Source of the DNA: a virus
Reading direction: 5' to 3' (one strand)
Virus record (IMG/VR): IMGVR_UViG_3300043468_001857
Coordinates: 1 to 36,055 of that record
DNA length: 36,055 nucleotides
Of the stretch, positions 1 to 36,055 are shown one piece after another. Numbering within the stretch: position 1 is the first letter of the stretch; every line of letters starts with the position of its first letter. The notes beneath the pieces were generated by a model, which saw only the letters and a list, made by a program, of their open reading frames with translations, had not been told where the DNA came from and ran no database searches. The translations under genes and the position numbers were made by a program.

Positions 1-1
1 T

Positions 2-82
2 CTGTTTCCAGCTACAAGAAAAATACTACTTTTAGTTGGAATATTTTATGGACTAGGACTTGTCCTTAGTCATTTGAATTAA
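2..82 (+). CDS. 3' end of an unknown gene (partial)
   Basis: An open frame enters from the left edge and ends in TAA after 26 codons. The tail it encodes is hydrophobic (a run of Leu, Val, Ile and Gly) and would fit a C-terminal membrane helix. It ends 64 bp before the FtsK-like gene in the same orientation, so the two may be co-transcribed. Nothing identifies the family, and so short an open frame could be chance. Confidence 0.4.
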   Translation: MFPATRKILLLVGIFYGLGLVLSHLN

Positions 83-146
83 TTGTTTGGGAGGTGCCAA
101 GTGGATACCATTACTTGCCTCCTTATTTATTTTAAAGGGAGGTATT

Positions 147-1979
147 ATGTTCTTTTTTAAATCAAAAGTAAAACCTAAAGTTGTACACAAGAGATTTGAA
201 TTAAGTCCAGTTGTGTTATACAACTTAATTGGAGTAGCATTTTTAGTATTTACACCTGCAATGATTAGCTGGAAACATGCTAAAGAACTACGGGTGGGAA
301 GTAGCGCCGTAGCAGTAATGTACTCTATGGTATTGTTAAAATATGCCCAAAACAATATTGATGAAGCTGATAGACTTGCCATAGAAAAAGAGCATTACTT
401 TACAGCTTATGCTAATGCTTCTGGAGATGTTTATTTAAATTCAGAGCAACAAATCAAAAATGCTTTATTGCCTCCTGCTTCTAGTCCAGAAGTAGACTTA
501 GAAGTTCTGCATCCATTAGAAGATACACTCTTAAAATTAGGCATTAAAGCAACAATAGATGGAGAGCCAATAGATTCTCCTACATTTACTAGATTCAAGA
601 TAGTGCCTGACAAAGGAGTGCATTATCAAAAATTTAATAATTTATCAGATACCCTAAAAGTTCACATGGGGTATGATACGCCTCCACTGATTTCATGTCA
701 AAGCAAGTATGTCTCGATTGATGTAGCAAAGACAGAGTCAGAAAGACGTTTTTGTGAATATCATGAATACTCAAACAATTTGAATTATTCTCTTGAGAAG
801 TTCACTGTTCCTATTGGAGTTGATATCAACAACAATCTTGTTGAAGTGTCGTTATCAGATGCTAACTCCCCTCACTTATTGATTGCTGGAACTACCGGTA
901 GTGGCAAGAGTGGTTGGTTAGTAGCTTGCATAACTAGCTTACTAGATAGATTTCCTGCTGATAAATGCAGACTATTTTTGATTGATCCAAAGCTAGTCGA
1001 GTTTGATATTTTTGAGAAGTACAAACAAGTTGAGTTGGTAACAAAACAAGAAGACGCTCTTACTTTGTTGCACAATTTACTTAACACAATGGAAAGTAGA
1101 TATGAGCTGTTCAAAAAACATAAAGCACGGGATTTATCTCAATACAATAGAGAAAATCCTAAGAATATTATGCCACGAGTTGTGGTGTGTTTTGATGAAT
1201 ACGCAACATTTATGGTAGGAGACAGCAAAGACGATTTTAACGATTGCTTATCTCAACTAGCACAGAGAGCGAGAAGTGCTGGAATACACCTTGTATTAGC
1301 TACTCAGCGTCCTGATGCGACAATTGTCACGCCTAGGATACGCTCTAACATACCTACTCGCATTGCATTAAAGACTATCCAACACCAGGATAGTGCTATA
1401 ATTTTAGGAGTAGAAGATGGCACTTTAAATTCCAAGAATTTGTGTGGTAAAGGTGACTTAATTGCTAATTACAATGGCAAGCTAGAGAGACTGCAAGGAT
1501 TGTATGTCAAAGATGTAGATTACACGTTATCAAATACTGAAATCAAGGAGTTAACAAATGTAGATTCACTTTGCCAGAATGACGAGATTGCCTATAGCTA
1601 TGGTGAAGCACAAGATAGCGAGAAAGGTGAAGTGTATACTCACTTCTCCAAAACAGCTAAAAAGGATAGTGTACAAGCATTTGAGTCTAAAAACAAATTT
1701 GTAACTAGCTTAGTGAAGCTAAAAATCGCTGCCTTAATGTCTGGGGATATAGACGAAACTGAGCCGTTATTTGATGATAGTTATGGGCTGTCATCAGAGC
1801 AGCAGCTTTTAGTGTTGAAGTTTTTTCTAGACAAAAATATAGGCAAAGAACGCACAATTAAAGCTCTATGGGGAACAAGTTCTGGTGGTAAAAATCATCA
1901 TAAATATCAAAAATCAAGTGCTATTTATGATGACATGATATCTAAAATAAAAGAACTTGAATACTCAACACAAGTGTAA
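147..1979 (+). CDS. FtsK/SpoIIIE-like DNA translocase
   Basis: A 610-residue P-loop ATPase of the FtsK/HerA class, which pumps double-stranded DNA. Near the N-terminus a hydrophobic stretch (about residues 21-41, with a weaker one at 52-66) would anchor it in the membrane. The motor domain carries Walker A GTTGSGKS at 248-255 and Walker B ending in Asp350-Glu351 (CFDEYA), followed by an ATQRP motif typical of the family. The last ~60 residues are basic and helical and may be a DNA-binding tail. I chose the ATG at 147 because AAGGGAGG lies 4 bp upstream; an in-frame TTG at 87 would add 20 residues but has no Shine-Dalgarno sequence at a suitable distance. In a phage or phage-plasmid it could serve partition, dimer resolution or DNA movement; terminase is less likely because no nuclease domain is seen. 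Confidence 0.85.
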   Translation: MFFFKSKVKPKVVHKRFELSPVVLYNLIGVAFLVFTPAMISWKHAKELRVGSSAVAVMYSMVLLKYAQNNIDEADRLAIEKEHYFTAYANASGDVYLNSEQQIKNALLPPASSPEVDLEVLHPLEDTLLKLGIKATIDGEPIDSPTFTRFKIVPDKGVHYQKFNNLSDTLKVHMGYDTPPLISCQSKYVSIDVAKTESERRFCEYHEYSNNLNYSLEKFTVPIGVDINNNLVEVSLSDANSPHLLIAGTTGSGKSGWLVACITSLLDRFPADKCRLFLIDPKLVEFDIFEKYKQVELVTKQEDALTLLHNLLNTMESRYELFKKHKARDLSQYNRENPKNIMPRVVVCFDEYATFMVGDSKDDFNDCLSQLAQRARSAGIHLVLATQRPDATIVTPRIRSNIPTRIALKTIQHQDSAIILGVEDGTLNSKNLCGKGDLIANYNGKLERLQGLYVKDVDYTLSNTEIKELTNVDSLCQNDEIAYSYGEAQDSEKGEVYTHFSKTAKKDSVQAFESKNKFVTSLVKLKIAALMSGDIDETEPLFDDSYGLSSEQQLLVLKFFLDKNIGKERTIKALWGTSSGGKNHHKYQKSSAIYDDMISKIKELEYSTQV

Positions 1980-2158
1980 TATTAAATATTGTGTTAGTTC
2001 CGTTTTACTTCTGTTGTAGTTCTGCTTTACTGCTGAAGTATTACCGGAATTTAACCAGTATTTTGGTGTTAACACATTGCCAATACTGTAAGTAGTTGGG
2101 AACAGCAGATAACCTCAATAGTTTGTTCACGTCAAAGTAAATCCAGTAAGCAAAAATT

Positions 2159-2737
2159 ATGATTAAAAACGATAAGTGGATTCTAGAGGAATGTAAAAAA
2201 GGAATGATTCAACCATATGAAACACAACTTGTTAAATACAACAATGGCAAGCGAATTAGTTATGGATTATCTTCTTATGGTTATGATATTAGTTTGTCTG
2301 ACACAGAATTCTGGGTGTTTAAAAATGATAACAATACTGTTGTCAACCCCAAGAATTTTATTAGAACAAATCTAGAATCTGTGCCTTTACAAAAAGATGA
2401 ATATGGAGAGTTCTTTGTAATTCCAGCTCACTCTTATGGATTAGGAGTTGCATTAGAGAAAATTACAATGCCTGACAATGTAACTGCTGTTTGTGTTGGT
2501 AAAAGCACTTATGCCAGAGTTGGATTGATTGCTAACATCACTCCTGTTGAAGCTGGATGGAGTGGACATTTAACATTAGAATTTAGCAATTCCTCCGGTG
2601 CTGACTGCCGAATTTATGCAAATGAGGGAATAGCACAATTACTGTTTTTTGAAGGTGAGACTTGCTCTACAAGCTATAGTCAAAGACAAGGCAAGTATCA
2701 AGATCAACCTGAGAAAGTGGTATTCGCTAAAGTCTAA
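2159..2737 (+). CDS. dcd: dCTP deaminase
   Basis: A 192-residue member of the dCTP deaminase/dUTPase family, which converts dCTP to dUTP and ammonia as a trimer. The family signatures are in order: GKSTYARVG (Arg120 matches the conserved catalytic-loop Arg), GWSGHLTLEFSN (Glu141 matches the catalytic Glu), EGIAQLLFF, and a C-terminal RQGKYQDQ that closes over the substrate. The length is normal for the family. No dedicated dUTPase is visible; some family members also hydrolyse dUTP, and that cannot be decided here. It follows the FtsK-like gene by 179 bp with no obvious promoter or terminator, and its stop overlaps the end of the convergent gene by 4 bp. With the thymidylate synthase at 22.2 kb it forms a dTMP supply route. 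Confidence 0.93.
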   Translation: MIKNDKWILEECKKGMIQPYETQLVKYNNGKRISYGLSSYGYDISLSDTEFWVFKNDNNTVVNPKNFIRTNLESVPLQKDEYGEFFVIPAHSYGLGVALEKITMPDNVTAVCVGKSTYARVGLIANITPVEAGWSGHLTLEFSNSSGADCRIYANEGIAQLLFFEGETCSTSYSQRQGKYQDQPEKVVFAKV

Positions 2738-3384
2738 GATTGTTGGATTACATTCTCTATAAGAGCAGCAATCTCCGCTGCTCTTTTAACTTGTGGACAT
2801 TTAATAATATGACAACATACTCTTTCTAATAACAAGAATCCAACATACTTGCCTTCAATTAAGTAAAACATATAGCTATAAGTCTTCCTCGACTCTAACC
2901 ATGTTTGGCACACCTTGCCATTTTTGACATTAGAAAACACATATTTATCACCAGATTCTAATAAAAAATTAACTTGCAATGATACGTAAGAATAAATACA
3001 TTTATTGTCTAAAACTTGCATTTTCTTTGTTTTAGAACATACTTCTATCCAGGTGGAAAAGCTATCTGCAAATATGCCTTTATCAGTCCTCTTTGTCTGA
3101 TCCAAAAAGAATAATGTAACTCTATTAAATCCTGTACTTATTAACTCTTGTAGATATGATTTAATGTATTCCTCCTCTTTAGTAGTAAAGGATGGTGTAT
3201 TTAATGTGTTCATGGAATTTATTCTGTCACTTAATGTTTTTACGCTTTTCTTAATTAAGTAAATTATCCATGCACTTATTAAAGAAAATAAGATAGGAAA
3301 TGCGTCTATAATCAATTGAGACGCGACAGATGACACTAAAGATAAATCGTTATTTTGAGAAGGAACTTCTTTGTATTCAGCCAT
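2734..3384 (-). CDS. Small membrane protein, unknown function
   Basis: A 216-residue protein with one strong transmembrane helix at about residues 22-45, a short basic segment after it, and a soluble domain of about 130 residues. The soluble part alternates predicted strands and helices in a way that recalls GAF-type sensor domains, but no signature motif supports that. An AGGGAG Shine-Dalgarno sequence sits just upstream of the ATG, which makes the start secure. It is the last gene of the minus-strand run, 40 bp after the tape-measure gene, so it is probably co-transcribed with it. Being next to a tail gene, it could be a tail, entry or lysis accessory protein; this is inference only. Confidence 0.7.
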   Translation of the reverse strand: MAEYKEVPSQNNDLSLVSSVASQLIIDAFPILFSLISAWIIYLIKKSVKTLSDRINSMNTLNTPSFTTKEEEYIKSYLQELISTGFNRVTLFFLDQTKRTDKGIFADSFSTWIEVCSKTKKMQVLDNKCIYSYVSLQVNFLLESGDKYVFSNVKNGKVCQTWLESRKTYSYMFYLIEGKYVGFLLLERVCCHIIKCPQVKRAAEIAALIENVIQQS

Positions 3385-3424
3385 TTTTTTGCTCCCTAGC
3401 TGCTCTTAAATAAAAGTTGCCAAT

Positions 3425-6400
3425 CTATCTTTTAAGTATTCCACCCTGTCTTTGTTGACGTTGTATTTCTACTATTACTGCTGTTTTAATAGCATTCTGC
3501 ATCGCATTTGGATCTATAGACGGTGATTTGTCACCATCTTGACTTTCAATCGTTATAGGCACATTTACAGTTGTATTTGTTGTTGGTTGATTAATATTTC
3601 CTATTCCAGGAGATGGGGGAATAACTCCACCACTTGCAAAGTTCATTATGTTTCTTACTTTTAATTCGCTATTGCTTACGTTACCTCCCATAGCGTAGTT
3701 CATTACAGATTCAATATTGTTGTTTTTAATTACTTTATCTAATCCCATCGACTGGAACTTAGCATTGTCAGCAACACTCAACACTCTTTCTCCTGGCGTT
3801 AATACTGCTACTACTGGTGTTATTCCTCCATTTGCAGCTTTCTCTCTGACAATCGCTTCATTTAATGATTGAATTATGCCTCCACCAGCATAGTTCTTGA
3901 TTACTCCTCCTTTGTATTGGCTGAATACTTCGCCTCCATCGTTGGCACTTGGAACTTCGCCGCCGCTATTTCCTCCAAATATTCCTCCAATTGATTTGAA
4001 TAGTGAATCAAGAATCCCTCCTGCTCCTACTAATGACTGCATTAATGATTTGATAGCTATGTTAATGAGTCCGCTCAGCATGTTTCTAGCTAGGTTGTTT
4101 AAGACATCGTCTAGTTTTTCAACACCCATTATTACGTCTGTAAGCCCAGCTGATAAATCATTGATTAAACTATTTCTTATTAAATCTCTTATAGAAGCTA
4201 CTACACTTTTGGCTGAATTTTCAATTTCTTTAATTTCTGCATCACGTTTTGCTTTAGCTTCTTCTTTTCTTTCTTTTTTTTGTTGATCGTCAAGATTTGG
4301 ATCATTTTCTATATCTTCTTTTTCTTTTTCATATTCTTTTTCTTTTTGCTTTATTTTTATATCTCTTTCTTGAGCGTTAGCAACAAATTCGTTACCTCCT
4401 GAATTTCTGTAATTTTGTATTGTAAGTAATTTAGTTTGTATTTTTGACTCTTCAAAACGTTTTGTTTGTTCGTAATCTAAATTTTCTTTTTGTATCTTTG
4501 CCAGTCCCTCTACTGCTCTTGTTAAACGATCTTTTTCTTCTTGTGGTAAAACAGCTGTTTGAATTTTTTCTTTTAAATCAAGTACTCTTAAATCAATATT
4601 TAATTTTTCAATAGTTTGATCTTTACCAAAAGCTTCAGCTTCAAGTATTTTTAAATTTGTTTTATCTTTATTTGTTTGAATTTCATTTAATGTTGTTTCA
4701 ATAATTGCCTGTGTATTGTTATTTTGTTTTTGTTTATCACGAATACTTTCGGCTTTTTTAACTTCTTCTGCTATCTTGTCTTGAGTTAGCCCAGAAGTAC
4801 TCAAACTAACTTTGATTTTTTCTTGTAAAAATTGAATTTCAGCTTGCTGATCATTAATTTTTCGTTTTAATGCTGTAATATCATTTAAGGTAGATAAAAT
4901 TTTATCTTGTTTTTCTGGGTCTTGTTTAATTGATTCTAATTCTTTTTCTTTTTGATTTAATGAGCGTTGATCGATTTCTAATGCTCTTTCAAGTTCCTGT
5001 TTTTGCTTTTCATCAGGAGTGACTTTTCTATTTTGTGACACAATTTGATCAACTCGTGTTCTAGCTTGCTTTAATTTTTTTTCTAATTCAGGAAGTTTGC
5101 TATCAATAATATTTAACCTTTTTTTAACTTCTAATTTTGACGATTCTAAAGTATCGTTCATTGTTTTTATTAAATTATTACCGTCATTTTCTGAAATAAT
5201 TCCTTCTTTAACTTGACTTTGTATAGTTTTTCTATATTCTCCAAAAATTTTATCAATTGATTTTAATGCGTTAGATAAATTTGTTTTTTCAGTAATTAAT
5301 TTTTTAACAGATTCTTTAGCAGAATCAAAATCTGATTTACTTTGTTCAATTATTGATAGTGAATCAAGTGATGTATTATTATTTATGATTTTATCTAAAT
5401 CTTGCGTAATTTTTTCTATTTCTGATTGCTTATTTGCAGTTGAATCTTGTTGTAAAATATTATTTTTTATTGTTTGTATTTGATCTTCAAGATTATCTCT
5501 TAATAATTTAGCATCTTCCAATCGCCGTCTTTTTCTTTCAGCGTCTAAAGCTTGTTGTTGAATAACTAAATCTTGTGGAATATTTGAAGGTTGACTTGAA
5601 ACAGGTACTTTTATCGTTGAATTTGTAGATACAGATGTTAATCCTGGCATTGGACCCTGAAATCCTGTTGTTGGATTTGAATGTGAACATAAACATTTTG
5701 TTGCTGAATCTAAAATAGATATTATTCTTGTTACTAAAATTAAAAGTGGATCTCCTGTTGCTGTTGTATTTGAAACAGTCCTTACACTTGCTGTATTTAC
5801 AGGTATTACATTTGCTGTATTTACAGGTATTACATTTGCTGTATTTGAAGCAGTCCTTACACTTGCTGTATTTACAGGTATTACATTTGCTGTATTTACA
5901 GGTATTACATTTGCTGTATTTGAAGCAGGTGTTGTTCCTGTTCCTTGCAATGTTTTAACTATATCTAAAACAAGCCCTTTCACTTCATGAATTTTTATCT
6001 GAGAATTATTTAAAAGATTATTTGCATAGTTTTCCTCTTCTTTTGTTATTATTGTACCTAAAACAGGGTTTCTTTGCCATTTTTTTGTTTTATTTGGAGG
6101 AGTAAGAAAATCTTGTAAAGAGTCATCAGAAAGATCATCTAAAAAATCATTTACAACTGAATCTAAAGGTACATGTGTTTTTCTTTTTTTTGTTTTATTT
6201 GGAGGAGTAAGAAAAACATCTAAAGATTTATCAAAAAGATCATCTAAAAAACTATCTAAAGGCACATCTCCTATTAATCCTATTTTTTTCAGATTATTAA
6301 TTATTGGAGGAGTAAGAGTAAAAGGCTTTTTTGGAGGCACAGGCGCTTCTTCTGTTAATCCTATTTTTTTCAGATTATCAATTATTGGAGGAGTAAGAGT

Positions 6401-9400
6401 AACAGACTCTGTTGGAAACACAAGTTCTTGTTTTGGTATTGATCTTGCTTTTCCTAATTCATTTCCTAATTTAAGAATTGATTGAGAATCGAGGCTATTT
6501 ACAGAACGTAAATTTAATTTTCTTAAAGTTGGAACTATTTGTTTTGAATGCTGAGGAATCCGATTACTTTCTTGTTTATTTAAAAAATAATTTTCAAGAA
6601 TATTTAATGGAGTTCCAACTACATCACCAATTACGCCACCAATTACAGGTATTCTAGATCCAAAATTTTTAGCGTGGTCTCCAAAATTTAATTTTTCTCT
6701 TTCTTCATTTCTTTTTTTAACTGCTTCTAAAGTAAAATGCCTTTTTTCTTTTTCAGGCATGCCATAATTAGTAGTTTTTGCATTATTATATTTAGGATTA
6801 TTTAAGAAATCAACTATTTGATTATAACTTGATCTTTGTATTACATTTAAAAATATCTGTTCAACATTTGGATTTATTGGTGAACTTCTGTAATTAGAAA
6901 TATTTCTAAGCCTATTATACATAGCCTCTTCTGTTTTTAGGCGCTCTTCTAAAGTCGGATTATCATCATGAGGAATTGCTTGATATCTTAATGGCTTAGA
7001 TTTAGGTTTGAGAAAACCAAGTGCTATTTCGTTTTCGTTATTTTTTCTAAAATTTATGTAATCTTTAGGATTTAAACGATTTGAAGAATTAAAAGACGAA
7101 GAAGTATTACCACGTTCATATCCAATTAAATTCAAAGAAGCTGAAGCTATTTTTACTCCTTGATTAAATCCTGTGTTATTATTAGCAATTTGAATAGAAG
7201 AAGGATTGGAAACACGACTAGGTCTTATTGGAGGTAAAATATTTCCAGGCAAATTATTATTAGGAGTGTTTTGCCTATTCGATTGAACAGAGATAGTAAC
7301 TATTTTGCTAGATCCAATGTTTGATAAATAATTTTTTATTAAAGCAAATTTATAAACACTGTCACTTAAATTTCTGTTTAAAGATAATACACCCGATCCT
7401 AATCGATTCATTGATTTTCCTGTTTTATCAACTGATTCTTCAATATAAGATACTTGTTTATTGGTAAATTTCATCTCTTTTCTAAGTCTTTCTAATTCTT
7501 TGAATGATTCTTCAAATAATTTTTTAAAAGTAGCAGTAGATTGTTGAGCAAAATTTTTAATAGCATTTACATTTTCATTTGCTGATTTACCTAATAATTG
7601 AATAGCTTCGCTAAGTTTACGTTTATCTTCAATGTCTTTGCGAGCATCTTCTAAAGCTTTTTGCTCTTGTTGTATTTTTTCTAAAGCTAATTCATTTATT
7701 TCAGTAATAAATTCTGAGACAACTTGTGCTAATTGTGTTAATTCATTGTCTCCCATTCCTTTAAGTAATAATTTTAATGTTTTACCAGAGAACCTATTGT
7801 TAAGCTCTATTACTGCTTTTCTTAATTCAAATCTTGCATCTTCAATTTGTTTTTGTACAGCTAGATTATAATCTTCTATTTGTTTTTTAGCGTCTTTAAT
7901 TTTGTTTCTTAAATCTAAATTAGCTTTGCTGATATCAACAGATGCTTTTGATCTATCAACTTTTGCTTTATTTATTTCTTTCTGTAATTCTTCTATCCTT
8001 TCTTTGTCTGACTCTCCTAGCTCAGACGAAGGTATTGAATTCAATAAATTTAAGGCTTGTGTTTTAGTTTTTATTTCATTATCAATAGCATCAAAAGTTT
8101 TATTTAGTTGATTTATTTTTAAATTCAACAATTGAATATCAGCATCAGATTGAGATATAGTACCTTTATCTAAATTTTTGTAAATTTCTGCTTCTTTTTC
8201 ATTAGATTCTATTTCAAGCTCTTGAAGATATTCATCATAAGCTTTTGTAAATTTATTTAAATTACTAACAATTTTTGTGTATCTAGATTCAATCTCTGGT
8301 ATAGCTCCTTTAGGTAAAAGATCTTTGTATTGTTTAGAAAAAGTATCAATTTTTTTTATTAACTCATCAAAAAAGCTACCAACCTTAAATCCTGGAAAAA
8401 GCTTTTCCGCTAGTTCCTTTTGTTTTATTAAAGTTTCTTTAACATTTTCTAATTCTTTGTATTTAGAACTATATCTTGATATAATAGATTGTTTTTCCTT
8501 TTCAATATTTGAATACTCTTTATCTATTCGGTCTATTTCTTTTTCATCATTTGATTCAAATGCTTTTTGTCTTTTCTCGCTTAATTCTTTTTGTTTATTT
8601 ATTAATTTATTTATTTTTGTTTTATCTTGAGAAAAGTTTGAATCTTTATCTTGATTGTATTTCTTTAACTCTTTAATATTATCTTCAACTTCTTTGAAAA
8701 GATCTTTCTCAATACTATCTTTTAACTCAAGCATGTTATTTAAAAACATTTTTACTGATTCAAGAGCATCATAATCAGTATCGCGTACAATTGTTCCATA
8801 CATTCCAAGTTCTTTTGCTATTTTTATTTGGTTCTTAGTATAAACTTTAGGTTTGTTTTCATCATGAGCTCCTATGTCAACTTGACGTTTAAAACTACCA
8901 TATCCTTTGTCAAACCAAGTAAGGGGCTGATAAGTAGAGCCTAAGTTTCCTCTTTCAACTTGTTCGTCATAATAGTCTTTAAGCTGCTCTGGACTCATTT
9001 TCCCTGATTTTACTAAATGAGCAGCGTAATTTATACGCTTTCTACGTTCATCTTCTACGTACGATTCTTCTTCTCCTTGAACTCCAATTACAACAAATGG
9101 ATTTAATTGAAAGCCTTTACTAGGAATTGATTGATAAGCAGAAAAGTTTGGTTTATTTCCTTTTGTTTTTTTAAGCTCATTATTAAAATCACGAAAAGCA
9201 TTTGCAGCATTTTCAATACTTTTTGATATATCATTAAATCCTTCTTTAAAAGGAACAGAAAAATCAGCTGCAGATAAAAATAAAGTACCAAAAGTAATTG
9301 CTAATGATGCTGCTCCTTTCGCTAAAGATCCAATTGAAATTTTAATTTTTTTAATAGATGTTAATCCAATTGTAATGAAAGTACTAAAAAAAGCAGATCC

Positions 9401-12400
9401 TAATTTTATTACAGCAGGAATTGCTTGGCTTAAAATAATAGATGCCATTTTAGATAAAAACTGTATTATTGTGTGAACAGCAGTTACTGTAAATATTCCT
9501 TTAAAAGCACCACCTAAAAAGCTAAATACTGGACTTATAGATTTAGCAAATTCTTTAAAAGTATTTAAAACAGGCTTTAAAGAAATACTTAAATATTCAC
9601 TAATAAAACTAAAAGCATTTGTAATGATTTTAAGTGGATTTCGTCCACCAAAAAATTCATTTAATCCATTATGAAAAGCTGCACCTGAAGCTATTCCAAT
9701 GATTTTAAATGTAGATGGAAAACTTGTTTGAAGAACTGCTATCACCCCTTTTAAAGAAGTAGACGCTGCTAAAGAAGCAGTGATTCCTGAAAAAATAGCA
9801 GGAGCGATTAATAAAGCAATTCCAGCAATTGCTATACTAAGTATAATAGCTGCGGAAGTGACTCCTTTTATAGCATTTGTAAGAATAGAGAAGCTGTCAG
9901 CAATATTAATAATTGCTTTAGGTATTATTCCAATCAATAATTCAAAAGAATCAATAATATGTAGTACTGCTTCAGTTCCAATGTTTTGCAGTTTTGTCAA
10001 TGTTATTGCCAACCCACTTGCATTTTGCGCTGAGCCTTCGTATCTAGCTCTTAATATTTTGCCAACATTAGGTAATATATCAGCAGAAAGAATAGCACCT
10101 TGGCTTGTTAAATCAATTAACTCAGGAATTGTTTTGCCTATAGCCTGAGCAAAAATTTCCATCGCTGGAGGGAATTTTTCTCCTAATTGCTGTCTTAATT
10201 CTTCCATAGATAACTTACCTTTCGCCAATATTTGAGTATAAGCAAGTAATATGTAAGTTACGTCTTTTCCTGTGATACCTAATGCATTTATGGATGAAGC
10301 AATTCCTTTATATAAATCTTGAATACCTTGCCCTTCTAGTTTTGTATTTTGCGCAGCTGCAAGTAATTGTCCATAAGCTTCTAATCCATCTGATATCGAT
10401 ACGTTGTATTGCTTAGATGCGTTAATTGCAAAATCAATTTCTTTTCCGCTTTTTGCTTCTCCTACAATAGAATTAATTTTTCTCAACGAAGGCTCTAATT
10501 TTATTATTTCTTCTCCAAGAGCAATTATTTTATCAGTCAAGATAGACATAAAATCAGAAATATTGTAAAAAACATTAGTTAATGGGGAGAAAGTATCATC
10601 AATAGTATTTCCTAATTCTATTAAAGGAGAAATTGCATTATGAAATTCTTCTCCAGCAATTTTAGCTAATCCATTAATTTCAGTAAGTTTGTTAATACCT
10701 TCAGATAATTTTTCTGGATCTGGTAAACTAGCTTCTTTTATGTCATCTACTATCTTTGAATGAACACTTGCATCAGGAGCTGAAATAGCTTCAAATCCTG
10801 TATAATCTTCAGTCGTTACTAATGTTATTTTAGTTTCTTCGCTTTCAATAGGATCTGTATACTGCTCTATTTCAACTTGTCCACCTTCTAATAAGATTTT
10901 AAAATTCCTAAGCTTTATTTCTTTTTCTTCTTCTGATAAATCAGGATGCTCAATAATTGCTTTAATTTCTTTTCTTATATTTTGCTGTGTATATTGACTA
11001 AATTCTGCTTTAATATCAAATTTTTGTTCTTTTTTAATTTTTTTATCTAATTCTTTTTCTAATTTATTTTTTTGATTTTTTAATTCTTCAATTTTCTTTT
11101 TCGCTTTATTTTCTTCTTTTGTTATTTCATTGTTTAATGCTTCACTTCTCGCTCTTAACGATTGAATCATTTCTGCACTAGCTTTTTCATCTGAGCCTTG
11201 TATAATATCTTTTTCGTATTCACTCAAATTTTTTAATTTTAATGCTGCTTCTTTTCTTTTGTCAATTAATTCTTCTTCTGTATTTTTAATTGCATTTACT
11301 TTATCTTGTATATTATCAAGTTCTTTTCCATATGTTTCACTTAATTTTGCAAATTTATCTATTCTTGATGCGTTTTGGTAATCTTTTTCTGCTTGCATTG
11401 CTTCTTTTTCTGCTTGTTTTATTTCTTCTTCTAATCTTGCAATTGATGCTTTATTCTCTTTTATTTGTTCTTCATATTTTTGCTTTTGCTCTTTGCCTAT
11501 TTTACCTTTTTGTCTGTTTGTACGTTCATTTTGAAGACTTTTAAGTTCTGCCTGTGTTTGTTTAATCTCTTTGTCGTCGCGAGTTTTTTGTTCTTTTGTA
11601 TATCCTCTACGACGTTCGTCAAAATCAAGGCGATTCATTTTTTCAACCAATTTATCTCTTTTTTCCTGTATTTCTTTTCTTTCTTCAATGTCTTCAGGTA
11701 ATGTACGTCCAAACTCTTCTTCTAGTATTCGGTCTTCATCCTCAAGTTTCTTAATTTCATTATTAATAAATTCATCAAAATTTTTATTTTTTATTTTTTT
11801 ATTTTCTTTTAATTCTCGAAGTTTGTTTATAAGATTTTCTATATTTTCGTCTAATTCTTTTTCTTCTTTTACTGTGAAATTTCTTTCGTTTTTTGCGTTT
11901 ACTTTTTTTATTTCTTCTTCAATGTTATCAAGCTCTGCTTCTAAATTCTCTATTAATTTTATCTTTTCTTTAAGGTTTTCTATTTTAGCAGTGTCTGGAT
12001 CAAAAGAAGATTCTTCAAATTCTAAAAGCTCTCTAAGCTCTGCTTTGTTTCCAGTACTTAATTCTAAATGAAGTTTTTTTTCTGTTTCTTTTCTTTCTTT
12101 CTCATATCCTTCGAGTTCTTTTTTATATCCTCTTCTTTCTTTGCTTGTTACATCTGTTTTTAAAAATTCTAATTGTTCATTTTTTCTTTTTAAATCTATT
12201 ATTTTGTCTTCATTTTCTGCTTTTATAGATTCTTTTTCGTCTTTTTTTGATTCTTTTTTTCTTTCCAATGCTTCTGTATCATTAAATCTTATTTGATTTT
12301 GTTTTTTTAAAATTTCTTTATTAACTCTTTCATTCATGCTATTAAGTTCTGCTTCTTTCTTTGCTATTTCTTTATCTAATCGTTCAAGTTCTTTTTTCTT

Positions 12401-15400
12401 GGATTCCTCCGCAGTAGTTTCATTTTTTTTAAGTGCCGTTATTTCTTTATCTAATCTCAATAATTCTTTTTGTAATTCTAATTCTTTTTGTTTTATCTGT
12501 TTATTTATTTTTTCAATTTTAGCAGTTTTATCTTTTTCTGAAATAGATAATTGTTTTTGTTCTTCTAATTTTTGTATTTCTTTTTCAACTTCTAGTGATT
12601 TTTCCCTTATTTTTTGATTTATACTTTGAATTCTTTCTTTTTTGTCTTCTTCATTTAATTTTTTATTTGCTGAAATTTCTCTTCTTTCTTTTTCTAAATC
12701 ACTAATTGGTTGTCTTGCTATTTTTTTCTGATTTTCAATTTCTCTATCTCTTTCTTTTTTTTTCACTTCACTAAAAACAGTAAGTCCTTCAATTCTTGCT
12801 TTTTCTTCATTAAGTTTTGATACTGCTTTTTCAGTTTCTTTTATTTTTTTATTTTTTGAAGCTTGTTTTTCTAAAACAGCAGATGATGTATCATGACTAA
12901 TGCTTTCTACTCTAATTTTTTCTTCTCTTAAACCTGTTAACTCTGATTCAAGTTCTCCTTGTTTTTCTGATCGCTTATCTTGTAATTTCTTTATTTCTTC
13001 TCTAATTTCTGCCACTTTTTCGCCTGTTTCTTTAGCTTTCTTTATAATAATAGAAGGATTAATAGTATTTAAAAAAGCTTTTCCAATAGCATGTGCAACA
13101 ACCGCTAATTCTGCTATGACCGAATTAGAATAAGAGTGAACAACATTATATCCTACATCTCTTAATTCTTTTGATGGAGAAGCTATACCAAATACATTTT
13201 TAATAACCTGTAAAACTTTCTTAAATTTATCTTTAATAAATTTATAGTCTAATAAAGCAATTTGGCTTTTAAAAGTATCTACAATATTTTTACCAACATT
13301 TTTGTATGAATCATTAATAACATAATCTATAGGATTTTGTATTAAATTTTGTTCAATTGCTTTTGGAGTCAATTGAGCAAATTCAGCAATACCAGTTCTT
13401 TTACTACCTGAATGTTCGCTTCCATCCATATTAACTTCTGGGTTGACAGGCGCTGTAGTAACTTGTAGTAAATAATTTGTTTTAGCTCCTCCATCATATG
13501 TTCCTGATGTTTCTAATTCTTTAAAATTAATTAATTCATCTTTATACATTTTTGCTAATAAATTATTAAATTCCTTTCTTGAGTATAAAGACATTTTTTC
13601 CCTAAGTTCTTCAATGCCTACTAACAATTCATCTTTGTTTCTATATTTTTTTATTAATGTTTTAAAATAAAAATCAAAATCAGATTGAAATTGTTTATAT
13701 AATTTATCTAATTCTTCTTGAGAATATATTTTTTCAAATCTTTTAAGATTTGAAGTAATAGCTGGAATCCAGCTATCTTTACTGTCATACATAGCTGTGC
13801 TTTTTCCAGCAACAACTATGTGTGGAAGTTGTTTTATATGAATTGGTTTATGTCCTTGTAATTTTTTTCCTATTGCACGAGCTGTAAAGTCTATTTCTTG
13901 AAAAGCATAAGCATGATGATCTCCTTGGCTAGCTCCTACGGCTTTATTAGGATGATTATGTGCCATAGAATAAAATATTTTGTCATTAGATTTTCTTGCA
14001 GCTTTATAAATTTTTGAAAAAAAGTTTTTAATATCAATAACAGCTGTATTTTTATGCTGTTCTGTAGCAGCATTAAATTCTTCTATAATTTGTCCTCTAG
14101 AATTCATAATAATAGCTATTACATTTTCTAATTTTTGATTTCTAATCTCATCTATTTTTTTACTATTGTAAGGATTTTGTATTTTATCTAAATTTTGTCT
14201 AGGATTTATAAAATTTAATTTTCCAGATTCAGAATAATCATCTAATTCTCTTTTCTGATTTTCATCTGTTAATAATTTTTCTCTTAAATCTTTATAAGTT
14301 TCAATATAATCTTCTAACTCTCTAAATTCTCCTAATGCAGGCTTTGTAATATCTAAATCAAATAAATGAATTGGTATATCTTTAGCTTCTCCAAATTGTC
14401 TAAATAAACTTAAAATAAAGCTAAGAGTTTTTTCAACAGTAGGCAGTCCCGAATTAAATCCATCTTTAATCCAGTCAAAAAATGTTTTTGTAATATTTAC
14501 TGCTACTTTTATTATTTCTTTAGCTGGAGAAGCTATACCAAATACATCTTTAATACCTTGTAAAACTTTCTCAAATTCATCTTTAATAGATTGATCGTCT
14601 AATAAAGCAATTTGGCTTTCAAAAGTATCTACAATATTTTTGCCAACATTTTTGTATGAATCATCAATTCCTTCAATAGCAGAAGCTTTAGATTGATTAA
14701 TTTGCCTACTTTGCTGCGGAGTTGAAGAGTAAGCAGTTTTATAAGATTCTGATGTAGATTCAAGTTTGTTTTTAACATCAAGTACATTATCTTTTATGTA
14801 TTTAGATAAAGTTTTTAGCAATGCAAAAACTTCTGTATCAATATTTAATGATTGAATTTTAGGTAAAATTTCTTTTATTTGTTGTATAAAAGCATCATTT
14901 ACTTCTTTGTATAAATTAGTAATTTTTATAAAGTCATCTTGTAAAAACTGTTGATTAGGCGTGCTAGGTATATCGGCATCTTGCATTGATGCGACATTTG
15001 TTGTATTTTTAATATAATTATAAATAAAATCTAATCCTTGAGAAGATGCTGCTTTATTAGCATCAGCAACATTATTTATTAATTCTTGTTTAAATGCATC
15101 TATAAAACTAGTATCAATTTTTTTACCACTATTAGCAATTTTATTAGTAATTGTTTTTTCAATTGCATTTAGCGCTTTATTAATGGATTCATTAATAGTA
15201 GCAGGATCAACGCCTCCTGTTTTTTGTATTGATTCAATAATTTCTTGTTGAATTTTTGTTAACTTTTCTTTATATTTAGCAGCAAGATTTTCAGGTTTTG
15301 TTGGATTAATTGATTTAGCAATATTCTTAAGATTTAAAGATTGGTTTAATATATCATCTAATCTAGTAGAAGAATTAGTAGTTGGTAGCTTTGATGCAAT

Positions 15401-18400
15401 TTTATTAATTGAAGCAATTAGTTTTTTCTGATTAAAAACAAAATCTATAATTTTATTTTGAGTTTGCCCTAATCCTTTAATTTCATTCTCAAATGCTTCT
15501 AAAACATCTAAAGCATCACTAGGACTAAGTTTGTCTAAATATATTTTTTGAAATTTAAGTATTACTGCTTTTGTTTTATTAATTATTTTTTCAATATTGC
15601 CTTTATAACTTCCGGATGCATCTTCTTTAGATAATTCAACAGCATTATCAATTATTGACGCAAATGATTTTGCCCATTTTATTACATCTTGTAAAATTAT
15701 ATTTTTATCTGTTATAGAAGTATTAAGTATTGCTTCTAACTCTTTTAAGCTTTTTGCTGTTACAGAATTAGCTTGTTTTTCTAATTCTGCAATTTTTTCG
15801 TTAATATTTTCAACCTCATTATTTCCCAAAGACATTTCTATCTGTGAGTTAGGTTGTTGAATAACAGATTGTTCTTTAGACTTAGTTGATTTAGATGAAT
15901 CGCTTATTTTTTTAGATGATTGGGATGAATCTTGCGCAACATTAGCATACTCTAATTCTTTAATTTGTGGTAATTCAATTTTTATATTATTAACTTTTTT
16001 AGCTGCTGCTTCTAATTTTTCTAAAGATTCCGTTAATTCTTTTATTAAATTATTTAAATTACTAAAGCTTTCTAAATTGTATTTAATATTAATTTCATTA
16101 TTATTTAAGCATTTTTGAGTATCTTTAGCTGCCTCACAAATTAAATGAATATTATCCGCAATTTCCTTAGAATTAGTGCCAACAGATAATTTAAAGTTAA
16201 ATTCATTTAATGCTTGTTTAATTAAATTTAAAGATTCGTTGACAGAATTTAACAAACTTGTATCATCAATTTTTATTTCAGCTTTTAATAAATTAAGTTT
16301 TTTGTTAATTTTTTCTGCTAAATCATCAGCCGCAAAAGGAACTGATTTTAATGATTCTTCGAATTTACTTAAATCTACATTAATTTCAATTAAATTTACA
16401 GTATTAAAGTTTTCTAATATTAAATTAGAAATTTTTCTAAGATCTCCAGCTAAAGACTCTGCTTCTTTAACAGTTATCTCTATTTCATAATTTTTGTCAA
16501 AGTTGCTAAGATTTTGAATTACATTAGATGTTAATTCTTGCAATTGTCTAAAAGAATCAATATTTTTGATATCAAGACTTAGATTCTCAAATTGATTTAA
16601 AAGACTTTTTAGAGATTCTATATTTCTAGCTATAGTAGTAGAATCATTTACAAATGTCTTAAGATCAGTCAAATAACTCTTGACTTGATTCATTCCTTGA
16701 GTAAAATTAACTAAAGATGCGTCAACGTCTGCTAAATTAGATTTTACTTGTTCTTTTTGCGTTGAGGTGCCTGTTGATTCGTTTAACGCTTGGTGTCCAG
16801 AAATTACATTTCTAACATTATCTACAAGTGATGTTATTTCTTTCAATTTTTCAATTATTTGATTTGCTTGGATTAAGAAATTACTAGTATCATCAAGCAT
16901 TCCAATTTTAACTTCATTTAAATCAGAAATAGATATTATACTTTCCCTAAGCTCTTCTAATTTAGTTATAAAACTATCTACTACTGGAATGCCTTTTAAA
17001 TCTATATTTATGTCAGAATCAAAAGTATTTTTAATGCTTTTTGCAGTATTATCTAATATTTGTAAAATTTTATTTAAATTACTTAAATCTGGAGTTTGAT
17101 TAATTACAATATTTAAAGGAGTTTTTAAATTAGCAGTTAAACTTTTAACATTTTTATCAATTTCTTTTACTGCTTCATTAACAGACTGTAAATGCGTTGT
17201 TATACTTGTTTGATTTACAGCTTCCAAATCTAATTTATATTGGCGTAATGCTTCCCCTATAGCTGATATACTAGAAGTCACTTTTTGTGCTGATTGTTCA
17301 TCTACTCCAAATACAACTTTATTATCTAAAACACATTGATTATTTTCTTTTACTACTTCACAAATACTGTTAATTTGGTTAATTATTTCATTTAAATTTT
17401 GTAAATTAATATTAATGGATAAAATATTATTGCTTAAAATACTTTGTAAATTTGTCAATAACTCTGTCAATCTTTCGATAGCAGATTGCCTATTGATTTG
17501 AAAATCTAAATTAATTGATTGATTATTTGTTGCTTCTTCAATATTTAAATTTTGAAGGCTATTAATTTTTTGCTGTATATTTTCTGTTAAAGTATTGATT
17601 TGATTAGCATTAATTTTTACATTAAATTCTTCTGCTAATTTATTTTTTAAATTATCTAATACTTGAATTAAATTGTTTAAACTATCTTGAGATCTGTCAG
17701 CAGAGGATTGAATATGTTCTAAAGACTCAACAGTATTTCCTATTCGTAAATCCAAAACTTTGCTATTAACGACTTGAGTAACAGAATCAAGTAAAGAATT
17801 AACTTCATTTAATACTGTATTTGAAACATTAAAATCAATAACAACTTTATTATCATTTTTATTTATTTCATCTTGGCATTCTTTAATAATTGCTTTAATT
17901 TGAGATTCGGCAGCAGAATTAACTGCAACTTGTATAGTAATGTTTCCACTAATTTGTAAAGAATTTAATGTTGCTACTAAAGCATTAATTTGCTCTCTAA
18001 GAGCATTTGGATTATCTCCACTAAAAGAAATATTAATACTAGATAAATTATTTTGGTTAAGTTGAATTATTGCATTAATTAAATTGTTAACAGATTCAAT
18101 CCCGCCAGAAATTTGAGTATCATCTAATTCTAGAACAGCTATTTTTATAGCAGAAAGTGCATCAGCGCCTTCTCTTAATTGATCAGAAATAATTTGAATT
18201 TTTGAAGTAATATTTACTTCATCTAAATTTGCTAAATCAATTCTAGCAATAAATATATTAGAATTAGCAGATTCTATTGCTTGTTTATATGTATCTAGCT
18301 TTAATATTATATTGTTTATTAACGAATTCAAAGAAGAAATTGAATTATCGTCAAAGCTTATTTTAAATGTATTATCATCTAAATACTTTTTAATTCCTTT

Positions 18401-21400
18401 TATTGATTCAAGTATTTTAGTAATTTGTTCAATTGCTTCTTCAGAATTATTTACAGATATACTATACTCTAAATCATTATCATCAATTAATTCTTGTAAA
18501 TTACTTAAAAGATTTAAAAGTGCTGCCCTAGCATTTTCTGATTCAGGATTAAGTTGTACATTCAATGCTTGCAATTGAATGTTATCCAATACATCACTAA
18601 CAGCGTTTAAAGGATTATTTATTTCTGTAGTAATATTAATTTTTTTATCATTAATTTCTTGAATTTTATTATTTACAAAATTACTAAAATCGTTAACTTT
18701 ATTTTCTGCTGCTTTTAAAGATTCTTCAAAATTTTCATTATTAACATCTAAGTTAGAAATAATATTAAATAATACTGGAACAGATGCACTTGCTTTTAAT
18801 TCATTAATTTTTTGAGTAGCATTTTCTATTGCTTTAATACTAGATGCTAACTCTGTAGTATCAATAGACAAATTATTTTTTAAATTATTTATTTTAACTA
18901 AAATTTCATCAATTCTTAAAATTAAATTTTCATAATCAGAAAAATTAACATCTATATTATATTCTAAATCTAAAATTTGTTTAAGATTGTTTAATATTTT
19001 TGTTAAACTAGCAATTTTTTTATTATTTTCTTCAACAGCATTAGCATTAGCGGTAGCAGTAGCAGTAAAATTAGAAAAGTCACCATCGACAGAAGCAGCA
19101 ATTCTTATATCAGAAAGATCCGCAATAGTTTTTTGAACAAGAGATTTAAAACTTTCTAAATTAGCTATAGAAAGAGTAATTCCTACAGGAGTTTTTTGTA
19201 ATTCAGATTTAAATCTGTTAACTATATCTTGAGATTGCTCTAAAACATCAGCAGAAAGGTATGCTTTAACTTCTACAACTCCAATTAAAGCTAATCCAGC
19301 TAAGCTATTATTGATTTGTTCAATATTTTCAGAATAATTAGATATATCAGATCTAAAGAAAATATTAATTTCTACTGTTTTATTATTATTTAAATTTTCA
19401 ATAGTTTTTGTTAAATCATCAATAGATTGTTTAGTAGAATCTAAGTTTTCTGTATTAATAGGTCTTATATTAAGTGTAATATTTTCCAGCTCTTGTTTTT
19501 TTGCTTTTACAACTTCACATACTTCGTTAATAGCATTAGAAATATTATCTTTATCAATTTCATTAAGATTTATTCTTACAACTAAAGTATTGCTATTTAA
19601 ATATTGTTGAGTCTGTTCTACTTGATTACGTACTTCAGAAGTATTAATTTCTATTGGTTTATTATTAATTTCTGTATTAATTTCATCTATTTTAGATTCG
19701 ATACTATTTTTAAATGTATTTAAAGAATTTAATAAATCAGCACCAATATCTTCTGAAGCATTAATGTTGATGTTTTGAGTTTTACTAGATTGCAGTAATT
19801 CTAAAGAATTTATTACATTATTTATTTGTTCAACAATTTGATTTAAATTTTGACTCTGTGTTGTTATCGAAATTTCTACATCTTTAACTTCAATAAGTTG
19901 ATTTAATAGATTTTTTAAATTATTAATATCTTGAATCAAAGAAGAAGTATTTAATTCATTTATATTAAGATTGATAGAATTATTAGAAAAATATTCAATA
20001 GCATCATTTAGGATATTCTTAACTCCTCCTAACTCAGTAACTAATTTTTGCGCATTAACGTCAAAATCAACAGTAGTTTTTTGATTATCAACTTCGCTAG
20101 ATTGAGTAGGAGTAGCATTTAATGATTTTAATTTAACTTGTATATTTTCTATTGCAGTATCTAATTGAGATATAGCATTTTCGATTGAACTTTGATTTAT
20201 TGATAAAGATATTTCATTATCTAATTTTCCTTTAATTTCATCTAACTTTGTGCTTAAATTATTTATAGAAGTTTGAGCTAAATTACTATCATTAGAAGTG
20301 TCATTTAATGCTGCATTTAATTTATTTATTTCCTCTTCAACTTGAATAATAATATTTCTTAATGAATTTAAGTTATTTGATATATTGTTTATATTTACGT
20401 AAGATTCTTCTGATATATTAAATTGAATTTGTTTTTCTGATAAATTATTTAAAATACCATTTAAATTATTAACAATATCGCTAAAACTATCTTCTAATTC
20501 TTTTAATTTGTTTTTAATATTAGTAACAACAGCTAAATCTGCATTATCTGAAACTTCACTAAAAATAGTAGCAAAACTTGTTTTTATTTCTTGAATATCA
20601 TTTCTTAAAATATTAATAAAATCATTATTTATTTGTATTTGAATAGTTTTATCATTTGTTGAAATAGCTTCATCAAGGTTAAGATTGCTTAAATTATAAA
20701 CAATATTTACTGCGTGAGGATTTTGTTTTATTGCATTTATTCTTTGCTCTATATTTGTTAAATTAGTATCATTTACCTTAATATCTAATATTAAATTATT
20801 AACAATATTAAAAATATTTGTTAAATCTTGTATAAGTTTCTTTACATTAGCCTGCGAATCTGGATTTATTTGTAAAGAAATCGCCGAAGAACTGTAATGC
20901 GCTATTAAATTATTTAGATCGTTTTTTAAGCCTGATAAATTATTTTTTAAATTATTGATATTATCTAAATTTACAACAGGAGTAATTCTACCAGAATCAA
21001 AAGTATTTATTGTTTCCAATAAAACGTTTTCGGCTTTTTCTAAATCATCTTTTATTTCTTCAATATTAGATGAATCAATTAAAACTTTTGCTTCAATTGT
21101 TTTATCTTTGGAACCAGAAGATTGAGATTCTCCTTTTCCTTGGATAATAGCTTTTCCTCCTGTAAAGACTCTTCTTAATCTTTCTATTGATGTATTTATG
21201 CCAGATCTAATAACTGGTCCAAGGTTTTGCGTTATTTGCCCTAATTTACCAAAGCTACTTAAAAGCAAATTAGGAAGTTGATTTAATCCTAGCGAATTTG
21301 CATTTCCTTCTCTATTTTCTTTGCTAGAACGATTAGATGTAGTTTTTTCTTTATTGCGTTCAACAATACTACTAGTAACTTGCGACGTGTTAGATGATTT

Positions 21401-22195
21401 AGTTGTTACATTTTGCTGAATATTAATATTTTGTTTTTCTGTAAATGCTCTGCGCAATGCATTACTAGTAGACGATTTAATAACTGATTCAATTGCTGAT
21501 GATGTATTTGTTAATCCATTTCTAATTCCTTCTGTTAATCCTAGCTCAATTGATAAAGAAACTAATTCTTTTGTTTTTTCTACGCTATTTTTATCAACTA
21601 AAAAAGATACTGGTATTTCATAAGAATTAGAAGTTAAATCATCTAATTGTTTATTTAAATTATCTAATGCAGAAGAATCAACTCTAGGCTTAATAGGATT
21701 TGAAGCAAAATAATTATTAACTTCTTTAGAATGTTGTACTTTTTTGTCTAAATGTTGATTTAAATCATCTAATTCAGAATCATCTACAGTTGCCTTAACT
21801 GCAACAATAGATCCTAATGAAGTAAATGATCTTATTCTTTTTTCTAAATTATTTAATTTAGAATCATCTACATTTACTTCGATATTAACAATTTTGTTTA
21901 TCGAAGCAAGCGACTTTATTCTTTTTTCTAAATTATTTAATTCAGAATCATTTACTTTTATTTTTATTGAATTGTCGTTATAATATTTAATAGTTGCATC
22001 TAAATGCTTTTCTGCGGTTTTTAATTCTTTTGCTAAATTATTAAAGCTTGCTTTATTTGCAGAAATATTAGCTTCTAAATCTAATCCAAGAGAATCTTTA
22101 GATTTACTTATATTTGATTGAATATCTTTAATTTGTTTTTGAAAATTACTTGTATCTAATGACAGCTCAACAATTAATTTACCTAATGTAGTCAT
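3425..22195 (-). CDS. Giant tail tape-measure protein with embedded JAMM-like domain
   Basis: A 6256-residue tail tape-measure protein, the scaffold that fixes tail length and is ejected with the DNA. The N-terminus has the usual tape-measure opening (LSLDTSNFQKQIK, ~12-24) followed by ~2100 residues of degenerate Asn/Ile/Leu-rich helical repeats, beginning with a clear 28-residue repeat. Next come a helical region (2120-2600), a RadC/JAMM-like domain (about 2690-2830), a Lys/Glu-rich coiled coil (3020-3790), and the conserved tape-measure core around 4010 (LGEKFPPAMEIFAQAIGKT). Hydrophobic, Gly/Ala-rich segments lie at 4120-4310, more coiled coil at 4480-4930, TPP and NTANVIPV repeats at 5260-5480, and further coiled coil to ~6000. 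The C-terminus has the common LTPGERVLS motif (~6130). Most tape measures are 700-2500 residues, so this is exceptional. One uninterrupted frame argues against decay. Confidence 0.95.
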   Translation of the reverse strand: MTTLGKLIVELSLDTSNFQKQIKDIQSNISKSKDSLGLDLEANISANKASFNNLAKELKTAEKHLDATIKYYNDNSIKIKVNDSELNNLEKRIKSLASINKIVNIEVNVDDSKLNNLEKRIRSFTSLGSIVAVKATVDDSELDDLNQHLDKKVQHSKEVNNYFASNPIKPRVDSSALDNLNKQLDDLTSNSYEIPVSFLVDKNSVEKTKELVSLSIELGLTEGIRNGLTNTSSAIESVIKSSTSNALRRAFTEKQNINIQQNVTTKSSNTSQVTSSIVERNKEKTTSNRSSKENREGNANSLGLNQLPNLLLSSFGKLGQITQNLGPVIRSGINTSIERLRRVFTGGKAIIQGKGESQSSGSKDKTIEAKVLIDSSNIEEIKDDLEKAENVLLETINTFDSGRITPVVNLDNINNLKNNLSGLKNDLNNLIAHYSSSAISLQINPDSQANVKKLIQDLTNIFNIVNNLILDIKVNDTNLTNIEQRINAIKQNPHAVNIVYNLSNLNLDEAISTNDKTIQIQINNDFINILRNDIQEIKTSFATIFSEVSDNADLAVVTNIKNKLKELEDSFSDIVNNLNGILNNLSEKQIQFNISEESYVNINNISNNLNSLRNIIIQVEEEINKLNAALNDTSNDSNLAQTSINNLSTKLDEIKGKLDNEISLSINQSSIENAISQLDTAIENIQVKLKSLNATPTQSSEVDNQKTTVDFDVNAQKLVTELGGVKNILNDAIEYFSNNSINLNINELNTSSLIQDINNLKNLLNQLIEVKDVEISITTQSQNLNQIVEQINNVINSLELLQSSKTQNININASEDIGADLLNSLNTFKNSIESKIDEINTEINNKPIEINTSEVRNQVEQTQQYLNSNTLVVRINLNEIDKDNISNAINEVCEVVKAKKQELENITLNIRPINTENLDSTKQSIDDLTKTIENLNNNKTVEINIFFRSDISNYSENIEQINNSLAGLALIGVVEVKAYLSADVLEQSQDIVNRFKSELQKTPVGITLSIANLESFKSLVQKTIADLSDIRIAASVDGDFSNFTATATANANAVEENNKKIASLTKILNNLKQILDLEYNIDVNFSDYENLILRIDEILVKINNLKNNLSIDTTELASSIKAIENATQKINELKASASVPVLFNIISNLDVNNENFEESLKAAENKVNDFSNFVNNKIQEINDKKINITTEINNPLNAVSDVLDNIQLQALNVQLNPESENARAALLNLLSNLQELIDDNDLEYSISVNNSEEAIEQITKILESIKGIKKYLDDNTFKISFDDNSISSLNSLINNIILKLDTYKQAIESANSNIFIARIDLANLDEVNITSKIQIISDQLREGADALSAIKIAVLELDDTQISGGIESVNNLINAIIQLNQNNLSSINISFSGDNPNALREQINALVATLNSLQISGNITIQVAVNSAAESQIKAIIKECQDEINKNDNKVVIDFNVSNTVLNEVNSLLDSVTQVVNSKVLDLRIGNTVESLEHIQSSADRSQDSLNNLIQVLDNLKNKLAEEFNVKINANQINTLTENIQQKINSLQNLNIEEATNNQSINLDFQINRQSAIERLTELLTNLQSILSNNILSININLQNLNEIINQINSICEVVKENNQCVLDNKVVFGVDEQSAQKVTSSISAIGEALRQYKLDLEAVNQTSITTHLQSVNEAVKEIDKNVKSLTANLKTPLNIVINQTPDLSNLNKILQILDNTAKSIKNTFDSDINIDLKGIPVVDSFITKLEELRESIISISDLNEVKIGMLDDTSNFLIQANQIIEKLKEITSLVDNVRNVISGHQALNESTGTSTQKEQVKSNLADVDASLVNFTQGMNQVKSYLTDLKTFVNDSTTIARNIESLKSLLNQFENLSLDIKNIDSFRQLQELTSNVIQNLSNFDKNYEIEITVKEAESLAGDLRKISNLILENFNTVNLIEINVDLSKFEESLKSVPFAADDLAEKINKKLNLLKAEIKIDDTSLLNSVNESLNLIKQALNEFNFKLSVGTNSKEIADNIHLICEAAKDTQKCLNNNEINIKYNLESFSNLNNLIKELTESLEKLEAAAKKVNNIKIELPQIKELEYANVAQDSSQSSKKISDSSKSTKSKEQSVIQQPNSQIEMSLGNNEVENINEKIAELEKQANSVTAKSLKELEAILNTSITDKNIILQDVIKWAKSFASIIDNAVELSKEDASGSYKGNIEKIINKTKAVILKFQKIYLDKLSPSDALDVLEAFENEIKGLGQTQNKIIDFVFNQKKLIASINKIASKLPTTNSSTRLDDILNQSLNLKNIAKSINPTKPENLAAKYKEKLTKIQQEIIESIQKTGGVDPATINESINKALNAIEKTITNKIANSGKKIDTSFIDAFKQELINNVADANKAASSQGLDFIYNYIKNTTNVASMQDADIPSTPNQQFLQDDFIKITNLYKEVNDAFIQQIKEILPKIQSLNIDTEVFALLKTLSKYIKDNVLDVKNKLESTSESYKTAYSSTPQQSRQINQSKASAIEGIDDSYKNVGKNIVDTFESQIALLDDQSIKDEFEKVLQGIKDVFGIASPAKEIIKVAVNITKTFFDWIKDGFNSGLPTVEKTLSFILSLFRQFGEAKDIPIHLFDLDITKPALGEFRELEDYIETYKDLREKLLTDENQKRELDDYSESGKLNFINPRQNLDKIQNPYNSKKIDEIRNQKLENVIAIIMNSRGQIIEEFNAATEQHKNTAVIDIKNFFSKIYKAARKSNDKIFYSMAHNHPNKAVGASQGDHHAYAFQEIDFTARAIGKKLQGHKPIHIKQLPHIVVAGKSTAMYDSKDSWIPAITSNLKRFEKIYSQEELDKLYKQFQSDFDFYFKTLIKKYRNKDELLVGIEELREKMSLYSRKEFNNLLAKMYKDELINFKELETSGTYDGGAKTNYLLQVTTAPVNPEVNMDGSEHSGSKRTGIAEFAQLTPKAIEQNLIQNPIDYVINDSYKNVGKNIVDTFKSQIALLDYKFIKDKFKKVLQVIKNVFGIASPSKELRDVGYNVVHSYSNSVIAELAVVAHAIGKAFLNTINPSIIIKKAKETGEKVAEIREEIKKLQDKRSEKQGELESELTGLREEKIRVESISHDTSSAVLEKQASKNKKIKETEKAVSKLNEEKARIEGLTVFSEVKKKERDREIENQKKIARQPISDLEKERREISANKKLNEEDKKERIQSINQKIREKSLEVEKEIQKLEEQKQLSISEKDKTAKIEKINKQIKQKELELQKELLRLDKEITALKKNETTAEESKKKELERLDKEIAKKEAELNSMNERVNKEILKKQNQIRFNDTEALERKKESKKDEKESIKAENEDKIIDLKRKNEQLEFLKTDVTSKERRGYKKELEGYEKERKETEKKLHLELSTGNKAELRELLEFEESSFDPDTAKIENLKEKIKLIENLEAELDNIEEEIKKVNAKNERNFTVKEEKELDENIENLINKLRELKENKKIKNKNFDEFINNEIKKLEDEDRILEEEFGRTLPEDIEERKEIQEKRDKLVEKMNRLDFDERRRGYTKEQKTRDDKEIKQTQAELKSLQNERTNRQKGKIGKEQKQKYEEQIKENKASIARLEEEIKQAEKEAMQAEKDYQNASRIDKFAKLSETYGKELDNIQDKVNAIKNTEEELIDKRKEAALKLKNLSEYEKDIIQGSDEKASAEMIQSLRARSEALNNEITKEENKAKKKIEELKNQKNKLEKELDKKIKKEQKFDIKAEFSQYTQQNIRKEIKAIIEHPDLSEEEKEIKLRNFKILLEGGQVEIEQYTDPIESEETKITLVTTEDYTGFEAISAPDASVHSKIVDDIKEASLPDPEKLSEGINKLTEINGLAKIAGEEFHNAISPLIELGNTIDDTFSPLTNVFYNISDFMSILTDKIIALGEEIIKLEPSLRKINSIVGEAKSGKEIDFAINASKQYNVSISDGLEAYGQLLAAAQNTKLEGQGIQDLYKGIASSINALGITGKDVTYILLAYTQILAKGKLSMEELRQQLGEKFPPAMEIFAQAIGKTIPELIDLTSQGAILSADILPNVGKILRARYEGSAQNASGLAITLTKLQNIGTEAVLHIIDSFELLIGIIPKAIINIADSFSILTNAIKGVTSAAIILSIAIAGIALLIAPAIFSGITASLAASTSLKGVIAVLQTSFPSTFKIIGIASGAAFHNGLNEFFGGRNPLKIITNAFSFISEYLSISLKPVLNTFKEFAKSISPVFSFLGGAFKGIFTVTAVHTIIQFLSKMASIILSQAIPAVIKLGSAFFSTFITIGLTSIKKIKISIGSLAKGAASLAITFGTLFLSAADFSVPFKEGFNDISKSIENAANAFRDFNNELKKTKGNKPNFSAYQSIPSKGFQLNPFVVIGVQGEEESYVEDERRKRINYAAHLVKSGKMSPEQLKDYYDEQVERGNLGSTYQPLTWFDKGYGSFKRQVDIGAHDENKPKVYTKNQIKIAKELGMYGTIVRDTDYDALESVKMFLNNMLELKDSIEKDLFKEVEDNIKELKKYNQDKDSNFSQDKTKINKLINKQKELSEKRQKAFESNDEKEIDRIDKEYSNIEKEKQSIISRYSSKYKELENVKETLIKQKELAEKLFPGFKVGSFFDELIKKIDTFSKQYKDLLPKGAIPEIESRYTKIVSNLNKFTKAYDEYLQELEIESNEKEAEIYKNLDKGTISQSDADIQLLNLKINQLNKTFDAIDNEIKTKTQALNLLNSIPSSELGESDKERIEELQKEINKAKVDRSKASVDISKANLDLRNKIKDAKKQIEDYNLAVQKQIEDARFELRKAVIELNNRFSGKTLKLLLKGMGDNELTQLAQVVSEFITEINELALEKIQQEQKALEDARKDIEDKRKLSEAIQLLGKSANENVNAIKNFAQQSTATFKKLFEESFKELERLRKEMKFTNKQVSYIEESVDKTGKSMNRLGSGVLSLNRNLSDSVYKFALIKNYLSNIGSSKIVTISVQSNRQNTPNNNLPGNILPPIRPSRVSNPSSIQIANNNTGFNQGVKIASASLNLIGYERGNTSSSFNSSNRLNPKDYINFRKNNENEIALGFLKPKSKPLRYQAIPHDDNPTLEERLKTEEAMYNRLRNISNYRSSPINPNVEQIFLNVIQRSSYNQIVDFLNNPKYNNAKTTNYGMPEKEKRHFTLEAVKKRNEEREKLNFGDHAKNFGSRIPVIGGVIGDVVGTPLNILENYFLNKQESNRIPQHSKQIVPTLRKLNLRSVNSLDSQSILKLGNELGKARSIPKQELVFPTESVTLTPPIIDNLKKIGLTEEAPVPPKKPFTLTPPIINNLKKIGLIGDVPLDSFLDDLFDKSLDVFLTPPNKTKKRKTHVPLDSVVNDFLDDLSDDSLQDFLTPPNKTKKWQRNPVLGTIITKEEENYANNLLNNSQIKIHEVKGLVLDIVKTLQGTGTTPASNTANVIPVNTANVIPVNTASVRTASNTANVIPVNTANVIPVNTASVRTVSNTTATGDPLLILVTRIISILDSATKCLCSHSNPTTGFQGPMPGLTSVSTNSTIKVPVSSQPSNIPQDLVIQQQALDAERKRRRLEDAKLLRDNLEDQIQTIKNNILQQDSTANKQSEIEKITQDLDKIINNNTSLDSLSIIEQSKSDFDSAKESVKKLITEKTNLSNALKSIDKIFGEYRKTIQSQVKEGIISENDGNNLIKTMNDTLESSKLEVKKRLNIIDSKLPELEKKLKQARTRVDQIVSQNRKVTPDEKQKQELERALEIDQRSLNQKEKELESIKQDPEKQDKILSTLNDITALKRKINDQQAEIQFLQEKIKVSLSTSGLTQDKIAEEVKKAESIRDKQKQNNNTQAIIETTLNEIQTNKDKTNLKILEAEAFGKDQTIEKLNIDLRVLDLKEKIQTAVLPQEEKDRLTRAVEGLAKIQKENLDYEQTKRFEESKIQTKLLTIQNYRNSGGNEFVANAQERDIKIKQKEKEYEKEKEDIENDPNLDDQQKKERKEEAKAKRDAEIKEIENSAKSVVASIRDLIRNSLINDLSAGLTDVIMGVEKLDDVLNNLARNMLSGLINIAIKSLMQSLVGAGGILDSLFKSIGGIFGGNSGGEVPSANDGGEVFSQYKGGVIKNYAGGGIIQSLNEAIVREKAANGGITPVVAVLTPGERVLSVADNAKFQSMGLDKVIKNNNIESVMNYAMGGNVSNSELKVRNIMNFASGGVIPPSPGIGNINQPTTNTTVNVPITIESQDGDKSPSIDPNAMQNAIKTAVIVEIQRQQRQGGILKR
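5766..5930 (-). repeat. Nested 24-bp/75-bp tandem repeat in the tape measure
   Basis: A 75-bp unit starts at 5766, 5841 and (partial) 5916. Each full unit consists of one 27-bp segment plus two 24-bp segments (GTATTTACAGGTATTACATT and four more bases). The reading frame is kept, giving repeats of NTANVIPV broken by NTASVRTxS. It would form a low-complexity linker near residues 5420-5480 and is a likely site of length variation. Confidence 0.9.
6090..6420 (-). repeat. Diverged TPP-containing repeats in the tape measure
   Basis: Four copies of a short segment, DNA core TTGGAGGAGTAAGA on the plus strand, encode LTPP flanked either by NLKKIGL or by DLFD/DLSD and NKTKK. The pattern is Pro-rich and probably extended. 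It sits just before the NTANVIPV repeats, so the two form one flexible region between coiled coils. Confidence 0.7.
13175..13317 (-). repeat. Direct duplication, copy downstream of the JAMM domain
   Basis: This 143-bp segment matches 14525-14667 at about 93% identity with no gaps (about 10 mismatches counted by eye). The two copies are exactly 1350 bp (450 codons) apart and in the same frame. Both encode a segment beginning DSYKNVGKNIVDTF and ending in a GIASP(S/A)KE motif common in tape measures. The JAMM-like domain lies between them. Confidence 0.9.
13680..14290 (-). other. RadC/JAMM-type metalloprotease-like domain inside the tape measure
   Basis: Within the tape-measure frame, residues 2746-2759 read HNHP, six residues, then S-Q-G-D. 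This fits the zinc-binding JAMM signature H-x-H-P-x6-S-x2-D exactly. A candidate catalytic Glu is Glu2690, in a strand reading LENVIAIIMNSRGQ, 56 residues upstream; RadC proteins have a similar order and spacing. After the motif, HIVVAGKSTAMYDS resembles the RadC strand that follows the metal site. JAMM domains are known in tail-tip proteins such as lambda gpK, but placement in the middle of a tape measure is unusual. The fold call is from motifs only. Confidence 0.75.
14525..14667 (-). repeat. Direct duplication, copy upstream of the JAMM domain
   Basis: Partner of the copy at 13175-13317. Translated, this copy reads DSYKNVGKNIVDTFESQIA and runs on to GIASPAKE. The DNA identity is as high as the protein identity, which suggests a recent duplication or gene conversion rather than long-term selection alone. 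Confidence 0.9.
21820..21990 (-). repeat. 28-residue tandem repeat at the tape-measure N-terminus
   Basis: The segments NNLEKRIKSLASINKIVNIE and NNLEKRIRSFTSLGSIVAVK begin 84 bp (28 codons) apart, each ending in VDDS(K/E)L. More diverged copies appear to continue through much of the first 2100 residues (recurring NDSEL / NNL / LN motifs). This suggests that the tape measure grew by repeat duplication. Confidence 0.75.
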
Positions 22196-22239
22196 AATTA
22201 AGCACCAATCTATATATTAAGTGTTGCCAAAACAAAATA

Positions 22240-23643
22240 TTAAAATTGAAAATAAGGTTTTTTTTCTAATAAACTATTTTGAGCTTTAGCTAGCTCTATA
22301 CCAAGATAAGCAGCATGACTTGCCAATATAGAAGGATTATTGACTAAAATCTTGCTGCAAATTAAATTGCAAGATATGCCAGAGTATTTAGCTATTTCTT
22401 CTCCATCCTTAGTCACGTGAGTTACTAAAATCCTATTGCTATCAACTTCGATAACAAAATTTCCAACAGGATCGTCAAAAACTTTTTGATTAGCAATCCG
22501 CTGGTAATAAGAACAAATAACATCATCAGCAGCAACCCAAGAGTTTTCATATATATGTGCGCTTTCACTAATAATCGTTAAAGAGCCTATTTTAATGTCT
22601 GGGTAAAAATTTTTAATTTGACTAAAAATATAATACTGCAATCGCCTTAGCCCCATGGCATTAGATACCCAAGCAGAAAACATGTCATTACTTCTAAAAA
22701 GTGCTGTTAAGTAAAATTGATTATTATATATTTTTATCCAAATATGATTTAAGCATGGTGGAGATTGAGAAAAAATATCAGTATTAGCATCCCAAAGATT
22801 AATTACTAATCTGTTAGAGATTTGACTTGTTTTAAGCATGTTAATAACATTTTCAATCTGATTAACACCAAAATACTCATTAATCCTAGTTCCATAGCTG
22901 TTGCTGTTATCACCAATGCATAATATTTGCTGCACATATTTATTTATAAACTCTCTGCTTGTCGGTAAATAGTTTGGTTCTGGGAATATTAATTCTTCTG
23001 GCTCTTCTGTAATAATAACAGTAAAATTTAATAATTCTTGCCACAAAATATTGCTTGAACTAATGTCAATTTTACCAAGACTTCTAATTCTATGCAATAT
23101 TTTTACCCAAGCTTCATGAATAAATTTTGATTGTATTCTATGTCCATTTAATTCTCCGGAAACAGTCGAGACAATTGGTTTGTTTTCTGGAAAAATCATT
23201 GGAGAAGCCCATAAATTACAACTTTTACCGCTAAATGATTTAACAGCTTTTACTAAAGAAAAAATATCTTCAAATTTGTATGATTGAACAGAAAATCGTA
23301 AGCAATCAAGAGCATTTTTTGGTATTTCAATATCAATATAAGCTGCATGTTTAGATTCTACTATCCAAGCATTTCTGCCGCCACTAGTCTTTCCTAGCCT
23401 TACTCCATTAGCAAAAAAATCCAATAAGCAATCTATAGAGCCTGAATTTAAATCATATTTACTAGCTTTTAACAAAAATAAATATCTAATATTTGTATTA
23501 GCTAATAAATTACGTATTAACAAATTAATTCCAGGAGTGCATGAATATAATTCTTTTAATACAAAATAATTATTTGCTTCTAAATGTTTAGAGACATTAG
23601 AAGCAATTGTCCATCCTGTTGCTATAGCAATATGATTACTCAT
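22240..23643 (-). CDS. Thymidylate synthase with N-terminal pterin-binding-like domain
   Basis: A 467-residue protein. The C-terminal ~270 residues carry ThyA-family landmarks: YGTRI, SNRLVINLW (the phosphate-binding Arg region), PPC with the catalytic Cys297, RSND, and Asn328 in VSNAMGLRRLQ at the position that in ThyA favours dUMP over dCMP. SAHIYEN follows as in ThyA. The expected reaction is dUMP plus methylene-folate to dTMP. The N-terminal ~170 residues (PGINLLIRNLLANTNIRYLF) resemble the MtrA/DUF4346 pterin-binding domain, which I recall being fused to ThyA in some cyanobacteria and archaea. The start at 23643 is chosen because ATGAGTAA overlaps the stop of the upstream gene by 8 bp, indicating translational coupling; the longer frame to 23799 would run through that gene. 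The tape-measure gene follows after 44 bp. Confidence 0.82.
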   Translation of the reverse strand: MSNHIAIATGWTIASNVSKHLEANNYFVLKELYSCTPGINLLIRNLLANTNIRYLFLLKASKYDLNSGSIDCLLDFFANGVRLGKTSGGRNAWIVESKHAAYIDIEIPKNALDCLRFSVQSYKFEDIFSLVKAVKSFSGKSCNLWASPMIFPENKPIVSTVSGELNGHRIQSKFIHEAWVKILHRIRSLGKIDISSSNILWQELLNFTVIITEEPEELIFPEPNYLPTSREFINKYVQQILCIGDNSNSYGTRINEYFGVNQIENVINMLKTSQISNRLVINLWDANTDIFSQSPPCLNHIWIKIYNNQFYLTALFRSNDMFSAWVSNAMGLRRLQYYIFSQIKNFYPDIKIGSLTIISESAHIYENSWVAADDVICSYYQRIANQKVFDDPVGNFVIEVDSNRILVTHVTKDGEEIAKYSGISCNLICSKILVNNPSILASHAAYLGIELAKAQNSLLEKKPYFQF

Positions 23644-24259
23644 AAGAAACATTATGCAATGGCATGTAGCATCGTGCTTGATTATCTGGTAAATAAGATG
23701 GGCATCTCCAACCCCAATCCTTGACTTTATAATCACACAAAAATATTCGGCTGTCTTTTTGCAAATAAATACAAGGAACAGGACGACTAAGTTTGTCATT
23801 TTTCCATAAATGATAATCGTCGATTAGCTCTTCTACTAACCAGCTTTTAATACCAGAATAAAACATAGTTTTATATTTTCCTAAAAAATGAATATATTCT
23901 AGCAATTCTTCTAATTTTTGCAAATCTGCTCGACAATACCAAGTAATTTGAGATGTTACTCTCCATGGTTTTATAGTACCATTGCCAAGATTATGATTTT
24001 TCTGTAAAAAATAATACGGACTACTAGTTTTATAATACCAACTTGTCTTATCATTAGATAAATACCCAATTTCTAATGGAATATTCTCTTTTATGATTAT
24101 TAGCCCAGCTTTAATTTGTTCCATATCAGGGTTTTGTTTAAGCATTTTAGCATTAAACAAAATTTGATGAGACAAAATTGCGTCAAAGCTAGGATTCCAA
24201 TCATTACTTAATGCGACAGGATTGGATAAAAAGGCAACTATTTTAATGTTAGAAATCAT
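23636..24259 (-). CDS. Cas5/Csf3-like RAMP-fold protein (putative)
   Basis: A 207-residue protein that I match by pattern to the Csf3 (type IV Cas5-like) family found in phages and plasmids. It opens with NPVALSNDWNPSFDAIL, has IPLEIGYL then SWYYKTSSPYYF, and after ITWYCRADLQKLEELLEYI comes LGKYKTMFYSGIKSW (126-140). That last stretch stands where the family has its Gly-rich IGKKRSxGYG loop, here partly degenerated. It then ends RPVPC and WRCPSYLPDNQARCYMP. No Csf1, Csf2, DinG or CRISPR array is in the window, so a CRISPR effector role is not supported here. It is the first gene of the minus-strand run and is coupled to the thymidylate synthase. Its start lies 8 bp from the divergent lipase start, with no Shine-Dalgarno sequence seen. 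Confidence 0.6.
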   Translation of the reverse strand: MISNIKIVAFLSNPVALSNDWNPSFDAILSHQILFNAKMLKQNPDMEQIKAGLIIIKENIPLEIGYLSNDKTSWYYKTSSPYYFLQKNHNLGNGTIKPWRVTSQITWYCRADLQKLEELLEYIHFLGKYKTMFYSGIKSWLVEELIDDYHLWKNDKLSRPVPCIYLQKDSRIFLCDYKVKDWGWRCPSYLPDNQARCYMPLHNVSYE

Positions 24260-24267
24260 GATTAAGT

Positions 24268-24945
24268 ATGAATTACCATAATATTTTGAATCTGTGTCAA
24301 TACTGCGCTAAAGTCTATGTGACCGAATCTATCATAGAGCATTCAACTGATACTGAAGTTTTAATAGATAAACAGCCTGACAAAATTATTATAGCATTTT
24401 GCGGAAGTGAATCTATTGTAGATTGGAAGCAAAATATTGATTTTATATTAAGACCATTTCCTCAAGATAGAAAATGTAAAGTGCATTCTGGTTTTCTAGA
24501 ATGCTTTTTATCTGTTAAAAACAAAATCAATAAGATTTTAGAATTAATTCAAAATGAAAAACTTCCAGTTTTTTTTACAGGACACAGCTTAGGAGGTGCT
24601 ATAGCTACTTTAGCGGCTGTTGATGCAAAAATGTCTTATCAAAATCTTAATATTACTTGTGTTACTTTTGGATCTCCAAAACCAGGTGACAAAAATTTTT
24701 CTCTGCTTTATTCTAATCTAGGAATTTCAACATATAGAGTAATTAATTCTAATGATATTGTCCCATCACTGCCAAGATGGTGGCAAGGAAATTATTATCA
24801 CGTCTGCCCAGCCTATCAAATTGGATTTGCAAATATTTTCTCCGCTATTAAATTAACAAATAAAATCAAAAACCACTATGTAAGTAAATACATAGAGGTT
24901 TTAGAAAAACAATTATCTATTAACCATTTTGATTTTACGCGTTAA
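24268..24945 (+). CDS. Class 3 lipase-like alpha/beta hydrolase
   Basis: A 225-residue Lipase_3-type esterase or lipase. The nucleophile elbow is GHSLGGA with Ser107, the acid is Asp163 in NSNDIVPSLP, and the base is probably His203 in KNHYV. Upstream, IIIAFCGSESIVDWKQNIDF matches the family's oxyanion-hole strand (normally FRGT.s..DW). The length is typical and no signal peptide or lipobox is seen, so it is probably cytoplasmic or virion-associated. The ATG lies only 8 bp from the divergent RAMP gene, so its promoter must lie inside that gene. Its 3' end overlaps the convergent TPR gene by 33 bp. Phage lipases are uncommon; membrane attack at lysis or particle association are possible roles. 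Confidence 0.85.
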   Translation: MNYHNILNLCQYCAKVYVTESIIEHSTDTEVLIDKQPDKIIIAFCGSESIVDWKQNIDFILRPFPQDRKCKVHSGFLECFLSVKNKINKILELIQNEKLPVFFTGHSLGGAIATLAAVDAKMSYQNLNITCVTFGSPKPGDKNFSLLYSNLGISTYRVINSNDIVPSLPRWWQGNYYHVCPAYQIGFANIFSAIKLTNKIKNHYVSKYIEVLEKQLSINHFDFTR

Positions 24946-25215
24946 AGCTAATTCTTTTTTTGCTTCACGATTATTAGGATCAATTCTTAAAATAGCCTTA
25001 AAATCTGCTATCGCTTCATCGTAAAAAAGTATTTTACGATATAATAACGCACGAATTAACAGACTTTCTATGTCTTTGGGATTCCTATCTATTAATTCAC
25101 TGTATTTATAAATTAATAAAGACTCATTGTTTTGCGATTGTGCGGGCAAACAATTTAACCCAAGTAAAATTGAAATAGCTATTGTCAGCTTTACGCATTG
25201 TCTTGTTAATGTCAT
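24913..25215 (-). CDS. Secreted TPR-repeat protein
   Basis: A 100-residue protein with a typical Sec signal peptide: basic start (TRQCVK), hydrophobic core (LTIAISILLGL) and a likely cut near Ala25-Ser27. The mature part is one to two tetratricopeptide repeats; the clearest is YDEAIADFKAILRIDPNN, a near-consensus TPR. Such proteins are periplasmic adaptors. It is short for a cyanobacterial TPR protein, and it may be a host-derived accessory gene. Its promoter (TTGACA, 16 bp, TATATT) is back to back with that of the AT-hook gene. Confidence 0.75.
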   Translation of the reverse strand: MTLTRQCVKLTIAISILLGLNCLPAQSQNNESLLIYKYSELIDRNPKDIESLLIRALLYRKILFYDEAIADFKAILRIDPNNREAKKELALTRKIKMVNR

Positions 25216-25246
25216 GGATAAATACTGGTAATTTAAGAATACTTTT

Positions 25247-25274
25247 AATATACAACATCTTTTGAATATGTCAA
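25247..25274 (-). promoter_or_regulatory. Sigma-70 promoter of the TPR gene
   Basis: On the minus strand, -35 TTGACA (25274-25269) and -10 TATATT (25252-25247) are separated by 16 bp. The -35 box abuts the divergent -35 box at 25279, forming the dyad TGTCAACCTATTGACA. Confidence 0.65.
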
Positions 25275-25278
25275 CCTA

Positions 25279-25307
25279 TTGACAAAATCCAAAAGGTAGT
25301 TTATAGT
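25279..25307 (+). promoter_or_regulatory. Sigma-70 promoter of the AT-hook gene
   Basis: -35 TTGACA at 25279-25284, a 17-bp spacer and -10 TATAGT at 25302-25307, followed 29 bp later by the ATG of the AT-hook gene. The spacer end GTAGTT before TAT recurs in the promoter at 27529, which may mark a shared regulon. Confidence 0.8.
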
Positions 25308-25336
25308 ATTTTTAGTATTAATTTTGTAGGTGTAAT

Positions 25337-25936
25337 ATGAAAGTCCCGTATGTAAGGCTAGAAACAAAAACACTTGTGCTTAAAGACAGAGAAGTAGACA
25401 TCACAAACAAGCTTTTGTTTAATAGAGCTTTGAACGAAGCCTTGAAGGAACAAAAAGCTGCAAAAAAGGAAAGTAGTAATTCTTTCCTTGTTGTAGGAAA
25501 AGAGTTTAGTTATAGAATGCGGTTTCTTAAATCTGGAACTGCTGTAAATCCTAGATGGACTTCAGAGAAAAAAATAGAGAAAACTAATGTGAAATATTAT
25601 CTCCCAGTAGGAGATCCATTAACAATATCAAGTTTACTTGATTTTTACGCAAGATATAAAGTTGAGCTAGAGGCGGCAAATCTTGAAATCAAAAAAAGAG
25701 GTAGGCCTAAATTACCAGCTGAATTAAGAAAGCCAAGAAAAAAGTATCCTAAGCCTCCATCTTTATCCTTAAAGAAAAGAGGAAGACCAAAGTCTGAAAA
25801 GACTTTAGCTAAAGAAAGATGGATTAAATGGCATGAAGATAGCGGTGTACCTATAGCTCCTCGAAAAAGAGGAAGGCCATTGAAAAAAACTTTGTGGTAT
25901 ACTTGCGAATTGCCACCAAATTATGTAAAATTATAA
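25337..25936 (+). CDS. Triple AT-hook DNA-binding protein
   Basis: A 199-residue basic protein whose C-terminal half carries three AT-hooks with the invariant RGRP core: residues 121-124 (KKRGRPKLP), 148-151 (KKRGRPKSE) and 178-181 (RKRGRPLKK). AT-hooks insert into the minor groove of AT-rich DNA; three hooks 27-30 residues apart would bind several sites at once, as HMGA-type and nucleoid proteins do. The N-terminal ~100 residues are unrecognised, with a Lys-rich stretch then a mixed alpha/beta pattern. The start has GTAGGTG upstream and a consensus promoter, and a terminator follows. In very AT-rich phage DNA it could act as a nucleoid-structuring protein or a transcriptional regulator. Confidence 0.8.
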   Translation: MKVPYVRLETKTLVLKDREVDITNKLLFNRALNEALKEQKAAKKESSNSFLVVGKEFSYRMRFLKSGTAVNPRWTSEKKIEKTNVKYYLPVGDPLTISSLLDFYARYKVELEAANLEIKKRGRPKLPAELRKPRKKYPKPPSLSLKKRGRPKSEKTLAKERWIKWHEDSGVPIAPRKRGRPLKKTLWYTCELPPNYVKL

Positions 25937-25939
25937 AAT

Positions 25940-25962
25940 AATAGGCAGGTTATCTGCCTATT
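25940..25962 (+). terminator. Hairpin after the AT-hook gene
   Basis: AATAGGCAG, a 5-base loop, then CTGCCTATT: a perfect 9-bp stem directly after the stop codon. The T-tract is short and interrupted, so termination may be partial with read-through to the ParB-like gene 22 bp downstream. Confidence 0.65.
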
Positions 25963-25983
25963 TAATATTATTGAGTTAAAGAC

Positions 25984-26505
25984 ATGAAAGAACATTTAAA
26001 AGTAGAAAACAAAGATCTATCGTCTCTAAAGCCTTACATTAATAATGCTAAATTGCATCCTGATGAACAAATACTTAAAATAGCTAGGAGCATCAAAGAA
26101 TTAGGCTTTCTAGATCCAGTGGCTGTAGATGAGAATAATGAAATATTAGAAGGACACGGCAGATTTTTAGCTGCAAAATTACTGGGATTAGAAACAATTC
26201 CTACTATAACTATCACTAATTTATCTAAAGATGAAAAAATAGCGTATAGAATTGCGCACAATAAATTGACAATGGATACAGGTTGGGATCTTGAATTGTT
26301 GCAATTTGATTTGCAACAAATAGAAGATTTAGATATTTCATTATCAGGTTTTGATAAATTTGAATTTTCCTCTTTTTATGACGATGAAGAAGATGAAAGT
26401 GAAGATCAGGATGAAGATGAAGATTTGCCATCATCCAAAGAAATTTTAGATGATGATTTAAAGAAATATAAACACACATGTCCAGAGTGTGGATTTAAAT
26501 GGTAA
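25984..26505 (+). CDS. ParB/Srx-like protein coupled to a DNA methyltransferase
   Basis: A 173-residue protein with the ParB N-terminal (ParB/sulfiredoxin) domain in residues 10-115: N-x-K-H-x4-QI, SIKELGFLDPVAVDE, and EGHGRFLAAKLLG with GHGR at 57-60, the nucleotide-binding loop. This form, followed by IAHNKL and a Trp-Asp, is the one phages often place next to DNA methyltransferases, rather than a chromosome-partition ParB; there is no HTH domain. Residues 132-147 are almost all Asp/Glu, and the tail CPECGFKW (166-173) looks like half a zinc ribbon. Its stop overlaps the methyltransferase start (ATGGTAA), so the two are translated together. A role in guiding or regulating methylation is inferred from this pairing. 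Confidence 0.85.
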   Translation: MKEHLKVENKDLSSLKPYINNAKLHPDEQILKIARSIKELGFLDPVAVDENNEILEGHGRFLAAKLLGLETIPTITITNLSKDEKIAYRIAHNKLTMDTGWDLELLQFDLQQIEDLDISLSGFDKFEFSSFYDDEEDESEDQDEDEDLPSSKEILDDDLKKYKHTCPECGFKW

Positions 26506-27479
26506 AAGATTTAACTGTTATTAGTACTTTTGCGGGTGGCGGAGGATCTAGTCTTGGCTATAATTTAGCTGGATACAAAGAATTGCTAGCTATTGAATGG
26601 GATTCTAACGCTGCCGAATGCTTAAAGGCTAATTTTCCTGATTTACCTGTATTTCAGCAAGATATAAAAAAAATTACATCTAAAAAAATATTAGATTTTA
26701 CTGGATTAGCGCCAGGAGAATTAGATTTATTAGATGGCTCTCCGCCTTGCCAAGGATTTTCAACTACAGGCAAAAGAGATCATAAAGATCAAAGAAATAA
26801 TCTTTTTATAGAGTTTGTTAGACTTCTTAAAGATTTACAGCCAAGATCTTTTTTAATGGAAAATGTGTCTGGAATGATTATAGGAGCTAATAAAAAAACA
26901 TATTTATTGTGTGTAGATGAATTAAGACAGGCTGGATATGTAATAAAATCTGGATTATATAATACTAAATACTTTGGCGTTCCTCAATCTAGAGAAAGAT
27001 TAATTATTATAGGCATTAGAAAAGATTTAGGTATAGCACCAACTTTAATTGAAAATAAAACAAAACCTATTACAGTAAAAAATGCTTTTAAAGGATTAAA
27101 TGATAATTCTGGAATAGAATTTCCAGATTGGCTCAAAAAAGCAACATTAGAAATGATTCCAGGTAATTTTGGAAAAGAACATGTAGAAAAAGCTTTTATA
27201 AAATATAGAGGAAATCCAAACGGTGCAAGATCTTTTAAATTATTAGCATGGGATAAACCATCTTGTACAGTTACAAAAACTTGGATTTTACCATCTGGTA
27301 TAGCACATCCAGACAAACAAAGATATATTAATATCTCTGAAATAAAAAGATTGTGCAGTTTCCCAGATAATTACAAATTGCCTGGTAAATTTACAGATCA
27401 ATTAGCAAGAATGGGTAATTGCGTGCCACCATTATTTGCAAAGCATTTAGCAGAGCATATAAAAAATTTATTGTCATAA
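26499..27479 (+). CDS. C5-cytosine DNA methyltransferase
   Basis: A 326-residue Dcm/HhaI-type methyltransferase, which puts a methyl group from S-adenosylmethionine on C5 of cytosine. Motif I is FAGGGGSSLG (11-20) with the acidic pair near Glu33. Motif IV is SPPCQGFS with catalytic Cys84, motif VI ENV at 121-123, and motif VIII QSRER at 163-167. The target-recognition region spans about 180-255 and is short. Motifs IX and X (QLARMGNCVPPLFAKHLAEHI) close the protein. No restriction endonuclease is adjacent, so it reads as an orphan methyltransferase that may protect phage DNA or compete with host methylation. It shares 7 bp with the ParB-like gene, and no terminator is clear before the next promoter at 27529. 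Confidence 0.93.
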   Translation: MVKDLTVISTFAGGGGSSLGYNLAGYKELLAIEWDSNAAECLKANFPDLPVFQQDIKKITSKKILDFTGLAPGELDLLDGSPPCQGFSTTGKRDHKDQRNNLFIEFVRLLKDLQPRSFLMENVSGMIIGANKKTYLLCVDELRQAGYVIKSGLYNTKYFGVPQSRERLIIIGIRKDLGIAPTLIENKTKPITVKNAFKGLNDNSGIEFPDWLKKATLEMIPGNFGKEHVEKAFIKYRGNPNGARSFKLLAWDKPSCTVTKTWILPSGIAHPDKQRYINISEIKRLCSFPDNYKLPGKFTDQLARMGNCVPPLFAKHLAEHIKNLLS

Positions 27480-27528
27480 CCACCTAAATTACTTCACAGC
27501 TTAGAAAAAACTTTTTTTATTAAACTGC

Positions 27529-27557
27529 TTGACAGATAAATAAAAGTAGTTTATGCT
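27529..27557 (+). promoter_or_regulatory. Sigma-70 promoter of the 46-residue gene
   Basis: -35 TTGACA (27529-27534), a 17-bp spacer, -10 TATGCT (27552-27557), 28 bp before an ATG with a good Shine-Dalgarno sequence. It shares GTAGTTTAT with the promoter at 25279. Confidence 0.75.
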
Positions 27558-27585
27558 AAAAGCATGGAAAACGAGAGAGGGAAAA

Positions 27586-27726
27586 ATGAACGACTACTTT
27601 GAGTACATGCTTCAGAACGAGATGGAGAGAATTGAATCTATAGCGGATGCTATAGAAGCTGACTCAGCGGAAGTTGAGCAGTTGCCAGAAGTTGAGATTA
27701 ACTGGGAAACAATGGAGAATTTTTAG
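27586..27726 (+). CDS. 46-residue acidic protein
   Basis: A short gene with strong expression signals: GAGAGAGG lies 6 bp before the ATG and a consensus promoter sits upstream. The product is rich in Glu and Asp (for example ADSAEVEQLPEVEIN) and should be helical. Its stop TAG is one base from the next ATG, and GGAG inside its last codons serves as the next gene's Shine-Dalgarno sequence, so the two form an operon. The family is unknown; the acidity would suit an inhibitor or antitoxin-like partner, but this is a guess. Confidence 0.65.
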   Translation: MNDYFEYMLQNEMERIESIADAIEADSAEVEQLPEVEINWETMENF

Positions 27727-27727
27727 C

Positions 27728-28024
27728 ATGGACACAATAATAGAAACAATGCATTTTAACTTCCACGGCATAGAAGTGCCGGTGGAGGTGAGACAATCGC
27801 CCAAAGGCAAGTACATATGGTTCAACGAGAAGACAGCAGCGTACAAAGATGCCTTCAGGCGATCGCTAAAAAGGCAGCTGCTAATCTACACAGAGCAGCG
27901 TGCCAAGGCAAAAGCATTGCTGTTAATAAATTGCAGATTCCGCAATCTGCTGTGGGAGAACAAAATAATACTGGATGAAGACAACATGGGGGACGACACC
28001 CCATATGTCTACTGGATGGAATAG
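27728..28024 (+). CDS. 98-residue protein, unknown function
   Basis: Starts at the ATG one base after the 46-residue gene; GGAG lies 10 bp upstream. An earlier TTG (27674) in frame would extend it through the preceding gene and is less likely. The N-terminal third is predicted to form strands (FHGIEVPVEVRQSPKGKYIWF), the middle is a basic helix rich in Arg and Lys (AFRRSLKRQLLIYTEQRAKA), and the tail is acidic. Codon use and base composition are richer in GC than the phage genes to the left, and it contains a HIP1 site (27859-27866), so it may come from a cyanobacterial genome. I do not recognise the family. Confidence 0.65.
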   Translation: MDTIIETMHFNFHGIEVPVEVRQSPKGKYIWFNEKTAAYKDAFRRSLKRQLLIYTEQRAKAKALLLINCRFRNLLWENKIILDEDNMGDDTPYVYWME

Positions 28025-28033
28025 ATAAATCAC

Positions 28034-28053
28034 AACCTCCCCTTGGGGAGGTT
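28034..28053 (+). terminator. Strong hairpin whose 3' arm is a Shine-Dalgarno sequence
   Basis: AACCTCCCC, loop TT, GGGGAGGTT: a perfect 9-bp stem 9 bp after the previous stop. It may terminate transcription, but the following sequence TATTAATG is not a T-tract. The 3' arm GGGGAGG is placed ideally as the ribosome-binding site of the ATG at 28059, so the hairpin would hide it. Confidence 0.7.
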
Positions 28054-28058
28054 TATTA

Positions 28059-28211
28059 ATGCCAAAGATGTTTAGACTTGACAAAGCATTAAAACTAGCA
28101 AAAAGATTTAAATACACAAATAATACTAAATCGCTTGGAAATTTCGCCAGGGAGAAGATTGATGAGTTGTTTGTCATTTTGCAAAAAACAAGGGGCTTAG
28201 AATTGATTTAA
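28059..28211 (+). CDS. 50-residue basic protein
   Basis: A small gene starting with ATG 8 bp after GGGGAGG. The product is rich in Lys and Arg (KALKLAKRFKYTNNTKS) and ends in a second helix (REKIDELFVILQKTRG). Its Shine-Dalgarno sequence is the 3' arm of the hairpin at 28034-28053, so translation is probably conditional. The family is unknown. It could be a small DNA- or RNA-binding protein, given its charge. Confidence 0.55.
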   Translation: MPKMFRLDKALKLAKRFKYTNNTKSLGNFAREKIDELFVILQKTRGLELI

Positions 28212-28262
28212 AAAGGAGTTTTAGAACAGAGTAGAACAGATTAACTAACATTTTTGATAAAA

Positions 28263-28328
28263 AGTGAGAAAAGTTGATTTCGGGAAAGTAAGAAAGTTGA
28301 TTTCGGAGAGTGAAGAAAGTTGATCTCG
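28263..28328 (+). repeat. Three iteron-like 23-bp direct repeats
   Basis: Copies at 28263, 28287 and 28309 share AGTxxxGAAAGTTGATTTCGG, the third with GATCTCG. The GTTGAT cores lie at 28273, 28296 and 28319, exactly 23 bp apart (about two helical turns). The segment between genes at 28212-28347 otherwise holds only AT-rich sequence. Such spacing is typical of iterons at plasmid origins or of operator arrays. Confidence 0.75.
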
Positions 28329-28347
28329 AATCTATATACAGATATCA

Positions 28348-28542
28348 ATGCAAAGAAAAAAAATAAATATAAGAGAAAAGTCTTATTTGACAAGAGTTAG
28401 AGAATTTTGGGGAGGTGTACAAGAGTCCGGAAACAAAGAATTCTTCTCTGGTAAAAATCTTAGTCTTTCGGAAGATGGGACAATCCGTCTTGAACGAAAG
28501 ATTATCCCGCGCTGCGACTTGTCAAGTAGTGTTGGTGATTAG
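28348..28542 (+). CDS. Possible 64-residue protein
   Basis: An ATG-initiated frame right after the iteron-like repeats. The product begins with a basic segment (MQRKKINIREKSYLTRVRE) and is otherwise featureless. No Shine-Dalgarno sequence is visible, so it is either leaderless or not a gene. A 6-bp hairpin follows 10 bp after the stop. Confidence 0.35.
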   Translation: MQRKKINIREKSYLTRVREFWGGVQESGNKEFFSGKNLSLSEDGTIRLERKIIPRCDLSSSVGD

Positions 28543-28552
28543 ATAAAAAATA

Positions 28553-28568
28553 GTCTCTGGGGAGAGAC
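28553..28568 (+). terminator. Weak hairpin after the 64-residue frame
   Basis: GTCTCT, loop GGGG, AGAGAC, followed by a mixed AATTGATT rather than a T-tract. From here to 28724 (about 150 bp) I see no gene; a possible weak promoter (TTGTTC, 17 bp, CATAAT) ends at 28703. Confidence 0.4.
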
Positions 28569-28724
28569 AATTGATTAAGCCGTGAGAAATTGTTTTATTG
28601 ATAAATCTACCAGCAAAGTCTATGAAGCCGGTTAATGGCTAAAATAAATGGCAATCAGATAATAAAGATTGTTCTTGTTCTTTGTTTATATCTGTGCCAT
28701 AATCTTGTTTAAGTGATGTTGTTG

Positions 28725-29117
28725 TTAAACACCGCCAGCGGCAAAGTTGACGGTGTTTTGTTTTATCACTCCATCTGGTGGAGTTGCCCATTGGTTCAAT
28801 CTTTCTTTCGCCCATTGGTTGGGTTTCTCCAAAGACTGACAATAAGCACTATTAGACAATTGTGGTGCTTTGTCAATTCGTGTTGTTGGATATTCATACT
28901 TTTCCAACAACTGATTTAACCATGGCAAATCTACCGCCATAGCAATCAACTCAGCCTTGCCAAATAGCAGCTTTAATTTCTTTTTGAGTTGCTTGTCAGC
29001 TAACTCAAAGTCTTCCTGTTCTAAATGGTGTCCGAACTGAATCCAGTTATTGTTTAACTGGACAAATACCGTAGATCTGTTATTGGTTGGGCTTTTTGCG
29101 ATTAGACAATTATACAT
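28725..29117 (-). CDS. 130-residue protein, unknown function
   Basis: A protein starting at an ATG with TAGGAG 10 bp upstream. The N-terminal half alternates polar and hydrophobic residues (STVFVQLNNNWIQFG) then becomes helical and charged (LADKQLKKKLKLLFGKAELIA). The C-terminal part holds a short internal repeat, NQWAKERLNQWA, and ends in a Gly-rich tail. No family is recognised. The gene is divergent from the PLD-like gene and shares a symmetric promoter region with it; a HIP1 site (29156-29163) lies between them. The base composition is less AT-rich than the phage core, so a host origin is possible. Confidence 0.6.
   Translation of the reverse strand: MYNCLIAKSPTNNRSTVFVQLNNNWIQFGHHLEQEDFELADKQLKKKLKLLFGKAELIAMAVDLPWLNQLLEKYEYPTTRIDKAPQLSNSAYCQSLEKPNQWAKERLNQWATPPDGVIKQNTVNFAAGGV
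28727..28763 (+). terminator. Terminator-like hairpin with plus-strand T-tract
   Basis: AAACACCG pairs with CGGTGTTT (28751-28758) around a 16-base loop and is followed by TTGTTTTAT on the plus strand. It overlaps the 3' end of the minus-strand 130-residue gene and would end plus-strand transcripts arriving from 28.7 kb. Confidence 0.5.
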
Positions 29118-29133
29118 TTTTTTTTAGCTCCTA

Positions 29134-29206
29134 TATTTCTATTTTACCAAAAAATGCGATCGCATAATATACTTTGCAATATTTGCATTATGGTAAAATA
29201 TTGTAA
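29134..29206. promoter_or_regulatory. Symmetric divergent extended -10 promoters
   Basis: TGGTAAAAT occurs on the plus strand at 29191-29199 and on the minus strand at 29149-29141. Each is a TGnTAAAAT extended -10 box, followed in both directions by GATAGAAATAT or TAGAAATAT and then TTTAGGAG or TAGGAG. The two genes therefore share nearly identical leaders and are likely to be co-regulated. A HIP1 site sits between the two boxes. Confidence 0.6.
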
Positions 29207-29239
29207 GATAGAAATATCAATGAATTTAGGAGTAACATT

Positions 29240-30409
29240 ATGGGCAGATTGATATCTAGCTCTGGATTACCACAACATTTAATTCCAGATTATTTTAGTG
29301 ACATCCAATCTCAATGGATTGCAAAAGTAGAAGATGTAAAATGTGCGTCTGTAATAGGTGCGTTTGCTTATCTTACACATGACAAATTTATAAACGCATT
29401 GATTAAAAAGAACGTAGGTATTGTTCTTTCTGATTCTGCTTATAATCGCAGAATAATAACTAGACGTATAAAGATAGGAGATTGTTTTTTTCCGGACGAG
29501 GAATACAAAGGAATTTGTAAATCAGACTTAAAAGGAATATCAGAAAAAAGCAAGGATATTCTTGATAAAACCACCAACGTCGAAGGCGTGGCTTTTAGAT
29601 TTATTTTAAAAAGTCAAATAAGAAAGGATGGGGATGTTGACAATACTTATGCTCAGCCCACATTACATGCCAAAATGCTGGGACTTGTAGACAAAAATGG
29701 TATTGTTTACGAATGGCTTGTTGGGGGACATAATCCAACATTAAACGGAGATGATTCAATAGACTGTTTTACCTCTATTACAGATCTGGAGGAAATAGAT
29801 AAATTTACAGATTATTGGGTTTATCTGTGGATTGAATCTAAAATACTTGATAGAGATAAATCGCCAGGGCTAATGGAAGCAATTAATTATAAAGGTAAAG
29901 ATAAAGATACTGTTATGTCACAGTCTTGGCAAAACGCCTTTATAACAAAAAGCGTTTATACAGAAAAGCCTAAGAATAATTCTAATGATTATTTTTTTGC
30001 TAGTTTTTACTCGACAGATGTTTGTGAGTATCTCAGAGAAGTGTCTACCAGACTTTATGTCACAAGAATTAGTCATGATTTTAATATTCCTATTGGGTTA
30101 AGAGAAGAATTTCTTTTAGAATTTAGCAGAGAACATTCTATTAAATTTAGTGTAAAAGCCTTTTTCCCTATATCTACAAAATATGATAATACTCTTGTGT
30201 TTGTCACAAAAACCAGAAACGGAGTGTATCTTCATAATTTACTAAAAGACCATTTCTTTAAATGGTTAGATCGTCATCCAAGATATAAAAATCATGATTT
30301 AGAGATATTGAGCAAAGATAAAGATGCGGATGAGTCTAGCCGGACTCGATATCTTGAGGAACAAATCAAACAATTACAGGAAATGGTTCAATCTTTGCAA
30401 CACAAATAA
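29240..30409 (+). CDS. Phospholipase D-like domain protein
   Basis: A 389-residue protein with one PLD/HKD-type motif: TLHAKMLGLVD with His143 and Lys145, followed by WLVGGHNPT, which fits the small-residue/Asn strand after HxK in the PLD superfamily. The region before it (SVIGAFAYLTHDKFINALIKKNVGIVL) also fits the PLD-like fold. A second HxK is not obvious, so an active enzyme would need dimerisation, as in single-motif PLD nucleases. In the motif Asp follows one residue later than in the classical HxKx4D. The C-terminal ~25 residues form a coiled coil (RYLEEQIKQLQEMVQSLQ). TTTAGGAG precedes the ATG and a terminator follows. A nuclease or defence role is plausible but not shown. Confidence 0.65.
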   Translation: MGRLISSSGLPQHLIPDYFSDIQSQWIAKVEDVKCASVIGAFAYLTHDKFINALIKKNVGIVLSDSAYNRRIITRRIKIGDCFFPDEEYKGICKSDLKGISEKSKDILDKTTNVEGVAFRFILKSQIRKDGDVDNTYAQPTLHAKMLGLVDKNGIVYEWLVGGHNPTLNGDDSIDCFTSITDLEEIDKFTDYWVYLWIESKILDRDKSPGLMEAINYKGKDKDTVMSQSWQNAFITKSVYTEKPKNNSNDYFFASFYSTDVCEYLREVSTRLYVTRISHDFNIPIGLREEFLLEFSREHSIKFSVKAFFPISTKYDNTLVFVTKTRNGVYLHNLLKDHFFKWLDRHPRYKNHDLEILSKDKDADESSRTRYLEEQIKQLQEMVQSLQHK

Positions 30410-30413
30410 TTTG

Positions 30414-30441
30414 AAAGGATTGCAAATACATGCAATCCTTT
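30414..30441 (+). terminator. Terminator of the PLD-like gene
   Basis: AAAGGATTGCA, loop AATACA, TGCAATCCTTT: a perfect 11-bp stem starting just after the stop. A second, weaker AT-rich dyad (ATTGTAACAAT) with TTTTT follows within 40 bp. Confidence 0.75.
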
Positions 30442-30499
30442 GTGTTAATTATTGTAACAATTAATTTTTGGCAACATTATTTTTAGTTACTTAAAATAT

Positions 30500-31036
30500 A
30501 TGCAACTTAAAGTTTTAAATTCTAATAGATGGTCTAAAGAAGAATGCAGAAAAAAGTACATAGAAGATATTTCTGTGTCTTTAAAAGCCATTTCTATTTT
30601 ATCTGGTGTTCCTAAGCCCACCCTTGAGAAATGGTCTAAAGAAGGCAATTGGGTTTCTGATAAAAAAGAATATCACAAGGACCCTAATACTAATAATAAA
30701 ACTAATCAAGAATTATCTGATATTGCAACTAATAATTATAAAGTTCATTATCAATTACTTGCTTATGCTGCCAAGATTGTTCAATACAAAATAGCTGATC
30801 TCGCTAGGGTTGATTCTATGTCCCCTGACGAACGCATGGAATACATTAAATTAGAACACGATCCTCACGAGATGGATGCATGGTCTCGTATCATCTTTCG
30901 CGCTACTGAAGCTATCTCTAAAGTCACTGGTCTTCAATATTATTCTGATGTCAATGCCGCTATTAAACGTATTGAAAAAGAAGGTCTTGGTATCGTTGAT
31001 TTGTCTATGATGCAAGACTCTCATGATGAGAATTAA
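30500..31036 (+). CDS. Small-terminase-like HTH protein
   Basis: A 178-residue protein with an N-terminal helix-turn-helix at about residues 26-50: SLKAISILSGVPKPTLEKWSKEGNW. The pattern of a helix, GVP, TLxKW and W before a basic helix is the one seen in many phage small terminase subunits, which recognise the packaging site. The rest is mostly helical (LLAYAAKIVQYKIADLARV; DAWSRIIFRATEAISKVTG), as expected for an oligomerisation part. No large terminase follows; the next 5 kb is the cassette array, so a general phage regulator with this HTH is the alternative. No Shine-Dalgarno sequence is seen before the ATG. Confidence 0.55.
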   Translation: MQLKVLNSNRWSKEECRKKYIEDISVSLKAISILSGVPKPTLEKWSKEGNWVSDKKEYHKDPNTNNKTNQELSDIATNNYKVHYQLLAYAAKIVQYKIADLARVDSMSPDERMEYIKLEHDPHEMDAWSRIIFRATEAISKVTGLQYYSDVNAAIKRIEKEGLGIVDLSMMQDSHDEN

Positions 31037-31070
31037 TCTTTTTTATTGCATATTTACTTAAATAAACTAC

Positions 31071-31123
31071 TTAAAAACCCCTTCAGGGTTGAAGAGTCTG
31101 AAGGGGAAAAACAACTGGAGTAT
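31071..31123 (-). ncRNA. Candidate ~50-nt RNA (promoter straight into terminator)
   Basis: On the minus strand a consensus promoter (see 31130-31158) would start RNA near 31123. Only 16 bases later a terminator begins: CCCCTTCAG, an 11-base loop, CTGAAGGGG (31107-31076), then TTTTT. The product would be a ~50-nt hairpin RNA. An alternative is an attenuator, but no gene lies downstream in this direction apart from the opposing 3' end of the HTH gene. Confidence 0.5.
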
Positions 31124-31129
31124 TCTTTT

Positions 31130-31158
31130 ATATTATCTCCTTTTTCTCTTTCTGTCAA
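31130..31158 (-). promoter_or_regulatory. Sigma-70 promoter of the candidate small RNA
   Basis: On the minus strand, -35 TTGACA (31158-31153), a 17-bp spacer and -10 TAATAT (31135-31130): a near-perfect consensus. Confidence 0.75.
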
Positions 31159-31212
31159 GTAGTTTATATCTTTTTGGGAATTTTTTTCTCGTTGCATGTA
31201 TATATAGCATTG

Positions 31213-31247
31213 CCGTTGGGAAACGGTACATTTGTACCACCCCCCCC
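31213..31247. repeat. Two abutting inverted repeats and a C8 tract
   Basis: CCGTT-GGGA-AACGG (31213-31226) overlaps GGTACA-TT-TGTACC (31225-31238), followed by a run of eight C (31240-31247). It lies at the left border of the cassette array, directly before its first flank repeat. Confidence 0.7.
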
Positions 31248-31271
31248 TAGTCAAGTCTTGACTAAGCGGTT
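31248..31271. repeat. Compact flank repeat at the left end of the cassette array
   Basis: TAGTCAAG-TC-TTGACTAAGCGG: the start motif (TAGTCAAG) and end motif (CTTGACTAAGCGG) that border the longer spacers further right are here joined with almost nothing between. It may be an empty junction or the array boundary. Confidence 0.75.
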
Positions 31272-31278
31272 GTGCCAC

Positions 31279-31302
31279 AAAAAAGACCCCAGGTGGGGCC
31301 TT
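31279..31302 (-). terminator. Terminator of cassette 1
   Basis: On the minus strand GGCCCC, ACCT, GGGGTC and then TTTTTT: a classical intrinsic terminator 6 bp after the gene. The same stem appears in cassette 2. Confidence 0.9.
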
Positions 31303-31307
31303 GGAGG

Positions 31308-31823
31308 TTATAAGCTCCGATAATACGGAGAATTTACTTCCGGTTTATCACTTTCATAAAAATACACCAGGACATCTTGTATCCATGTTACGTATTTAGC
31401 ATTCCCGCCATTACGGAAACTAATTCCGCTAGTACTCGCTTCACCCCCAAGGGTATACCTTCTAAAGTCTTCTATGAAGACATAGTCTTCATCGGTGTCA
31501 GCATCCCATAACTTCGCTTTGCCATTTGCCATAAGCTCATGAATATCATATTCGGACATATGGTAAGCAATAAAATTACTGTTATCCCCAAAATGTCCAC
31601 TAGGAATCGCTTTAGAGCTCTTTAGCTGATCTTCATTATACATGAAGATGGTGTCTTTAATTAGGGCCTCATATTGCACTTCGCCAGTGCAATATGTGTG
31701 CATGATAAATTCAAATTTGCATAAGCGGTCTACTGGAGAGACCCAGTGGATCTCACCGAATTCAATTAGAGCAAAGACCTGACTATCACTCAACGGTACC
31801 GTATATCCTATGAAGTTATCCAT
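31308..31823 (-). CDS. Cassette 1 protein, unknown function
   Basis: A 171-residue acidic protein. I start it at the ATG at 31823, which has GAGAGG 7 bp upstream; the frame can be opened five codons earlier but without a ribosome-binding site. Two copies of the motif shared by the array are visible: YTVPLSDSQVFALIEFGEI near the N-terminus and IAYHMSEYDIHELMANGKA in the middle (aromatic, then Leu/Met, Ser, acidic, then IxxLIxxG). The second half carries many Asp and Glu (DADTDEDYVFIEDF). No known family is recognised. It has its own promoter and terminator and is the cassette nearest to the phage genes. Confidence 0.75.
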   Translation of the reverse strand: MDNFIGYTVPLSDSQVFALIEFGEIHWVSPVDRLCKFEFIMHTYCTGEVQYEALIKDTIFMYNEDQLKSSKAIPSGHFGDNSNFIAYHMSEYDIHELMANGKAKLWDADTDEDYVFIEDFRRYTLGGEASTSGISFRNGGNAKYVTWIQDVLVYFYESDKPEVNSPYYRSL

Positions 31824-31836
31824 ATTTTTGCCTCTC

Positions 31837-31852
31837 AATCAATTTTTTGATT
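31837..31852 (-). promoter_or_regulatory. Leader hairpin of cassette 1
   Basis: AATCAA, loop AAAA, TTGATT in the 5' leader, between the -10 box and the Shine-Dalgarno sequence. It stands where cassettes 3-5 have their GAAA-loop hairpin. Confidence 0.55.
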
Positions 31853-31860
31853 ACATATTT

Positions 31861-31889
31861 ATCCTATTGGAGACCTATTTTTTTGTCAA
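31861..31889 (-). promoter_or_regulatory. Promoter of cassette 1
   Basis: Minus strand: TTGACA (31889-31884), 17 bp, TAGGAT (31866-31861). The spacer (AAAAAATAGGTCTCCAA) is identical in cassette 2. An upstream element, ACTGAACTTTTTTAGGTAT on the plus strand (31911-31929), lies 21 bp above the -35 box and recurs in the other cassettes. Confidence 0.85.
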
Positions 31890-31935
31890 CCTATTTTTTG
31901 AATTTTTTCCACTGAACTTTTTTAGGTATTTTTTT

Positions 31936-32111
31936 ATCCTAGGGCTAGATATCCTAGGGGTAATATCCTAGGGCTAGATATCCTAGGGCTAGATATCCTA
32001 GGGGTAATATCCTAGGGCTAGATATCCTAGGGCTAGATATCCTAGGGGTAATATCCTAGGGCTAGATATCCTAGGGGTAATATCCTAGGGCTAGATATCC
32101 TAGGGCTAGAT
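31936..32111. repeat. 14/15-bp palindromic minisatellite, 12 units
   Basis: Twelve units of two kinds, A = ATCCTAGGGCTAGAT (15 bp) and B = ATCCTAGGGGTAAT (14 bp), in the order ABAABAABABAA, followed by a broken unit (ATCCTATAAG). Each holds the palindrome CCTAGG. Cassette 2 has a single TATCCTAGG at the same place, so the array is probably a local expansion of that seed. Confidence 0.95.
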
Positions 32112-32341
32112 ATCCTATAAGAGTCTGGACTACATCCGACTAAGCGGCACTAGTCAAGTCAACCCCAAAGTGCAACTACGTTTAGCTACATCCGACTAAG
32201 CGCAATTAGTCAAGTCAACCCATTGCAAGGCGTAAATGCTTTTGCGGATGCGAACGTGAGCATAGCCTTTGGTGTGGGTGCATGCGCTCCAGACTTTATA
32301 ATCTATACTCTAATCCGGACTTGACTAAGCGGTTATGCTAT
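32112..32341. repeat. Spacer between cassettes 1 and 2
   Basis: Holds two start-type flank repeats (CTGGACTACATCCGACTAAG then CGGCACTAGTCAAGTCAACC, 32123-32164; a shorter copy at 32184-32220), one GCGCTCCAGACTT unit near 32284, and the end motif AATCCGGACTTGACTAAGCG at 32312. No gene is seen in the 550 bp between the two cassette genes. Confidence 0.85.
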
Positions 32342-32365
32342 AAAAAAGACCCCGGGTGGGGCCTT
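32342..32365 (-). terminator. Terminator of cassette 2
   Basis: Minus strand GGCCCC, ACCC, GGGGTC, TTTTTT; almost identical to the cassette 1 terminator. Confidence 0.9.
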
Positions 32366-32373
32366 GGAGAAGG

Positions 32374-32829
32374 CTAGCAATCCTCCTCTATCAACAATTT
32401 CCAACTAGATTTAAAGAAGAAGTATCTGTATTCTTTTGTGTCCAGATAGAATATATCTTCTCCGTATTCGTTCACCGCTAAAGCGAACTCAGTCAGAGGA
32501 TGATATGTCCCGCTTAAACAGACAGTGTCGTCTAGGTACAAGTCGGAAAGTTCCTCTTCGTCAAGTTCCCACCAATCATTGGTGGGTGGTAGTTCAATCA
32601 TTCTTTTATCTATATCTATCATATCCATAGCGTCTTCATAGTTGGCTTGTCTATACCAATACAAGCGGGAGTAAGCTCCCTCCTGCACTTCACATATAGA
32701 CAGATTGTCTATTTCATAGACATTATCTAGCCTAAGGACATCGTCGGTCTTTTCATGTACGTACGTTTCATACATACATAGTTTAATCAACTCAGCTTCG
32801 TCTAAATGAATCCATTCAATCAATGACAT
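32374..32829 (-). CDS. Cassette 2 protein, unknown function
   Basis: A 151-residue, strongly acidic protein. GGAG lies 6 bp before the ATG. Both copies of the shared motif are clear: EWIHLDEAELIKLCMYE at the N-terminus and DWWELDEEELSDLYLDD in the middle. Each is followed by a stretch of predicted strands (LSICEVQEGAYSRLYWYR; EDIFYLDTKEYRYFFF), so the protein looks like two related modules of about 75 residues. Its C-terminus LLIEEDC is nearly repeated by the partial gene at 36032 (LIEEDYQ). No known family is recognised; an acidic DNA-mimic or protein inhibitor is conceivable. Confidence 0.78.
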   Translation of the reverse strand: MSLIEWIHLDEAELIKLCMYETYVHEKTDDVLRLDNVYEIDNLSICEVQEGAYSRLYWYRQANYEDAMDMIDIDKRMIELPPTNDWWELDEEELSDLYLDDTVCLSGTYHPLTEFALAVNEYGEDIFYLDTKEYRYFFFKSSWKLLIEEDC

Positions 32830-32864
32830 AACCTACTCCATTTGTTTTTTTATTGATTACATTT

Positions 32865-32893
32865 ATCCTATTGGAGACCTATTTTTTTGTCAA
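32865..32893 (-). promoter_or_regulatory. Promoter of cassette 2
   Basis: Minus strand: TTGACA (32893-32888), 17 bp, TAGGAT (32870-32865), identical to cassette 1 across the spacer. The upstream element is at 32915-32933. Confidence 0.85.
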
Positions 32894-32933
32894 CCTATTT
32901 TTTGGATTTTTTCCACTGAACTTTTTTAGGTAT

Positions 32934-33330
32934 TTTTTTATCCTAGGTATATCTTATAGCATATTTTATAAGAGTCTGGACTACATCCGACTAAGCGGCA
33001 CTAGTCAAGTCAATCTCAAAGCCCATGTATACGAAGTCTGGATTGCGTCCGACTAAGCGGCACTAGTCAAGTCAACCCCAAAGTCCATGTATACAAGGTC
33101 TGGATTGCGTCCGACTAAGCGGCACTAGTCAAGACGGCACGGATGCGCTCCAGGACTAGACTTAGTGCGCTCCCTTCAGACTCAGACTCAGTGCGTGCGC
33201 TCCAGACCTAGACTCAGTGCGCTCCCTTCAGACCTAGACTCAGTGCGCGCGCTCCAGACCTAGTGCGTGCGCTCCAGATTTAGTGTATGCGCCAGACTTA
33301 AATCCGGACTTGACTAAGCGGTTTTTGTAT
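32934..33330. repeat. Spacer between cassettes 2 and 3
   Basis: Three flank repeats in tandem begin at 32974, 33036 and 33098, exactly 62 bp apart, each with CCGACTAAGCGGCACTAGTC. Then come about seven GCGCTCC-type units of ~20 bp (33141-33300; consensus GCGCTCCAGACTTAGTGCGT) and the end motif CCGGACTTGACTAAGCGG at 33303. No gene is seen in the ~535 bp between the cassette genes. Confidence 0.9.
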
Positions 33331-33356
33331 AAAAAAGCCAGACCCGGAGGTCTGGT
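33331..33356 (-). terminator. Terminator of cassette 3
   Basis: Minus strand ACCAGACC, TCCG, GGTCTGG, C, TTTTTT. Cassettes 3-6 share this stem, distinct from that of cassettes 1-2. Confidence 0.9.
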
Positions 33357-33364
33357 GAGAAGGG

Positions 33365-33817
33365 TTACAGGAATATGGATGCTATCTCCTCATGAGACAG
33401 AATCCAGTATTGACTACCTTGATACAAAATCCACTGAAGAACGTCATGATGACGTTCTTTTACAAATTGCAATTCGACTAAATTGTCCCAATTTGGGGAT
33501 GTTTCGTCGTCCCCAATTATTTCACGTCCGATTTGCTTTTCCCTGTATGAGAGACAATATGATCGGGTATACGCCCACGCATTATTTATCGCGAAGGCAT
33601 CCTGATCAGTCAATTGTATTTGATGGAAATCCCCCAAATGTTGGTATCCTGCTTGTAAAAACCATTTACGTTTTTTCCAGCAGAATTTCATTCGGGAGAA
33701 TGGGAATTCTCCTAATTTCAATAACTGAGTCATTAACTCTTGTCTCTCAGTTAAAAAATAGAAATCGCGCTCGTGATTGCGATTGTGCGGAAAGGGGTTA
33801 AAAAAAATACTAGCCAT
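33365..33817 (-). CDS. Cassette 3 protein, unknown function
   Basis: A 150-residue protein. The GGAG Shine-Dalgarno sequence stands only 3 bp before this ATG, whereas the other cassettes have 6-8 bp, so either the spacing is damaged or a TTG at 33826 is used. One motif copy is in the middle (HQIQLTDQDAFAINNAWAY), and a second, YWILSHEEIASIFL, is the very C-terminus. In cassettes 1, 2 and 5 a copy stands at the N-terminus, so this protein looks permuted or truncated compared with them. The N-terminal third is basic (RMKFCWKKRKW). No family is recognised. Confidence 0.65.
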   Translation of the reverse strand: MASIFFNPFPHNRNHERDFYFLTERQELMTQLLKLGEFPFSRMKFCWKKRKWFLQAGYQHLGDFHQIQLTDQDAFAINNAWAYTRSYCLSYREKQIGREIIGDDETSPNWDNLVELQFVKERHHDVLQWILYQGSQYWILSHEEIASIFL

Positions 33818-33840
33818 ATACTCCAAGTGTTATTAATTTT

Positions 33841-33854
33841 TGGTTTTTCAACCA
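33841..33854 (-). promoter_or_regulatory. 5'-terminal GAAA-tetraloop hairpin, cassette 3
   Basis: On the minus strand UGGUU-GAAA-AACCA starts 7 bases after the -10 box, so it should be the first structure of the mRNA. It is identical in cassettes 4 and 5 while the genes differ. Confidence 0.7.
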
Positions 33855-33861
33855 TATCTGA

Positions 33862-33890
33862 ATATTAAACCCAAAAAAAATTATTGTCAA
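33862..33890 (-). promoter_or_regulatory. Promoter of cassette 3
   Basis: Minus strand: GTAG-TTGACA (33890-33885), 17 bp, TAATAT (33867-33862). The upstream element is at 33912-33930. Confidence 0.85.
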
Positions 33891-33930
33891 CTACTTTTAT
33901 AGCTATTTTTTACTGAACTTTTTTAGGTAT

Positions 33931-34204
33931 ACTTTAATCTAAGTAACAATATTTTAAGAATCTGGACTACATCCGACTAAGCGGAGTTAGTCAAGACGGC
34001 ATAGCTGCGCTATCAAGACTAGATGATTTTGCGGACATAAACGCGCTCCCTTTAAACTCAGATTTAGTGCGTGCGCTCCAGACTCAATGCGTGCGCTCCC
34101 TTCAGACTCAAACTCAATGCGTGCGCTCCAGATTTAGTGCGTGCGCTCCAGATTTAGTGTATGCGCCAGACTTAAATCCGGACTTGACTAAGCGGTTTTT
34201 GTAT
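33931..34204. repeat. Spacer between cassettes 3 and 4
   Basis: One flank repeat (CTGGACTACATCCGACTAAG, from 33962), several GCGCTCC-type units (34048-34170), and the end motif AATCCGGACTTGACTAAGCG at 34175. No gene in ~420 bp; a plus-strand open frame here only translates the repeat. Confidence 0.88.
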
Positions 34205-34230
34205 AAAAAAACCAGACCCGGAGGTCTGGT
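34205..34230 (-). terminator. Terminator of cassette 4
   Basis: Minus strand ACCAGACC, TCCG, GGTCTGGT, TTTTTT. Confidence 0.9.
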
Positions 34231-34240
34231 AAAAGAAATT

Positions 34241-34714
34241 TTAGTATTCTAGCGCGCGAATGGCATCATGCACTAATGGGTCAACTTTTACCCAGGATGG
34301 GTCCTTAAATAAAAGGACAATTCTGTCAGTTTCAGTTTCTATTGATATAGAAACCTTTTTGCTAGTAATATCAACCGGAATGATCTCGTAACGAGATTGC
34401 TTGTTATAAGCCTTGTGGCCCCAGCCTTGCCAGTCTTCCACATGCCATGAGTAAGTCACTCCGGATGGATTCTCCAAGAGAATATATGCGACTGGCTTTT
34501 TCAACCAGTCCGAATAATTAAGTCTTTTAAGAATAAAAAACTCACCCACATGGTGCAGCTCTGTGTAAGCTGCGTTGTTACTCAACAATACTCTGGCATC
34601 GTCTGCCAGAGTAAATTCTTGATAGTCAAAGCCTTTGGTGAAAGTCCCCTTGGCTTCTTTAGCGGAAAAGCCAGATTCTTGAGAGATTGAAATCAATGGT
34701 AAGTAGTAAGTCAT
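34241..34714 (-). CDS. Cassette 4 protein, unknown function
   Basis: A 157-residue protein. The ATG at 34714 is chosen because GGAG lies 8 bp upstream; the frame stays open 15 codons further but into the leader hairpin. It has one recognisable motif copy, QEFTLADDARVLLSNNAAY, and then mostly predicted strands (EFFILKRL; VAYILLENPSGVTYSWHV; KVSISIETETDRIVLLF). It is the most divergent member and the least acidic. No family is recognised. Promoter, leader hairpin and terminator match those of cassettes 3 and 5. Confidence 0.75.
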   Translation of the reverse strand: MTYYLPLISISQESGFSAKEAKGTFTKGFDYQEFTLADDARVLLSNNAAYTELHHVGEFFILKRLNYSDWLKKPVAYILLENPSGVTYSWHVEDWQGWGHKAYNKQSRYEIIPVDITSKKVSISIETETDRIVLLFKDPSWVKVDPLVHDAIRALEY

Positions 34715-34748
34715 TGTATGAACTCCATGTGTTGTGTGTTGTTTTTTT

Positions 34749-34762
34749 TGGTTTTTCAACCA
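34749..34762 (-). promoter_or_regulatory. 5'-terminal GAAA-tetraloop hairpin, cassette 4
   Basis: UGGUU-GAAA-AACCA on the minus strand, 7 bases after the -10 box; same as cassettes 3 and 5. Confidence 0.7.
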
Positions 34763-34769
34763 TGATTAG

Positions 34770-34798
34770 ATAGTAATCCCAAAAAAAATTATTGTCAA
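34770..34798 (-). promoter_or_regulatory. Promoter of cassette 4
   Basis: Minus strand: GTAG-TTGACA (34798-34793), 17 bp, TACTAT (34775-34770). The upstream element (ACCGAACTTTTTTAGGTAT) is at 34820-34838. Confidence 0.85.
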
Positions 34799-34838
34799 CT
34801 ACTTTTATGATTATTTTTTACCGAACTTTTTTAGGTAT

Positions 34839-35137
34839 AAAATAAATATAAGTATTATTCTAGGTCTGGATATTATATAGATATCCGGGTCAATAACAAA
34901 ATCTGGACTACATTCGACTAAGCGGAATTAGTCAAGTCAACCCTAAAATTCATGTATATAAAATCTGGACTACATCCGACTAAGCAACACTAGTCAAAGC
35001 TATGTATTTATGCTATTAAATAAAAATAACTTTTTATCTGTGGGTGCGAACGCGCTCCCTTCAGACTTAATGTATGCGCTCCAGACTCAATGTATGCGCC
35101 AGACTTAAATCCGGACTTGACTAAGCATTTATTGTAT
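34839..35137. repeat. Spacer between cassettes 4 and 5
   Basis: Two flank repeats at 34902 and 34963 (61 bp apart; the second has decayed to CTAAGCAACACTAGTCAAAG), then a few GCGCTCC/ATGTATGCGC units (35048-35105), and the end motif CCGGACTTGACTAAGC at 35111. No gene in ~460 bp. Confidence 0.85.
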
Positions 35138-35165
35138 AAAAAAACCAGACCTGAAAAGGTCTGGT
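35138..35165 (-). terminator. Terminator of cassette 5
   Basis: Minus strand ACCAGACC, TTTTCA, GGTCTGGT, TTTTTT. Confidence 0.9.
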
Positions 35166-35172
35166 GGGAGGT

Positions 35173-35640
35173 TTAACTGTAAAACTCGTCTAATACCTCC
35201 TCTAGCTGTTCGGAATCAAAGTAGTATCTTACACTCTCGGTATCGAGAGTGTAAGTAAACCAATCGAAAGATTCATAACTTGAGTCAAAGTCACTCAAGT
35301 AATAAACTTCATTTTCAATAAGAAGTCCTTTCTGAATCAAAGTTAGAATATCGACATTGTTCAAATGCTGAAAACCGACGGGACTATCGATATTATTGTC
35401 ATCTGTCTTAATTCTCCGTTGTAAACTCTCCACATCTTGAGAGTTTGCCCAATAGATGATAACATTTACATTATCAATATATACATAGGTGTATATACTG
35501 GCAATTTTTTCCATTCTGCTGAATAAAATGGAAATAGAATTGAACTCCGTTAAATCTATATGTCGATATCTTACAAGTTGGAAGATCTCGATTTCATTTA
35601 GTTGAACCCAGACAATGTTCTTGATAGTCGTGTATTTCAT
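35173..35640 (-). CDS. Cassette 5 protein, unknown function
   Basis: A 155-residue acidic protein with GGAG 6 bp before the ATG. The motif is present twice: VWVQLNEIEIFQLVRYRHI near the N-terminus and GFQHLNNVDILTLIQKGLL in the middle. Each is followed by predicted strands rich in Tyr and Ile (IYTYVYIDNVNVIIYW; WFTYTLDTESVRYYF). The layout matches cassette 2 best, and both end in a run of acidic residues. No known family is recognised. Confidence 0.78.
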   Translation of the reverse strand: MKYTTIKNIVWVQLNEIEIFQLVRYRHIDLTEFNSISILFSRMEKIASIYTYVYIDNVNVIIYWANSQDVESLQRRIKTDDNNIDSPVGFQHLNNVDILTLIQKGLLIENEVYYLSDFDSSYESFDWFTYTLDTESVRYYFDSEQLEEVLDEFYS

Positions 35641-35663
35641 AGCTTACTCCATGTGTTGTTTTT

Positions 35664-35677
35664 TGGTTTTTCAACCA
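35664..35677 (-). promoter_or_regulatory. 5'-terminal GAAA-tetraloop hairpin, cassette 5
   Basis: UGGUU-GAAA-AACCA on the minus strand, 7 bases after the -10 box. Confidence 0.7.
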
Positions 35678-35684
35678 TATTTGA

Positions 35685-35713
35685 ATACTAGTCCCAAAAA
35701 TAAATATTGTCAA
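35685..35713 (-). promoter_or_regulatory. Promoter of cassette 5
   Basis: Minus strand: GTAG-TTGACA (35713-35708), 17 bp, TAGTAT (35690-35685). The upstream element has decayed here (35735-35753). Confidence 0.82.
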
Positions 35714-35753
35714 CTACTTTTATAAGAAATTTCTACTTAATTTTATAAAGTAT

Positions 35754-35996
35754 ATTTTATTTTAAGTACTATGCTAGGTCTGGATATTATATAGTCTGGA
35801 CTACATCCGATTAAGCAATATCAATCAAATCAACGCAACTATGCTATCAGAATTGGGGGATTTTACATACATAAACGCATCCCCTTCAGACTTAATGTGT
35901 GCGCTCCAGACTTAATGTGTGCGCTAGACTTAATGTGTGCGCCAGACTTAGTGTGTGCGCCAGACTTGACCGGACTTGACTAAGCACTTATTGTAT
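35754..35996. repeat. Spacer between cassettes 5 and 6
   Basis: One decayed flank repeat (from 35794), four GCGC-type units with AGACTTAATGTGTGCG (35886-35965), and the end motif CCGGACTTGACTAAGC at 35970. No gene is seen. Confidence 0.82.
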
Positions 35997-36024
35997 GAAA
36001 AAACCAGACCTCAAAAGGTCTGGT
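35997..36024 (-). terminator. Terminator of cassette 6
   Basis: Minus strand ACCAGACC, TTTTGA, GGTCTGGT, TTTTTC. Confidence 0.88.
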
Positions 36025-36031
36025 GGGGGAT

Positions 36032-36055
36032 TTATTGGTAATCCTCCTCTATTAA
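36032..36055 (-). CDS. 3' end of the cassette 6 gene (partial)
   Basis: Only the last codons are in the window, reading LIEEDYQ and stop on the minus strand, directly before a cassette-type terminator. The cassette 2 protein ends LLIEEDC, so this is a sixth member and the array continues beyond the window. Confidence 0.7.
   Translation of the reverse strand, partial: LIEEDYQ

Follow-up and report, generated by a model that had tools for sequence, protein, structure and literature searches.

How ORFan genes enter and leave phage genomes is poorly understood. The window analysed here, a viral contig of 36,055 nt (IMG/VR record IMGVR_UViG_3300043468_001857), makes the slots of such genes visible within one contig, and raises the question of how mostly unrelated small genes come to lie between conserved non-coding blocks. 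Cr-LKS4 and CrV-01T, two Cylindrospermopsis phages, are distant relatives of the phage on this contig, whose host is probably a filamentous freshwater cyanobacterium. When the portal of a syntenic phage, G001, was compared with the phage collection, the only matches were Cylindrospermopsis phages (2 records, 71.4%), and no T4-type gene was seen.

On the minus strand, from 31.25 to 36.06 kb, there are five complete transcription units, followed by a sixth that is cut. Each complete unit consists, in order, of a promoter with TTGACA and a 17-nt spacing, a single gene for 150-171 aa, a terminator and a repeat-bearing spacer. The first-pass annotation had read this region as a head-to-tail array of independently transcribed cassettes, and the coordinates of genes, promoters and terminators confirm it, with a separate promoter and terminator for every complete cassette. 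The features are as follows (spacers and the tandem repeat are given without strand):

31079..31096, minus strand: extra hairpin and T run, between the array and the TerS-like gene
31247..31269, plus strand: outer boundary of the array, where TAGTCAAG abuts its inverse CTTGACTA without an intervening spacer
31283..31302, minus strand: cassette 1 terminator, type A
31308..31823, minus strand: cassette 1 gene, 171 aa, acidic, pI 4.55, flank type A
31861..31889, minus strand: cassette 1 promoter, TTGACA-17-TAGGAT, type A
31935..32117: tandem repeat upstream of promoter 1, 15 nt (TATCCTAGGGCTAGA), 12.5 copies
32124..32333: spacer of cassettes 1/2, a 47-nt dyad unit twice and the end motif CCGGACTTGACTAAGCGG
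32346..32365, minus strand: cassette 2 terminator, type A
32374..32829, minus strand: cassette 2 gene, 151 aa, very acidic (net -26, pI 4.05), type A, relative of gene 5
32865..32893, minus strand: cassette 2 promoter, equal to promoter 1 at 29/29 positions from -35 to -10
32973..33320: spacer of cassettes 2/3, a 62-nt repeat in 2.6 copies, then 26- and 20-nt repeats of the GTGCGCTCCAGAC type
33338..33355, minus strand: cassette 3 terminator, type B
33365..33817, minus strand: cassette 3 gene, 150 aa, type B
33862..33890, minus strand: cassette 3 promoter, TTGACA-17-TAATAT, type B
33961..34194: spacer of cassettes 3/4
34211..34230, minus strand: cassette 4 terminator, type B; together with the spacer end it matches the 140-nt block of cassette 3 at 94% identity
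34241..34714, minus strand: cassette 4 gene, 157 aa, type B
34770..34798, minus strand: cassette 4 promoter, type B
34902..35126: spacer of cassettes 4/5
35144..35165, minus strand: cassette 5 terminator, type B
35173..35640, minus strand: cassette 5 gene, 155 aa, acidic, pI 4.26, type B, relative of gene 2
35685..35713, minus strand: cassette 5 promoter, type B
35795..35985: spacer of cassettes 5/6
36003..36055, minus strand: cassette 6, cut by the contig end; type B terminator and last codons LIEEDYQ

The terminators lie 5-10 nt past the stop codons, their hairpins starting on the minus strand at 31302, 32365, 33355, 34230, 35165 and 36024, that is, 859-1063 nt apart. Gene 6 keeps its 7 final codons at the window end. 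The flanks, described at first reading as common to all units, are indeed conserved in their non-coding parts but fall into two types, A in cassettes 1-2 and B in cassettes 3-6. The extra hairpin at 31079-31096 is predicted and would stop read-through from the array. A placement of the array between TerS and TerL was dropped because replication genes precede TerL in G002.

A perfect TTGACA with a 17-bp spacer, already noted at first reading, is present at all five complete cassettes; the full form is TTGACA-17 nt-TANNNT, and its -10 element ends 35-55 nt upstream of the ATG. A promoter scan over the whole region is at chance (24 observed, 23.2 expected), and the window holds 12 instances of the strict pattern TTGACA-16..18-TANNNT, 5 of these upstream of cassette genes; the five promoters are nevertheless credible because of their position and mutual similarity. 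Promoter-region identity is 86% in the A pair and 72-80% in the three B pairs, as against 52-65% in the six pairs between types, of which pair 1-4 is at shuffle level. Beyond the -35 to -10 stretch, promoters 1 and 2 agree at 55/60 positions upstream and 14/30 downstream. Terminator-like sites number 16 in 29000-36055, compared with 4.4 +/- 2.3 in shuffles, and the cassette terminators exceed shuffled identity in all 15 pairs (63-92% vs 47-50%). Coding DNA is no better than shuffled in 10/10 pairs (51-55% vs 51-54%). The view that non-coding parts are more alike than the proteins thus holds for promoters and terminators, whereas whole spacers show only a modest likeness (39-65% vs 38-52% shuffled, 10 pairs), and their kinship lies in repeated motifs rather than whole-length similarity. 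The 5' hairpin of the B leaders (GGUUGAAAAACC) is no stronger than shuffles (29, 37 and 58 of 200 fold equally well). Rfam gave no match in the window or in locus L006, and no tRNA was found in four scanned loci.

The proteins tell a different history from the flanks. Proteins 2 and 5 are distant relatives (19% identity over 156 columns; 0/500 shuffles score as high), and the gene 6 tail resembles that of gene 2 at 16/18 nt, where the best of 6864 control 18-mers reaches 13. The cassette genes, taken at first to be independent, are therefore mostly diversified but include two distant relatives and this tail. In the other nine of the ten protein comparisons, similarity does not rise above that of shuffles (53-447 of 500 as high; 323/500 for proteins 1 and 2, 53/500 for 3 and 4), and profiles built from genes 2 and 5 do not detect 1, 3 or 4 above shuffles, so that the flank-mates 1, 3 and 4 have no detectable kinship with either. 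A motif common to all five proteins, suspected by eye, was discarded when the profile tests came out negative for 1, 3 and 4. Comparison of N and C halves gave no case for internal duplication (14/1000 shuffles as high for protein 2, 99-376/1000 for the other four).

Because genes 2 and 5 are related across flank types A and B, genes and flanks have probably recombined, as judged from the sequence. The principal alternative is a single gene family: tandem duplication under strong diversifying selection, with flanks homogenised by gene conversion and no genes from outside, would account for the kinship of genes 2 and 5, the gene 6 tail, and the similar length, GC3 and aromatic content (14-17%) of all five proteins. 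Yet saturated coding DNA lies beside non-coding DNA that is 94-99% identical, which makes plain duplication and divergence inadequate; five coding regions would have had to saturate while adjacent promoters stayed that similar, in two separate places, and the nine protein pairs at shuffle level and the negative profiles also count against it. We regard this account as unlikely, though it deserves serious weight. The explanation we favour, with moderate confidence, is that the locus resembles a PeSL: conserved regulatory blocks recombine with one another, and autonomous ORFan genes, probably early ones, are exchanged in the process. Recombination between flank repeats, suggested in the first-pass annotation, gains support as the likely mechanism.

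The composition of the cassette genes is foreign to most of the phage. Their GC3 is 0.38-0.44, against 0.11-0.29 in 13 of the 15 other window ORFs (ORF 28725 is cassette-like and ORF 27674 higher). Proteins 1, 2 and 5 are strongly acidic, and only one of the 14 other window proteins, ParB-like, is comparably so. This GC3, the single contig, and the similar end points of the contig and G001 could be taken to mean that a phage contig was joined to unrelated repetitive DNA. The six genes, however, all differ, which assembly duplication does not produce; the own reading frame is the best of six in all five complete genes (above all 300 shuffles in 2/5); and repeats often break assemblies, a pattern reported for the repeat regions of Campylobacter phages (PMC4546147). 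An assembly artefact or chimera is scarcely credible.

The spacers invite another explanation. GACTAAGC occurs in 14 copies, all on the plus strand, from 31260 to 35978; no copy lies in the first 31.2 kb, and the reverse complement occurs nowhere in the window. In nine copies of the dyad unit, GACTA/TAGTC pairing is preserved in 97.8% of cells. This one-way, array-confined distribution, the pairing with its one two-sided change, and the two inverted motifs abutting at the outer boundary would suit integron-like site-specific recombination at the spacer motif, with GACTAAGC and TAGTCAAG as half-sites and an unseen recombinase. A single two-sided change is weak evidence, since 51/500 shuffles reach as many, and the dyad is at best a weak candidate for a structured element. 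Inter-cassette identity extends to the promoters, more than a core site explains, and no integrase or recombinase was found among window proteins scanned with Pfam or PHROGs (the contig is incomplete, and the scan covered part of the ORFs, the 6256-aa ORF not among them). Site-specific recombination is on balance improbable. It would be an equally long shot to propose a cyanophage cassette-exchange system in which GACTAAGC/TAGTCAAG is the recombinase recognition site and the spacers load autonomous counter-defence cassettes; such a dedicated system, if so doubtful a thing existed, would be to phages what integrons are to bacteria, but with cassettes that are autonomous. Integron cassettes resemble the array in being single-gene units, head-to-tail, with non-coding ends in common, but as a rule they lack their own promoter. 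All five complete array cassettes have a promoter-like site and their own terminators. The first reading had seen neither an integrase nor an attC-type core, the analysis brought no integron feature to light, and the likeness to integrons drawn at first reading is not supported.

Each of the five promoters also has a dyad unit upstream, and the motifs might be operators on which a phage regulator switches all cassettes, flank conservation then being purely regulatory. In SPbeta, MrpR binds to SPBRE elements in promoters (PMC10516654). Regulation of this kind leaves unexplained the identity past the terminators and the kinship across flank types, and the unit is >200 nt from promoter 1, with the 183-nt tandem repeat between; we consider it very improbable.

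Under exchange between conserved blocks, the array would be a hyperplastic accessory locus in which every slot is self-contained, with a host-type sigma-70 promoter, a single small ORFan and a terminator. Promoter and terminator-spacer blocks would serve as homology patches for phage or host recombination, and genes could be gained, lost or swapped between slots or co-infecting phages with their neighbours undisturbed, in parallel with the model proposed for the PeSLs of T4-type phages. As the promoter sequences are sigma-70-like and resemble host promoters, the genes are probably early and may act on the host, in takeover or counter-defence. The acidic proteins would suit DNA mimics or inhibitors of RNA polymerase or nucleases, and a putative anti-defence role is possible. 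Curated profiles (Pfam, PHROGs, PADLOC, NCBIfam) matched none of the five proteins with E below 0.05; tblastn of proteins 1-5 against the phage collection gave no credible hit (best E 4-9), nor did protein 2 against plasmids (best E 2), and searches of IMG/VR with proteins 1, 2 and 4 gave no match. Structure predictions were too poor for use (mean pLDDT 46.2 for gene 5, with 2, and 31.8 for gene 1).

Related genomes bear on exchange at the level of blocks. In Cr-LKS4 and CrV-01T, an ERF gene and terminator are followed by a common block up to TTGACA, downstream of which lie unrelated genes, g91 in Cr-LKS4 and gp085 in CrV-01T. A copy of the block (83% over 100 nt) is also found upstream of g89 in Cr-LKS4, and g91 is 53/53 identical in both phages but at another place in CrV-01T. 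Both genomes have large inverted repeats, from which the rearrangement may stem. The g83-g85 insertion in this comparison carries a transposase, and just one of its two breakpoints falls in a block. The block concerned is different from those of the array, where we infer exchange from one contig. The nearest phage, G001, ends 441 nt beyond the TerS-like gene, with no array visible there. A search for the spacer motifs in other genomes, proposed at first reading, did not recover the array's spacer or promoter sequences outside the one contig: CCGGACTTGACTAAGC had no exact match in IMG/VR, the DNA pattern of spacer end plus terminator none in GTDB contigs, and the sole CTACATCCGACTAAGC match was a chance 16-mer in an unrelated phage (L018). 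The TerS-like protein also had no relatives in GTDB contigs. The earlier warning that spacers absent elsewhere might betray an assembly artefact is borne out, in the databases searched, as to the absence and the single contig, but not, in all probability, as to the artefact.

Should exchange be confirmed, the conserved flanks would offer a handle for finding more genes of the pool in bloom metagenomes, many of which may counter cyanobacterial defences, and long-tailed cyanophages would join T4-type phages and one archaeal virus as carriers of the PeSL principle. Arbiol in 2010 and Comeau in 2014 reportedly described the promoter early stem-loops (PeSLs) of the T4-type group. The array likewise has a composite of conserved terminator stem-loop and promoter between small ORFs. 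It differs in that its phage is not T4-type (portal 71% identical to Cylindrospermopsis phages), that the type of promoter and terminator follows the gene and not the intergenic block, and that long repeat-bearing spacers part terminator from promoter. For T4-type phages, one account describes genes of unknown function as separated by conserved blocks of promoter plus terminator, and these blocks are proposed to mediate modular shuffling (PMC4503421). The same account treats the S-PM2 ORFanage, like the array an ORFan block in a cyanophage; that block can be lost, and its authors found few PeSL-like elements and deemed that mechanism unlikely (PMC4503421). Campylobacter group II phages (CP21, CP220) are reported to have intergenic repeats with unique genes between them; the repeats interrupt assemblies and are regarded as the driver of module shuffling, but they separate modules of 28-55 kb, whereas the array consists of single-gene cassettes (PMC4546147). 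Among haloarchaeal tailed viruses, which unlike the array phage are archaeal, conserved intergenic elements also carry promoters: those of HGTV-1 have been likened to PeSLs (PMC3950731), and HF2 repeats, shown to be promoters, hold their genomic positions within the genus (PMC8707807). Matched A/B promoter-terminator sets, as in the array, are not described in the available passages on either virus. T4-type phages already supply the principle; new in the array are its lineage, its sequences and the one-way arrangement of the GACTAAGC repeats.

The array lies on the minus strand of a linear IMG/VR virus record (36,055 bases), beyond a TerS-like gene and a hairpin, and comprises six units arranged head to tail. 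The features that border it are as follows:

Features bordering the array
30500-31036: TerS-like gene, 80% identical in G001, a related IMG/VR phage contig
31096-31079, minus strand: hairpin between the TerS-like gene and the array
31247-31269: outer boundary of the array, where a motif directly adjoins its inverse with no spacer in between

Cassettes 1-5 are complete and cassette 6 is cut by the contig end. The first-pass annotation had described a head-to-tail minus-strand array with a TTGACA/17-bp promoter and a terminator for each gene, and this anatomy is present in every complete cassette: a TTGACA-17-TANNNT promoter, a leader of 35-55 nt, a single gene and, 5-10 nt past its stop codon, a terminator. 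GGAG lies 5' of the ATG in four genes, and gene 1 carries GAGAGG instead. By phage codon usage the cassette reading frames rank top of the six frames in all five cases, and above all 300 shuffles in only two.

The non-coding parts had also been claimed to be more alike than the genes, which holds for terminators and for promoter regions of one type: coding DNA is at shuffle level (no better than shuffled controls) in 10/10 pairs, whereas terminators are above it in 15/15. Promoter regions exceed it when compared within one flank type, type A comprising cassettes 1-2 and type B cassettes 3-6. Aligned on the -35, cassettes 1 and 2 share 55/60 bases upstream, 29/29 from -35 to -10, and 14/30 downstream; among B-type promoters the similarity extends further, through a segment of the leader that is conserved at 21-26 of 30 bases. 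The 140-nt terminator-spacer block is 94% identical between cassettes 3 and 4. Promoter and terminator types pair as AA, AA, BB, BB, BB in cassettes 1-5, and the cassette 6 terminator is B. Directly after the -10 in the B-type leaders stands ATGGTTGAAAAACCAAAAA (33842-33857, 34750-34765 and 35665-35680, minus strand), which may be a short leaderless ORF or form a 5' hairpin; its fold is no better than shuffles.

The spacers share repeats, as had been noted: a 47-nt unit (TCTGGACTACATCCGACTAAGCGGCACTAGTCAAGTC...) occurs in nine copies across them, and their end motif CCGGACTTGACTAAGC in five exact copies. GACTAAGC occurs 14 times, always in the same orientation, and there are 8 copies of TAGTCAAG and 6 of its inverse, CTTGACTA; tandem repeats have units of 15, 18, 20, 26 and 62 nt. 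A dyad within the 47-nt unit is preserved in 97.8% of cells, and the single two-sided change seen there is matched by 51/500 shuffles. We treat the repeats as either candidate recombination substrate or candidate operators.

Proteins 2 and 5 are the sole pair of ten with similarity beyond shuffles (score 79, reached by 0/500; 19% identity; BLASTP E about 1e-6 in the five-protein set); for the other nine, 53 to 447 of 500 shuffles reach the same score. The C-terminal LIEEDYQ of gene 6 resembles LIEEDC of gene 2, with 16/18 bases equal; among control 18-mers taken in frame from the tape-measure ORF and four cassette genes (6,864 in all), the best match was 13. By eye, the gene 6 end is also similar to that of gene 5. 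One family (2, 5 and perhaps 6) thus spans flank types A and B, in each of which there are also genes with no detectable kinship to it. This discordance is the chief evidence within the window for what would be recombination between genes and flanks, with flank conversion alone as the rival account.

The five cassette genes have a GC3 of 0.38-0.44, and 13 of 15 other window ORFs 0.11-0.29. This difference suggests that the cassette genes derive from, or circulate in, a pool distinct from the structural genome. Of the five proteins, three are strongly acidic, with pI 4.55, 4.05 and 4.26 (the others have 6.14 and 5.71), and among 14 other window proteins one, ParB-like, is equally so (pI 4.45). 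The high-GC3 exceptions, ORFs 27674 (0.59) and 28725 (0.41), are neighbours of 28027-28578, a stretch that shares 94% identity with G001 where its flanks share about 70-81%, and that has no Rfam match at the gathering threshold and no plasmid match.

G001 (3300046777_002580, 56.6 kb) is syntenic with window 1-31,017 in reverse orientation. Its TerL has 99% matches in five further IMG/VR contigs, and its portal shares 71% identity with the portals of the Cylindrospermopsis phages Cr-LKS4 and CrV-01T. The TerS-like protein, named from weak PHROG matches to a DNA-binding protein (E 3e-4) and a terminase small subunit (E 0.018), is 26% identical to its counterparts there. The window has two sites of GCGATCGC, a motif characteristic of cyanobacteria, and the host is probably a filamentous freshwater cyanobacterium. 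At 8541-8780 of the G001 locus (L006), 3' of the TerS-like gene, there are a TTGACA-17-TAATAT promoter and, judged by eye, a small ORF plus a terminator-like hairpin, on the strand opposite to the window's array. A single window ORF (3425-22195, minus strand, 6256 aa) resembles a tail tape-measure protein, judged by eye from its ends; annotated tape-measure genes encode 2987 aa in Cr-LKS4 and 4416 aa in CrV-01T, so their length varies widely. Window 23636-24259 (minus strand) encodes a lone type IV Cas5/Csf3-like protein (PADLOC E 8e-25), overlapped by a gene (22240-23754, minus strand) in which the domains are thymidylate synthase and pterin-binding DUF4346. The related contig G002 has adjoining ORFs with similar starts, by eye (6911-7534 and 7527-8930), and, at L027 10491-14194 (minus strand), a type IV-like CRISPR-Cas gene set of csf2, cas11, csf1, a PAPS-reductase-like gene and csf3.

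Judged from their sequences, the two Cylindrospermopsis phages appear to show the same principle as the array, with different sequences. In both, the ERF gene is followed 3' by a common terminator and a block with TTGACA at its end (79 nt at 90%); next comes g91 in Cr-LKS4 versus gp085 in CrV-01T. g91 is identical (53/53) in both phages and in CrV-01T occupies another position, with a promoter stretch of its own. The part of Cr-LKS4 examined, 55-101 kb, contains no match to gp085. Within Cr-LKS4 a block copy lies 5' of g89 (83% over 100 nt), and the gaps g80|g81, g81|g82 and g82|g83, between small genes, have a 34-60 nt block in common. Long inverted repeats in both genomes, rather than block exchange, could rearrange such regions: that of Cr-LKS4 is perfect, 10.7 kb long and at the record end, within locus L026 (Cr-LKS4 70000-101125). 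A neighbouring insertion with a transposase also counts against block exchange, as only one breakpoint falls in a block. CrV-01T has a duplicated gene order similar to the Cr-LKS4 repeat.

The array is a single instance. The check proposed at first pass, a search for the spacer sequences in other genomes, and further searches located it nowhere outside the window in IMG/VR, GTDB contigs, phages or plasmids: the spacer-end motif and the promoter pattern had 0 matches in IMG/VR, the spacer-end-terminator pattern 0 in GTDB contigs, and blastn gave none in phages or plasmids. The cassette proteins have no match in G001, nor protein 2 in five kin contigs, where an empty result weighs little. Among the papers listed in literature searches with little coverage of subscription journals, none was seen to describe such an array in a phage of filamentous cyanobacteria.

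On sequence grounds we regard the array as real and as a clean example of regulatory slots that are conserved while their ORFan genes have apparently been exchanged, a principle already known from the promoter early stem-loops (PeSLs) of T4-type phages, which are described as mediating gene shuffling (PMC4503421). PeSL-like motifs are reported from the archaeal virus HGTV-1 (PMC3950731), and in Campylobacter group II phages genes are enclosed by repeat regions at which assemblies break (PMC4546147). The 21 sigma-70-like promoters reported for Aphanizomenon phage CL131 lack the TTGACA/TATAAT consensus (PMC6293099), unlike the TTGACA-17-TANNNT promoters of the array. PeSLs are the nearest known kind; the array would function alike, yet is no member by lineage.

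Follow-up and report, generated by a model that had tools for sequence, protein, structure and literature searches.

A repeated 5'-proximal hairpin in the leaders of a cyanophage gene array, a possible mRNA-stabilising stem-loop

Three of the five cassettes in a gene array on a 36,055-base viral contig (record IMGVR_UViG_3300043468_001857, the whole of which is referred to as the window) carry the same 14-base dyad, TGGTTGAAAAACCA, exactly 7 bases past the -10 box of a promoter whose -10 box is spaced 17 bases from TTGACA (cassettes 3, 4 and 5; Table 1). From the sequence, position, computed fold, duplication and conservation of this dyad we infer, tentatively and at somewhat less than even confidence, that it forms a 5'-terminal stem-loop that would shield the three mRNAs from decay in the manner of the Escherichia coli ompA and papA leaders. 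This idea is plausible and ordinary, and the original prediction that proposed it is partly supported.

The leader hairpin and its array

The array comprises five minus-strand genes of 150–171 codons, each with its own promoter (TTGACA-17-TANNNT), Shine-Dalgarno sequence (SD; GGAG or GAGG type) and intrinsic terminator, and a sixth unit truncated at the contig end. The encoded proteins are barely alike (19% identity between cassettes 2 and 5, E = 0.006), and none gave a significant match in Pfam, PHROGs or PADLOC; an Rfam search returned nothing credible, and the predicted structure of the cassette 5 protein was unusable (pLDDT 34). The intergenic regions are made of repeats. Tandem 14–15-nt units (ATATCCTAGGGCTAG / ATATCCTAGGGGTA) occupy positions 31934–32117 upstream of the cassette 1 promoter, and an inter-cassette element of ~61 nt (TCTGGACTACATCCGACTAAGCGGCACTAGTCAAGTCAACC) occurs nine times between 32110 and 35841, together with many repeats of the GCGCTCCAGACTTA type; neither the ~61-nt element nor the GCGCTCCAGACTTA-type repeats were found in other viral contigs.

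Table 1 Positions of the array features and of the linked candidate small RNA in the window.
Feature	Position	Strand	Remarks
Cassette 5 leader hairpin	35664..35677	-	TGGTTGAAAAACCA; RNA +2 to +15
Cassette 4 leader hairpin	34749..34762	-	identical TGGTTGAAAAACCA
Cassette 3 leader hairpin	33841..33854	-	identical TGGTTGAAAAACCA
Cassette 2 leader stretch, equivalent place	32842..32861 (approximate ends)	-	no stem possible
Cassette 1 leader hairpin	31836..31853	-	TAATCAAAAAATTGATTG; different sequence, same offset from -10
Cassette 5 promoter	35685..35713	-	TTGACA-17-TAGTAT
Cassette 4 promoter	34770..34798	-	TTGACA-17-TACTAT
Cassette 3 promoter	33862..33890	-	TTGACA-17-TAATAT
Cassette 2 promoter	32865..32893	-	TTGACA-17-TAGGAT
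Cassette 1 promoter	31861..31889	-	TTGACA-17-TAGGAT
Promoter-leader block, cassette 5	35660..35768	-	family D7; 81–83% identity over 109 nt between cassettes
Promoter-leader block, cassette 4	34745–34853	-	family D7
Promoter-leader block, cassette 3	33837–33945	-	family D7
Cassette 5 gene	35173..35640	-	155 aa, no family match
Cassette 4 gene	34241..34714	-	157 aa, no family match
Cassette 3 gene	33365..33817	-	150 aa, no family match
Cassette 2 gene	32374..32829	-	151 aa, weakly similar to cassette 5
Cassette 1 gene	31308..31823	-	171 aa, no family match
Cassette 5 intrinsic terminator	35144..35165	-	
Cassette 4 terminator	34211–34230	-	similar to cassette 5's
Cassette 3 terminator	33338–33355	-	similar to cassette 5's
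Cassette 2 terminator	32346–32365	-	similar to cassette 5's
Cassette 1 terminator	31283–31302	-	similar to cassette 5's
Small-RNA promoter	31158–31130	-	TTGACA-17-TAATAT
Candidate small RNA, about 52 nt	about 31123–31070	-	sigma70 promoter, 5' part AUACUCCAGUUGUUUUU, intrinsic terminator

The exact 14-mer has three minus-strand copies and no other in the window, precisely as the original prediction had placed them. Similarly, GGTTNNNNAACC occurs three times, always at the cassette 3–5 leaders (0.29 expected; three reached in 0 of 100 shuffles). With +1 predicted at the A that stands 7 bases beyond the -10 box, the stem starts at +2 and the RNA would begin A-UGGUUGAAAAACCA (A-UGGUU-GAAA-AACCA), with one unpaired base, a 5-bp stem and a GAAA loop. 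RNAfold returned.(((((....))))) at -4.7 kcal/mol for all three leaders, bearing out the 5-bp stem with a GNRA loop that had been proposed for the transcript start. An equally stable hairpin within 4 bases of the 5' end arose in 1.3–4.5% of dinucleotide-shuffled, composition-matched leaders. The layout, which suits a protective 5' stem-loop, runs from the predicted start site through one unpaired base, stem and unstructured A-rich run to the SD, and the cassette 3 and 4 leaders are predicted to be open 3' of the hairpin.

All three copies lie inside one duplicated ~109-nt promoter-leader block, so their identity by itself shows descent: as judged from these alignments, the hairpins are one ancestral duplicated block and not independent. 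The identical hairpin on unrelated mRNAs that had been claimed is thus exact as to identity, and reflects common descent of the block rather than independent recurrence. Alignment of the three leaders gave invariant positions at 14/14 in the hairpin, against 7/13 in the -10/discriminator and 7/21 in the 21 downstream bases, making the hairpin the best kept part of an otherwise diverging leader; the -35 and spacer are well preserved too (29/35). This pattern suggests that the sequence has been held by selection, be it as DNA, RNA or peptide, or recently homogenised.

Sister leaders, related phages and other genomes

Across the array, cassettes 3–5 are identical in the hairpin, cassette 1 pairs with another sequence and cassette 2 is unpaired. 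The cassette 1 leader, UAAUCAAAAAAUUGAUUG, forms 7 pairs including one U-G at -3.4 kcal/mol (matched by 0.6% of shuffles), so that the different hairpin described at the same place is present at the same offset. When its 5' arm is aligned to UGGUUGA, both partners differ in three of the pairs (two G-C become A-U, and one U-A becomes C-G), and such two-sided changes relative to cassettes 3–5 would, under that alignment, favour RNA pairing. The cassette 2 leader, AATCAATAAAAAAACAAATGGAG, which the original prediction did not mention, is stemless (0.0 kcal/mol for its first 30 nt and -0.9 for the leader as a whole): it has the 5' arm of cassette 1, lacks the 3' arm and does not fold. Because its promoter block is nearly the same as that of cassette 1 (99% identical over 87 nt, repeat family D5), the hairpin is dispensable or not general. 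The argument for function conserved over sequence draws on cassette 1 alone and is contradicted by cassette 2, a homologous leader that breaks the stem, which the prediction itself had named as evidence against it.

We surveyed 35 distinct leaders (promoter, SD and open frame) from this and related phages. A 5'-proximal hairpin of -3 kcal/mol or lower was present in five, four of them the leaders of cassettes 1, 3, 4 and 5; outside the array, one leader of 30 had such a hairpin, weak and involving its SD region. Since the leaders of related phages start unstructured, we rejected the idea that 5' hairpins are typical of the phage group in general. A start-region motif like AGTATGAAC or AGTATCAAC recurs just past the -10 box at many promoters of Cylindrospermopsis phages Cr-LKS4 and CrV-01T, without hairpins.

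These two phages were also the top matches among sequenced phages to the FtsK-like gene of the window (39.6% identity, 91% covered), which is 98% identical to the FtsK of several other viral contigs, and they carry FtsK, tape measure, dCTP deaminase and lipase genes in the same general genome part. By this match and gene content, the window is a fragment of a tailed cyanophage of the CrV-01T / Cr-LKS4 kind. Judged against related Cylindrospermopsis phages (9.0–13.3 kb there), a minus-strand open frame at 3425–22195 (6256 codons) occupies what is likely the tape-measure position, and so is unusually long. A 62-bp stretch at 28313–28374 has a 95% identical counterpart at another location in two related phage contigs. 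Close relatives follow the window at 95–98% identity as far as 27,565, where their contigs end; a more distant relative keeps the gene at 30500–31036 (80% protein identity), and its next ~430 bases, the last it has, differ and lack the array. The array at 31.3–36 kb is therefore a variable region on the phage arm.

No homologous array was detected by the promoter-plus-hairpin pattern (viral contigs and 84,980 genomes), by the inter-cassette elements or by neighbouring proteins, nor by the proteins of cassettes 2, 4 and 5, each compared with some of the collections. The promoter-plus-hairpin scan of viral contigs gave 7 matches, none with flanking sequence in common with the array. In the 84,980 genomes, a promoter with GGTTGAAAAACC at equal offset was found at 25 places, none homologous to the array, and this number is not above chance since the collection holds ~10^8 bacterial promoters by our order-of-magnitude estimate. 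Ten of these 25 places lie 5–13 bases before tRNA genes and after strong promoters, mostly in Clostridia, where GGTTGAAAAACC would be a possible 5' hairpin on tRNA precursors; several are orthologous and tRNA promoters are the best matches to consensus, and we therefore make no claim on them.

Function of the repeated hairpin

In the mechanism that we tentatively favour, a standard unit of upstream A-rich block, sigma70 promoter, hairpin, unstructured A-rich spacer, GGAG SD and start codon was duplicated together with the genes of the array. The mRNAs of three phage genes would open with TGGTTGAAAAACCA, which, provided that it folds in the cell as computed, would form a GAAA-capped stem-loop at the 5' terminus, preceded by a single unpaired base. 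The free 5' end would be too short for pyrophosphohydrolase and for 5'-end-dependent RNase E while the ribosome-binding region stayed open, and through these two effects each monocistronic, terminator-capped message would be longer-lived.

RppH and 5'-end-dependent RNase E require single-stranded 5' ends, so that 5' structures stabilise mRNA, and purified Bacillus subtilis RppH requires at least two unpaired 5' bases (PMC3997798). The cassette 3–5 leader is predicted to have one, below the minimum of the B. subtilis enzyme; the enzymes of cyanobacteria may behave differently. These end requirements we counted in favour of the stabilising reading, along with the position, fold and invariance of the hairpin, the rarity of such hairpins outside the array and the differently paired leader of cassette 1. 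Transcript stability in Synechococcus PCC 7002 tracked with U-tract 3' terminators, whereas stable transcripts showed no enrichment of any upstream motif (PMC7406221); the array cassettes also end in such terminators. We counted these Synechococcus data against the stabilising reading, together with the stemless cassette 2, the single ancestral block and the modest size of a 5-pair hairpin. If protective, the hairpin would give cyanobacteria a reusable 5' stabiliser of phage origin; parts of this kind are in demand there, and little work has addressed how 5' ends control mRNA decay in these hosts. The phage would then also be spreading a standard leader along with new accessory genes. As an operator, or as no more than a promoter block that was duplicated, it would be ordinary.

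The main rival, which we regard as rather doubtful, is a DNA operator, in which a dimeric phage helix-turn-helix regulator would bind the TGGTT-GAAA-AACCA dyad (+2 to +15) and block the promoters of cassettes 3–5 together. The 14-bp dyad is perfectly palindromic (5-4-5) and as long as 434-type Cro/C1 operators, it overlaps the predicted transcription start, and it is confined to those three promoters; but the palindrome of cassette 1 is wholly different and cassette 2 has only half, so that one regulator could not serve the array, and the additional degenerate sites that operator sets usually include are lacking. HTH_3 (Cro/C1-type) proteins are encoded by related phages (up to five matches each), whereas no HTH_3 gene was found in this contig, itself a fragment, and none of seven related phage records contains the dyad.

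It is also unlikely that the dyad has no function of its own and is a single chance product of an AT-rich leader that was copied with the promoter block. The leaders do lie within duplicated blocks, shuffled leaders form such a hairpin at the frequency given above, and cassette 2 does without one; yet all 14 bases are unaltered in three copies whose adjacent bases are altered, and an unrelated hairpin stands at the same place in cassette 1. We consider very improbable a leaderless upstream reading frame from +1, AUG GUU GAA AAA CCA AAA (MVEKPK...NTWS), whose translation would regulate the main gene. An AUG stands at the predicted +1 of cassettes 3, 4 and 5, and the distances from it to UGGAGU differ by multiples of three only, so the frame is kept, although this coincidence has a chance of about 1/9 and synonymous changes are lacking. 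The cassette 5 stop overlaps the main start as AUGA, but the cassette 3 and 4 versions extend far into the main gene in another frame, and in cassettes 1 and 2 UAA directly follows the AUG. Put-type antitermination, as in HK022, was dropped because it relies on a pair of adjacent, longer stem-loops.

A complete small transcription unit lies between the array and the gene at 30500–31036 on the same strand and ends in a strong terminator hairpin (-15.1 kcal/mol). The 5' part of this candidate RNA, AUACUCCAGUUGUUUUU, is predicted to pair with the SD and A-rich spacer of cassettes 2 (-16.7 kcal/mol), 3 (-14.5), 4 (-13.8) and 5 (-17.1), and less with that of cassette 1 (-9.9). The observed pairing sum was reached in 4 of 2000 shuffles keeping ACTCC, and among 138 background gene starts 7 paired as well as cassette 2 and 3 as well as cassette 5. 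As the targets are paralogous, this pairing is a lead and not a result. We hold it improbable that the array consists of standardised cassettes (promoter, 5' hairpin, SD, gene and terminator) co-regulated by the linked small RNA through pairing with cassettes 2–5 just downstream of the hairpin.

Comparison with known leaders and operators

The T7 gene 10 leader combines a strong phage promoter, a 5' hairpin, an A-rich spacer and an SD, and the array leaders are like it in promoter strength and in the other three elements. The T7 leader has a T7 RNA polymerase promoter and a different sequence, and the likeness carries no claim of homology. The array dyad and 434-type Cro/C1 operators are both 14-bp dyads at a phage promoter; unlike those operators, the array dyad is a single site with a different half-site and a putative binder only.

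The stabilising 5' stem-loops of E. coli ompA and papA mRNA place a hairpin at the 5' end or within a few bases of it, with an open ribosome-binding region behind it (references in PMC3997798), an arrangement that is also predicted for the array leaders. By comparison, the array hairpin is 5 bp long at about -4.7 kcal/mol, belongs to a cyanobacterial phage, is missing from one sister leader and is known here from sequence. In Cluster K mycobacteriophages, the start-associated sequence is a 13-bp motif, GGGATAGGAGCCC, located at the start codon, and about half of its occurrences have imperfect 17-bp inverted repeats (ESAS) upstream; like the array, these phages set near-identical repeated leader elements, some with inverted repeats, before many different genes (PMC3203893). 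The 13-bp GGGATAGGAGCCC motif with ESAS was not found in the array sequence. ESAS have imperfect 17-bp arms and a variable spacer, and are linked to the 13-bp start-site motif (PMC3203893), whereas the array hairpin has 5-bp arms, a fixed loop and a position set by the promoter, not by the start codon.
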